From Stomorhina lunata (Eukaryota > Arthropoda > Insecta > Diptera > Rhiniidae), in the NCBI GenBank assembly GCA_933228675.1, contig OW121743.1, positions 54,748,903 through 54,812,902 of the forward strand: DNA of 64,000 bases. The letters are read 5' to 3'. Every line of letters begins with the position of its first letter. Position 1 is the first letter of the stretch. Below the pieces are notes generated by a model that was given only the letters and a program-made list of their open reading frames with translations, was not told the DNA's origin and searched no databases. The position numbers and the translations under genes were made by a program. Positions 1 through 64,000 of the stretch are shown in pieces.

Positions 1-1222
1 CTAGCGAAAACTTTTCTATAGAAAAATATTTCTAGCGAAAATTTTTCTATAGAAAAATATTTCTAGCGAAAATTTTTCTATAGAAAAATATTTCTAGCGA
101 AAATTTTTCTATAGAAAAATATTTCTAGCGAAAATTTTTCTATAGAAAAATATTTCTAGCGAAAATTTTTCTACAGAAAAATATTTCTAGCGAAAATTTT
201 TCTATAGAAAAATATTTCTAGCGAAAATTTTTCTATAGAAAAATATTTGTAGCGAAAATTTTTCTATAGAAAAATATTTGTAGCGAAAATTTTTCTATAG
301 AAAAATATTTCTAGCGAAAATTTTTCTATAGAAAAATAATTCTAGCGAAAACTTTTCTATAGAAAAATAATTCTAGCGAAAATTTTACTATAGAAAAATA
401 TTTCTAGCGAAAATTTTTCTGTAGAAAAATATTTCTATCGAAAATTTTTCTATAGAAAAATATTTCTATCGAAAATTTTTCTATAGAAAAATATTTCTAT
501 CGAAAATTTTTCTATAGAAAAATATTTCTATCGAAAATTTTTCTATAGAAAAATATTTCTATCGAAAATTTTTCTATAGAAAAATATTTCTATCGAAAAT
601 TTTTCTATAGAAAAATATTTCTATCGAAAATTTTTCTATAGAAAAATATTTCTATCGAAAATTTTTCTACAGAAAAATATTTCTATCGAAAATTTTTCTA
701 TAGAAAAATATTTCTATCGAAAATTTTTCTATAGAAAAATATTTTTAATTTTTCTATAGAAAAATATTTCTATCGAAAATTTTTCTATAGAAAAATATTT
801 CTATCGAAAATTTTTCTACAGAAAAATATTTCTATCGAAAATTTTTCTATAGAAAAATATTTCTATCGAAAATTTTTCTATAGAAAAATATTTTTAATTT
901 TTCTATAGAAAAATATTTCTATCGAAAATTTTTCTATAGAAAAATATTTCGATCGAAAATTTTTCTACAGAAAAATATTTCTATCGAAAATTTTTCTATA
1001 GAAAAATATTTCTATCGAAAATTTTTCTATAGAAAAATATTTCTATCGAAAATTTTTCTATAGAAAAATATTTGTATTGAAAATTTTTCTATAGAAAAAT
1101 ATTTCTATCGAAAATTTTTCTATCGAAAAATATTTCTATTGAAAAATTTTCTATAGAAAAATATTTCTATCGAAAAATTTTCTAGAGAAAAATATTTCTT
1201 TCGAAAATTTTTCAAGAAAATC
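1..1222. repeat. 31-bp satellite array with palindromic CTATAG core
   Basis: About 39 head-to-tail units of 31 bp. Each unit is a variable hexamer (CTAGCG on the left, CTATCG on the right), then AAAATTTTT, CTATAG, AAAAATATTT. The CTAGCG to CTATCG switch near 425-440 divides the array into two subfamilies. Between about 665 and 970 a 149-bp higher-order unit (five monomers minus 6 bp) recurs, marked by CTACAG variants at 667, 816 and 965 and by a shortened monomer near 742 and 891. The array decays after about 1100 and is cut by the window start. No coding potential. Confidence 0.95.
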
Positions 1223-2008
1223 GATATTTATCAGTTTTCAATTTAATTCAAAGAAGATTACAGTGATCATAAAAAATCACAAATGTGAGGTATACTTTAA
1301 GGAGTTCTTAAGGATTTTGTATACCAAATATTAAAGAACCAAATATTTTACAATTTTTGTTTTATAACATCACTTTTTTCTATATTCTCAAAAATTTTCC
1401 TATTTTCTACTCCATCGACATCTTAAACAACGCCAAGGTACTCCATTTTCCCAATGTCTATATAATTTTGTTGTGGGCTATTTATTTTGCGAAATTACTC
1501 ATAAGCCAAAATAAATAAGAAAACAATAAAGACAAATGTGTTTTTCTTACGAAAGAGGAGTGTCTGTATCTATGGAAAAGTTGGTGGCAGCCACTTTAAA
1601 GGTCTTAAGCTAAATACAGAATATTATTTTAAATTTATTTACCTCAAGGGTAAATGAGCAGGAAGTTTTTTCTTGTTTTCCTTAGAAGTGAAATTAAAAT
1701 AAATTGGGTTTAATAAATAGATACTTCTAGAGATTAAATTAGTTTTTAAAGTTTAACATTTGCTAAAGAAAAATATGAAGTTTATTTGTTTTTTAAGAAT
1801 CATACAAATTTATATAATGAAATTTGTATTTTCTTCAATATGCCTAAAAATAGGCAATGAAAAAACAGGAAATAAAAAATGTTCTATTGCAAAAAAATAG
1901 AAAATTTCTGTTTAGAAACGAATTCGTTGAAATTATCGGTTTAAATTTAAAAAAGCAATAAACGGTTTAAAATTTGTATATTTTTGTTATAAAGTATAAT
2001 TGTTCCGG
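1223..2008. other. AT-rich DNA without recognisable gene
   Basis: No reading frame with recognisable protein content, no repeat structure and no RNA gene seen on either strand. It separates the first satellite array from the mariner remnant. Confidence 0.5.
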
Positions 2009-2450
2009 TTAGAAATGGTACACGATTTCATTCATAAAGCAGCTGCAAACTTCACACCAAACTATTTGATTGGGCCAATTGTGTAGCTCTTTTTCGAGTA
2101 TATAGGGCAACATTTCAGTATTTTTGTCGGTATAATAGTTTTCTTTAACAGCGCCTCACAGAAAATAACCTAGCGCTGTCATATTGCAGCTTCTTAACGG
2201 CCAATTGATATCACTATTTCAGCAAATTTAATGGTCATCAAACTTTTGTCACAATAAATCAATTTGGAATGATATGTGTGACCTGTGGGTTTCTAAACCC
2301 TTAATACGGCAATTTCGCTTATAAACGCACCTGCCAAGTTAAAAATGAGCTTCATCCAAAAAAAATGATTTCTTTGGCACGATCAAAATTTCCAATTTCC
2401 AAGCAATATTCTTTGTTTTGAAAATAAATGTTCAATACATGCCATACGAC
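2009..2450 (-). pseudogene. decayed mariner-type transposase fragment
   Basis: Recognised by translating the minus strand by eye. Near 2342-2356 it reads DEAHF, followed by a degraded stretch containing NCRIKG, as in the first catalytic block of many Tc1/mariner transposases. A second block from about 2208 to 2009 reads NWPLRSCNMTALGYFL, a stop, then GAVKENYYTDK and, after a gap, NEIVYHF and a stop at 2009-2011. This corresponds to the family's WPPRSCDLTPLDYFLWG region and C-terminus. The catalytic Asp of LDYFL is Gly here, the following Trp is a stop, frames shift between blocks, and the stretch normally between the blocks (of the order of 80 codons) is missing. Non-functional. The family call rests on conserved motifs remembered, not on a search. 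Confidence 0.75.
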
Positions 2451-2459
2451 TTAGTTCAG

Positions 2460-2784
2460 GGGCAAAATCTTCGCTTTCAATATCGATAGAAAACACAGAC
2501 TTTTAACCAAATATTGTGGATTTAAAAAAAAATTGCAAGAAGTTCAATAAAATGTGATATCTGAATATATTGAAACATATTTGTCAAAATATGTAGTTTA
2601 AATGAAACTCTTTTACTATCAAGGAGCTTTTGACAAACGTGTTTTAATGTAGTGAACCTTATATCATGTAAGATAAGTAAGTATATACAAGTTATATGTT
2701 ATTTAGATTATCCTAAAAGTATGCTGCACAAATGTTTCTGGAATATTTTACATTTCAATCGATATCAAATTCGGCGATTTGCCA
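2460..2784 (-). mobile_element. short TIR element, GATATCGAT family, copy 1
   Basis: Left end GGCAAAATCTTCGC followed by AATATCGAT; right end ATCGATATC followed by GGCGATTTGCC, so the ends form imperfect inverted repeats. The interior (about 2580-2645, reading GACAAACG, TACTATCAAGG) is the reverse complement of sequence at 60515-60580 and resembles 36290-36350. It is non-autonomous and abuts the mariner remnant, so mobilisation by a mariner-like transposase is possible but unproven. Confidence 0.6.
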
Positions 2785-2841
2785 CCGAATTCGAAAAAAA
2801 CTGGAGGTTAAAATTCAAACCTCTATCGGTTAGAAATGTAA

Positions 2842-5800
2842 AATTTTTTCTACAGAAAAAATAATTTTTAATTTTTATATGAAAAATTTTCTATAAAAAT
2901 TTTTATATGAAAAATTTTCTATAAAAATTTTTATATGAAAAATTTTCTATAAAAATTTTTATATGAAAAATTTTCTATAAAAATTTTTATATGAAACATT
3001 TTTTATATGAAAATTTTTATTTGAAAATTTTTTTATAAAAAATTTTTTCTATTACAAATTTTCTATACAAATTTTTATATGAAAAATTTCTATAAAAAAT
3101 TTTATTTGAAATTTTTTTTTATAAAAGTTTTTATATGAAGAATTTTCTATAAAAATGTTTATTTAAAAAATTTTCTATAAACATTTTTATATTAAAAATT
3201 TTCTATAAAAATTTTTATATCAAAAATGTTCTTAAAAACTTTTATATGAAAAATTTTCTATAAAAACTTTTATATGAAAAATTTTCTATAAAAATTTTTA
3301 TATGAAAAATTTTCTATAAAAATTTTTATATGAAAAATTTTCTATAAAAATTTTTATATGAAAAATTTTCTATAAAAATTTTTATATGAAAAATTTTCTA
3401 TAAAAATTTTTATATGAAAAATTTTCTATAAAAATTTTTATATGAAAAATTTTCTATAAAAATTTTTATATGAAAAATTTTCTATAAAAATTTTTATATG
3501 AAAAATTTTCTATAAAAATTTTTATATAAAAAATTTTCTATAAAAATTTTTATATGAAAAAATTTCTATAAAAAATTTTATATGAAAAATTTTCTATAAA
3601 AATTTTTATATGAAAAATTTTCTATAAAAATTTGTATATGAAAAATTTTCTATAAAAATTTTTATATGAAAAATTTTCTATAAAAATTTTTATATGAAAA
3701 ATTTTCTATAAAAATTTTTATATAAAAAATTTTCTATAAAAATTTTATGTGAAAAATTTTTATAAGAAAAATTTTCTATTAAAAAATTTTTTTATAAAAA
3801 TTATCATATGAAAAATTTTCTGTAAAAAATTTTCTATATAAATTTTTATATGAAAAATTTTCTATAGAAAAAATTTTATATGAGAAATTTTCTATTAAAA
3901 AAATTTTGTATGTAAAATTTTCTATAGAAGAAATTTTATATGAAAAATTTTTTTTAAAAAATTTCTATATGTAAAATTTTCTATAAAAATTTTTTTTATA
4001 AAAAATTTTCTATAAAAAATTTGTATATGAAACATTTTTTGAGAAAAATTTTATATAGATAAAATTTCATATAAAAAATTTTCTATAGAAAAAATTTCAT
4101 ATCAAAAATTTTCTATAGAAAAAATTTCATATCAAAAATTTTCTGTAGAAAAAATTTTATGTGAAAAATTTTCTATAGAAAAAATTTTATATGAAAAATT
4201 GTAAATAAAGAAAAATTTTATATGAAAAAGTTTCTATAGGAAAAATTTTATATGGAACATTTTTAAAAATTTTTATATGAAAAATTTTCTATAAAAATTT
4301 TATATGAAAAAATTTCTATAAAAAATTTTTATATGAAAAATTTTCTATAAAAAATTTTTTTATGAAAAATTTTCTATAAAAAAATTTTTAATGAAAAATT
4401 TTCTATACAAAATTTTTTAATGAAAAATTTTCTATAAAAAATTTTTTTATGAAAAATTTTCTATAAAAAATTTTTATATGAAAAATTTTCTACAAAAAAT
4501 TTTTATATGAAAAATTTTCTATAAAAAAATTTTATATGAAAAATTTTCTAAAAAAAAAATTTTATATGAGAAATTTTCTATTAAAAAAATTTTATATGTA
4601 AAATTTTCTATAAAATTTTTTATATGAAAAATTTTCTTCAAAAATTTTTACATGAAAAATTTTCGTTAAAAATTTTTATATGAAAAATTTTCTTTAAAAA
4701 TTTTTCTATGAAAAATTTTCTATAAAAAATTTTATATGAACAATTTTCTATAAAAATTTTTATGTGAAAAATTTTCTATAAAAATTTTCATATGAAAAAT
4801 TTTCTCTAAAAATTTTTAAATGAAAAATTTTCTATAAAAATTTTTATATGAAAAATTTTCTATAAAAATTTTTATATGAAAAATTTTCTATAAAAAATTT
4901 TATATGAAAAATTTTCTATAAAAAAATTTTATATGAAAAATTTTCTATAAAAAATTTTTATATGAAAAATTTTTATAAGAAAAATTTTCTATTAAAAATT
5001 TTTTTATAAAAAATTTTTTATAAAAAATTTTCTATAAAAAATTTCCTATAAAAATTTTTATATGAAAAATTTTCTATATAAATTTTTATATGAAAAATTT
5101 TCTATAGAAAAAATTTTATATGAGAAATTTTCTATTAAAAAAATTTTGTATGTAAAATTTTCTATAGAAGAAATTTTATATGAAAATTTTTTTTAAAAAA
5201 TTTTTATATGTAAAATTTTCTATAAAAAATTTTTTTATGAAAAATTTTCTATAAAAAATTTGTATATGAAAAATTTTTTGAGAAAAATTTTATATAGATA
5301 AAATTTCATATAAAAAATTTTCTACAGGAAAAATTTCATATCAAAAATTTTCTATAGAAAAAATTTCATATCAAAAATTTTCTGTAGAAAAAATTTTATG
5401 TGAAAAATTTTCTATAGAAAAAATTTTATATGAAAAGTTGTAAATAAAGAAAAATTTTATATGAAAAATTTTCTACAGTAAAATTTTCTATAGGAAAAAT
5501 TTTATATGAAAAATTTTCTATAAAAAATTTTAGATGAAAAATTTTCTAAAAAAAATTTGTATATGAAAAATTTTATAAAAATAATGTACATGAAAAATTT
5601 TCTATGAAAAATTTGTACTTTTAAAATTTTCTAAAAAAAAAAAAATTTTAAATAAATTTCTATAAAAAACTTTTATATGAAAAATTTTAATAAAAAAATT
5701 TATATGAAAAATTTGAAGAAAAAAATTTATATAAAAACTTTGTTCGATTCAAAATTCTTTTTATAGAAAATTTTTCAATGCAATTTTATACAAAAAATTC

Positions 5801-6660
5801 TCTAATACAAACATGTTCGATGGAAAATTTTTTCTATAGAAATGTAAAATTTTGTCTGTAGAAAAATTTTGTACCTAAGTTTTTTCCTATAGCAAAATTT
5901 GCTGTGTAAAATTTTGTCTATACAAAAATTTTGTACAAACAATAAAAAAAATTTATATGAAAATTTTTCTACGTAAGTTGTATCCTATAGAAAAATTTGC
6001 TGTGTAAATTTTGTCTATAGAAAAATTTTCTATTTAAAAGTTTTTGTAAAAAAAAAAATTTTATATGAAAAATTTTCTATGAAAATTTTTATATGAAAAT
6101 TTTCTATGAAAATTTTTATATGAAAAATTTTCTATGAAAATTTTTATATGAAAAATTTCCTATGAAAATTGTTTTTTCCAAAATTTTTATTTTAAAAATT
6201 TTGATATACAAAATTTTACTAAAAAAAAATTTTATATGAAAAATTTTCTATAAAAATTTGTTCGGTGAAAAATTTTTTCTATAGAAAATATTTCAATGCA
6301 ATTTTTTAAAAAAATTTTCTTAGAGGAACTTTTTCGATGGAAAATTGTTCTTGTAGAAATGTTAATTTTTGTCCATAGAAAAATTATCTATGTAAGTCTT
6401 TTCCTATAAAAAAAAATTTGTTCTGTAAAATTTTGTTTATACAAAAATTTTCTGTGTTCAATTTTTTCTCTATAAAAGTTTTTTTGTGATAGAATAATTT
6501 TTTGGCGAAAAATTTTTTATATAAAACAAAAATTCAAAGCTTTTCTTATAAAAAATTTTGTGTTTTAAATTTATATAGAAATTTTTTTTTTCACAAAATA
6601 TTAAATTTTAATTTTTTTTCTGTTCTAAAATTTTGTATGTAAATTTTTTCTGGATTACAA
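2842..6660. repeat. 28-bp AT satellite array with internal 1.2-kb duplication
   Basis: Units of about 28 bp built from TTTTTATATGAAAAATTTTC and TATAAAAA. They are nearly homogeneous at 2870-3740 and 4260-5000 and degenerate elsewhere, decaying to variants with CTATAGAAAAAAT after 5700. A block with distinctive variants (TATAAGAAAA, TGAGAAATTTTC, GTAAATAAAG) occurs near 3750-4210 and again near 4965-5450, offset about 1.21-1.24 kb, so part of the array was duplicated as a segment. A/T only in most units; no reading frame is credible. Confidence 0.93.
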
Positions 6661-7960
6661 TTTTTTCAAAATTATCAAAACAAGCCATTCCTTTAAAACC
6701 TGTTCAATTGTAATCTAAAGAACTGATATATTTTTAACATACAAAAGAAAAATACCACTTGTAATATGTAATATTCCCCACCAAATACAGGTATTATTTG
6801 AGCATTTTTTACCTTAAGTAGATGCTTCAATGCCTTAAATTACCTTGTTGAAAATTTGAAAAGCAAATAAATCTCAAGATATACAATTTGAAGGTAAAAT
6901 ATTGTATAAAATACAATATAATACACAAAATAATACGATACAAGAAAAGGGAAAATGTAAAAAATAGAACAAAATTATACTCAAAAGACTACATAAGTAC
7001 ATTAATTTTATTTACGTTTTCATTTTTTGTTATTTTGGGTAAATAAAATACAAATAAATTCTTATGCCTTCTCAAGCTGAATTTCATGGGTATTGAAGTC
7101 GAATTGGTAAAAATACATAAAAGTAAATTTATATACAATCTAAAACATTCATACAACACTTCATTCACGAATTCATACAAAACAAAAGATGAATGAATGA
7201 ATGATTGTGTGAGTAACGTATAATAAAAACGAGCACCCAAAAGTATGCAGCATGAAAATCAAATTTAAAGTAATTTTCACTGCATGAAATAAATCAAATA
7301 AAAAACACAACTCACATACACACATTCACACATAGAGCAGTAATCACAACTCACACATGTTTGGTTTGATCATAAAACGAAAAAAATAAGACCTAACAAA
7401 TAAATTTTATTAAAAAAGGGAAAAGTTCTTGAAATATTTTTTATATAGAAATAAATACGAATAAATTTTATATGAAAAAGAGTGTCTCAGAAAATAAAAA
7501 ACACACCATAAATATGGCCAAAAAGCCTCATGACATTGTTGAATGTGCTGGGATTTTTTATTTTATTTTTTCGTATTTTTCACTTCATCTCCTTGAATTT
7601 GAATTTGCATTTGTTTTGGTTTTTATTCATATTTACACATTTTATTTATAAAATTCATATGTAAAAAGTCTCATAGGGATATAAGTTATGTTTGTGTATT
7701 TGTGGCTGAAATTCCAGTCTACATACTTTTGTCTTCTTTTTTGTACAATTTCCTATCTTATATGAATATCGTGGCTTTTTTCTTTTTGGCAATAAAAAAC
7801 AGTTGCCAACTTATTCATTTGAAAATGCATGTGTTGATGCATGAAAATTGTAATTGTTGACGGACTTTTTTCTCTTTTTATTTTAGTCGTTAAAAATTTT
7901 ATAGAATTTTTTACTGTAATTATGGTAAAGTTTTGGTTTTTGTTCTAATTTATTTAATAA
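6661..7960. other. AT-rich spacer without recognisable gene
   Basis: Non-tandem AT-rich DNA between two arrays. A CA-rich patch lies at about 7308-7355. Short open frames here show no recognisable protein signature. Confidence 0.5.
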
Positions 7961-10900
7961 AGCGAAAAATTATAACATAAAACAGGAAAAAATATAAAAT
8001 TTCTACAACAAATTTTTCATATAAAATTTTTACAAAAATAAAATTCATCTAAAATTTAAAAAAAAAAAAACTTTTCACATACAAAGTTTTATAAAAATTT
8101 TTTATATAAAATTTCTTTAAAAACATTTTTCGTATATTTCGTTGTCTTAAAAAATTTGTATAGTCAATTTTTCATATAAGAAAATTTGTCATATAAAAAT
8201 TTTTTATAGAATATTTTTCATAAAAAAAATTTATAGAAAATTTTTCATATACAAATTTTTTATAGAAAATTTTTCATATAAAAATATTTTACAGAAAATT
8301 TTTTATATAAAAATATTTTCAAGAAAATTTTGTATATAAAAATTGTTCAAAAAAATTCATGTAAAAATTTATCAACAATTTTTTACATAAAAATATTTTA
8401 TTGAAAAATTTTTTATAGAAAATTTTTCGTATAAAAATATTTTACAGAAAATTCTTTATATAAAAATATTTTCAAGAAAATTTTGTATATAAAAATTGTT
8501 CAAAAAAAATTCATGTAAAAATTTATCAACAATTTTTTACATAAAAATATTTTATTAAAAAAAATTTTATAGAAAATGTTTCTTCTAAAAATTCTATAAA
8601 GAAAGTCTTTAATAAAAAAATTTTTCATAAAAAAATTTTTATAGAAAATTTTAATATAAAAAATTAAATTTTTATACAAAATTTTTTAAAGACAATTTTT
8701 TAATATAAAAATTTTTGAAAGAAATTACTTTCATCTAAAAATGTTTTCAATAAAAATTATTTACAGAAAATTTTTCATATCAAAATTTTTTATAGAAAAT
8801 ATTTCATATACAAATTTTATACAAAATTTTTCATAGAAAATTTTTCATATAAAAAATTTTACAGAAAATTTTTTATATCAAAAATTTTTATAGAAATTTT
8901 TTCAAATAATTTTTTTTTTATACAAAAATTTGTTATAGAAAATTTATCGCATAAAAACTTTTCATAGAAAATTTTTCATTTAAAACTTTCAAAAATTCAT
9001 ATAAAAATTTATCGACAATTTTTTACATAAAAATATTTTATTGAAAAATTTTTTATAGCAAATTTTTCATATAAAAATATTTTACAGAAAATTTTTTATA
9101 TAAAAATATTTTCAAGAAAATTTTGTATATAAAAATTGTTCAAAAAAAAAACCAAGTAAAAATTTATCGACAAATTTTACATAAAAATATTTTATTGAAA
9201 AATTTTTTGTAGAAAATTTTTCTTATAAAAATTCTATAAAGAAAGTCTTTAATAAAAAAATTTTTCATAAAAAAATTTTTTATAGAACATTTTAATATAA
9301 AAAATTAAATTAAATTTGTATACATAATTTTTTAAAGACAATTTTTTAATATAAAAATTTTTGAAAGAAATTACTTTCATCTAAAAATGTTTTCAATAAA
9401 AATTATTTCCAGAAAATTTTTCATATCAAAATTTTTTATAGAAAATATTTCATATACAAATTTTATACAAAATTTTTCATAGAAAATTTTTCATATAAAA
9501 AATTTTACAGAAAATTTTTTATATAAAAAATTTTTATAGAAAATTTTTCAAATAATTTTTTTTTTTATACAAAAATTTGTTATAGACAATTTATCGTATA
9601 AAAACTTTTTATAGAAAATTTTTCATTTAAAACTTTCAAAAATTCATGTAAAAATTTATCGACAATTTTTTACATAAAAATATTTTATTGAAAAATTTTT
9701 TATAGAAAATTTTTTATATAAAAATATTTTACAGAAAATTCTTTATATAAAAATATTTTCAAGAAAATTTTGTATATAAAAATTGTTCAAAAAAAAAAAC
9801 CAAGTAAAAATTTATCGACAATTTTTACATAAAAATATTTTATTGAAAAATTTTTTGTAGAAAATTTTTCTTATAAAAATTCTATAAAAAAAGTCTTTAA
9901 TAAAAAATTTTTCATAAAAAAATTTTTTATAGAACATTTTAATATAAAAAATTAAATTAAATTTTTATACAAAATTTTTTAAAGACAATTTTTTAATATA
10001 AAAATTTTTGAAAGAAATTACTTTTATCTAAAAATTTTTTCAATAAAAATTATTTACAGAAAATTTTTCTTATCAAAATTTTTTATAGAAAATATTTCAT
10101 ATACAAATTTTATACAAAATTTTTCATAGAAAATTTTTTATGGAAAATTTTTCATATAAAAAATTTTACAGAAAATTTTTTATATCAAAAATTTTTATAG
10201 AAATTTTTTCAAATAATTTTTTTTTATACAAAAATTTGTTATAGAAAATTTATCGCATAAAAACTTTTTATAGAAAATTTTTCATTTAAAACTTTCAAAA
10301 ATTCATGTAAAAATTTATCGACAATTTTTTACATAAAAATATTTTATTGAAAAATTTTTTATAGAAAATTTTTTATATAAAAATATTTTACAGAAAATTC
10401 TTTATATAAAAATGATTTCAAGAAAATTTTGTATATAAAAATTGTTCAAAAAAAACCAAGTAAAAATTTATCGACAATTTTTACATAAAAATATTTTATT
10501 GAAAATTTTTTTGTACAAAATTTTTCTTATAAAAATTCTATAAAGAAAGTCTTTAATAAAAAAATTTTTCATAAAAAAATTTTTTATAGAACATTTTAAT
10601 ATAAAAAATTAAATTAAATTTTTATACAAAATTTTTTAAAGACAATTTTTTAATATAAAAATTTTTGAAAGAAATTACTTTTATCTAAAAATTTTTTCAA
10701 TAAAAATTATTTACAGAAAATTTTTCATATCAAAATTTTTTATAGAAAATATTTCATATACAAATTTTATACAAAATTTTTCATAAAAATTTTTTATAGA
10801 AAATTTTTCATATAAAAAATTTTTATAGAAAATTTTTCAAATAAATTTTTTTTATACAAAAATTTTTTATAGAAAATTTTTATATAAAATATTTTTATAG

Positions 10901-11570
10901 AAAATTTATCGTATAAAAACTTTTTATAGAAAAATTTTGATTTAAAACTTTTTATAGAATGTTTTTCACATACATTTTTTTGTTTTTAAATTTTTCTATG
11001 AAAAATTTTCTGTATAAAATTCTATCATATAAAAATTTTTTATAGAAAATTATTTACATACAAATTTTTCTTAAAAAATTTTTTTATTTCATATAAAAAT
11101 TTTTTGTATAGAAAATTTTTCATATAAAAATTGTTTCTATATAAAATTTTTCATATAAAAATTTTTTCTATAGAAAATTTTTCATATACAATTTTTTTCT
11201 CTACAAAAGTTTTCAATTTTTTATAGAAAATTTTTTTATATTAAATTTTTCTAAACAAAATTTTTCATATAAATTTTTTTTTTGTATAAAATTTTTCATA
11301 TAAAAACGTTTTATAAAAAAATGTTAATAAAAACTTTTTTTTTGAAATTTATCATTTTTTTTTTAATATTTATAGAAAAATTTGTTAATAAAAACTTTGT
11401 AGAGAAATTTTTTTCATATAAAAATTTTTATACAATTTTTCTCTTATTTTGAATAAAATTTTTTTTCATGCAAGAATTTTTTGTAGAAATTTCTTTCATA
11501 ACAAATTTTTTATAAAAATGATTTATTAGAAAACTTTTCACATAAAAATTTTTTATGGAAAATTTTTTCC
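7961..11570. repeat. AT satellite with about 645-bp higher-order repeat
   Basis: Basic units of about 28 bp (TTTTTCATATAAAAATTTTT and TATAGAAAA type) are organised in a higher-order unit. The marker GAAAGTCTTTAATAAAA recurs at about 8601, 9241, 9889 and 10545, giving periods of 640, 648 and 656 bp. Other markers, such as AATTTATCGACAATTTT and GTATATAAAAATTGTTC, recur in the same order in each copy. Distal copies are more degenerate. No coding content. Confidence 0.9.
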
Positions 11571-12690
11571 TATTAAAAATTTCGAAAAAAAAATTCTGTA
11601 GAAAAAAATTCATTAGAAATTTTTTCTATAGAAAAAATTTAAAAGAAAGTTTTTTCTATAGAAAAAAATTCGAAAGAAAGTTTTTTCTATAGAAAAAAAT
11701 TCGATAGAAAGTTTTTTCTATAAAAAAAAATTCGATAGAAAGTTTTTTCTATAAAAAAAAATTCGATAGAAAGTTTTTTCTATAAAAAAAAATTCGATAG
11801 AAAGTTTTTTCTATAGAAAAAAAATCGATAGAAAGTTTTTTCTATATAAAAAATTCGATAGAAAGTTTTTTCTATAGAAAAAAATTTGATAGAAAGTTTT
11901 TTCTATAGAAAAAAATTCGTTAGAAAAGTTTTTTCTATTGAAAAAAATTCATTAGAAAAGCTTTTCTATAGAAAAAAAATCGTTAGAAAATTTTTCCTAT
12001 AGAAAAAAAATTAATAGAAAATTTTTTTTATAGAAAAAAATTTTTTCTATAGAAAAAAATTCGTTAGAAAATTTTTTCTAAAGAAAAAAATTCGTTAGAA
12101 AATTTTTTCTATAGAAAAAAATTCGTTAGAAAATTTTTTCTATAGAAAAAAATTCGTTAGAAATTTTTTTCTAAAAAAAAAATTCGTTAGAAAATTTTTT
12201 CTATAGAAAAAAATTCGTTAGAAAATTTTTTCTATAGAAAAAAATTCGTTAGAAAATTTTTTCTATAGAAAAAAATTCGTTAGAAAATTTTTCCTATAGA
12301 AAAAAATTCGTTAGAAAATTTTTTTTATAGAAAAAAATTCGTTAGAAAATTTTTTCTATAGAAAAAAATTCGTTAGAAAATTTTTTCTATAGAAAAAAAT
12401 TCGTTAGAAAATTTTTCTATAGAAAAAAATTAGAAAATTTTTCTATAGAAAAAAATTAGTTAGAAAATTTTTTCTATGGAAAAAAATTCGTTAGAAAATT
12501 TTTTTAATAGAAAAAAATTCGTTAGAAAATTTTTCTATAGAAAAAAATTCGTTAGAAAATTTTTTCTTTGGAAAAAAATTCGTTAGAAATTTTTTTTATA
12601 GAAAAAATTCGTTAGATAATTTTTCTATAGAACAAAAACTCGTTAGATAAGTTTTTCTATAGAAAAAAAATTCGTAAGAAATATTTCGTT
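11571..12690. repeat. 31-bp satellite array, TTCGTTAGAAAA type
   Basis: About 35 units of 31 bp: GAAAAAAATTCGTTAG, AAAATTTTTT, CTATA. A left subfamily has CGATAGAAAG (11640-11930), the rest CGTTAGAAAA. Read on the opposite strand the unit resembles the array at 1-1222 (same period, same TTTTTCTATAGAAAAA core, CGATAG hexamer), so the two may be inverted, diverged members of one family. Confidence 0.93.
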
Positions 12691-12907
12691 ATAGATTTTT
12701 TTGATTACATTCCTTTAAGTATCATTTTATATATGTATTCGTATATACATATATTTATATATTAAAAACCAATAATAGAATAAATTGTATGGGTATGAGT
12801 GAGTATATTTGTAACATTTATAAGTTTAAGTGCATCCCTTGAGGTTTTATTTATTTGCGTTTCACATGTCGTCTGAGTTGAATTCAATGCCTAGAGCAGT
12901 CTTATAT

Positions 12908-13620
12908 CCCAGCAAACAGAAATATAAGCAATTGCAACAAATTTACTTGTAAATTTAATAAAAAGAAAGTTTTAGGTACAAAAATTTGTATGGGGTGGTA
13001 CCCCAAAATATTTCGTCCAGCACGACGAATTCGGATTTAAAAATTCGTCTTGCAAATTCGTCCATTGAACAAATTTGGGACGAATAAACAAATCACTTAC
13101 ACTTTCGGACATATCACGCACTCACAATATTTGCAATTTTTTTTTTTTATTTTATTCTTTTATTATTACGCAAGATTATTACATTTAAATAATTTTATTT
13201 GAAATAAATATTTTTTGTTTACATTTCATAAGGTGACCATATTTAACAAGAACACATATAATTTCTAATATTTTACAACAGAAAAATAAATACAGCCACT
13301 CTAATTCAGTTTAGTCGTCGTTCGTCTGCGTATGAAATAGAAATAAACCTATCGCACTGTTCGATACGTACGACGAATTTCGTCGTACGCATCAATTGTG
13401 CACATACTCATATAAACCCATATGTTCTATTTGTAACGACGAATATTCGTTCCGAAAAATTGGTCGTTCGTTCCAATTGTGTTTCATGCTTAAATTTAGG
13501 GGAGTTTTACTAAATAAGATAATGAATACTATTTTATATAGTTTAGGATTGAAAAGCTTTTGCTTGGTTTCTTTTCGTTATATAAGAGCCAGTAGTGACA
13601 TTTTAATTTTCTTTGCTGGG
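12908..13620. mobile_element. candidate element with CCCAGCAAA termini
   Basis: Left end CCCAGCAAA and right end TTTGCTGGG form a short inverted repeat. Flanks TTATAT and TTATCT are a possible 6-bp target duplication with one mismatch. It contains an inserted MITE copy (13010-13488). The same termini flank a 145-bp element at 55865-56009. Tentative because the termini are short. Confidence 0.4.
13010..13488 (-). mobile_element. MITE-like element, 5'-truncated copy
   Basis: Reverse-complement copy of the element at 15513-16051, collinear from ATTTCGTCCAGCACGACG to GTCGTTCGTTCCAATTGTG and sharing landmarks such as AGTTTAGTCGTCGTTCGTC and ACGACGAATTTCGTCGTAC. The end next to 13010 lacks the terminal about 24 bp present in the other copy. 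No transposase frame; non-autonomous. Confidence 0.8.
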
Positions 13621-15087
13621 TTATCTGGAGCATAAGTTGTTAAAGACAGCTTGCTCTTCCTTTTTTGCCTTCTTTACTGTCCTTCTTTACTGTTCTTCAT
13701 GCCTTCTACAAAAAAAAATAATTCTTTTGCATTTCCTGGTAGACACTCACATCACATTTCCGCCTCTCAAACACCCATAGGCAATACAGATTCCCTTTAT
13801 TTATGTATGTGTAAGTAAGAAATCTTGCCTGTTTTTTCGCCTATTATTACCCACTTGTGTCTGTTACCAATACAACCACATTCTAATAGTCTTTAAATTT
13901 GTACATAGGACATACCCACATACATATGTATATGTAATTGTATGTGTGTATGTACATTTATGTTACTTTAATGTCATGATATGTGTAATTTATTTGTAAC
14001 ATGTGCGTAAGTAGCATTTATTTGTCGTCTGGGTATTTTACATCTGTTTATTTGTTTGTCTGTCCTTTAGTTTTTTGTATAGATTTGTAATTTTTTGTTT
14101 TTTATTTGAATGAAAAAAAAAACGAATTCCTTACATTGATTTCAATTACTGAAGGCTTTTATTTGTTGTTTTTTTTCTTTCATCATAAATTAGGGTGGTT
14201 TTCTAAATGTATTTGTCAAATTCAATTTTATTGGTTTCTCAAATAAAATATTACAACATTTTTAAATGGCAAAATACAAAGATTTTCAATCTAGATACAA
14301 AAGTTGAAAATTGAATGGCAAAGTATGGAAGGCAGTAAACAATATTGATAAAGAAAGTTTTAAAGACATTAAAATCAAGCTAAATGGGAAAAGTACTAAC
14401 TAGAATACACCTTGACATTGCCAAAACTCTAAAATATATAAGAAAATTCTGAATTAATTTGTAAATTTTTTAAGAAAAATTAGAGGAAAAATGCTCATTC
14501 CAAAAAGTTTTTCTTTAAATTAAGTATACGCCCCAGTACTTATTACTTTAAGATATTAAGTATACGCACGCTTGCACTAGTTTACTCCTCCTTAATCTAC
14601 AGCTCATCGACCTTTACTATGACTTTCTAAAATCCACCTCCAATAACTTCATGACAAATACTATCATGTCATGCATGACTTTCACTTACCCCTGTTTTTA
14701 TGGAAATATTGAAAATGTAGTCCAGAAAACCATACAAAATCATTTATCAAATTTTTGCACAAAACTCCAAAACTCTTCCACAATAGCAAAATTTCCTCTT
14801 TCTAAAAGACAATGAATAATTTGTTGAGGTGCTTTGAATATTTCAAACCCCTCCCTCCAATAACTTAAATGGTCTTCTAACGTCACGAAGAAATTTTAAT
14901 TAAATATGCAAAAATTACAAAATCACCAACAATCGCTAGAACAATTACAACAATTCCTATAATCTAAAATGATTATAATGTCTACACCCTGAACAATACA
15001 ATACGAATAGCAACAGCAAGTTTTTAACACTCACTTTTGATTTCCTTCATTGCATGACAAACATTACATGATAACCCAGCAAACAAT
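13621..15087. other. AT-rich DNA without recognisable gene
   Basis: No credible coding region. The stretch at 13915-13965 is rich in alternating TATGTA/TGTA (ATACATATG, ATGTGTGTATG). A short direct duplication, TTAAGTATACGC, occurs at about 14520 and 14558. Confidence 0.5.
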
Positions 15088-15269
15088 CAGGGGTGTCATA
15101 GAAACCAAGTCAGTTTTTAAATTTCTTGGTTTTGAAAACCAATACTAGTTATATTTGGTGTCATGAAACCAAGTCGGTTTTGTTATTATTGGTTTTAAAT
15201 CAAACAAAATGTTTTTTTTTTTTATTATAAAAAATATTTTAACCCTTCAAACACATGGGAGCAAAAATT

Positions 15270-15307
15270 AAAAATTTATGGGGTCAATATGGTCCCCATA
15301 AATTTTT
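15270..15307. repeat. perfect inverted repeat, 14-bp arms
   Basis: AAAAATTTATGGGG at 15270-15283 and CCCCATAAATTTTT at 15294-15307 can form a hairpin with a 10-nt loop. It lies within the CAGGGGTG element. Confidence 0.8.
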
Positions 15308-15512
15308 AGGATTAATCTTATATTCTTAAACGAGCAATAATTGTATGTATATATATATCTATATATATAAAAAGGCACCAGTTGGCCAGTAACGCCTTTG
15401 TTTTAAATTGATAGACCAATTTTGAAATGAAATCTCTTAACTGTAAGTTGCTTGGTTTATTTCCAATACTAAACCAATAATAATATTTTCTATGACACAT
15501 AAAACCTATAAG

Positions 15513-16051
15513 TATGAAACACAATTGAAACGAACGACCAATTTTTCGCAACGAATATTCGTCATTAGAAATAGAACATATAGCTTTATATGAAATTGCT
15601 CACAATAAATGCGTACGACGAAATTCGTCGTGTGTATCGAATAGTGCGATTGGTTTATTTCTATTTTATACGCAGACGAACGACGACTAAACTGGTTTAG
15701 AGTGGCTGTATTTCTATTTCTGTTGTAAAATATTAGAAATTATATGTGTTCTTGTAAAATATGGTCACCTTATAAATTGTAAACAAAAAATAATTATTTT
15801 AAATAAAATTAATTAAATATATTCTTCTTGTGAAAAACAAAAGAAAAAAATAAAAAAAAATTGCAAGTGTTGTGAGTGCGCGAAATGTACGAAAGTGATA
15901 TTAATTTGTGCAAATGAAAAATCAACAAAAATGGCGTCAACAACGTTTATTCGTCCCAAATGTGTTCAATGGACGAATGTAGAAGACGAATTTTTAAAGA
16001 CGAATTCGTCGTGCTGGACGAAATTAGTCGTTCGTCCCAATTGTGTTTCTA
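15513..16051 (+). mobile_element. MITE-like element, complete copy nested in a TIR element
   Basis: The ends are TATGAAACACAATTG...ACGAACGAC at the left and GTCGTTCGTCCCAATTGTG...TTTCTA at the right, an inverted repeat of about 24 bp. It is flanked by CCTATAAG and CCTATAGA, a plausible 8-bp target duplication matching at 6 positions, which would suit a hAT-type mechanism. Inside are further short palindromes such as ACGACGAAATTCGTCGTG. The inverted truncated sister copy at 13010-13488 makes a stem of about 480 bp. No coding frame. Confidence 0.8.
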
Positions 16052-16487
16052 CCTATAGATTCTTTTTGTCGTTTTCAAAACCAATACCAATGAAATTGGT
16101 TTCTATGACACCCCTGAATATAGTATAAAATTTAAATAAGTTTCTCAAATGAAGACCTAGTATCATAGATATCGCAGCAATACCTATTATAGTATCAGAA
16201 TAATAAGAAGCAGTATTAGTGTTAGTATTAGTATTAGCCCAGTAAAACTTTTCATTACCAAATAATGAGTTAAACAGTTAAACTATTGAACACGAACTAC
16301 TTACTCATTCGCTGTTTAAGTCATTACATTAACATGGGGATGTCATTGGAGGCAAGTACTTACCAATTGCAGGAAAGTAATGACTTGGGTAAGCAATTTG
16401 AAAGCAACAACAACAACAGCAACAACTTTTTTGTTGTTGTTTTATTAAAAACATATATTTTTAAAGGAAATGCAAAATTTTTTTTAT

Positions 16488-16557
16488 GATCCCATGGGGG
16501 CTCGAACCCAGACCCTCCGACTGCTAGGCAGAGACTAGTCCACTGAGCTACTTCATA
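16488..16557 (-). other. tRNA-like sequence (A and B boxes), degenerate
   Basis: On the minus strand the order is TAGCTCAGTGGAC (A-box/D-arm-like), CTCTG...CGGAG (possible anticodon stem with a 9-nt rather than 7-nt loop), GGGTTCGAGCCCC (B-box/T-loop-like). The acceptor ends do not pair. Best read as a tRNA-derived fragment such as a SINE head or pseudo-tRNA, not a working tRNA gene. Confidence 0.55.
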
Positions 16558-17081
16558 TGTTGAAAACTTAGCAGCTTATAATTAATATAAACAATTTTTA
16601 TTTTTAGATCCAAAATCATGTGAAAATAACTTTGCTTTTTTGCTTTGTTGTAATTTTTGGAAAAATATTTTTATACGATTTCTTGTAATTATTTTAAAAC
16701 TTTTTTAAAATTATTTTAAAACTTAAACAATTTAAATCTTCTTTTTTGTATAAGTTTTTACATAAGATTGACTCTTACTTACTTAAATGTTACAACCTGT
16801 TAAGGTCAAAGTCCGAGCATATTTTAGAATTCCATGAATTTCGATCTTGTGCGAATATTCTCCAATTTTGTAGGCCTAACTTTGAAAAATGTTCCTCTAC
16901 TTGGTCTTTCTATCGAAGTTTCGGACATCCTCCTCTAACATTAGGTAGTGGGACATTTCAATTCTAATTTTATCCTCTTCATTGTATTTTTTTCAAGAGA
17001 GGGTTACTAGCCCGTAAACCTAACCCATTTTTATCGATCTTATGGGACAATTCTCGGAACATGTTAACTCACAATATTAAT

Positions 17082-17221
17082 GGGTGTTAAACTAGCTCCC
17101 CGGGTGATACCATGAGGAGGTGTGTGTCCACAGTTGAAATAAACGATGACCCAGATAAGTTGGGCTTACCAAGTTAAGACCAATAAGAATCGTGTTTGGT
17201 ATTCAACATCCCCTACATAAT
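17082..17221 (+). repeat. dispersed repeat, copy 1 (partner at 40405)
   Basis: About 140 bp, collinear with 40405-40552 in the same orientation: GGGTG, CCCGGGTGATAC, GTCCAC, AGATAAGT, CTTACCAAGTTAAGACCAAT, TTGGTAT, then CCCTA-type ends. CTTACCAAGTTAAG is itself a small inverted repeat. Family unknown. Confidence 0.7.
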
Positions 17222-17360
17222 CAAAATTGACTCATGATGGTATTTTTTCATTAACGTGAATTAGTTTTACAAATTTTTTTTACAGAAGATAATATTGAAG
17301 TTCTTAAAATTCAAAAATCATTTAAAAAAACTCTTTTAATAAAAAAAAACTAAAAAAAAA

Positions 17361-17425
17361 TTGTTGCCCTTGGTGGGATTTGAACCGGGGCCGTTCAGTT
17401 TAAATTACCATCTTAATTACAAATA
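17361..17425 (-). other. tRNA-like 3' part with B box
   Basis: The minus strand contains CCCCGGTTCAAATCCCACC, resembling a tRNA T-arm and start of the 3' acceptor. A weak A-box-like TTAAGATGG lies upstream. No matching 5' acceptor strand. Probably tRNA-derived repeat sequence. Confidence 0.4.
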
Positions 17426-17530
17426 AGTACTTCTGTAATAACTTATTATTTATTCGGATGGTATGTTGTAGTCGTTACAAGGTAACCAGTTATCAGAGTA
17501 CTTGTCATTACCAAAGTTTTGCTGGGAGTC

Positions 17531-17757
17531 TATACTTTAGTCAATGTTTTAGTCTTAGTCTGTGTCTTAGTCCATGTCCTAGTCTATGTCTTAGTATGTG
17601 TCATAGTCTATTTCTTAGTCTATGTCTAATTCTATGTCTTAGTACATTTCTTAGTATATGTCTTAGTCTATATTTTGTTCGATGTCGTAGACTATGTCTT
17701 AGTCTATATCTTAGTCTACTTCTTAGTTTATGCCTTAGTCAATATCTTAGTCTATGT
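17531..17757. repeat. degenerate 12-bp satellite (TATGTCTTAGTC)
   Basis: About 18 diverged units of the 12-mer that forms the large array at 20465. Nearly every unit carries a substitution. An open frame across it encodes a Leu-Ser-Cys repeat that is only the satellite read in frame. Confidence 0.9.
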
Positions 17758-20464
17758 TGCTGATTTTTAAAACCTTTTTGTTTGTTGGGTTATTTTCGTT
17801 TAGCCTCACTATGTGGTAGATATTTTGTATTCATTCGTTTCACTTAATCTGACACTTTTGTAATTTTACAAAATGCGAATAAACATTGTTAAGGAGAAGT
17901 TACTATTTCCCCATTTGCATAACTAATTAAGTACTAAATTGATTTGTCAAATTGTTTGCTGTCATACATTAGACAACATTTTCCATTCAAACTTGGAATT
18001 TTCAAATGTTGGATATTGTGACAAAAACACAAGCATTGGTTTTGTTGGTAGTCCCCTAAGCCTTAAATTTTCTCATTATTTTGTAATGAAAATCTCTAAA
18101 TGAGTATTTAAATTAACGTTTTTCTTTTTTATTTTATATAGACATCATTTGATTGTTTTTTCTCAATGCTAAAGTAACTTTTTAACATTGTCCTTAGTTA
18201 AGTATGATGTATTTTGTACATGTTTGAAGGATATTACTGCAACATGTCCTTTGTTGTAGGGGAATGGTTTGTTCATACTTGGCTTTTCTTTTCTCATTTT
18301 GTGACATGATTAATTAAATTTGTTGTAGGTTTTTTTTTGGTTTAAGTTTTTCGTTTCCTTAGGATATTTGAAATTTGTTGGAAAAACTGTTAGGACGTGT
18401 GTCAGTGGACATTTCAAAGTTGTTAGTTTGATTAAAATACTGAAACTTCTCATACGTGATTTCATTAGGGCTACTCTATTGCTGATTAGTGGTAAAGCAT
18501 TTTGCGTATGTCGTTTTTAAGAGAAATTTTTGTAAAGGAATTTTATTGAAACATTTTTGTATATGTCAAACGTCTAAGGGAGATTTAAAAAGTGTAGAAA
18601 AATAGTATAAATCTTTAACCAATGGGACTTGCATTCAAAAATTTACATGTAATTCAACTGCTCTTATATTTCTTTATGAATATTAGTATATAATATTTTT
18701 TTTAATTCTGAAATAAATTGAATCTTTATTTTCTTAAACAATTACTTGGTATGTTAAACTTAATTTTTTTAAGTTTCTTTCTATTGTACAAATATTTCAG
18801 TTAAGTTGGTTTAAAACTGAATATCTTAGCTTTAAAATCCTTTTTACAGATTAAAAATCTGTTACGAAATACAAAAGTTATGAATGATTTTGTTAAAATA
18901 TATCAAAATTAATATTAATCATACGCACCATATGTTTGATAAGGGAAAATTATTTAAAATCATTATATCTTTATAAGTTTTTGATGAAATGTCTTGAAAT
19001 TTAGTAAATAAATAAAGAAGACATTAAAGATTCAGAAAAATGGATACACAAAGTAAAGGATTTTATCGGAAGCGAGGAATTTTGATTTGATTTTAGGATT
19101 AAAACGTTTTTATAATGAAAGTTTGGAAATTCGAATTTAAGAATAAATAAATGTTCATATTTTCTTGTTACATCTAATTTCATATTTCCAAAGAACAGGA
19201 TTACATGCATTTCAATTAAAAAAAATATTTATTCTGTATTTTTGCCTTAAAACAATAAATTCTAAAACATGTTAATGACATTTTACACATAAATCTTTTG
19301 TTCTATGTCTATTTTGTGCTTCCAAATTTATGTATTTATTTCGAAATTTGAACTCAACTTTAACATAAATTTTCTCAAATGTTTCAATGAAATTAAAATA
19401 AAACGAAAACAGAAAAAGCAAAAAAAAAAACTCCCATTATTTGCATAAAAGTAACAACAGGAAAGACACAAAAAAAGTATAAATGTAACATAAATTAAAG
19501 ATCCTTAAAAGCATCATCATCATCATTTGAAATGTAAATAAACATTTAAATTTACATAAAACTAAACAAGAGACAATGACGACGACACCTTGAACAGAAA
19601 TACAAGAAAGACCACAACCCACAAAAAAATTCCTAAACCGGAAAAAACTAAATTTTATGCAAATCTAAGCAAAAACCTAAACAAAGGACAGACAGAAAAA
19701 ATCAATATCCAAATAGTGAAACATTTAAATTGAATGTTTTAGTAATCAAGAAAATTTTGTGGATTTAGCAAAGAGATAAGAAAATAGGATTAGAAACATT
19801 AGAAAGGTTTTGGAAGTAATACTCCGAATAAAGGTATTAAATTGAAGTTAAGGAAAGGAAAATTGTCAGGTAAGACTCCGGAGATATAAAGTAAAACAAT
19901 GAAAAAAAACCTTAAGTTTTCTTATATATAAGTTAAGAAACTATAAACCAGTTAGGGATAAGGGATATAAAAGAACTAATACATTTTTAGTACAATATAA
20001 AGGTAGAATGTCTGCATTATGCACAGTGCTGCAAGTCAAATAAAAATAACAAGCAATGACACAATTTTTATCACTTAATTACAATAAAATTACTCTTAAT
20101 AAATAAAATCTCAAAACTAATTTATAACTTTTTCTTAAAGCCCTATGTCTTCTTTCTTTATCCTCCGAGTTTTATTAAAATTTTCCAAAAATTAACGAAA
20201 ATACAAAGAATTTGATATTGTGAACTCATCTTTGACATATGGTGCGTATGACTAATATTAATTTTGTTATATTTTAACAAAATCCTTCATATGTTTTTTG
20301 TTTTTAAGTTGATCCTAAATCTAAAAACTTAATTTCAATGCCAAGAGTTTCGACTTGAAGTCCAACTTACTTAACTATCTAAGAAAGTAGAAAATATTCC
20401 AAAAATTAGGTTAAAAGTGGAAAGCAAGACTTTGAGAAAATTATTCAAAATAGGCCTATTTCCA
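17758..20464. other. AT-rich DNA between the two 12-bp satellite arrays
   Basis: No gene signature seen. TTAAAATATATCAAAATTAA with CATACGCACCATATG at about 18893-18935 and the inverted CATATGGTGCGTATG with TTAATTTTG at about 20237-20265 form a separated inverted pair of about 40 bp; the reason is unknown. A short CAT run lies at about 19512-19526. Confidence 0.45.
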
Positions 20465-23400
20465 TCTTAGTCTATGTCTTACTCTATGTCTTAGTCTATG
20501 TCTTAGTCTATGTCTTAGTCTATGTCTTAGTCTATGTCTTAGTCTATGTCTTAGTCTATGTCTTAGTCTATGTCTTAGTCTATGTCTTAGTCTATGTCTT
20601 AGTCTATGTCTTAGTCTATGTCTTAGTCTATGTCTTAGTCTATGTCTTAGTCTATGTCTTAGTCTATGTCTTAGTCTATGTCTTAGTCTATGTCTTAGTC
20701 TATGTCTTAGTCTATGTCTTAGTCTATGTCTTAGTCTATGTCTTAGTCTATGTTTAAGTCTATGTCTTAGTCTATGTCTTAGTCTATGTCTTAGTCTATG
20801 TCTTCGTCTATGTCTTAGTCTATGTCTTAGTCTATGTCTTAGTCTATGTCTTCGTCTATTTCTTAGTCTATGTCTTAGTCTATGTCTTAGTCTATGTCTT
20901 AGTCTATGTCTTAGTCTATGTCTTAGTCTATGTTTTAGTCTATGTCTTAGTCTATGTCTTAGTCTATGTCTTAGTCTATGTCTTAGTCTATGTCTTAGTC
21001 TATGTCTTAGTCTATGTCTTAGTCTATGTCTTAGTCTATGTCTTAGTCTATGTCTTAGTCTATGTCTTAGTCTATTTCTTAGTCTATTTCTTAGTCTATG
21101 TCTTAGTCTATGTCTTAGTCTATGTCTTAGTCTATGTCTTAGTCTATGTCTTAGTCTATGTCTTAGTCTATGTTTTAGTCTATGTCTTAGTCTATGTCTT
21201 AGTCTATGTCTTAGTCTATGTCTTAGTCTATGTCTTAGTCTATGTCTTAGTCTATGTCTTAGTCTATGTCTTAGTCTATGTCTTAGTCTATGTCTTAGTC
21301 TATGTCTTAGTCTATGTCTTAGTCTATGTCTTAGTCTATGTCTTAGTCTATGTCTTAGTCTATGTCTTAGTCTATGTCTTAGTCTATGTCTTAGTCTATG
21401 TCTTAGTCTATGTCTTAGTCTATGTCTTAGTCTATGTCTTAGTCTATGTCTTAGTCTATGTCTTAGTCTATGTCTTAGTCTATGTCTTAGTCTATGTCTT
21501 AGTCTATGTCTTAGTCTATGTCTTAGTCTATGTCTTAGTCTATGTCTTAGTCTATGTCTTAGTCTATGTCTTAGTCTATGTCTTAGTCTATGTCTTAGTC
21601 TATGTCTTAGTCTATGTCTTAGTCTATGTCTTAGTCTATGTCTTAGTCTATGTCTTAGTCTATGTCTTAGTCTATGTCTTAGTCTATGTCTTAGTCTATG
21701 TCTTAGTCTATGTCTTAGTCTATGTCTTAGTCTATGCCTTAGTCTATGTCTTAGTCTATGTCTTAGTCTATGTCTTAGTCTATGTCTTAGTCTATGTCTT
21801 AGTCTATGTCTTAGTCTATGTCTTAGTCTATGTCTTAGTCTATGTCTTAGTCTATGTCTTAGTCTATGTCTTCGTCTTTGTCTTAGTCTATGTTTTAGTC
21901 TATGTCTTAGTCTATGTCTTAGTCTATGTCTTAGTCTATGTCTTAGTCTATGTCTTAGTCTATGTCTTAGTCTATGTCTTAGTCTATGTCTTAGTCTATG
22001 TCTTAGTCTATGTCTTAGTCTATGTCTTAGTCTATGTCTTAGTCTATGTCTTAGTCTATGTCTTAGTCTATGTCTTAGTCTATGTCTTAGTCTATGTCTT
22101 AGTCTATGTCTTAGTCTATGTCTTAGTCTATGTCTTAGTCTATGTCTTAGTATATGTCTTAGTCTATGTCTTACTCTATGTCTTAGTCTATGACTTAGTC
22201 TATGTCTTAGTCTATGTCTTAGTCTATGTCTTAGTCTATGTCTTAGTCTATGTCTTAGTCTATGTCTTAGTCTATGTCTTAGTCTATGTCTTAGTCTATG
22301 TCTTAGTCTATGTCTTAGTATATGTCTTAGTCTATGTCTTAGTCTATGTCTTAGTCTATGTCTTAGTCTATGTCTTAGTCTATGTCTTAGTCTATGTCTT
22401 AGTCTATGTCTTAGTCTATGTCTTAGTCTATGTCTTAGTCTATGTCTTAGTCTATGTCTTAGTCTATGTCTTAGTCTATGTCTTAGTCTATGTCTTAGTC
22501 TATGTCTTAGTCTATGTCTTAGTCTATGTCTTAGTCTATGTCTTAGTCTATGTCTTAGTCTATGTCTTAGTCTATGTCTTAGTCTATGTCTTAGTATATG
22601 TCTTAGTCTATGTCTTAGTCTATGACTTAGTCTATGTCTTAGTCTATGTCTTAGTCTATGTCTTAGTCTATGTCTTAGTCTATGTCTTAGTCTATGTCTT
22701 AGTATATGTCTTAGTCTATGTCTTACTCTATGTCTTAGTCTATGACTTAGTCTATGTCTTAGTCTATGTCTTAGTCTATGTCTTAGTCTATGTCTTAGTC
22801 TATGTCTTAGTCTATGTCTTAGTCTATGTCTTAGTCTATGTCTTAGTCTATGTCTTAGTCTATGTCTTAGTCTACGTCTTAGTCTATGTCTTAGTCTATG
22901 TCTTAGTCTATGTCTTAGTCTATGTCTTAGTCTATGTCTTAGTCTATGTCTTAGTCTATGTCTTAGTCTATGTCTTAGTCTATGTCTTAGTCTATGTCTT
23001 AGTCTATGTCTTAGTCTATGTCTTAGTCTATGTCTTAGTCTATGTCTTAGTCTATGTCTTAGTCTATGTCTTAGTCTATGTCTTAGTCTATGTCTTAGTC
23101 TATGTCTTAGTCTATGTCTTAGTCTATGTCTTAGTCTATGTCTTAGTCTATGTCTTAGTCTATGTCTTAGTCTATGTCTTAGTCTATGTCTTAGTCTATG
23201 TCTTAGTCTATGTCTTAGTCTATGTCTTAGTCTATGTCTTAGTCTATGTCTTAGTCTATGTCTTAGTCTATGTCTTAGTCTATGTCTTAGTCTATGTCTT
23301 AGTCTATGTCTTAGTCTATGTCTTAGTCTATGTCTTAGTCTATGTCTTAGTCTATGTCTTAGTCTATGTCTTAGTCTATGTCTTAGTCTATGTCTTAGTC

Positions 23401-23730
23401 TATGTCTTAGTCTATGTCTTAGTCTATGTCTTAGTCTATGTCTTAGTCTATGTCTTAGTCTATGTCTTAGTCTATGTCTTAGTCTATGTCTTAGTCTATG
23501 TCTTAGTCTATGTCTTAGTCTATGTCTTAGTCTATGTCTTAGTCTATGTCTTAGTCTATGTCTTAGTCTATGTCTTAGTCTATGTCTTAGTCTATGTCTT
23601 AGTCTATGTCTTAGTCTATGTCTTAGTCTATGTCTTAGTCTATGTCTTAGTCTATGTCTTAGTCTATGTCTAAGTCTATGTCTTAGTCTATGTCTTAGTC
23701 TACATCTTAGTATATGTCTTAGTCTATATC
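20465..23730. repeat. 12-bp satellite, about 272 tandem copies
   Basis: Continuous TATGTCTTAGTC repeats over 3.27 kb. The register never changes, so I see no insertion or deletion in about 270 units, only scattered substitutions (TTCGTC, TATGAC, AGTATATG, TTACTC, TGTTTT). A variant combination (AGTATATG, two units later TTACTC, then TATGAC) occurs near 22151 and again near 22703, 552 bp or 46 units apart, and in shortened form near 22595, as expected from unequal exchange or segmental amplification. The true length may be misassembled. Confidence 0.97.
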
Positions 23731-26700
23731 AAATTTAAATATTTCTCGATATCTTGTATCGCGTCACTGTGTTTTGTGCTGTGGTATTATAGAATTAGCA
23801 AACCAAAATAACCGGAAACTAAAAGCCACACATACACACAAATACAAATATAGACAAACTACTACAATAAAGACAGCTTAAGTTTAGTAATGGTGGTAAC
23901 AACAACTTGTAGACACCAAAAAAACATCAGAAAAAAAAGGATACAAAGAGTTAAGGAATACCAGCAGCCACTGGTTACTACTCGTATATTAAACTATAAT
24001 GCAGAGAATGTCTATGTGTGAAATGGAAATAGAATACAGAAGCAGACATTTTGGTTTTTTAATTTGGCAATATGTATTTTCTTTAACAAACCATATGTAT
24101 ATCATTTACATATACATGTATAGATACATACTAACATGTAGATAAATGTTTATGTCAAAAGCAACAGGAAACCCGATACTTTGTGTTGAAGCTCCTTTGA
24201 ACAGCTTTTGGTTCTTGTTTATTAAAAAGTAAAGTAACATAACTTCGAATAGTATCTAAAGGAATCGTCTAAAACTAACATATTCCAATTTCATTCCATT
24301 ACTTCTATTTTATCACCTTCTCCCTTTTTGAAATTTATTTCTATTACTATTTCTATCTTCTGGACTTTTGCAATTCATTTTATACTTTTTTCATTTTCTG
24401 GTAAATCTTTGGGGAAAAAGGGTATATATGCTATGGAGTAACACATGTCTGTCTTTTTAACTTTAGATGTCATTCAGTGTCAACTTTAATGTTTATAAAA
24501 TATTTATAAAAACGCAACATCAAAGGGGTTTGTTTTAATTTTTGTTTTGAAAAGACAAAGTTTTAAGGGAGCATTAGAATTTATGGATACAAAGAAAGGA
24601 CAAAGGAATTGTTATTTTAAAGGACACTTTGAAATGGACAATAGAATTGTCAAGTGTCCTTTTGGTTGATGTTTTTCTTACACATCATTAAGACTTTAAT
24701 GTAAGTGACAGTAAAATACTTTATTTCGTGGTCATTTAGTTTTAGTTTATAATTAAAGGACTTAATTAGAGGATCATTTTTTCATTTTAAATAAAAAAAT
24801 TAATTTTAAAATTTTAAAGTAAAACAACGCATTTTGGTTTTGTATTGTTTTATGATAATAAGATTTCTGCTACTTAGAAAATACGAAATTTTTTAAAATA
24901 ATCTAAAATATTTACTTGGCTAAAGTTAAAATTTCATTAAATATTCGACATTAATAGGTCAAAAAATTTGAGTCAAAAGGTCTTATTTAAAAGTTTTCTT
25001 AAAGATTAAACTCTATATCCATATCCAAATTGTGAAAACCAAGGTTCGAAAAAATACTCTAAAATAAGCTATTTAAAGGTACTGTACTTAGGCAGGTTCG
25101 GTACAAAGTCACATACGTAATAAAGTGTTCAATTTAAGTGTAGGTACCTTAAAATTTTAGAGTACCTGTTAAAATACACAACCTTTATTTAAACGAACTT
25201 TAACGAAGTACACTAAAAATAATGAACTCCCTTGAGCACTATAACGTACTTTGTTGTTGAGAATATCATAAAAAAGTTGTGTCAATAATACAAACATAAC
25301 TGACATTCATGCAAATTTTAAGAATTTACCAGCAGTTCCTAATTGATGGACTGTTTCTGAGTTGGTAAAGTGCCTGAAAATTTTAACATGTACTTCCGAT
25401 TCGAGTAGGTTGATATCCGCTTTTATCTCAGCCATGAGCCAAGTAATTTATTTACCAAAAAGTACAAGTTTAAATCGCCACTCATTTTAAAGTATTAAAT
25501 AAGGTTCTTCATTTTTTTTATGAAAATATACGAGTTATCTATGAATACACAACAACAATACTAAATAATTCGTAACTTAGTACTTTATAGTACTATAAAG
25601 TTAACTAAAAAATACTTTGATATCCCAAAGAACGGTACATTATCATAACGTACGGTTTTTTTTTATTTTAACTTTGTCTACCTAAGTTTATTTCCGACTT
25701 AGTTAGGAACGTAAAAATAAATAACTTTTGTGTGTGCTTAAGTTCAGTACAATATAAAATGGTACTGTTTTTTTCGAACCTTGTTAAAAACCCGTTGTTA
25801 GAAACCGGTTAAAAGCAACCGGTTCCAAAGTCAAGTAGGAAATTTTAAAATATTTTACTATTTCCTTAAAATAAAAAAAAACATGTGTTTAAATTAGAGG
25901 TTCATACGTTTGTAAAGAGGAAACTTTGTAATGTAGAAAGACATTGTTTTTACATTTGAGCCCAGTAGTAAAACTACAAAGTTTCATTAAAATCGGATAT
26001 TGGGAAAGCATGCCGACTTGATGCCAAAGTTTGAACATGCCAGTAATAAGGGCAAAATAAGGGGTTTCTTCAAAATATTTAAATAAAATTTCCCCTTAGA
26101 ATACACTTTTTAAAATGTGTTTAATAGCATGGTACTGAGAAATAAATGGGCTTTCTAACGAGATATGAAACCTTAATATCGGATAAAATATCTCCTAATT
26201 ATCAAGTGTTTTACAAAATATATTACATCCTTGAAGACTCTCCTGAGCATATGCAATAAAAAAATATTATTTTTAAGAAATTGTAAAAAGTTTGTATGGT
26301 TTTACTGTCCTGAGACCTCTAGCTATTTAAATACCCATTTTTGTTACAATGGACTAACGTTAAGTCACTTTTGCCTAGGACGAAAAAGAGTAATTTTTTC
26401 ATACCGTTTTCAAAGCTCCTTTTTTGGTATTTTCAATAATTTGTTAATCGAATTCGAAAAAAGTAAATAAAAAGTTACAGAATGTTAGCTAGAACACCCT
26501 GCAGATTAATATAAAGAAAGCTAGATCGATATCTATAACGGCTTAGCCGTATATGCGACTTAAAATCAAAGTATTACGGCAAAAACCTAATTTTTCAACA
26601 AATTTTTAAAAAAGCAGCAAAAATGTTTATAAGCAGAACTGAAATTATTATTGCTTTAATGGTTAGAAATATTTACTTAAAATTTGATAAAAATCGGATG

Positions 26701-27217
26701 TCATTAACCCTTTTATTACCAGGGTCAAATGAAAAATTTTTAAAATATTAATTTAAAAAAAAGCTACTGGAAACATGTTTTTATTGTTATATTTCAATGA
26801 AAATTCAAAAAATCTATCAAAGGCGCCTTTAATTACATTTTTATACAAATTAACCCTTGTGTACCCATGGGCTTAAAATGATTTCAGTTCTAAACTGACA
26901 AAGAAATACTTAAATACTCGTATGTGTATTTAAACCTCAAATAACCAGGGAATCTGAATAAAACTACACTTATAATTTAATTGTTTATATGTTGTATACC
27001 ATACAAGGTAGATAACACTTTGCTACACTAAAAAAAACTCGCGGAACGACCTAGCTAAGGTTGCAGACCTTATAACCAGTACTTGACAAATCGTGCAAAA
27101 AAATTTCAGAAATACTTCCATTTTTAAGAGTTATACGCAAAAACCGATAAAAACGAGGTTCGTCATTTTATCATAGCTCAGCCAGTTTGTATCCGATTAT
27201 ACTTTTTTTAATAGAAA
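23731..27217. other. AT-rich DNA without recognisable gene
   Basis: About 3.5 kb with no domain, RNA gene or tandem repeat I can support. Short open frames, such as 79 codons at 26231-26470, show no family signature and no ordinary gene context. Confidence 0.45.
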
Positions 27218-27360
27218 TTTTTTTTTTTACATGCTTATATTTTATTATTGAATCTTTTTAAAAAGAAAATAACAATAAGTAATCAAATCTTAATCTAACG
27301 TAATACTATATAGAGGTTGCCAGAACAACTCTATTTAAAATTATTCGAATTGGAATTAAA

Positions 27361-28853
27361 TTAATAAGTGGGCAGGTCCAAGGTATCCATTCTTCTTAAT
27401 CGTTGGTGACCTTCGAATTGCAAAAGCTACCGTGCGAGATGATTTGGGTGAACATGCAGCTTAAAAATGTATTTAGTGCAGCACCTTCTAATCTCTTCTT
27501 GGACAAGGAGAACATTCAAATCTCTGTGAATGTTGTTATTTCTTATGAACCAAGGAGCGCAAGTTATTAAACGTAAAAGCTTGGATTGTCTTCTCTGTAA
27601 CTTAGCAATGTTGGAGGTGGAAGCCGTTCCCCATAGTTGAATACCATATGTCCATATTGGTTTATTTATTGTTTTGTACAAAAGAACCTTGTAATCTAAT
27701 TCCAGAGCAGATTGTGGGCCAATAAGCCAGTTTAGTTCAGCGGATTTCAGTTTTATCTGAGTTATTTTGCTGTCAATGTGATGGGACCATGTGAGGCGGC
27801 GATCTAAATGTATACCAAGATACTTAACGTGAGTACTCACGGGGATGGTCACGTTATTTATCTTGATTGCAGGACAGTTGTCTCTTCTTAAAGTAAACGT
27901 TACGTGAGCACACTTGCTCGGATTTACCCTAATTTTCCATCTATTTAGCCATACTTCAAGCTCATGAATATGGGACTGCAATAATGCAGATGCAATTTTG
28001 AGATCGGAATGAATGCTAATAAACGCTGTATCATCTGCGAAAGTAGATGTGTATGTTTGAGCATTCGTTGGCATATCTATATCTAATATATAGCAACGGA
28101 CCCAATATACTACCCTGTGGAACTCCAGCAGCGATTTTTCTAGGAGAAGAATAATCATCTTTGGATCGAACTCGGAATGTTCTATTGGATAAATAACTTT
28201 TCAAGAGTTTCTGTGTATTTGATGGTAGCAGATTTATTATTTTGTCCTTCATGCCAGACTTTATCGAATGCTTGTGAAATATCGATGAACAAGGCTGAAC
28301 AGTATTGTTTTCTTTCAAAGGATTTTCTGATCATTGTTGTTATTCTGTGTACTTGTTCAATGGTACCATGACATTCGCGGAAACCGAATTGATGGTCCGG
28401 AATAATATCCATCCAATTAACGAATGAGTCCAAAGTGCAAATAAGAAGCTTTTCAAACAATTTCGATAGGATAGAAAGTAAGCTTATAGGCCTATATGAT
28501 GGAACTTGACTGACATCTTTTCCTGGTTTGAGAATCATAACGATTTCTGATACCTTCCAGGACATTGGAAAATATCCCAAACGAAGAATCGCGTTATAAA
28601 TAAACATTAGAATTCTTACAGCCGAATTTGGTAGGTGGATAATCATTGACGAAGAAATTTTATCAATGTCAGGAGACTTTTTTGGATTAAGCTTTTGAAT
28701 GTTTGATATAAGTAAGGGAAGACGAAATTTTAATGGGGACAGCACGACGTCATCTATGATATTAGCGCTTATATCAGAGTTCGTTTCGTTTGGTGTGAAA
28801 ACCCTTTCTAGGTGACTAGCGAAATCATTTACTTTTTCAGATGGATCTCTTGC
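27361..28853 (-). pseudogene. LINE reverse transcriptase with two frameshifts and a premature stop
   Basis: Continues the ORF2 product. Visible RT blocks in order: NPKKSPDIDKISS and SYRPISLLSILSKLFEKLL (fingers), LFIDISQAFDKVWHEG (motif A with catalytic Asp), AAGVPQGSILGPLLY (motif B), FADDTAF (motif C with the two catalytic Asp), YLGIHLDRRLTW and a downstream thumb-like region with RRQSKLLRLIT. Frameshifts fall near 28245 (after WHEG) and near 28083 (after GPLLY). A TAG at 27427-27429 interrupts the C-terminus after HPNHLAR. The frame reopens into QRLRRMDTLDLPTY and ends at the probable original TAA, 27361-27363. All catalytic motifs survive, so inactivation is by frame lesions. Confidence 0.9.
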
Positions 28854-29790
28854 TCAAGTACCGTTTTCAAGCCTGATTGGAGACTCATATGCAATTGGAT
28901 GCTGCATGTTTTTAACAGCCCTCCATAGATTGAAATTTTTTTCCTTAGAGGAATCTAAGTTTTTTAAGTACTTATCAAGAGATTTTTGTTCATTGATCCT
29001 CAATGCGGAATGCAGCTTTCTTTGACATTGCTTTAAACGGCTTTTTAAGGCAGGACATCGACATTCTTGCCACCGTCTTCTTAGCCTTCTCTTTTCATTT
29101 ATTAGACTTTGAATATCGTCTGGAATGCTCCGGCTACCCTTTTTCTTCGGTTTAAAGATTGGAGTTGCTATACAGGCTGCATTAGTGAGAATTTCTGAAA
29201 AAGTGTTAATTGCAGATTCGATGTCAGTTGGATTCCTGAGAGAAATATTGAACGGGAGGTGGTAACTCACATACATTTTATATTTTAACCAGTTTGTATT
29301 TCTGTTTGGATAAAAATGTCTTTCTTCTTGAACTTCATTGGGACTGCCATAAAAAGATATAATAGATGGCGAATGATCGGATGATAAGTCTAGCGATGAG
29401 CAAACGGATAAGTTGGATCTTTTCATACCTCTTGTAATGGCAAAATCTATCAAATCGGGTATCTTGTTTAAGTCAGAGGGCCAATACGTTGGGTGACCCC
29501 CTGATGCGGCGTTCAACCTGTGTGAAAAGATAGCACCCAATAGCTGTCTATCCCTAGGTGTAATAAGACGTGAGCCCCAAAACGTGTGCTTCGCATTAAA
29601 ATCACCAGCCACTATGAATTTAGAGCCAAGCGTATCAAAAAAATCAAGGAATTGATCTTTTTTTAATATTATATCTTGGCGGACAATATATAGAAGACAA
29701 AGTCATTTTGTATTCCAAAAGTTTAACAGATGTTGCCTGAATATATTCCTTTTCGTAATGAGGCAATGGAAAATGCCTTATTTTATTATG
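28854..29790 (-). pseudogene. LINE endonuclease domain fragment and linker
   Basis: The first stretch (about 29790-29665) reads IRHFPLPHYEKEYIQATSV then SSIYCPPRYNIKK, matching the middle of Jockey-type AP endonucleases that nick target DNA for target-primed reverse transcription. A 1-nt change in an A7 run near 29665 shifts the frame. The second stretch (28857-29612 and a little upstream) begins FIVAGDFNAKHTFWGS and includes SSDHSPSIISF, the C-terminal catalytic motifs GDFN and SDH. It continues through a basic linker rich in Arg, Lys and Cys (RRLRRRWQECRCP) and ends at an in-frame TGA (28854-28856) where the family would have a sense codon, probably Trp. The N-terminal catalytic residues are missing, so it cannot be active. 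Confidence 0.85.
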
Positions 29791-32373
29791 TACAGAAAAT
29801 GAAAGGAAAAAGATTGTGCTTTCAAATAGCACTTTCCTTAACAATATCTAAAAAAAAAGAATTTTGTACTTTTTCGACCTTAGTAGCTTTTAGTTGCTTA
29901 TTCTTATATAAAAGCTCATAAAAGTTTATATTAATATAACAAGATAATTTAGTTCCTAATAAAACGTAGTCTTCATTTATTAAATCAGACAAAAAAAACT
30001 TAAAGTTATTAATTAAGCTTTTCATAAACCGACTAGGCCATGTACCAGGTACTAACATGGTTATATGGCACGTGAAAATTTAACTTTGGAAAAAGTTTTA
30101 TAACTTTTGTAAATGTAAACCAATATCAGCTTTAAAACTGTATAAAAAAAGATAGGTTTTTATAGAAAAAATTTCAAATAATTTCTTAAAATATAAGCCC
30201 TATGCATACAATTTGTACCAGCTTGATCCATTAATTTTCCAAAACTGTTTAAAACTTTTAAATCACTCTGCAAATGTGAGAGTTAGAGGTACTAAAGTAC
30301 TACGACCTACCCGAAATCGAAATCTTTGAAAATGGTTTTGTATGTCCTCCTAGGTCTAAAAACCCTGCTTTCCAAATTTTAAAAAAAGTTGCGCATTTGT
30401 AACACCGTGTAATTATTCTTCACTAGATCTAAGACCCACAGAGAATTAAAGTGAAAATGAACTTTCCGCGAATGTGTTCAATTGTTGTGTTTTTATTATA
30501 CTAAATTGCCTTTCTAAACTCTTGTAAACAAATTCTGAATAAACAAATAAAATTTATGTGAAAATTTAAATGTTTTTCTCGATTTTTTTGATAATGAAAA
30601 ATCTATAGACTTTACAATTTACTACAAATTTACTCTTATGTGAATCTCAAGTTTAAAAATAAATGCATTTTTCTTCAAACCAATAGACAAAATGCAAAAA
30701 AAAATATTTAAATTTATTTTTATTGGAAAGTTTTCAAGTGTCATGATATGGTGTCTGTTACAGTTTAAAATTTCATGGTCAGGGTTGTGCCAAAAATAAC
30801 CCAAGAAAATGTTGACTATACGAGTATATCTTCTATAAAGAAGAAAAAAATACTAAAATAAACTGTTTTATATACGAGCACATAAATACTCGTATCACAT
30901 AAGAAACTCAACAATAAAAGTAAAAAATATAATAGAACTAAAAAACTTTTACAAGTGCAACAGACTGTTGCAAAGAAGCAATTTACGAATTTGTATCAAG
31001 TTTTTCCTATTTTTTATATATTTTCTACTTTGGCCCTTTTTTAGCTTAAAGTGCCAAAATAACCCCAACTACAAAGTAATTTCGCTTTTTGCACTTGCGT
31101 TTTTTTTTTGAAATTTATCTGGAAAAACTATAAGTAAAGAAAGTAAAGGAAACCAAATGTTTGGAAAAAATTTTGCTGTTTTGAAACCATAAAAGTATAA
31201 AAAAAAGTATTTACCAATTTGGTAATAACAAGAAACAAACAAGTGAAATGTTATCTCTAACATAAACTATTATAGTCTCAAATAAAAGTTCTTGCCGCTG
31301 AAAACTCTTTCCTTACTTTAAAGCAGATTTTTTTTTCTCAAATGTTATTTGTTAATGTTCTTGTCACATGTTGTCTGTTGCTGTAAAATATTTACAGCTT
31401 TTGGTTACATCCAACATGTCGCATTGCGCACCTAATTCTTCCTCTAAATTTGTCTACTTTTTTCTATCATTTATTCTATCACTATTTCATGTTTTGTTCC
31501 TGTTTTTCCATTCAAAAAAGCGAAATTTTTTATATTCTATGAATGAATGAAATATTCCCACAAAAACCCCGAGTTTCATTTGTTGCCGGTTTATTGTATT
31601 TGTTAGTACGAGTATTCCTCTAACGCTTTTAACGTCTCCTTTGGCTGTTGATAAATGTGTTTGTGCGGTTCTAATGGCTCTGGGGAAAATTGCTCTTTAA
31701 ATATTTTATAACGGTAAAATAATTTCCAAACTGCAGTTGTTTCGCTCTTAGCGCCTAGCACGCGCCTTCCTCAGTCTCTGGGGTATTATTGTACTCATGT
31801 TGTGTGTGTTACACAAGCAGCAAAATTCGCAAACATATTTTCAGGTGCACAGTGGGTTAGGGTTTTAAAATGAGTGCATAAAATGTATCGTTAATAATAT
31901 CTAACGTTGTTTTGTCGTCGGCTGAGGTAGTTTAGTCTTGTCCAGAGTTTTCTAACGGGTCCATGAACCTGAAGTAATGAGAATACGAATCATTAACCCT
32001 TTCCGGGGATTGAAATAAAGATTATTTATTGATTAATTCGGGTCGGTGGATAATATATTTTCGTGTTAACAATATAATCTTTAATTTATTAATGTCGGGT
32101 TCTCTTAATATACTTCGGATATAATTATTATAGCTTTAGTAACGGATTTAGCGATATCAATCTGATGAAGGTAAATCCGTAGCAACGCTCAGGTTTTTGA
32201 CCTATCAATCGAAGATAATTCTCGGATTTTCAACAATTAATTGGATATAGATGAAGTCGGTTTATTTCATAATCTTAATACTTAAATATACGTCTACAAT
32301 ATTACGTAAAGAAAAAATAATATTATATTATTACAATTCTGACTGAAACTAAACGACCAAAGCCGTTGTAAGA
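29791..32373. other. AT-rich DNA without recognisable gene
   Basis: Unique-looking sequence between the LINE and the minisatellite. The part at 31570-32370 is slightly less AT-rich (CCTAGCACGCGCCTTCC near 31757) but I find no convincing exon, splice-linked frame or RNA gene. Confidence 0.45.
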
Positions 32374-32716
32374 AACAGTCAGAAGAAGCCGCTGTGTCTG
32401 AAAATTCAGCCGCTGTGCCAAAAGAGTCAGCCGAAGCCGCTATGCCAAAAGAGTCATCCGAAGCTGCTGTGTCAAAAGAGTCAGCCGAAGCCGCTGTGCC
32501 AAAGCAGTCAGCCGAAGCCGCTGTGGCAAAAGCGTCAGCCGAAGCCGCCGTGCCAAAACAGTCAGCCGAAGCCGCTGTGCCAAAACAGTCAGCCGAAGCC
32601 GCTGTGCTATAAGAGTCAGCTGAAGCCGCAGTGTCAAAAAAGAGTCAGCCAAAGCCTCCGCGCTAAAACAGTCAGCCGAAGCCGCTGTGACTAAAATAGT
32701 CAGCCAAATTCGCTGT
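32374..32716. repeat. 27-bp GC-richer minisatellite
   Basis: About 12 units of 27 bp with core TCAGCCGAAGCCGCTGTG and CCAAAACAG. Read forward from 32394 it encodes nonapeptide repeats of type SAEAAVPKQ for about 72 codons before a TAA at 32610. The minus strand is open as well (32440-32652), a property of the repeat period. The last units carry indels and break the frame. No upstream exon, start context or domain supports a gene. The composition contrasts sharply with the surroundings. Confidence 0.9.
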
Positions 32717-32723
32717 ACAAGGT

Positions 32724-32748
32724 GATTCGTGAATTATATTCACGAATC
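32724..32748. repeat. perfect hairpin, 11-bp arms
   Basis: GATTCGTGAAT, 3-nt loop TAT, ATTCACGAATC. It lies 8 bp beyond the minisatellite. Function unknown. Confidence 0.85.
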
Positions 32749-32852
32749 TTTGTAAATTCTGTCTCATTTGAATGGCAAAACTTACACACTTATATAGACT
32801 TACGCATAAACTAAATACGAATTATATTTGTGTATTCCATACATAAAATAAA

Positions 32853-34389
32853 TGAAGACCTTATTTTGAAAGTGGATTAAGTCTATTATTTTTTAAATTG
32901 AGATATAAAGGGTTTTGCGTTTTAATGTTTTTAAAAATATAGGTGACCAATTTTAGTAAATTAAATCCTAGGTTTTGATCAGAACCTATCAAATTTTTTC
33001 TTTCATAAAAATAAATTAATAAAAACCATTTGGAAACGCGTTTTTTAGTGGGTTGAATGGACTTATACCACTTTCAAAACAAACATTTTAAAATAATCAT
33101 TATTTGAATTGAAAAATTTATGTATTCATGTTTATGTATTGAAAAATTTACTGTATTCAAAACAAATAAAATTTAAATTTTTGGTTTTGTATGAAAAAAT
33201 TTTTACTTTTAAATTGAAAAATGTATAGGACTTTTTCCACTTCCAAAACAAATAAAATGAAAAATTTTGTTTCAAAAAATTTTGCCAAATATTTTTCATA
33301 ACAAATTTCCTATAAAAAGTGAATTTTTGAAAAATTTCCTATAAAAAGTAAATTTTTGAAAAATTTCCTATAAAAAGTAAATTTTTGAAAAATTTCCTAT
33401 AAAAAGTAAATTTTTTAAAAATTCCTATAAGAAGTAACTTCTTGAAAAATTTCCTTTAAAAAGTAAATTTTTGAAAAATTTCCTATAAAAAGTAAATTTT
33501 TGAAAAATTTCCTATAAAAAGTAAATTTTTGAAAAATTTCCTATAAAAAGTAAATTTTTTAAAAATTCCTTTAAGAAGTAACTTCTTGAAAAATTTCCTT
33601 TAAAAAGTAAATTTTTGAAAAATTTCCTATAAAAAGTAAATTTTTGAAAAATTTCCTATAAAAAGTAAATTTTTGAAAAATTTCCTATAAAAAGTAAATT
33701 TTCGAAAAATTTCCTATAAAAAGTAAATTTTAGAAAAATTTCCTATAAAAAGTAAATTTTCGAAAAATTTCCTATAAAAAGTAAATTTTCGAAAAATTTC
33801 CTATAAAAAGTAAATTTTCGAAAAATTTCCAATTAAGAGTAAATTTAAAAAAAAATAAAAATCATTCCGTCAAATTTTTAGTATTTTTTTTTTCAATTGT
33901 ATGAAATAGCAAATATTTTTAGATATCAATACAAACAATATTAGACCAGTACTATTATGAAAATAAGTTTTTACTTTTACTCTGTTCGAGTTAATATTTA
34001 TTTTAAAATTTAAAAAGAATTGGACTTTACCCACTTTCAAAAAAAATATTTGAATTATTATTTTGTTTGAAGAAACAGTTTTTTTGTAATTAAAAATGTA
34101 CTGGACTTTATCCACTTTCAAAACAAATAAATTTGAAATTTTTATTTTGTTTGAATATTTTTTTTCTTTTAAAATGAAAAATATATGGGACTTAAACCAC
34201 TTTCAAAATAAAAATTTGTATCAAATCGCTAACTACAAAATGTTTGACTGTCAAGATTGTGGTAAGTTTTGTAAATTTAAAATTAATTATTTTTCGCATA
34301 GTAAAATCCACAATTGCAGAACCTTTTCCCATCATTAACTCAATTTTTTTGGAATGTGGACTTATTCCATTTTCAAAATAAAGTCTTTA
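32853..34389 (+). mobile_element. TIR element with internal 29-bp array, copy A
   Basis: The left end ATGAAGACCTTATTTTGAAA followed by GTGGATTAAGTC is inverted at the right end (GGACTTATTCCATTTTCAAA then ATAAAGTCTTTA), a terminal repeat of about 33 bp. Diverged copies of the terminal motif (GGACTT...CCACTTTCAAAA) recur inside at about 33058, 33222, 34022, 34102 and 34187. A 29-bp tandem array fills the centre. The copy at 40789-42572 has the same ends on the opposite strand. Long modular ends plus internal tandem repeats recall foldback-type or satellite-carrying non-autonomous elements; no coding frame. Confidence 0.8.
33290..33840 (+). repeat. 29-bp array inside TIR element A
   Basis: About 19 units of GAAAAATTTCCTATAAAAAG plus TAAATTTTT. 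A variant pair (TTTTTTAAAAATTCC with GAAGTAACTTCTTG) occurs near 33413 and near 33558, about 145 bp or five units apart, so a higher-order repeat exists. Right-hand units shift to TAAATTTTCG. Confidence 0.93.
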
Positions 34390-35602
34390 AGTACAAGTAT
34401 ATCGTGACCCTGGTAACGCAAGGGATAAACATTTCCAATACAAATATAAAATTATTATTTTTCCAAAATTTCTAATTTTCCTGAAATCCTCTGCTTTAAG
34501 CCACATTTACGGAAATACAGGATAAGCTATCGATCCAATTGTTTTTCGTTTTTATACCTAATGCATTTGTAATAGGTCACTGTAGTTCCAATCGCAAATT
34601 TATAAAAATCCTTTAACATATTTTTTTTAAAAACAAAAAAAGGTCATTTGCACATCAAATGAAAAAAATCTCTATTAAGTAGGAAGATACGAACCAATTT
34701 AAACAAAATTTTATATTTTATTTTTTACAGGTCTAAGATATTTTGGGGTAAATTTGTCTTTGTAAGGATATAAAATTCGCGTAAAAAACGCTATAACTTT
34801 AAAAGCGTTTGAGCAATTTATAAGACATCTACTTCAAAAGATAGCTTGTTAACTTTATATTACAAGTCAATGCTCAATCTTTTATAAAAGTTACCTTAAA
34901 TAGCTTTAGTCTGGCAAAACACGAAAGATACCCATTTTTCCCTTGTAAATATATGTTTCAACTTTAGGGCCTAGACAACTCGCGATAACGTTGTCCGATT
35001 TGACTCAAACTTTCATGGTTAATGTTTCTCACCAAATGACATAATAATCAAATACTCTAATCCCCAGCCTTACCATTTCATTTTTCAACATCCATGTGTT
35101 GTTCAAAAATATTTCTAGATAATTTCTAAAATTTAGTTTTTAAAAACTCTTCTCCACATTTCATAACATTTTGCCCCACTGTTCGCTTAATGTTTTATTA
35201 AAATTTTAACATTTTTCGCATTGTGTCATGTTTTGTTGCATTGCTTTATAGCAAATACATACAAATCGATCAATATGACTGGGGTATAAAAAAAAGCGAT
35301 ATTGTACTTAGGACCGCGTAAGCTCGTGAATCTTATAACAGTTTCAAGTGCAGCAGAAAAAAATGCAAAAAAAAAGAACAACAATTTTATTATAACATCC
35401 GACTAAATTATTACAATGTACGGGAAATGTAGCAAAATATTGCAAGGAACAGGGCAATACAACCACGAGCGCAAAGAAAGGCAAAGATTTTAAAGTAAGA
35501 TTTAGGGACATTTAAAAAAAACAGTTCCGATAAAAAAAGCTAAAAAAAAGATAGCAAGTTTTTTTTTTTTCTTTTCAAAATTAGGATCCGACACAAAACC
35601 AG
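34390..35602. other. AT-rich DNA without recognisable gene
   Basis: No repeat structure or coding region that I can support. Confidence 0.45.
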
Positions 35603-36159
35603 GGGCCAAATTACCGCATTCGATAACGATCAAAATCTTAGATATTTTAATAACATACTTTAAGGTTAATCAAAATTATTCAAAAGATGAAGAGTTCACT
35701 ATATTTTTTTTAAGTTATTTGCCAAAAGATGAACAATAGTAGTAGAGTTTTAATTGAACTATATCGCACTTATTTAACAAGAGGGTATTAACCCAAAATT
35801 TTTAAATTTTCACTTTTTAAAAGAAATTGATGTGTAGTAGTCTTATCTACCCATTGTAAAAATCTGACATCATTTTCACTATAGTTTCACCAAAAAAACT
35901 ACAGTTTTACCCCTCTTCCTTATATGAAAGTAATAGTAAAATAAAATAGTTTTTTGACTCTACTGAAAATTTAAAAATTTTGAGTTAATACCCTCTTGTC
36001 GATCAAGTGCGATATGTTTTTAAAAACTAATCAAAATGGATACCAAATTTCAATAAACTTTTTACATCGAAGTAACTTTGAACATCCCTAAAGTATACTT
36101 TACAATATTTGCTTCAAAGTCTGAGTTTTCGATCGATATGGAACGCGGTAATTTGGCCC
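35603..36159 (+). mobile_element. short TIR element, GATATCGAT family, copy 2
   Basis: The ends GGGCCAAATTACCGCATTCG (35603) and the inverted CGCGGTAATTTGGCCC (ending 36159) form a clear terminal repeat continued by CGATATCGATC-like sequence. Inside, AAACTTTTT...TTGAACATCCCTAAAGTATA and TACAATATTTGCTT match 36375-36430 and 60605-60665. Non-autonomous. Confidence 0.75.
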
Positions 36160-36466
36160 TAGATTCCTAAATTACAACAATCGATATCGATAGAAATGCA
36201 AGATATTTTAGAACAATTTGTGTAGCATACTTTTAGGATCATCTAAATAATAGGTATATAACACAATAGGTTTATTGTAATTTATTTACTAAAAGATCCC
36301 TGATAGTAAAATAATTTCATTTAATCTTAATAATTTGATAAACAAACGGATATGTTTAGATATTAAATTTTATTAAACTTTTTGAAAATTAAATTATTTT
36401 GAAAATCCCTAAGATACGTTACACAAAATTTGTTTCGATCGATATCGAATGCTGTGATTTGGCAAC
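36160..36466 (+). mobile_element. short TIR element, GATATCGAT family, copy 3
   Basis: Directly adjoins copy 2. The left end is degenerate (ATCGATATCGATAGAAATGC); the right end CGATCGATATCGAATGC...GATTTGGC is recognisable. The interior TGATAGTAAAATAATTT, ACGGATATGTTTAGATAT and TTTTGAAAATCCCTAAG matches 60515-60650 in the same orientation. Its left end AGCATACTTTTAGG with ATCATCTAAATAAT is also found at 56681-56710. Confidence 0.6.
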
Positions 36467-37439
36467 AGTTCAGATAAACAAAGCTTAAAACGGATGATTT
36501 CTAGGTTTTTAGAACCCAAGAAGCAGTTCAATGGACCAAAAATTGGCAATAAAATATTAGCATTAATTTGGATACTTCAATTATGCGCTTCTACATCCAA
36601 ATATTTGATCCCCATTAGTTTAAATGTCACTGAAAGCAATTGTCCTTCTCTTTATTTGGGGTACCTCAATATTTTAACAAATTTGAAATAGGCAGCTTTT
36701 TTGGTCCCCTAACTCCCTTAACACTACCTTCCCTGCAATCCTATTACAGACATACACATATGTTTAACAATTTATGAATGTCTGTGTATGTTTGTGTGTG
36801 TAAACTTGGTGCTGATGTACAAACCACAACAGATTTTGTCATGTTCCATTGTCCTGATTCTCTCAGACGGTCTCAATGGCTGCAACAAAAACAGTCTTTT
36901 GGAGAAATCAACCAAAAACCACATGGACGGACAGAGAGACAGACTCACAGACGCACACACACACAAAAAATACAAAACGCACATTCTAAATGTCAGAAAC
37001 AAAAATTAAAAATATACAAATGTTTTTGTTAAAAAAAAAATACACAATAACTCGTAAACCACATATTATTAAAAAATAAGGAAAAAATACAAAATGCATG
37101 AGAAGCTCTGGCAAATGGCACGAGTTTTTAAAGGGAATAAAAAAAGCTAAAAATGGTTTTCTTGCTTAGTCTCTTAGGAAAAATGAAATGGTCCATAAAA
37201 ACTTGTTACTGGCTAATGACCACAATAATGAAGAATATTTAAGTAAAACGAGAAAAAATAATGATAATGAAAGGAATGAAAAGAACAAAAAAACACACAT
37301 ATGATTTTAACACTCCCTGGGGGGTTAAAAAGTTATTAAAAAGCTTGAATATGGAACATTCTGAGGATATGATAAAGTTAAATTTTTAATAAAATTAAAA
37401 GTTTATCTCCTTATTATATTTTACTTATAAATTCAAATT
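36467..37439. other. AT-rich DNA without recognisable gene
   Basis: No gene supported. A short purine tract with GGACGGACAGAGAGACAGAC and (CA)n at about 36925-36965 may be a GTCY-type microsatellite remnant; overlapping frames across it are artefacts. Confidence 0.45.
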
Positions 37440-38950
37440 AAACAAGTAAGAGTGTTATACATATTCGGCTATGCCGAATCTTGTATACCCACCATCAAGT
37501 TGTACGAGAGTGCAGCTAATTCAAAATGTTGACCAAATGTGGTATTGTTGGTAATATATTTGGACTAAATTCGGTTGCAGTGGTATAGTTCCTATAGTTC
37601 AACATTTAAAAGTATCTAAGTGGTTTCCCAAGTATTTACCTTGGACAAAATGCTGTTCCATAACCGAATATAGTTTTACATTAATAAACTGTTTCGAGGG
37701 CCATAAACATGTTGATAGCAACACGGCAGGTTCATATATTTTGTTAGGAATTCCTAATGCATCTACCGTGTATAAAGTCTGGACCTAACATTGATTGATA
37801 GCTAATTTCATAGATGCAATCTACCTCCAAATCTTTTTGATTGTAGATATAAAAAGGGGATGTTATATATTTCAGAACTATAGCCAAATGTTGACCGATT
37901 GTTACAAAATTTTATATACTGGCTGGTATTAATATAAAGTTTATTTGTGCAAAATTTAGTGGCCATAGCTGACATAGTTTATAATTTAATAGCTTTTAAC
38001 TGGCGTTTGTGGCATTTTAGTGGTTACCGGGAGTGGTTTTTATACGAAAGCTATGGTCAAAAATAGACCGATTCCTATAAAATTTGACATATTGACTGAA
38101 AGTTGCATATTACTTTTCTCTTTTGTAAATTTAGTAGTCATAGATTTTACAATTTTATTCAATTTATTAGCATAAATGCGATTCCCGGGGCAGGGTTATA
38201 TGGGAGCTCTAACTAAATGTGAACCGATTTTATCCATTTTCAGCGCACAATTTCTATAACATATCGCAAATACTTATCCTAAATTTTGTCTCTCTAGCTC
38301 TTGTAGTTAAGGAGCTATCGCACTTTTCTCTAACGTAAAGATGAACATAAACCCCCTTTTCTCTTTGTATTTTTGTGTTTCCGTAAGTTTTTTATATGGG
38401 AGCTATGGTCAAATGGTCACTGATTATGACAAAATTTTGCACACTGGTTGGCATTGACATAAGACCTCCTCGTGCTAATGGTTATATCTGTTGTAGTTTT
38501 AGATTTATTGGCATTTAAGTGTATTTTGGGTGAAATTTTGGCTGTTTCCCTAAGTTTTTTGTATGGGAGCTATGACTAAATGTGAACCGATTTTGCAGAA
38601 ATTTTATATGCCGCCTAGGGCTTATGCAAAACTTGTATATACCAAATTTTGTCATCATAGCTATTATAGTTTGTTATTTATTAGCAAATAAGCGATTAGC
38701 GTAGGCGAGGTTATACGGGAGCTATGGTGAAATGTTAACCGATTTTGCCCAATTTCAATACCAAAATTTTCTCAGATGTGAAGAATGTTTTAACAAAGTT
38801 TCAATGAGCTAGCTCCTTTCGTTTAGGCTTTATAGTGATTTCAGCAGACGGACAGACGGACAGACAGACAGATTTGCAAGATTTTTAAATGGTTTTAATT
38901 TAATCTTCTTTGAGAGTGCTATTATTATCTAAACTACTATGTATAACAAT
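37440..38950 (+). mobile_element. mini-me-like element with internal about 170-bp repeats
   Basis: Starts AAACAAGTAAGAGTG, followed by the hairpin TATTCGGCTATGCCGAAT and GTATACCCACC. Near the 3' side is a GACGGACAGACGGACAGACA tract, the (GTCY)n complement. The body contains about six diverged repeats marked by GGGAGCTATGGTCAAATG and ACCGATTNTG at about 37896, 38067, 38221, 38418, 38584 and 38735 (spacing 151-197 bp). No transposase frame. Resemblance to dipteran mini-me/DINE-type elements is from memory of the (GTCY)n feature. Confidence 0.65.
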
Positions 38951-38960
38951 ATCATATACA

Positions 38961-38988
38961 GACTGGGTTCGATTCCCAGTCACGTCAA
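38961..38988 (+). other. tRNA T-arm-like sequence
   Basis: CTGGGTTCGATTCCCAG (38963-38979) is a perfect 5-bp T-stem with a T-loop/B box, followed by TCACGTC. No A box or matching 5' acceptor is visible in the about 60 nt upstream. Probably a tRNA-derived fragment. Confidence 0.4.
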
Positions 38989-39062
38989 CATCAATTTCTG
39001 TAATTTATAATTTTTATTAAACCTACAGCCTAAAGCAATAACACGCCATCGATGTAAAAAAA

Positions 39063-39400
39063 AAACAAGTAAAAATAGCTATAGTCGGCTATATCGAGCC
39101 CAAAAATCGGCCAATGGATAGTTGGAGTTTTAGACCAATTTTTAAAAACATACCTGAGTGAAAGTTGAGCACCATTGTATGTAAAACCTATTGGTCCGTA
39201 TAACTTTCGTAGATATAAACCTATCGAAAAGATTTTTATACATTCGAAAGCTACTCAAGAAGAAAAAAAAATATGCTTACTGTACTACGCTATCTTTAAT
39301 AGTTTAAGAGATAGTTAAAGGAATGTCGCTTACGATCATTAAAATCTAAGGGCTCGATATGATACTTCACTACTAAGGTCAAATATGGGCCAACAATTTA
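39063..39400 (+). mobile_element. mini-me-like 5' end interrupted by an insertion
   Basis: AAACAAGTAAAAATAGCTATAGTCGGC begins like the element at 50754. The expected continuation ATGATACTTCACTACTAAGG with TCAAATATGG appears only at about 39357. The intervening about 260 bp is bounded by CGAGCCC and GGGCTCG, an inverted pair, so a small TIR insertion into the element's start is likely. Confidence 0.45.
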
Positions 39401-39478
39401 ACAAGTTTCCCTTAAGTCTTAAATTAAATTTCGTGATTTTAGTAGATTTACATCATTTCCACAACAAATTTTCGTTAA

Positions 39479-39712
39479 AGTCCATCCACTCTTTGAGGTA
39501 CCTGGGGGGTAACTCCGTATCTCGATTCGAAAGAAAATGTTTTCGAAACCCAATGCTTTAAGCATTGAAGTTCATCCATTCTTTGAGGTACCTGGAGGGT
39601 TACTCCGTATCTCGATTCGAAAGAAAATGTTTTCGAAACCCAATGCTTTAAACATATAAATTCAAAAAATTTTATTTTCTAATCGAAATACGGAGTAACC
39701 CCCCTGCTTTGC
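39479..39712. repeat. 90-bp direct duplication with an inverted partial copy
   Basis: TTTGAGGTACCTGG...TAACTCCGTATCTCGATTCG...GAAACCCAATGCTTTAA occurs at 39479-39565 and again at 39569-39655 (period 90 bp). AATCGAAATACGGAGTAACC at about 39683-39702 is the inverted complement of part of the unit, so the second copy and this piece could form a stem. Confidence 0.8.
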
Positions 39713-40404
39713 CCACCATTTTCGCAAATTTTTCTTCTCAATATAAGCCGCAATTGTCATCAAAATTCGATGAATTTCGGCCCACATCTATTGGTTGACC
39801 CAAAAAATAGTTCTACTAATTTTGGTAGAAATCTGCAATTTCCTACAGGACTTACACTTAAATTCAATTTGGATTAAAAACTTACGCCTAAACGACTGCA
39901 ACACTTTTTGCTTAAATTATACATAACAATTTACATGACTTTTTTCAGAAAATTTGTAACTTTGTTCTACGATTGGCAAATTTCGGTGATTTTTTTTCGC
40001 TTAATCTAAAGAAGAGACTTTCAACTTTTATAGGGTTATAGTGTTAGCACCGAGTAAAACCGAACCAACTTAGTTTTTGTGCAAAGAAAAACGAAAACAT
40101 TGAGCTTTTCTTGATTTCCTGATATCTCCTTAACCATATACGAGATTAAGTTATTTTCTTCTGCAGACTTAAACTGAGGTTTTGTGTCTTAATTAAATCG
40201 TTTTCAAGATTAAAGTTGTGAAACTGTATTCGATGCATGAGCTACTGAGTTTGATGAAAAATTTCATCACTTTTCGCTTTAGAACATTAAGCACATTTCA
40301 ATACCTTTTTTATAATACATAATATAGGTTTTTCTTGAAAATAATTATTGATCCTTAATGTCTGGACTTTTCTCTATAGAACTGCATCATTAGTCAATGT
40401 CAAT

Positions 40405-40552
40405 GGGTGCCAATGTAGTTACCCGGGTGATACTACGAGAAGGCCATTGTCCACCTATGGGATGAATGATAACCAAGATAAGTCTGGTCTTACCAAGTTA
40501 AGACCAATCAGAACCGCTGCTTGGTATATATCTCTACATCACCCTAATATAA
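40405..40552 (+). repeat. dispersed repeat, copy 2 (partner at 17082)
   Basis: Collinear with 17082-17221 and moderately diverged. Here the inner palindrome is perfect: GGTCTT, ACCAAGTT, AAGACC. A short open frame across it shares no reading frame integrity with the other copy, so it is not treated as coding. Confidence 0.7.
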
Positions 40553-40788
40553 TATAAAATTTAAAATATTTCATATTTTTCTTGCTATTTAAACTCTTTA
40601 AAAGGCAATAGGAAGTCATTTGTAAACTTTTTCTGTTGCAGCAGCAGCATAAGCTTTTGCCAGCTTTAAGTACAAGAAAAACTTCCAAAGGAAACGGATA
40701 AATTTATTAAAATTCATTGTATATTTTATTTGTTTTAACATTCTTAAATGATTTATTTATGAAGGAAAATATGTATAAATTTGTACAT

Positions 40789-42572
40789 ATGAAGATTTTA
40801 TTTTGAAAGTGGAATAAGTCCACATTCCAAAAAAATTAAGTTAATGATGGGTAAAGGTTCTGCAATTTATAGGAAATTTTTCGAAAATTTACTTTTTATA
40901 GGAAATTTTTCGAAGATTTACTTTTTATAGGAAATTTTTCAAAAATTTACTTTATATAGGAAATTTTTCGTAAATTTACTTTTTATAGGAAATTTTTCAA
41001 AAATTTACTTTTTATAGGAAATTTTTCAAAAATTTACTTTTTATGGGAAATTTTTCAAAAATTTACTTTTTATAGGAAATTTTTCAAAAATTTACTTTTT
41101 ATAGGAAATTTTTCAAAAATTTACTTTTTATAGGAAATTTTTCAAAAATTTACTTTTTATAGGAAATTTTTCGAAAATTTACTTTTTATAGGAAATTTTT
41201 CAAAAATTTACATTTTATAGGAAATTTTTCAAAAATTTACTTTTTATAGGAAATTTACTTTTTTTATAGGAAATTTTTCAAAAATTTACTTTTTTTATAG
41301 GAAAATTTTCAAAAATTTACTTTTTTTATAGGAAAATTTTCAAAAATTTACTTTTTTTATAGGAAAATTTTTCAAAAATTTACTTTTTATAGGAAATTTT
41401 TCAAAAATTTACTCTTTTTATAGGAAATTTTTCAAAAATTTACTCTTTTTATAGGAAATTTTTCAAAAATTTACTTTTTATAGGAAATTTTTCAAAAATT
41501 TACTTTTTATAGGAAATTTTTCAAAAATTTACTTTTTATAGGAAAATTTTCAAAAACTTACTTTTTATAGCAAATTTTTCAAAAATTTACTTTTTATAGG
41601 AATATTTTCAAAAATTTACTTTTTTTATAGGAAATTTTTCAAAAATTTACTTTTTATAGGAAATTTTTCAAAAATTTGCTTTTTATAGGAAATTTTTCAA
41701 AAATTTACTTTTTATAGGAAATTTTTCAAAAATTTACTTTTTATAGGAAATTTTCCAAAAATTTACTTTTTATAGGAAATTTTCCAAAAATTTACTTTTT
41801 ATAGGAAATTTTCCAAAAATTTACTTTTTATAGGAAATTTTTCAAAAATTTACTTTTTATAGGAAATTTTTCAAAAATTTACTTTTAATAGGTAATTTTT
41901 TAAAAATTTACTTTTTATAGGAAATTTTTCAAAAATTTACTTTTTATAGGAAATTTTTGAAAAAGTTACTTTTTATAGGAAATTTTTCAAAAATTTATTT
42001 TTTATAGGAAATTTTTCAAAAATTTCCTTTTTATAGGAAATTTTTCAAAAATTTACTTTTTTTTATAGGAAATTTTTCAAAAATTTACTTTTTTTATAGG
42101 AAATTTTTCAAAAATTTACTTTTTTTATAGGAAAATTTTCAAAAATTTACTTTTTTATAGGAAAATTTTCAAAAATTTACTTTTTTTATAGGAAATTTTT
42201 AAAAAATTTACTTTTTATAGGAAATTTTTCAAAAATTTACTTTTTATAGAAAATTTTTCAAAAATTTACTTTTTATAGGAAATTTTTCAAAAATTTACTT
42301 TTTATAGGAAATTTCTCAAAAATTTACTTTTTATAGGAAATTTTTCAAAAATTTACTTTTTATAGGAAATTTCTCAAAAATTTACTTTTTATAGGAAATT
42401 TTTCAAAAATTTACTTTTTATAGGAAATTTTTCAAAAATTTTTTTTTATAGGAAATTTTTCAAAAATTTACTTTTTTATAGGAAATTTTTCAAAAATTTA
42501 CTTTTTATAGAAACCTTTTATATCTCAATTTAAAAAAATGGACTTAATCCCCTTTCAAAATAAGGTTTTCAT
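40789..42572 (-). mobile_element. TIR element with internal 29-bp array, copy B (array-expanded)
   Basis: Opposite-strand relative of 32853-34389. The left end ATGAAGATTTTATTTTGAAA with GTGGAATAAGTCCA and the right end TGGACTTAATCCCCTTTCAA with ATAAGGTTTTCAT are inverted. Sequences next to the ends match copy A: TTAATGATGGGTAAAGGTTC near 40842 is the complement of 34316-34336, and ATCTCAATTTAAAAA near 42522 is the complement of 32896-32910. In B the array fills nearly the whole interior. Confidence 0.85.
40866..42515 (-). repeat. 29-bp array inside TIR element B
   Basis: About 57 units of AAAAATTTACTTTTTATAGG and AAATTTTTC, the reverse complement of the array in copy A. Most variation is in the length of T and A runs; units with TTTTTTTATAGG cluster at 41245-41360 and 42055-42200, suggesting block amplification. 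Confidence 0.95.
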
Positions 42573-43520
42573 ATATAAGCGTGTACAAATGTCTGACGAA
42601 AAGAAAATTACACAAAAAATACAAACGTTCATTATTTTAACACATCCCTTTTCAAGGATATAAAATGAATTTAATTGTAAAATTTTATGATTTACTGCAC
42701 TCAAACTGTTGCAGACAATATTCCGATAAATGCAGAGGACCAGGAAGAGGGAAGACAAATACATATTCTATCAATATATGCATGTATTTGTACATCAAAC
42801 AGCTGTTATAGCCAGGTTTATTGATTTTTTAGCAATTTTTTTTTAATTTTTTTAATATCAGTTCAAATCTGAAACACAAGAATCCCTTACGAATCTTTGG
42901 CAAAAATAAAAAAATCGAGAAAAAAAGCAACAACTTTTATTTATGAATATTCAACAGCATTAAAAACGATAAAAGTGTCTGTGAACCAAAGAAAAAACAA
43001 GAAATAAAGTGAAAAAACTGAAGTTTCAAAAAGGAGTTTTAAAACACTATTAAACTGCTGTAGGAGTCTGTCTAACCGTCTGTCCTGGTGTATTTTTTTC
43101 CCCATTTATAGTACGAGTATAATACTTTTTAAGTGTTTTTTAGTTCATAACAGACAAATTGTATTGATTGTTTAAAGAGATGACACGATGGAAAAAATGA
43201 AAAAAGTTCTTGTAGACAAAAGCTTACAAACATTTAATGTTGTTGGAAAATGCAGTCAGCAACATATGTTGCTTGTAATAAAGTCATCTACAGCAACATC
43301 TACAGCATCATTATCATCATTATTGGTATTTCTTTTACTGGATTTTAAATGAAACTCTCTGTATTATAAATTTACCACATTTACCATAAGGACTTAATAA
43401 ACTATTGGGTTTTGAATGATGTAAACAAAATGAGGGGAAAATATTGGAATATTCAATTTTAAATATTCAATTATATTCAATTTTAAATTAAAAATAGAAA
43501 TGATTTTAAATTAACGCCCT
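42573..43520. other. AT-rich DNA without recognisable gene
   Basis: No gene or ordered repeat supported. A short CAT/ATC-rich patch lies at about 43298-43325. Confidence 0.45.
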
Positions 43521-43714
43521 TTTGTTATTATAGAATTTTTTCTATAAAAATTTTTTTTGTCAAAAATTTTTCCATAGAAAATTTTAGTATCAAAAATTTT
43601 TATATAGAAAATTTTTTTGTCAAAAATTTTTATATAGAAAATTTTTTTGTCAAAAAGTTTGACAGAAAAATATTTTTACCGAAAATTTTTCTATTGAAAA
43701 ATATTTTACTAAAA

Positions 43715-43998
43715 AGTTTTAATGCAGTGTATTCCACTAAAATACCAATTTATTACAATTATTTAATATTGCAATAAATAGTTTTTTGATAAAACCAAAA
43801 AATGTTGGTGGGGAAACCTTTCCTCGACGCGTTTCGATGGTTGGTTAGGCCATCTCTTCAGGAGGATTATACCTAATTCTAGATAGAGCCAAAATCACAT
43901 ATTATATCTTATTTGTGCGACAAAATAAATACGAATTATTATGTCTAACAAAACAATAAACATAAAGCGAAGATTATCATCTGAACAGAAACACACAA
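43715..43998 (-). mobile_element. hammerhead-bearing non-autonomous unit 1
   Basis: A unit of about 285 bp in the satellite array. On the minus strand: about 120 bp of leader homologous to the next copy, the hammerhead (43866-43821), then about 110 bp containing CCCCACC, TTTTTTGGTTTTATCAAAAA and TTTATTGCAATATTAAATAA. The distal part recurs at 51785-51905 and 52075-52195. No reverse transcriptase is present, so any mobility would need another element. A Penelope-like or retrozyme origin is inferred from the ribozyme. Confidence 0.6.
43821..43866 (-). ncRNA. hammerhead ribozyme motif 1 (type I, short stem III)
   Basis: Minus strand, 5' to 3': stem I TCCTC (43866-43862); core CTGAAGA (43861-43855) fitting CUGANGA; stem II GATGG (43854-43850), loop CCTAACCAA, CCATC (43840-43836); GAAA (43835-43832); minimal stem III CGCG; cleavage triplet GUC (43828-43826); stem I partner GAGGA (43825-43821). 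All invariant core residues are present and both stems pair without mismatch. Predicted cut between 43826 and 43825. Such very short stem III ribozymes are known from Penelope-like elements and retrozymes and may act as dimers. Confidence 0.8.
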
Positions 43999-44352
43999 AC
44001 ATTTTTATCGAAAATTTTCACCAAAAAATTTTTTTATTATAAGATTTTTAAAAGATTTTATCAAAATTCTTTTTTCAAAAATTTTTCTATAGATTTTTTT
44101 GTTAAAAATTTTTCTATAGATTTTTTTTTTTTATCAAAAATATTTCTATAGAAAATTTTTTTGTCAAAAATTTTTCTATAGAAAATTTTTTTGTCAAAAA
44201 TTTTTCTAAAAATAACAAAATAGTCGGGATGTAAATATTATTCAAAAAGAAGTGTATTTGCATTTGATCCCAAATCTGTTACATTTATTTATTAATGTAA
44301 CAGACCAATTTATTGATAAAAAGCCAAAAAAATGTTTGCGGAGAAACCAAAT

Positions 44353-44398
44353 TCCTCGACGCGTTTCGATGGTTGGTTAAGCCATCTATTCAGGAGGA
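44353..44398 (-). ncRNA. hammerhead motif 2, core-mutated
   Basis: Same layout as motif 1 on the minus strand: TCCTC (44398-44394), core CTGAATA (44393-44387), GATGG/CCATC, GAAA, CGCGTC, GAGGA (44357-44353). The core reads CTGAATA rather than CUGANGA, so the conserved G (G8 in hammerhead numbering, a catalytic residue) is T. It is expected to be inactive or strongly impaired. Confidence 0.7.
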
Positions 44399-44761
44399 TT
44401 ATCCCCAATTTAGACAGATCGAAAACCTCGCATTATTACTAAATTTACAAACATAACTATTAAGAATTATGTTCATAAACCAAAAGTAAAAGCGTAGATT
44501 ATCGACTGAACAAAAACAAACATTTTTCAGTTTTCATCTACCTTCACTTCCCACATTCTTGCTGTAGCCGTCGGCTACTATATGCAGAATGCTGTGAAGA
44601 AGGGGGGGTAAGATGAAGGTAGATGAAAACTGAAAAATGTTTGTTTTTGTTCAGTCGATAATCTACGCTTTTACTTTTGGTTTATGAACATAATTCTTAA
44701 TAGTTATGTTTGTAAATTTAGTAATAATGCGAGGTTTTCGATCTGTCTAAATTGGGGATAA

Positions 44762-44807
44762 TCCTCCTGAAGAGATGGCTTAACCAACCATCGAAACGCG
44801 TCGAGGA
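44762..44807 (+). ncRNA. hammerhead ribozyme motif 3, intact
   Basis: Plus strand: TCCTC (44762-44766), CTGAAGA (44767-44773), stem II GATGG (44774-44778), loop CTTAACCAA, CCATC (44788-44792), GAAA (44793-44796), CGCG, GUC (44800-44802), GAGGA (44803-44807). Predicted cut between 44802 and 44803. It is the intact counterpart of motif 2 in the other palindrome arm. Confidence 0.8.
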
Positions 44808-47800
44808 ATTTGGTTTCTCCGCAAACATTTTTTGGCTTTTTATCAATAAATTGGTCTGTTACATTAATAAATAAATGTAACAGATTTGGGATCAAATGCA
44901 AAAAAAAATGTTTCTATACAAAATTTTTTTAGCAAAAATTTTGACAGAAAAATATTTTTATCGACAATTTTTCTATTGAAAAATATTTTTAAAAAGTTTT
45001 ACTGTAGTGTAATGCACTAAAAATCCCAATTTATTACAATATTTTTATCGAAAATTTTCACAAAAAAAATATTTTTTATGATTTTTTATAGAAAATAATT
45101 TTTATCGAAAAATTTTTATATCCATGATTTTTGTATAGAAAACTTTTTTGTCAAAAATTTTTCTATAGAAATTTTTATTGTTAAAAATTTTTCAACAGAA
45201 AATGTTTGTATCAAAAATTTTTATATAGAAAATTTTTTTAACGAAAATTTTCATATCAAAAATTTTAGAAATTTTTTCATCAAAAATTTTTCTATATAAA
45301 ATTTTTTTGTCAAAATTTATTCTATAGAAAATTTTTTTGTCAAAAATTTTTCTATAGAAAATTTTGCTAACAAAAATTTTGACAGAAAAATATTTTTATT
45401 GAAAATTTTTCTATTGAAAAATATTTTTATAGAAAATTTTTACAAAAAAAATATTTTTATTGAAAGATTTTCTATAGAAAATAATTTTTATCGAAAAATG
45501 TTTATATCAAAGATTTTTGTATAGAAATTTTTTTTATCAAAAATTTTTCTATAGAAAATTTTATATAAAAAATTTTCCTATAGAAATTTTTTGTCAAAAA
45601 TTTCTCTATTGAAAATTTTTTTGTCAAAAATTCTTCTATAGAAAATTTTTTGTTAAAAATTTTTCTATATAATTTTTTTGTCAAAAATTTTTCTATAGAA
45701 AATTTTTTTGTGAAAAATTTTTCTATAGAACATTTTTATCAAAAATTTTTCTATAGAAAATTTTTTTGTGAAAAATTTTTCTATAGAACATTTTTATCAA
45801 AAATTTTTCTATAGAAAATTTTTTATCAAAAATTTTTCTATAAAAAATTTTTTTGTCAAAATTTTTCCATAGAAAATTTTGTATCAATAATTTTTATATA
45901 GAAAATTTTTTTAACAAAAATTTTGACAGAAAAATATTTTTATCGAAAATTTTTCTATTGAAAAATATTTTTATCGAAATTTTTTGCAAAAAAATATTTT
46001 ATTGAAAGATTTTTTATAGAAAATAATTTTTATCGAAAAATTTTTATATCAGAGTTTTTTAGTATAAATTTTTTTTGATCAAAAAATTTTCTATAGAAAA
46101 TTTTTATCAAAAAATTGTCAATAGAAAATTTTTATCAAATATTATTCTATAGAAAATTATCAAAAATTTTTATATAGAAAATTTTTGTATCAAAAATTTT
46201 CATATAGAAAATTTTCTTAACGAAATTTTTATATCAAAGATTTTAGAAAGTTTTTTATCAAAATTTTTTCTATAGAAAATTTTTTATTAAAAATTTTTCT
46301 ATAGAAATTTTTTTTATCAAAAATTTTTCTATAGAAATTTTTTTTATCAAAAATTTTTTCATAGAAAATTTTTGTATCAAAAAATATTTTATTGAAAGGT
46401 TTTTTATAGAAAATAATTTTTATCGAAAAATTTGTATGTCAATACTATACTAATTTTTTTTTATCAAAAATTGTCTATAGAAAATTTTTATCAAAAAATT
46501 GTCTATAGAAAATTTTTATCAAAAAATTGTCTATAGAAAATTTTTATCAAAAAATTGTCTATAGAAAATTTTTATCAAAAATTATTTTATAGAAAATTTT
46601 TTGGTCAATAATTTTTCCATAGAAAATTTTTGTATCAAAAATTTTTTTTTTATCAAAAATTTTTATATAAAAAATTTTTGTATCAAAAATTTTCATATCA
46701 AAGATTTTAGAGAATTTTTTATCAAGATTTTTTCTATAGAAAATTTTTATGTTAAATATTTTTCTATAGAAATTTTTTTTATCAAAAATTTTTTCATAGA
46801 AAATTTTCTGTATCAAAAATTTTAATACAGACAATTTTTTTAACAAAAACTTAAAAAAAAATATTTTTATTGAAAATTTTTCTATTTTTTTGTATCGAAA
46901 ATTTTCACAAAAAAAATATTTTTACTAAAAAATTTTTTAAAGGAAATAATTTTTTTGTCAAAAATTTTTTTTCAAAAAACTTTTCTGTAGAAAAATGCGA
47001 TCTTTTGGAATTGGAAAATTGTTTTTATCAACAATTTTTTGTCAAAAATGTTTCTATAGCAAGTTTTTTTATCAAACATTTTTTTTAAAAAAAATTTTCT
47101 TCGAAAAATATTTTTGACGAAAATTTTCACAAAAAATATTTTTATTGAAAGATTTTTTATTGAAAATAATGTCTATAGAACATTTTTCTAGAGATTTTCG
47201 TATAGACATCTTTTTTCAAAAATTTTCTGTAGAAAATTTTTCTATCAATAGTTTTTCTATAGAAAATTGTCTATAGAAAATTTTTATCAAAAATTATTCT
47301 ATAGAAAATTTTTTGGTCAATTATTTTTCCATAGAAAATTTTTGTATCAAAAATTTTTTTTATCAAAAATTTTTATCTAAAAAATTTTTGTATCAAAAAT
47401 TGTCATATAGAAAATTTTCTTAACGAAATTTTCATATCAAAGATTTTAGAAAATTTTTTATCAAGATTTTTTCTATAGAAAATTTTTATGTTAAAAATTT
47501 TTCTATAGAAATTTTTTTTGTCAAAAATTTTTTCATAGAACATTTTCTGTATCAAAAATTTTAATATAGACAATTTTTTTAACAAAAACTTAAAAAAAAA
47601 ATATTTTTATTGAAAATTTTTCTATTTTTTTGTATCGAAAATTTTCACAAAAAAAATATTTTTACTAAAATATTTTTTAAAGGAAATAATTTTTTTGTCA
47701 AAATTTTTTTTTCCAAAAACTTTTGTATAGAAAAAATGCGATCTTTTGGAATTGGAAAATTGTTTTTGTCAAAAATTTTCACAAAAACATATTTTTATTG

Positions 47801-48770
47801 AAAGATTTTTTATTGAAAATAATGTCTATAGAAAATTTTTCTAGAGATTTTTGTATAGAAATTTTTTTCACAAATTTTTCTATGGGAAATTTGTTTAACA
47901 ATAATTTTTCTATAGAAAATTTTTGTATCAATAATTTTTCTATAGAAAATTTTTTTATCAAAAATTTTTCTATAGAAAATTTTTATATCAATAATTTTTC
48001 TATAGAAAATTTTTTTTCAAAAATTTTTCTATAGAAAATTTTTAATAAAAAAATTTTGTAGAGAAACATTTCTGATAACAAAAATTTCTATTGAAAAATG
48101 TTTGATAAAAAAATTTTCTATAGAAAAATTTTTAGTAAAGAATTTTCTATATAGAAATTTTTAATTCAAAAATTTTCTGTATAAAAATTTTTTATATTTT
48201 TTTGATCAAAAATTTTTTATCAAAAATTTTTCTATAGAAAATTTTTTTTCAAAAATTTTTCTATAGAAAATTTTTTTTTCAAAAATTTTTCTATAGAAAA
48301 TTTTTTTATCAAAAATTTAGAAAATAGAATATAGAAAAAAAGAAAAATTTTTGATAAAAAATTTTTGATCAAAAAAAATATAAAAAATTTTTATACAGAA
48401 AATTTTTGAATTAAAAATTTCTCTATAGAAAATTCTTTATTAAAAATTTTTTTATAGAAAATTTTTTTATCAAACATTTTTCAATAGAAATTTTTGTTAT
48501 CAGAAATGTTTCTCTACAAAATTTTTTTATTAAAAATTTTTCTATAGAAAATTAATTTATCAACAATTTTTCTATAGAAAATATTTTTATATTTTTTTTT
48601 TTTTATTGATAAATTTTTTTTATATTAAAATATTTATATCGAAAATTTTCACAAAAAATATTTTTAACGAAAGATTTTCTATGGAAAATAATTTTTATCG
48701 AAAAATTTTTCAGAGAGTAATATTTTTCTATAGAAAAATATTTGTATCTAAAAAATATTTACACAGAAAA

Positions 48771-49784
48771 ATCGAAAATTGTTTAATATTAGTATTTATT
48801 TGTATTTTAAAAAATATTCCCTTTTTGGTTACATTTATTTCCAAAAATGTTTAGAAAAATAATAGCGCCGTGGCAACAATGTTTGGGAGTATATTTCTTT
48901 TTTCTTTCGAACCAAATATTTTGTTGCTATTATATTTTCATTTTGTTTTCTGCATATTTTGTTTTTGTCTTTTCCTTAACAAAACCTCACCCATGGGCTT
49001 TGTTAACATCCAAATCTCAACCGAATGATTTTAATACTCATTTTCACGAGTTTCATTAATGAAGTTTACGAAAATTACAAAAAGTCTTCGGCTCCTGGTG
49101 GGATTTACTGTATATCTTCGGTTATAACTATCTTATAACTTTTGGTAGCCAAATTTTGAACTTTTTTTGACTTTAAATTATGTATTTATTTGACTTTCGC
49201 CAAACTAATTTTCAATTTGATATATAGAATTTTCTAGAAAGAAGATGCATTTTTAAGTACTTAAAGCTTTTTTAAATTATTAATAATACAATTTACTTAC
49301 AAAACTCCTTTTCTTTGTTTCTTTTCAGGTAAGAATAATTTGATTAAAAATATTTCGTAAGTTTAAAAAATTCATCAAAATCATTTTTAATTTGAAATTT
49401 TTAAAATAATTCCTTTAAATTAACAGAAGTCCTCTAAATTGACTTAAAATCTTAGATTTTTTTTTTTTTTTTTTTTGTAAAATTCATATAATTTTATTTG
49501 CCATAACAACTTATCTGCAATTTACCGAAAAAATAACATTATTTTCTTTTCTTAATATTCCTTTGGCAAATACGCAGCCAAAACCCATCAATTGTGGTTA
49601 AACACTTGAAGAAATCCTGGTTAAGAAATAAAAGAAACATTTGCCAAGTCGAGAAATAAAAAAAGTATAAACTGCAATGAAATAAAAAGTAAATCTTAGC
49701 TAAACACTTTCTTTAATAATATGTAAATATTACAATGAGTTTTATATGGAAATGAAGGGGAAAAACGCAATAAAATGTCAAATA
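48771..49784. other. AT-rich DNA without recognisable gene
   Basis: No gene supported. It includes a T16 run near 49459 and GGCTCCTGGTGGGATTTACTG near 49090, which looks like a fragment of a tRNA T-arm-like repeat but is too short to assign. Confidence 0.4.
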
Positions 49785-49962
49785 GGCAGACAGACAGATG
49801 GAAGGACAAATAGAAAGACGGATGGATGGAAGGACGGACAAATAGAAAGATGGACGGATGGAAGGACAGACAAATAGAAAGACGGACTGATGGAAGGACG
49901 GACAGATGAAAAGACGGATGAATAGAAAGACAGACGAATGGAAGGACGTCGGAAAAACATAC
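49785..49962. repeat. degenerate GACGGATGGAAG minisatellite
   Basis: Tetranucleotide-based repeats (GGAC, GGAT, GACA, AAAT) arranged as longer units such as GGAAGGACGGACAAATAGAA recurring at about 28-36 bp. Two overlapping minus-strand frames encode Ser-Ile-Arg-Pro repeats that merely read the minisatellite. It may derive from a GTCY tract. Confidence 0.85.
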
Positions 49963-50753
49963 TGACAGAAAGCCTTACCAGCAAACAACCCTATTTACAT
50001 TTAAATAATACAAAATAGAATAAACTGATTTTATTTTAAGAATTTTTTTGTAAAAAATCTTTTACTGACATTTGCAGAGTTTAGAGTAAATAAGCGAAAG
50101 TCTAACAAGGATTTAGATAGTCAGTCAGTCATTCAGAATTTAACCAGCAGCAAAATATAGAAGTAAATGAAAAATAAATATAAACTTTTAGATAAACAGA
50201 CAAACAAATGCAGTCAAGCATTTTTATTTTAAATAAAATAAAAAATATAGAAAATAAAATTTGTAATAATTTAAATATCAGACTTTTACTACTGTTTATG
50301 ACATGTATACGAGGTTTATTTGAAATTGATTAGAAAGTCCCAAGGGCATAGTTAAATTTTCTTAATACTTCTCGTTTTATTAAATTTCTTGAAATAATAT
50401 ATCATTATTAAAGGTATTAAATAATACTTTTGGGGTTGCTTAAATCTCTTAATCAATTTCCTTTTTTCAATTTCATTCAAAATTTATTTCAATTTTGAAA
50501 TGAGTTTTAGGGGTTTGAAAATTCATATTTTTGCTTTAAGCCCTTTTATTTAAAAATTAATATTCGTTTGAAATACTTCCTTTCCATTTCATTTCAGTTT
50601 CACTTTTTTTCGCTTTCAAATACAAAAGGACTATTATTCATATATCTTCTACTTATTTAATCTTTATTATCTTCTTGCATATTTTTGGGAGTTTCCGGTG
50701 AAGTGTTATACTCTAAAAGATTTGAATAAGGCAGGCACAATTTTTCAAGAGAA
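49963..50753. other. AT-rich DNA without recognisable gene
   Basis: No gene supported. ACCAGCAAACAACCC at about 49977 resembles the CCCAGCAAAC terminus seen elsewhere, but no partner end was found. Confidence 0.4.
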
Positions 50754-51384
50754 AAACAAGTAAGAAAGCGCTATAGTCGGTCAAGCCGACCATACGATAC
50801 CCTTCACCATTAAGGTCAAAGGTGATATTTTTCCTGTATAAAGACAAATAATTGCTAAATTTTGCCATCATACAAACATTTTCTCAAAACGTATATATTC
50901 AACCTGTTTCCGTCATTTGGACTTATATGAGAGCTAGGGTCAAATGTGGACCGATTATCTCGAAATTTGGTACAGTGATTTAAGTTTACATAAGCAGTAT
51001 CTATTTCAAATTTCATGAAAAAATATTGATATTTGTGGCCAATATAGCAATTCCGGGTAGTGGGACCTATGGGAGGTACCATAAATAATGGACCGATTTT
51101 GACCAATTTCAATAGCCATGGTCCCATTATCAAAAAAATTATCTGTGCCAAATTTCATTGAATTATCTTTAGAATTGTGACCTGTAGTTTGATTACAAGG
51201 TTTACATGGGGGTCCAGCCAGCCGGACGGACGGATGGACGGACGGACATCGCTAAATCGACTCAGAAAGTGATTCTAAGTCTATTGGTATACTAAAAGGT
51301 GGGTCTAAGACAAATATTTCTATGCGTTACAAACATCAGCACAAACTTATAATACCCTTTCCACCTATGGTGGTGAAGGGTATA
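50754..51384 (+). mobile_element. mini-me-like element, compact copy
   Basis: Starts AAACAAGTAAGAAAGCG with the hairpin ATAGTCGG, TCAA, GCCGACCAT and GATACCCTTCACC. Ends with a second hairpin, ACCCTTTCCACC, TATG, GGTGGTGAAGGGT. Between them lie diverged GACCGATTNTG repeats and a GGACGGACGGATGGACGGAC tract at about 51222-51247. At about 630 bp it is the shortest complete-looking member here. No coding frame. Confidence 0.7.
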
Positions 51385-51397
51385 GTTATTCGCACTA

Positions 51398-51530
51398 AAT
51401 TTATTGATAAAAGCCAAAAATGATTTGTGGGCACAACTAATTCCTCGACGTGTTTCGATGGTTGGTTAGGACATCATCATCAGGAGGAGTATTCCCCACA
51501 AACATTTATGGCTTTTATCGCTTATTCGTA
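51398..51530 (-). mobile_element. hammerhead-bearing unit 4 with extended stem I
   Basis: Lies 14 bp beyond the mini-me-like element. Sequence on the two sides of the ribozyme pairs far beyond the minimal stem I: GATAAAAGCC with GGCTTTTATC, and TTTGTGGG with CCCACAAA, so about 110 bp forms one long stem ending in the ribozyme. The downstream part (TTTTTGGCTTTTATCAATAA) is shared with the palindrome arms. Confidence 0.65.
51442..51490 (-). ncRNA. hammerhead ribozyme motif 4 (canonical CUGAUGA core)
   Basis: Minus strand: ACTCCTC (51490-51484), CTGATGA (51483-51477), an extra T, GATG ... CATC as stem II, GAAA (51456-51453), CACG, GUC (51449-51447), GAGGA (51446-51442). Core residues are all present. 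The unpaired T between core and stem II and the shorter stem II may weaken it. Predicted cut between 51447 and 51446. Confidence 0.7.
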
Positions 51531-51773
51531 AATATGATTCATATCCTTCAGTGGGGATTATTTACTGAATTTGTAACAGAATTGAATGACAGATTCGAAA
51601 TAACCGATAGTTCAACTAAAACCGATATATTCCTTAAAATTTTCTTCAAATTTCTAAATTTGATATTTTCTTAACTTTCAAATTTCAAATTAAGATATTT
51701 TTAAATCTTTTAAACTTCAAAATTTTAGATTTTTTTTTTAATTTTCTAATTTCAAAATAAAAAAAATAAAAAC

Positions 51774-51905
51774 TGAGGAAAAACTGAGGTTTGCCCACCA
51801 TAATTTTTTGGTTTTATCAAAAAACTATTTATTACAATAATAAATAATTGTAATAAAATGGGATCATAGTGCAATACACTACAGTAAAACTTTTTAATTA
51901 AATGT
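51774..51905 (+). mobile_element. hammerhead-unit fragment starting at GAGG, copy 1
   Basis: Matches the part of unit 1 downstream of its predicted cleavage position (GAGG ... GGTTT, CCCACC, TTTTTTGGTTTTATCAAAAA, CACTACAGTAAAACTTTTTA). The beginning carries a small insertion (GAGGAAAAACTGAGG). Confidence 0.55.
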
Positions 51906-52066
51906 TTGATGTCCCAAAATTTTTCAAAAAATTTCTAAATTTGATATTTTCTTAACTTTCAAATTTCAAATTAAGAGATTTTTAAATCTTTTAGATTTCA
52001 AAATTTCAAAATTTTTTTTTTTAAATTTTGAAAATTTTCTAATTTCAAAATAAAAAAATAAAAACT

Positions 52067-52195
52067 GAGGAAAGGTTTGCCCACCAATTTTTTGGTTTTA
52101 TCAAAAAACTATTTATTACAATAATAAATAATTGCAATAAAATGGGATCTTAGTGTAATACACTTCAGTAAAACTTTTTAATTTAATGTTTGATG
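52067..52195 (+). mobile_element. hammerhead-unit fragment starting at GAGG, copy 2
   Basis: GAGGAAAGGTTTGCCCACC aligns with the 19 nt directly following the predicted cut of hammerhead 1 (one mismatch), and homology stops at the G after the cut. Shares its surroundings with copy 1 through the 298-bp duplication, so only one insertion need have happened. Confidence 0.6.
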
Positions 52196-53656
52196 TCCCA
52201 AAATTTTTGATAAACCTTTTTAAACATTTTCAATTTTTTAAAGAAAATTTTTAAAAATTAAGACAATTCCTCAAAATCTTTAAAATTTGAGTGTTTTTTA
52301 TTTAAATTCTTTAAATTTGAGTTTTTCAAATTTAAATATTTGAGATTTTCTTTAAATTTGAAATTTTCATTTGAAAAGTTTTTAATATCGAAAATTTTAC
52401 AATATTTTCAAATTAAGATTTTCTTTAGAAAAATTTTTAAAATTAGAAATTAAAATTTTGTTTTTTAATTTTTCAAATCAACAAATTCCAAATTTCTTTA
52501 AGAAAATTTAAAAATTCCAAATTAAAATTTTATTTTCTTCAGAAAAAATTTTAAAATTAGAAATTTAAATTTTGTTTTTAATTTTTCAAATTAACAAATT
52601 CCAAATTTCTTTAAGAAAATTTAAAATTTCCAAATTAAAATTTTATTTACTAAATATTTAAAATTTCCAAATTTTTTTTTAAGAAAATTTGTCATCACTT
52701 TACAATTTTTTTCAAATTCACAGATGCAAGACTTTTTTTGTTTAAATTCTTTAAAATTGAAATTTTTATTTGTAAATTTTAGGTTTTCTTTAAAAAATCT
52801 TTTAAATTTAAAAATTCCCAATTTCAATATTTTTGGCTTAAATTTCTCAATACCAAATTTAAGATTTTCCTAAAAACATTTTTTAGTTTTCCAAACTTTT
52901 TTTTTCATTAAAACTTTTTGAAATTTTTAATTTGTTGAAGAACATTTTGAAATTTCTTCACCATTTTTTTTAAATTAAAAAGTTTTACGGTTTTTTTAAA
53001 CTCTTTAAATTTTAAATTAAAAAATTTTTAAATTTCAAAATTTGAAATTTTCTTAGAAAATTTAAAAATATGACACTTTTCAAAATTTTTGTTTTTTTTT
53101 TAAATTCTAAATTAAAAAAAATTTTACAAAATTCCAACTGAGATTTTTTTTTCAATTCATCAAAAATTTTTAAATTTCTTTAAAAAAAAACTTTTTAAAC
53201 TAAAAAATTTTAGATTTTCATTTGAAAACTTTTAAATTTCCAAAACTAAGATTTTCTTTAGAAATTTTTTTTTTAACTTAAGATTTTTTGATTTTTTTTT
53301 TAAATTTGAGGTTCTTTAGAGATTTTGAAAAATTTCTTAAATATCTTGTATAAAATTTTAACATTCAAAATGTTTTTGTTTTCCAAATTTAAGATTTTAG
53401 TTAAAAAATTTTAAAATTTTAAATTTTTGTAGAAAAATTTTAAACTTTTAAGATGTCAAAATTTTTTCAAACTTTTTTTTTTGAAAATTTGTAGCATTTC
53501 TCAAATTTTTTAAATTAAAGATTCTTGTTTTTAAATTTCAAATTTGAGATTTTTCAGAAAAATTTTCAAATATTTAAATTTTAATTAAAATTTTAAACAT
53601 TAAAATTGTTTTTGTTTTAATTTTGAAAAATTGAGATTTTCGTTAAAAAATGTTTA

Positions 53657-53898
53657 ACAGGTATGTGATGGAAATCGATCGTTTTCAAATCGTTCGATTT
53701 CAGATATATTTTTGAGGTAATTTTCGGTTATTTTTCCAAAAAATTCAAACCAAATGAAGGATAAAATATCAGTCGAAAGGATTAAATATCTTATATTTCA
53801 TTTGGTTTATTTTTTTTGGAAAAATAACCGAAAATTACCTCAAAAATATATCTGAAATCGAACGATTTGAAAACGATCGATTTCCATCACATACCTGT
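53657..53898. mobile_element. 242-bp foldback element with about 101-bp arms
   Basis: ACAGGTATGTGATGGAAATC begins a left arm (to about 53757) repeated inverted from about 53797 to the end at CATACCTGT. Only a few differences appear, near the loop (AATTC against AAATA before AAACCAAATGA). The loop is about 39 bp. Arms contain ATCGATCG and TCGTTCGA palindromes and stand out from the surrounding A/T DNA. No clear target duplication. MITE or foldback type. Confidence 0.85.
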
Positions 53899-55864
53899 AA
53901 ATATTAAAATATTTTTTTTTTTTGAGAAAATTTTTGAAATTTCAATTTTTTTTTTTTTTTAATTTTTTCAAACTTATTATTTTTTTTTTTTAATTTGTAA
54001 AAATTCTCAAATTTTTTAAATTAAAGATTTTTTTTTGTTGAAATTTGAAATTCTTTAGAAAATTTTTAAATTTGAATTTATTTTTAAATTTCTTTAATAC
54101 TTAGAAATTTTTAATTTTAAAATTTTCCAAAAAATATTTAAATTTTAAAATTTTGTTTTTTAGAAAACTCTTCAAATTTTTTTTCTTCAAAATTTGATAT
54201 TTTCTTTTGCAAAATTTAAAAACATTTCTTAAGGTTCCAAATTTGAAAATTTCCTCAATAAAAATTGTCAAAATCGAAAATTTTTAAAAAATTAAATTAA
54301 ATTTCTCTATAAAATTTTAGAATTTTAAAATTTAAGGTTTTTTCTTTAAATTTTTAAAATTTGATTTTTTAAAATGAAAATTTACAAATTTAGATATTTT
54401 TTATAAAAATTTTTAAATTTTTTATTTTTTCCGAATTCAAAAATATTAGACTTTGATTCGTAATTTCATAGTAAATTTGGAAAATTTAGTTTTTCTTTGA
54501 AATTTTTCACAACGAAATTCTTATAAACTTTTTTTCAAAATTCCAAATTTAAGATATTCTTTCGAAAACTTGTTTGCTTTTCCAAATTTGAAAAATTGTA
54601 TAAAAAAAGTTTTCGAATGTCAATATTTTTTTAAAATTCTTTTTTAAATTGAAAAATTTTAAATTTCATTTTTTCAAATTTGCGATTTTCCTTCAATTTC
54701 TTTAAATTTTTTTTCTAATTTCTAGAATTTACATTTTTTTAAACTTTCAAAAAAAATTCAAAAAATATAAAAAATTTTTATAAAATGAAATTTTCTTAGA
54801 AATTTTTGATGAAAATTTTATAAGGTAAATTTTTATAGAAAATTTTGAAAAAATTGAATTTCATTGTAAATTTCGAAAATTGAGTTTTTCTTTGAAATTT
54901 TTCACAAGGAAATTTTTCTTTTTTTTTTCTTTTTTTTCAAAATTCCAAATTTAAGATATTCTTTGCTTTTCCAAATTTGAAAAATTGTATAAAAAAAAGT
55001 TTTCAAATGTCAATATTTTTTTTTAATTTTTTTTAAATTGAAAAATTTTAAATCTCATTTTTTCATTTCCTTCAATTTCTTTAAATTTTTTTTTTCTAAT
55101 TTCTAGAATTTAAATTTTTTTAAACTTTCAAAAAAAAATTCAAAAAATATAAAAAAATTTTATAAAATGAAATTTTCTTAGAAATTTTGATGAAATTCAA
55201 TTTTTTATAGAAAATTTTATAAGATAAAATTTTTATAGAAAATTTTGAAGAAATTGAATTTTTATAGCAAAATTTGATGAAATTGAATTTTCATAGAAAA
55301 TTTGATAAAATTTAATTTTCATAGAAAATTTGATGAAATGAAATTTTTTAGAAAATTTAATGAGATGAAATTTTTTTAAAAAATTTTATCAAATTAAATT
55401 TTTTTTTTTTTTTTTTTTTTGAAATTTTGATGAAATGAAGTTTTCATAAACAATTTTATGAAATCAAATTTTCATAGAAAATTTCATGAAATTAAATTTT
55501 CAAAGAAATTTTGATAAAATGATGGAATGAAATTTTTATAGAAAATTTTATACTATAAAATGTTTATAAAAAAATTATAAAATTATATATATAAAAAAAT
55601 TATAAAATTATATATATAAAATTTTTATGAAATTTGCTTATGTCTATTCAATTAATCCTGCGTGTGTTTGTATAAAACCACTTATTTTTCCGTCTCCTTT
55701 TTTTCATAAACTTATCCTAGAATTTAATTTTGATTTGTAGTTTTTATTACTTTTTTCCTTCTACTTTCTACCTCATCTTTAAATTCTTATTACACTTAAT
55801 TTCATTGTACTTGTCTTACAAATAAATTTGAATTCACTGCTTAGTTCCTTGAAGCACCAGGAAA

Positions 55865-56009
55865 CCCAGCAAACACAAAGACCTATTTTAAATTTTCTGG
55901 GATATAATATAGAAATAACATGAATACACAAACAATTTCATAAAGTGTCATCTAAATTTTGTCTACCAAAGTAAGTTTTATTATTTGTTTTATTTTTGTG
56001 TTTGCTGGG
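55865..56009. mobile_element. 145-bp MITE with CCCAGCAAACACAAA ends
   Basis: The left end CCCAGCAAACACAAA and right end TTTGTGTTTGCTGGG are perfect 15-bp inverted repeats. Non-coding. The termini resemble those of the candidate at 12908-13620. Confidence 0.8.
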
Positions 56010-56905
56010 TTACTTCTAAATGTATTTATGTGTAGGTGTTTGTTTGTGTGTAAATCTTATAATGCATTAAGTTTAAGACTTCTTGGGGATTATATTTATA
56101 TATTTTATGTGTTTTATGGTTATAAAGTTAAAAATCCTTAAAACAATACTTTCCCGATGATTTATGTTGTCTTTTAAGTAAAACTTAACATTTGTTAAGT
56201 TTTTTCTGAATTCATACTCACAAGAAAATTGTCTTCAAATCTGTTTGTTTTTACTTACATATTTTCATATTCAAATGCAGTAACTTAGGAGTATTGTCTT
56301 CCATTTTGGCATTAGTCTGTCCGTTTTAGAGTCTTAAGATACAGAGAAGGGAGTAAAAGATTAGTATAAGAATGTTTAAGTTAAATGTAAAACAAGTGTA
56401 AGAATTTATGAATCATCATTAAGATTAATTATGTTATTTAAAAGGACTTGGAACTTTTTATTTTCTAAAGGAAAACATATTTCTAATTAACAATTTTGAA
56501 AAGAAAATCCCTAATTTTACTTAATTTTAGAAACCCTAATTTTTTACTTAAATTTGGAAACCCTTATCTTTAAAAGTTAATAAAAATATTTTGATTAATT
56601 TATTTTTTCTACAGTAAACAGTTGCTAAATCGACGCATTCAATATCGATCAAAATGTAAAAAATTTCAGAAATATTTGTATAGCATACTTTTAGGGTCAT
56701 CTAAATAATTTATAGCATATGGGCAAATCCGAAAAACATTAAACCAAGGACAAAATTTTAAAACTGTCAAAATCACGTATTTGTTTTTATGAAAAAATTT
56801 ACCATATATTGAACCTTTAGAATATATAATAGAAACAATTTCTGATTGCTCTCTTCGTGAATGGCAGGTCTTTATTTGCACCCATCTCGAATTTTTATAC
56901 ATTTT
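56010..56905. other. AT-rich DNA with a GATATCGAT-family fragment
   Basis: No gene supported. The segment 56621-56720 (GTTGCTAAATCGACGCATTC, AATATCGATC, TAGCATACTTTTAGGGTC) is one end of the short TIR family seen at 35603-36466. Confidence 0.6.
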
Positions 56906-59483
56906 TTATACCCTTCACCAATAGGTGAAAGGGTATTATAAGTTTGTGATTCCGTTTGTAATTTTTTTATTAGTGATCGTAGACCCCATAAAAATTATAC
57001 CGATCGACTCAGAATCGGGAGGAGAATCGATTAAGCGATGTCCGTCTGTCTGTCTGTCTGTCCGTCCGTCTGTCTGTCTGTCTGTTGAAATCAAGTTTCT
57101 GAAGCCCCTGGAGGATGTTCTTACATAAATTATATATCAGATTTTAGAAAATTCTCCCGCAATGAACGCTATTAAATTTCATTAAAATCGGTTTATAAAC
57201 ACCGAAAATATCGAAAAAATACCAAAAATTAGACGAAAATTTTAAAATTTTTGATTGAAACACACTTTTAAATAACAAGAGCAAAAAGATACTCCTGGTG
57301 TACATGTGATAATACTTTATATATCAGATTGTAGGAAATAGTTTCCCAAAGCACTCTGTAAAATTTTATCAAAATCGGTTCATAAACAACTGAGATATCG
57401 CCAAAACACTGAATTTGATGTATCGCAAATTGCCCAAAGTTCGCATTAGAGAATGTTTGTTGAAAAAATGAAATGCAGAAATAGGAAAAACCATCCTCCT
57501 TTAGCACGGACCTACATAAATTTTATATCAGATTTTAGGAAATTCCCCCGCCAAGCACGTTAATAAATTTTATCAAAAGCGGTCCATAAACAATTGAGAT
57601 ATCGCAATAACACTACATTTGATGTACAGCAAATTGCCCAAAGTACGTGTCTAAGAAATTTTGTTTACATTTCGTAAGTATTGTTTCAGCGATATCTTAG
57701 GTGTTTATGGACCGATTGTGATGAAATTTGACATCGTTCTTTGTGTGAGGATTTTCTAAAATCTATACTCCACAAATCTGATTACGAATACCATTCAAAC
57801 TGTACCGATCAACTTTGAATCGGCAGGAAAATCGATTTCGCGACCTCACTCCGTCCGTCCGTCTGTTTGTCTGTCTGTTTGTTTGTCCGTCCGTCCGCCC
57901 GTCTGTTTTTTTTGTCCGTCCGTCTATCTGTCTGTAATTTTTTCTGTTGTAGTCAAGTTTTTGGAGTTCCTGTTTTGTCGATATCTCAGGTGTTTATTTT
58001 GATGAATTTTAACAGCGTCCTTCGCAGGAGATTACCTAAATCCTGATGCATTCGGTAATTTGTGGTAGATATAATTTAGCGTGTAAGCGATGGTGTTTTG
58101 ATCGACAATCATAAAATTCAGGGTGGCCCAATATCCTAAAATTTTGTGTAAAATCCAGGAGCTCCACAAATCTGATTTTAGCAGACAGACACTCTGCATT
58201 AATCTTAATTTTGTGTCTGACTTTTGAACATTATGATAACATTTGAGAATGTATTATATATCAAATTATAGGTAATCTTCCTAGGAAGTACAAAAATGCA
58301 GCTAACTACATGATATCCGTTCAAAACCTACATATGTATGTAAGTATCTCATATATCAACGAAAATTTAAATTTTTTAATTGCAATTGGGAGAAATCCGT
58401 TCACGTTTGACAATTGATCCCTTATAACTTCGCCTAAGATACGATGATGACATTTAGTATAAAGACGTTGTACAATATTGATATTCAGGGCGATAGCGCC
58501 TAAAATAAACTTTCTAGAGGGACAATATTTGACAAAATTATTTCTGATCTCTTGAAAAGTTCGATATTGAAAATGGGCGAGCTCTATTCACATTTAGTGA
58601 AATCTCCCATATAACCCCGACCGGGAATCGATTTAATGCTGATAAATTAAATCACATTAAAATTGCACAAGGAACTAGAGTAAAACTTTCCAAACATCCA
58701 TCGGACAGATCGAAAGAACAATACATCCCAAATATTATTGATGAAGTGTTCATTTTAATTAATTAACTAACTTCAGATAAATAAGTAAATCTTTAATAAC
58801 TTTTCCGACAAAGCTGATATCCATCCATTCAAAAGCTATATATTTCACGTATGTATCTAAAACTAAGAGTGTATACCATATAATTTTATGGCTTATCATT
58901 GTTAAAGCTTTGACCTACATCAGTCCGCTAACTTCAGAGTTTTACATAACTAATCAAGAACTTTTACTAGTTTGATAATTCGTACGAATTAAAGTGCACA
59001 ACCCTCACTGGGCACTGTGTTTTTGGGTTGCATGGCAGAATACTTAATCTTCATCAAATCGATGTGCTTTTGCAAATCTAAGGGCATCTACATGTTAAAG
59101 CATCTTTTCTGCATGGTTTATCTGGTCTATCGAACTTTATTAAATGTTCGTAAAATATGTGTCTATTTTATTTCGAAGCTACTGGCTGGCTTAAATATAC
59201 ATTCTCTACTTGTAGTCTAGTAATCATTATCTTTCACAAAGGGACCACTTAAAGCTTCCCTAGACATCAGCCACGTGCCCAACCTAACCTTTGGGTGCAT
59301 AACTATTCTAGATGATGACGCCACCGAAAAGCTTTTCTTTCCGACTCTTAATTTTAAAGACTCTTTGCATATAATACTAGTATAACCAAATTTTGCTTGG
59401 AATTACATTAAGTACTTTTGCAACACCATTGGTGAAGGGTATCCAAGATTCGGCAAAGCCGAATATACCACTCTTACTTGTTT
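56906..59483 (-). mobile_element. mini-me-like element, long copy (2.6 kb)
   Basis: Read on the minus strand it starts AAACAAGTAAGAGTGG (59483), hairpin TATTCGGCTTTGCCGAATC, GATACCCTTCACC, and ends with ACCCTTTCACC, TATT, GGTGAAGGGTATAA at 56906. It has two GTCY tracts (57040-57083 and 57853-57935, complement of the reading strand). Three internal repeats of about 195 bp are marked by TATATCAGATT at about 57131, 57322 and 57525. An inverted partner begins at 62391. A 67-codon open frame in both copies is not supported as coding. Confidence 0.75.
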
Positions 59484-60514
59484 AAACTAATGGATTTTTT
59501 AAAAGTTCATAAAAATCACAAAAACATCCATTTAGGTGTCAAGTTGCAGTATGGGCTCAAAGTCTGCTTAATTTTATACAATCAGATGTAAAAGACCCCA
59601 TCAAAAGTAATTGGAGTGATATAAATAACGTCAAGTAAAACAGGGCTCACAGTGTGTAGCGTCCGTCACAGAAGTAAAGGTTTTTTAATTTGACAAGTGC
59701 AATTTTTCTTTTTCTCCAATTGAACTTGGTTCGTAAAGAGAACTTATAGTCTGCTTTACATTAGGCTAAAAATATATAGATGTTTATATAGCATTTTACA
59801 GAATAATATGTATAGGAAAGTGTTTAGCGTCCGTCACGGTATATATTTTTTACAAAATTATACTTATTAAATACAATATCTACGAACACATACCTGTCTT
59901 ATTCATAAAGCAATAACACTGTCTATATCCACAGATTAAATTTAAGATATTAGATGTTAAAAAAAATATACAGTGGGGCAAATTTTATTTAAATAAAACC
60001 TTTATTTTTACTGATTAACGATTACTTAGAAAAATATATAAAAATAATTTTTTCATAATTCAAGTAAATACTGTATCGTCCGTCATGTAGCGTCCGCAAC
60101 AGCTCATATACATATGGATTTTTGGTGAAACTGGAAACTTTGAAATATTTTATAAAAGCTGTTTTGTAATCCTCTGACTTTCCCCTAACTTTAATGTATT
60201 TAAAACTTTTTTATTACTATGTCCGATTTGATGAAAACTTGCAGAAAGACGTGTTGAATAAAAAGTCACTTCCATTTTTTGTAGCGTCCGTCACAGCACT
60301 TTAAAAGCGAATATCTTTTAACTCCAAAACAAGTATGTAAATTAACAAATGCCATTCGATTGCTCAATCGATGGGCTAATATTACCGGAGATCTGTTCAA
60401 AGATATCTAGTGTAGAACGGCAATGGGATACATTTAAGTACAACAAAATCCTTACAAATGTATCGTCCGTCACGAAGGATTTGCCCATATAAGATTCATT
60501 ACATTGTAACGTAT
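59484..60514. repeat. six dispersed copies of a TAGCGTCCGTCAC motif
   Basis: The 13-mer TAGCGTCCGTCAC or a close variant lies at 59657, 59825, 60074 (TATCGTCCGTCAT), 60088 (TAGCGTCCGCAAC), 60282 and 60461 (TATCGTCCGTCAC), all in the same orientation. Spacings are 168, 249, 14, 194 and 179 bp. The intervening AT-rich DNA does not otherwise look repeated. Function unknown; it may be the interior of an unrecognised element. Confidence 0.8.
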
Positions 60515-60690
60515 TTGTCAAAAGTTTCCTGATAGTAAAATAATTTAATTTAAACTAAATGTTTTGACAAATAAACGGATATGTTTAGATATACAATTTT
60601 AATAAACTTTTTGCAACACAAATTATTTTGAAAATCCCTAAGGTATGTTATACAATATTTGCTTAAAACTCTGAATTTTCTAACGATTTC
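60515..60690 (+). mobile_element. GATATCGAT-family fragment, copy 4
   Basis: TTTGTCAAAAGTTTCCTGAT, AGTAAAATAATTT, ACGGATATGTTTAGATAT and GAAAATCCCTAAGGTATG match 36275-36430 in the same orientation and 2580-2645 inverted. The right end (CTAACGATTTCAAATAAGTC) is diverged and no clear TIR remains. Confidence 0.6.
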
Positions 60691-62100
60691 AAATAAGTCC
60701 CCAGATTTTGAAAGTAATTTTTTCTCTGTTAAAACCTTCTTGATTTGTAGTTTTTTTTTTCCTACAAATATAACAAATTAACTTCCTTAAATTTATGAAA
60801 AGCTCAATTGAATTTTGTCTCTGTCTTTTAAATTTAATTTTAAGCAAATTTTAAATTGATTCTTTATTACACAAAAGAATCCTTAAATCCTATTTAGCCA
60901 AGTAACAAAAAAATAACTAGACAAACATTTTGATTTAATTTGGTTCATGTTAAAAGTCATTTATTATTCCATTTCACGGCAAACAAACTATAATCAAAAA
61001 AGTCTAAAAAGTAAGGAATACTTTTGGGGGCAAGGAAAAAAAAACAAGAACTAAAAGGCAAACAAAAATCACAGAATAAAAAGAGACAAAATAGAGAAGA
61101 AGAAAAAAAATAAATGGGCTATGGCCAGGACACAAATGTTGAAGACAGAAATTTTGGACATTTTTAGTTTTTTGTATTTGGGAAATGTCATTCTGACAAG
61201 ATTAAATACTTGGACAAGTTTTAGAACAAGACTAGCCAGGAAAGGAGACAAAAGACGAATTTTTCAAAAATAATTGCTGTGTTGAGCATAAGGAAATAGA
61301 AGAAAAATTGTGCTGAAACTCTAGAAAAAATGCTGTTAAATATGTAATCAAGTTAAATTTGAACTTCACTAATCACAGTTTATGGCAACAGCACATGCAA
61401 GTGACATGACGAAATATCACAGAAATTAGTCTAACTTGAATTAAACAGAAGGGAAATGGAAAAAATTTGAAAAAAATGTTACGACATTTGCGAACAAGGC
61501 AAGAAAAATGTTAATTATAAAAAATTTTCTTCGAAGAGCTATAATTTTAATCTTAATTCTTGTTGGTATCTAATTTAGAGACTAAAACATTAGTCTCTGT
61601 TTTGAACTTTAGCCAAATGGTTAATTTGTATTAATTCATTCTTGTCTACTAAATAAATTTAATCAGAAACATTGCTATAGCCTTATTCTTAAGGGTCCCA
61701 CACAAGAAAAGTTATTTTTTCAAAACTTATCGAATGATGTCAAAATCACTGCAAAAAATGTTGATGATCCTAGGACCACGAAAACCAGTGACGAGTTTTT
61801 TGAAAATACCTCGAACCGATTTATATAAGGGAAAATCATAGTAATTAGCAAAATTTCCCCTAATAAGAATTTATTTTCCAAAAATGATAATAGAAATCTA
61901 TATTAAAGCTTAAAGAGCTTTCAGATAAGTCATAAAATTCAAAAATCCATGGAACTGTTAAAGAATTATTGCAATTTTTCTACTTACTTCTTGTTTTTAA
62001 GGAAATGCCTAAGAATATGCAACAAAAAATTTTATTAAAAAAAAATTTAATTAAAGAAGTAATTTACCATTTCAAGACTTATAACAACTAAATAGTTTAA
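60691..62100. other. AT-rich DNA without recognisable gene
   Basis: No gene, RNA or ordered repeat that I can support. Confidence 0.45.
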
Positions 62101-62390
62101 TTTTCAAAAAAAAATTAATGAAAATAAAATTTGACAAAAAAATTTATGAAATGAAATTTTCATAGAAAATTTGATGAACTTTAATTTTCAAAGAAAATTT
62201 AATGAAATTAATTCTTCATAAAAAAAATTGATAAATTAAATTTTTCTTAAAAAAATTAATAAAATAATATTTTCTTAGAAAATTTGATTAAATGAAATTT
62301 TTATAGAAAAATTTATAGGATGAAATTTTCATAGAAAATTTGATAAAATAAAATTTTCATAAAAAAATTTGATAAAATTAAAATTTTCTT
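62101..62390. repeat. short 27-28 bp array, AAATTTTCATAGAAAATTTG type
   Basis: About ten diverged units of ATGAAATTTTCATAGAAAAT with TTGATAA, the same family as 55190-55560. It directly abuts the start of the right-hand mini-me-like element. Confidence 0.8.
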
Positions 62391-64000
62391 AAACAAGTAA
62401 AAGTGGTATATTCGGCTTTGCCGAATCTTGGATACCCTTCACCAATGGTGTTCCAAAAGTAAAGTACAAAATCGTAAGAGTATATTGTTAATTATATAGT
62501 TTCTGATTACTGACTTAGTTGAGCCCCACACAAATGCTTGATATGTATATTAATTTTCTTTTGTTCATACTAAATGTAATTCCTAGCAATATTAAGCTAT
62601 GTCGGAAAACGAAAAGCTTTTCGGTGGCGTCATCATCTAGAATAGTTATGCACCCAAAGGTTAGGTTGGGCAGGTGGCTGATGTCTGGGGAAGCTTCACT
62701 TGGGTTCTAAAGTGGTCCCTTTGTGAAAGATAATGATTACTAGACTACAAGTAGAGAATGCATATTTAAGCCAGCCAGTAGCTTCGAAATAAAATAGACA
62801 CATATTTTACGAACATTTAATAAAGTTCGATAGACCAGATAAACCATGCAGAAAAGATGCTTCAAAATGTAGATGCCCTTACATTTGCAATAGCATATCG
62901 ATTTGATGAAGTTTAAGTATTCTGGCATGCAACCCAAAAACACAGTGCCCAGTGAGGGTTGTGCACTTTAATTCGTACGAATTATCCAACTAGTAAAAGT
63001 TCTTGATTAGTTATGTAAAACTCTGAAGTTAGCGGACTGATTTAGGTCAAAGCTTTAACAATGATTGTCAATGTATACAAGCCTTAAAATTATAGGGTAT
63101 ACACTCTTAGTTTTAGATACATACGTGAAATATATAGCTTTTGAATGGATGGTTATCAGCTTTGTCGGAAAAGTTTACTTATTAATTTGAAGTTAGTTAA
63201 TTAATTAAAATGAACACTTCATCAATAATATTTGGGATGTATAGTTCTTTCGATCTGTCAGATGGATGTTTGGAAAGTTTTGCTCTAGTTCTTTGTGCAA
63301 TTTTAATGTGATTTAATTTATCAGCATTAAATCGATTCCCGGTCGGGTTTATATGGGAGATTTCACTAAATGTGAATAGAGCTCGCCCATTTTCAATATC
63401 GAACTTTTCAAGAGATCAGAAATACTTTTGTCAAATGTTGTCCCTCTAGAAAGTTTATTTTAGGCGCTATTGTCCTGAATATCAATATTGTACATCGTAT
63501 CTATTATAATTTGTCATTTATTAGCTACTAAGAGATTGCCTTAGGCGAAGTTATACGGGATCAATTGTCAAACGTGAACGGATTTCTCCCAATTGCAATT
63601 AAAAAATTTAAATTTTTGTTGATATGTGAGATACTTACATACATATGTAGGTTTTGAACGGATAGCATTTTTGTACTTCCTAGGAAGATTACCTATAATT
63701 TGATAAATATATAATACATTCTCAAATGTTATCATAATGTTCAAAAGTCAGACACAAAATTAAGATAAATGCAGTGTGTCTGTCTGCTAAAACCAGATTT
63801 GTGGAGCTCCTGAATTGTCCCACCCTGAATTTCAACATTGTCGATCAAAACACCATCGCTTAACGCTAAATTATATCTACCACAAATTACAGAATGCATC
63901 AGGATTTAGATAATCCCCTGCGAAGGACGCTATTAAACTTCATCAAAATAAACATCTTAGATATCGACAAAACAGGAGCTCCAAAAACTTGACTACAACA
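62391..64000 (+). mobile_element. mini-me-like element, inverted partner, cut by window end
   Basis: Starts AAACAAGTAAAAGTGG with the hairpin TATTCGGCTTTGCCGAATC and stays collinear, inverted, with 59483 down to 57948 at the window edge (TTGACTACAACA against TGTTGTAGTCAA). In the 204 bp of the shared open frame I count 8 differences (about 4 percent). Small indels separate the copies elsewhere. The 3' end lies outside the window. Confidence 0.85.

Follow-up and report, generated by a model that had tools for sequence, protein, structure and literature searches.

Do the hammerhead-like motifs in this AT-rich fly DNA represent ribozymes and, if so, what kind of repeat carries them? In the stretch of 64,000 nucleotides analysed here (the window), four such motifs, c1 to c4, had been assigned from the letters alone to a non-autonomous element of the Penelope-like or retrozyme kind. 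We consider it fairly probable that they belong to a short, non-coding, multi-copy mobile repeat which carries a minimal type I hammerhead, and whose RNA would cut itself and be retrotransposed by foreign enzymes. Table 1 summarizes the features on which this reading is based.

Table 1. Positions of the hammerhead copies, their repeat units and the surrounding features in the window.
Feature	Position	Strand	Description
c1	43821..43866	-	Minimal type I hammerhead with intact core, 46 nt (sequence, descriptor and Rfam segment score)
c1 predicted cut	43826	-	After C17 (GUC/GAGGA)
c2	44353..44398	-	Hammerhead with core change G8 to T (CTGAATA)
c3	44762..44807	+	Minimal type I hammerhead with intact core; predicted cut at 44802, after C17
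c4	51442..51488	-	Damaged hammerhead, 47 nt; predicted cut at 51447, after C17
c1 repeat unit	43720..44006	-	About 140 nt upstream and about 100 nt downstream common to c2/c3
c2 inverted-repeat arm	44258..44546	-	
c3 inverted-repeat arm	44614..44903	+	Head-to-head with c2
Hairpin downstream of c1	43750..43777	-	TTATTGCAAT..ATTGTAATAA on the sense strand
Hairpin downstream of c3	44856..44883	+	Matching place; CTGTTACATT..AATGTAACAG
e	44904..45044	-	3' part only of a unit; begins inside the hairpin
c4 element	51393..51521	-	129 bp between TTATTCG copies; inverted arms flank the ribozyme
TTATTCG, left copy	51386..51392	.	Candidate 7-bp target-site duplication
TTATTCG, right copy	51522..51528	.	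Candidate 7-bp target-site duplication
d1	51787..51906	+	Ribozyme-less copy; alignment to c1 begins six bases later than that of d2
d2	52067..52180	+	Ribozyme-less copy; local alignment to c1
30-bp AT-rich tandem array	43537..43721	.	Adjoins the downstream end of c1
30-bp AT-rich tandem array	44063..44208	.	Between c2 and c1
30-bp AT-rich tandem array, long	45082..48590	.	Past c3 and e

Motifs and state of the four copies

All four motifs are present with their elements in the order first described (TCCTC, a CTGANGA-like box, stem II, GAAA, C-NN-GTC and GAGGA), except that c4 occupies 51488-51442 (47 nt) and does not begin at 51490. The customary hammerhead numbering and list of invariant core bases are followed here. 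The core CUGANGA...GAAA...UH, in type I order, is found in c1 and c3, while it is broken in c2 by the change of G8 to T and misspaced in c4. In c4, stem II is set off from the CTGATGA box by one surplus T, and its final pair is lost (G to T). Two copies are defective, and not one as the original prediction stated. C3 and G8 are both named as hammerhead core bases in an extract of PMC11167929; given the change at G8, the c2 ribozyme is probably inactive, and that of c4, judged by its defects, is probably inactive or weak.

Stem I is paired in all four copies, and so is a stem III of 2 bp, which agrees with the type I topology with almost no stem III that had been proposed. Stem II is complete in three of the four, the stated complementarity failing at the lost pair of c4. 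Standard pairs fill 47 of the 48 pair cells over the four copies (97.9%), compared with 25-52% in slid alignments. No covarying pairs were found in the ribozyme among the four copies, and the stems are thus without support from compensatory change. Five differences separate c1, c3 and c4 within the motif. N7, loop II and loop III, all of them positions left free in hammerheads, account for three, and the c4 defects for the remaining two. The sequence ACGCGT, comprising stem III and its loop, is self-complementary, and this palindrome is kept in three of the four copies (c1-c3). By eye, a pairing of loop I with loop II (UUGGUU/AACCAA) has 6 bp in c2 and c3 and 4 bp in c1, and is interrupted by one mismatch in c4; a conserved pseudoknot between the two loops was dropped as a candidate, the pairing differing between copies.

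Conservation and relations of the copies

When c1 is compared with c3, the ribozyme is identical at 45 of 46 positions against 157 of the 220 ungapped flank positions (71%; Fisher p 1.5e-5), and the best-conserved 46-column windows start at columns 136-141, covering the ribozyme, which starts at column 140. As judged from this alignment, conservation between c1 and c3 is centred on the ribozyme, and this comparison is the strongest evidence we have. Since 45 of its 46 bases were kept despite the divergence of the flanks, selection would have maintained the ribozyme in the lineages of c1 and c3, at any rate up to their insertion. In the downstream hairpins of these two units the letters differ and the pairing is kept.

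The copies c2 and c3 sit in the two arms (289-290 bp) of an inverted repeat, whose spacer of 67 nt is partly self-paired in the fold. Over 291 columns the arms are set apart by a single substitution, at G8 of c2, as well as by one base in a homopolymer and two bases at the ends; with only that substitution between them, an assembly fold-back is possible, and the pair was counted as one locus. Given the homology of c1 to c4 and the single inverted duplication seen in c2/c3, the motifs amount to one family with about three loci and not to four independent ribozymes. In Penelope-like elements, minimal hammerheads lie in repeated pseudo-LTRs; here, c2 and c1 follow one another in direct order with their cut sites 532 bp apart and are only about 75% alike, and apart from this pair, the copies are dispersed or inverted.

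Other copies of the family lack the ribozyme. In a local alignment with c1, the match of d2 sets in at the first base past the predicted cleavage site (GAGGAAAGG...), hinting that cleaved RNA may have been copied into DNA, although the flank before d2 is AT-rich and the exact start could be chance. Because a single tandem duplication (51648-52208) comprises both d1 and d2, they are not independent and were counted once. The start of e is within the hairpin and not at the cleavage site, which weighs against the reading we prefer. The c2/c3 inverted repeat, the damage in c4 and these ribozyme-less copies are features beyond those first described.

That only two of the four copies have a sound core counts against the reading we prefer, and it suits the possibility that all copies are ribozyme fossils, old remains of a formerly active element, and are now spread only by satellite-type duplication and unequal exchange. 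The local tandem duplication of d1/d2, the local inverted duplication of c2/c3 and the divergence of the c1 and c3 flanks point the same way, whereas the near-complete retention of the ribozyme between c1 and c3, implying selection at least until insertion, speaks against it. We hold this to be possible but on balance unlikely. It is compatible with the preferred reading applied to the past.

The c4 element, its surroundings and coding capacity

The fold of 51393-51528 is far better than those of shuffled sequences (z -5.71). The TTATTCG copies that bound c4 are no more than candidates for its target-site duplication. The left copy begins 2 bases past the end (51384) of another repeat, the neighbour at 50.7-51.4 kb, which we take to be Helentron/DINE-like, and the sequence 3' of c4 can alternatively be aligned by eye with the TAGTGCAATACACT stretch of the family. 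Shuffles reached an arm complementarity around the ribozyme as good as the real one in 0 of 300 cases for c4, 3 of 300 for c3 and 70 of 300 for c1. In the three units compared, the inverted arms are thus clear in c4, marginal in c3 and absent in c1; as c1 does no better than shuffles, they were not retained as a trait of the whole family.

The units are embedded among AT-rich tandem arrays, in line with the satellite surroundings described before, and the GC content is 0.20-0.23 across 42-46 kb. No reading frame of at least 110 aa lies over units c1-c4. Among the 15 stop-to-stop frames of this length in the window, to which the search was confined, no Penelope-like RT and GIY-YIG ORF was seen, which upholds the statement that no ORF here supplies the enzymes. 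Three of the 15 were scanned with Pfam and are LINE pieces (LINE-type RT and endonuclease); the other 12 were judged by eye to be repeat or low-complexity.

AT-rich minisatellite arrays are common in non-autonomous Helentrons of flies. The arrays adjoining the units, the strong inverted arms of c4 with its candidate 7-bp duplication, and the long c2/c3 palindrome would suit a ribozyme that is a passenger in a DNA transposon (a foldback element, MITE or Helentron), with the c4 arms and the palindrome as its ends, moved by a transposase or Rep-helicase. We regard this as unlikely, as the arms range from clear in c4 to absent in c1, conservation is strongest on the ribozyme, and the d2 match to c1 begins at the cut site.

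Descriptor, covariance model and folding analysis

A strict type I descriptor was applied, consisting of CTGANGA, GAAA, a stem I of at least 5, a stem II of at least 4 and a stem III of at least 2. It gave three matches in the real window, namely c1, c3 and one AT-rich match near 52542 that looks like chance; shuffled windows gave a mean of 0.023 matches per window, with any match in 6 of 300 shuffles (about 2%). The Rfam scan of the whole window found no match at the gathering score, and that of a 16-kb stretch found no hammerhead at E<=10. Some miRNA matches in the latter scan were rejected, all being below their own gathering scores and in AT-rich or palindromic DNA. With RF00163, the Rfam type I hammerhead model, 91-base segments of c1 and c3 each score 23.1 bits (E 0.00063, against all Rfam families), followed by c2 with 15.4 bits (E 0.23) and c4 with 13.2 bits (E 1.2), and all are below the gathering threshold of 34 bits, which is the curators' cut-off and not a biochemical definition. 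A model built from c1-c4 scores its own members at 79.8-89.9 bits, a match by construction; no fifth ribozyme copy was found with it in the window, the next best score being 13.6 bits.

Energy folding of the c1-c3 segments was not better than that of shuffles. Hammerhead stems I and II are both present when the 60-nt c1 segment is folded to its lowest energy; the c2 and c3 segments, as well as longer c1 and c3 segments, fold preferentially into other pairings. Together with the Rfam scores below threshold and the lack of covarying pairs, this counts against the reading we prefer. It is very improbable that there is no ribozyme and that the likeness to a hammerhead is a chance property of a conserved hairpin (AACCAACC.UCGA..UCGAGG..GGUU). 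Although the c2 and c3 segments adopt this hairpin at their lowest energy and the descriptor finds occasional matches in shuffled windows, the conserved block extends over TCCTCCTGAAGAGATGG, outside the hairpin, and the 60-nt (not the longer) c1 segment folds with both stems.

Proposed mechanism

The repeat is consistent with a retro-element that is non-autonomous and either Penelope-associated or a retrozyme; an identity as a Penelope-like element, taken from the ribozyme alone, was dropped. Cleavage, dimer action, an RNA intermediate and the source of the enzymes are what we infer for it, in the following steps. The RNA would fold into stem I (TCCTC/GAGGA), stem II (GATGG/CCATC) and a stem III of 2 bp before cutting itself after GUC. 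Since stem III and its loop (ACGCGU) are self-complementary, a dimer is probable, in which two ribozymes, on the same or on separate transcripts, would share one 6-bp stem III and be cut together. Reverse transcription and insertion of the cleaved RNA would depend on enzymes encoded elsewhere, most likely by a Penelope-like element or another retrotransposon.

An HDV-like ribozyme trims R2-type elements. In a comparable manner, the hammerhead here might set the 5' end of new insertions, with the 3' cleavage product being reverse-transcribed, and the units, which sit at joints of the 30-bp AT-rich arrays, might help to build them; we think this rather doubtful. A review (PMC7761336) regards it as a mystery what minimal hammerheads do in Penelope-like elements and related repeats. 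In a 2024 in vitro study (PMC11167929), the ribozyme of the lizard Penelope-like element PAc was dispensable for insertion in vitro, which counts against the reading we prefer; hammerhead mutants left insertion unchanged, and RNA-seq ends at the cut site were not seen. In a genome with many copies, some starting at the cut, the role of the hammerhead could be tested by counting insertion starts.

Comparison with known systems

A hammerhead in mobile repeats is already known from other animals, including mosquitoes, and the present repeat is a new example. We noticed no literature on this repeat family among open-licence papers. A generic pattern found 4 stretches in IMG/VR, of which none had an Rfam match at gathering, and the best score with the c1-c4 model was 9.2 bits (default filters); the specific core and the 3' motif had no match in viral contigs, and no relatives were found in prokaryote genome contigs. 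Viral and prokaryote collections are not fly genomes, so absence there says little.

A GUC cut site is common to the minimal hammerheads of Penelope-like elements and dispersed repeats, as is predicted here. Type I hammerheads that are minimal and possibly dimeric occur both in Penelope-like elements and in dispersed repeats of animals (PMC7761336), and like ours they have almost no stem III, would be prone to dimerize, and are dispersed or tandem in non-coding DNA. Unlike in those systems, no RT or GIY-YIG ORF was seen in this window, the c4 stem I runs on into a long outer stem, and the copies, some of them inverted, are interleaved with the 30-bp AT-rich arrays. Animal non-LTR retrozymes consist of tandem units of 150-450 bp, each with a type I hammerhead, and have circular RNA in tissues (PMC7229834). 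The repeat here is likewise non-coding and AT-rich, its hammerhead is of type I, c2 and c1 are in direct order, and there is one candidate target duplication of more than 4 bp; in contrast, the 532-bp spacing of the cut sites has a satellite array inside it, and longer tandem arrays of the hammerhead unit, as in the retrozymes, were not seen in the window.

Among Diptera, interspersed repeats of Aedes aegypti carry hammerheads with a palindromic stem III for which dimers were proposed (PMC3088659), and by this description they are like ours in host order, interspersed repeat and palindromic stem III; the Aedes RNA tested was inactive as a monomer (PMC3088659), which counts against the preferred reading. 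Drosophila pseudoobscura, Musca and other dipterans have type III hammerheads with a long helix I (PMC7936874). As in c4, a short first part of stem I is followed by an internal loop and an outer stem, and the internal loop may pair with loop II, for which c3 offers its 6 bp. These differ from the type I motif here, in which stem III is closed and minimal and the loop pairing is not kept in full in c1 (4 bp) and c4 (one mismatch).

The W-elements of Schistosoma mansoni are satellite-like repeats in regular tandem units, some with functional hammerheads (PMC8490949), and thus differ from our repeat in host, repeat and regularity. Their CUGANAA core mutant showed no cleavage (PMC8490949), and it is comparable to the core change in c2.

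Ribozyme motif copies

The hammerhead motifs of the original prediction were in the main found where it had placed them, the start of c4 having been set two bases too far. Each of the four copies (c1 to c4) carries the type I order of TCCTC, a CTGANGA-like box, stem II, GAA, stem III, GUC (the predicted cut site) and GAGGA, with a stem III of 2 bp closed by two bases. By sequence, c1 and c3 qualify as type I hammerheads. An invariant core had been claimed for all four with a single mutated copy; this holds for c1 and c3, while c2 has lost the core base G8 and c4 is defective in both spacing and a stem II pair, so that two copies, c2 and c4, are probably dead.

Hammerhead motif copies and other features in the window
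Feature	Position	Strand	Remark
c1 hammerhead motif	43866-43821	-	all core bases kept
c2 hammerhead motif	44398-44353	-	T at G8
c3 hammerhead motif	44762-44807	+	all core bases kept
c4 hammerhead motif	51488-51442	-	extra T between box and stem II; last stem II pair broken
TTATTCG, both sides of c4	51386-51392, 51522-51528
Broken LINE, three adjoining frames	27427-29702	-	reverse transcriptase (RVT_1) and endonuclease (Exo_endo_phos_2) pieces

Across the whole window no Rfam match reached its gathering score, and no hammerhead appeared at E<=10 over 16 kb of it. Scoring by the Rfam models, proposed with the original prediction, gave a divided answer: in 91-base segments the type I model detected all four copies (c1 23.1, c2 15.4, c3 23.1 and c4 13.2 bits), and none reached the cut-off of 34, c1 and c3 thus lying below threshold despite their agreement with the sequence definition. 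With a model built on the four copies, no fifth one came up in the window, the next best match scoring 13.6 bits. A strict hammerhead descriptor gave three matches, namely c1, c3 and a chance-like, AT-rich one near 52542; of 300 windows shuffled with dinucleotide content kept, 6 held a match to this descriptor, at a mean of 0.023 matches per window. Since the four copies are homologous, chance is counted for one ancestral sequence, and by motif matching alone it is about 2%.

Conservation and folding

The location of the family's conservation is better evidence than motif matching. In the 293-column alignment of c1 and c3, 45 of the 46 ribozyme columns are identical, compared with 89/127 upstream and 68/93 downstream when the 27 gapped columns are left out of the flank counts (Fisher's exact p = 1.5e-5). 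The best 46-column windows, also 45/46 identical, start at columns 136-141 and so span the ribozyme, whose first column is 140. Five motif differences separate c1, c3 and c4: N7, loop II, loop III and the two defects of c4, the first three being positions free to vary in hammerheads. No base pair covaries in the stems of the four copies, and therefore the support for the stems is one of constancy only. In energy folding, stems I and II formed in a 60-nt segment of c1; c2, c3 and longer segments of c1 and c3 gave alternative pairings, and no segment of c1-c3 folded better than its shuffles. Overall, we consider the ribozyme reading of the motifs highly likely.

Anatomy of the repeat unit

The sequence that c1, c2 and c3 have in common reaches about 130-140 nt upstream of the ribozyme and about 100 nt beyond it downstream. 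On its 3' side follow, in order, a stretch ending in TTTTATC, a hairpin, a 3' sequence, and arrays of a 30-bp AT-rich repeat, which adjoin all three. The hairpin reads TTATTGCAAT..ATTGTAATAA at c1 and CTGTTACATT..AATGTAACAG at c2 and c3, with pairing retained. The 3' sequence, with GTGNAATNCACT, is present in c1 and in the ribozyme-less copies d1, d2 and e. Copies c2 and c1 stand in direct order; 532 bp separate their predicted cut sites, and an array of the 30-bp AT-rich repeat lies in between. Copies c2 and c3 are the arms of one inverted repeat (287/291 alignment columns identical), which differ by one substitution, one base of a homopolymer and two bases at the ends. Transcribed together, the two arms would form a single long hairpin. 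The sole substitution between these arms of 289-290 bp, at 44388, is the catalytic G8 of c2.

The ribozyme-less copies all match the downstream part of c1. Copies d2 (52067) and d1 (51787) form one tandem duplication, and e (45044-44904) begins inside the hairpin. The local alignment of d2 to c1 (87.4% identity, 127 columns) begins at the first base past the predicted cut, and that of d1 six bases later, at a short local duplication in d1. Counting d1/d2 once, one of two independent truncated copies begins at the cut. This start suggests cleavage-linked copying but does not prove it: the DNA before d2 is AT-rich, and an AAAC within it could be left over from the ribozyme. No relatives were found in viral or prokaryotic collections, where insect DNA is not expected.

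The inverted arms flanking the c4 ribozyme are strong (z -5.71 against shuffles for 51393-51528; 0/300 shuffles as good), those at c3 marginal (3/300 shuffles equal), and at c1 they are absent (70/300 as good). The TTATTCG pair at c4 may be a target-site duplication; its left member begins 2 bases past position 51384, where a different repeat ends, and the same end recurs at 56907. That repeat (50754-51384) ends in a TATACCC...GGGTATA hairpin, has partial relatives at 56907-57072, 38376-38463, 59430-59483 and 62391-62444, and resembles a Helentron/DINE-type element.

Classification and proposed mechanism

The window holds 15 stop-to-stop frames of at least 110 aa. Three of them are unlike repeat translations, and all three are LINE pieces; the ribozyme closest to them lies 14 kb away. 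Among the 15 there was no Penelope-type gene, in agreement with the original prediction that no ORF supplies such enzymes. Judged by these frames, the repeat does not fit a Penelope-like element in coding content, so it is not filed as one; it is possibly a non-autonomous partner of such an element, and the Penelope link is a guess. With animal retrozymes (PMC7229834) it shares a non-coding, AT-rich, type I character, but its cut sites are more widely spaced, and extended tandem arrays of the unit did not turn up in the window. We hold a mobile non-autonomous retro-element to be moderately likely. Published dipteran hammerheads include the Aedes repeats and, according to PMC7936874, a type III class known from Drosophila pseudoobscura, Musca and other dipterans, whose topology is unlike the type I motif here. 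The family adds a case to the hammerhead repeats already known, and its insertion starts are worth counting genome-wide.

In the mechanism we think most likely, each intact unit of a read-through transcript would take up the minimal hammerhead fold. The monomer, whose stem III has two pairs, is expected to be weak; the ACGCGU of c1-c3 is self-complementary, so two ribozymes could share a 6-bp stem III. Minimal hammerheads of Penelope-like elements are reported to occur in tandem and may act as dimers in cutting (PMC7761336), as newt and viroid hammerheads do (PMC6155905), and dimer action was proposed for Aedes aegypti repeats with a palindromic stem III, where the tested monomer was inactive (PMC3088659). 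The cleaved RNA, with its 5'-OH, would then be copied by the enzymes of a retrotransposon. Such cleavage and RNA copying, both of which we infer, agree with where d2 starts and with the candidate c4 duplication. By likeness to the lizard Penelope-like element PAc, whose ribozyme may need protein for activity, a protein is perhaps required here; PAc ribozyme mutants still inserted in vitro, which argues against a role in insertion (both PMC11167929).

Other repeats in the window

A very uniform 12-bp satellite, TCTTAGTCTATG, occupies 20465-23727 (about 272 copies, 98% matches), and each of its strands carries long open frames of repetitive content. Two arrays 7 kb from each other, at 33303-33846 and 40866-42510, consist of one 29-bp repeat in opposite orientations (AAATTTCCTATAAAAAGTAAATTTTTGAA and its reverse complement). 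A long AT-rich hairpin at 53705-53850 matched the MIR9563 and MIR5649 precursor models far under their cut-offs, and 39478-39655 is a direct duplication of 90 bp (two copies, 94% matches).
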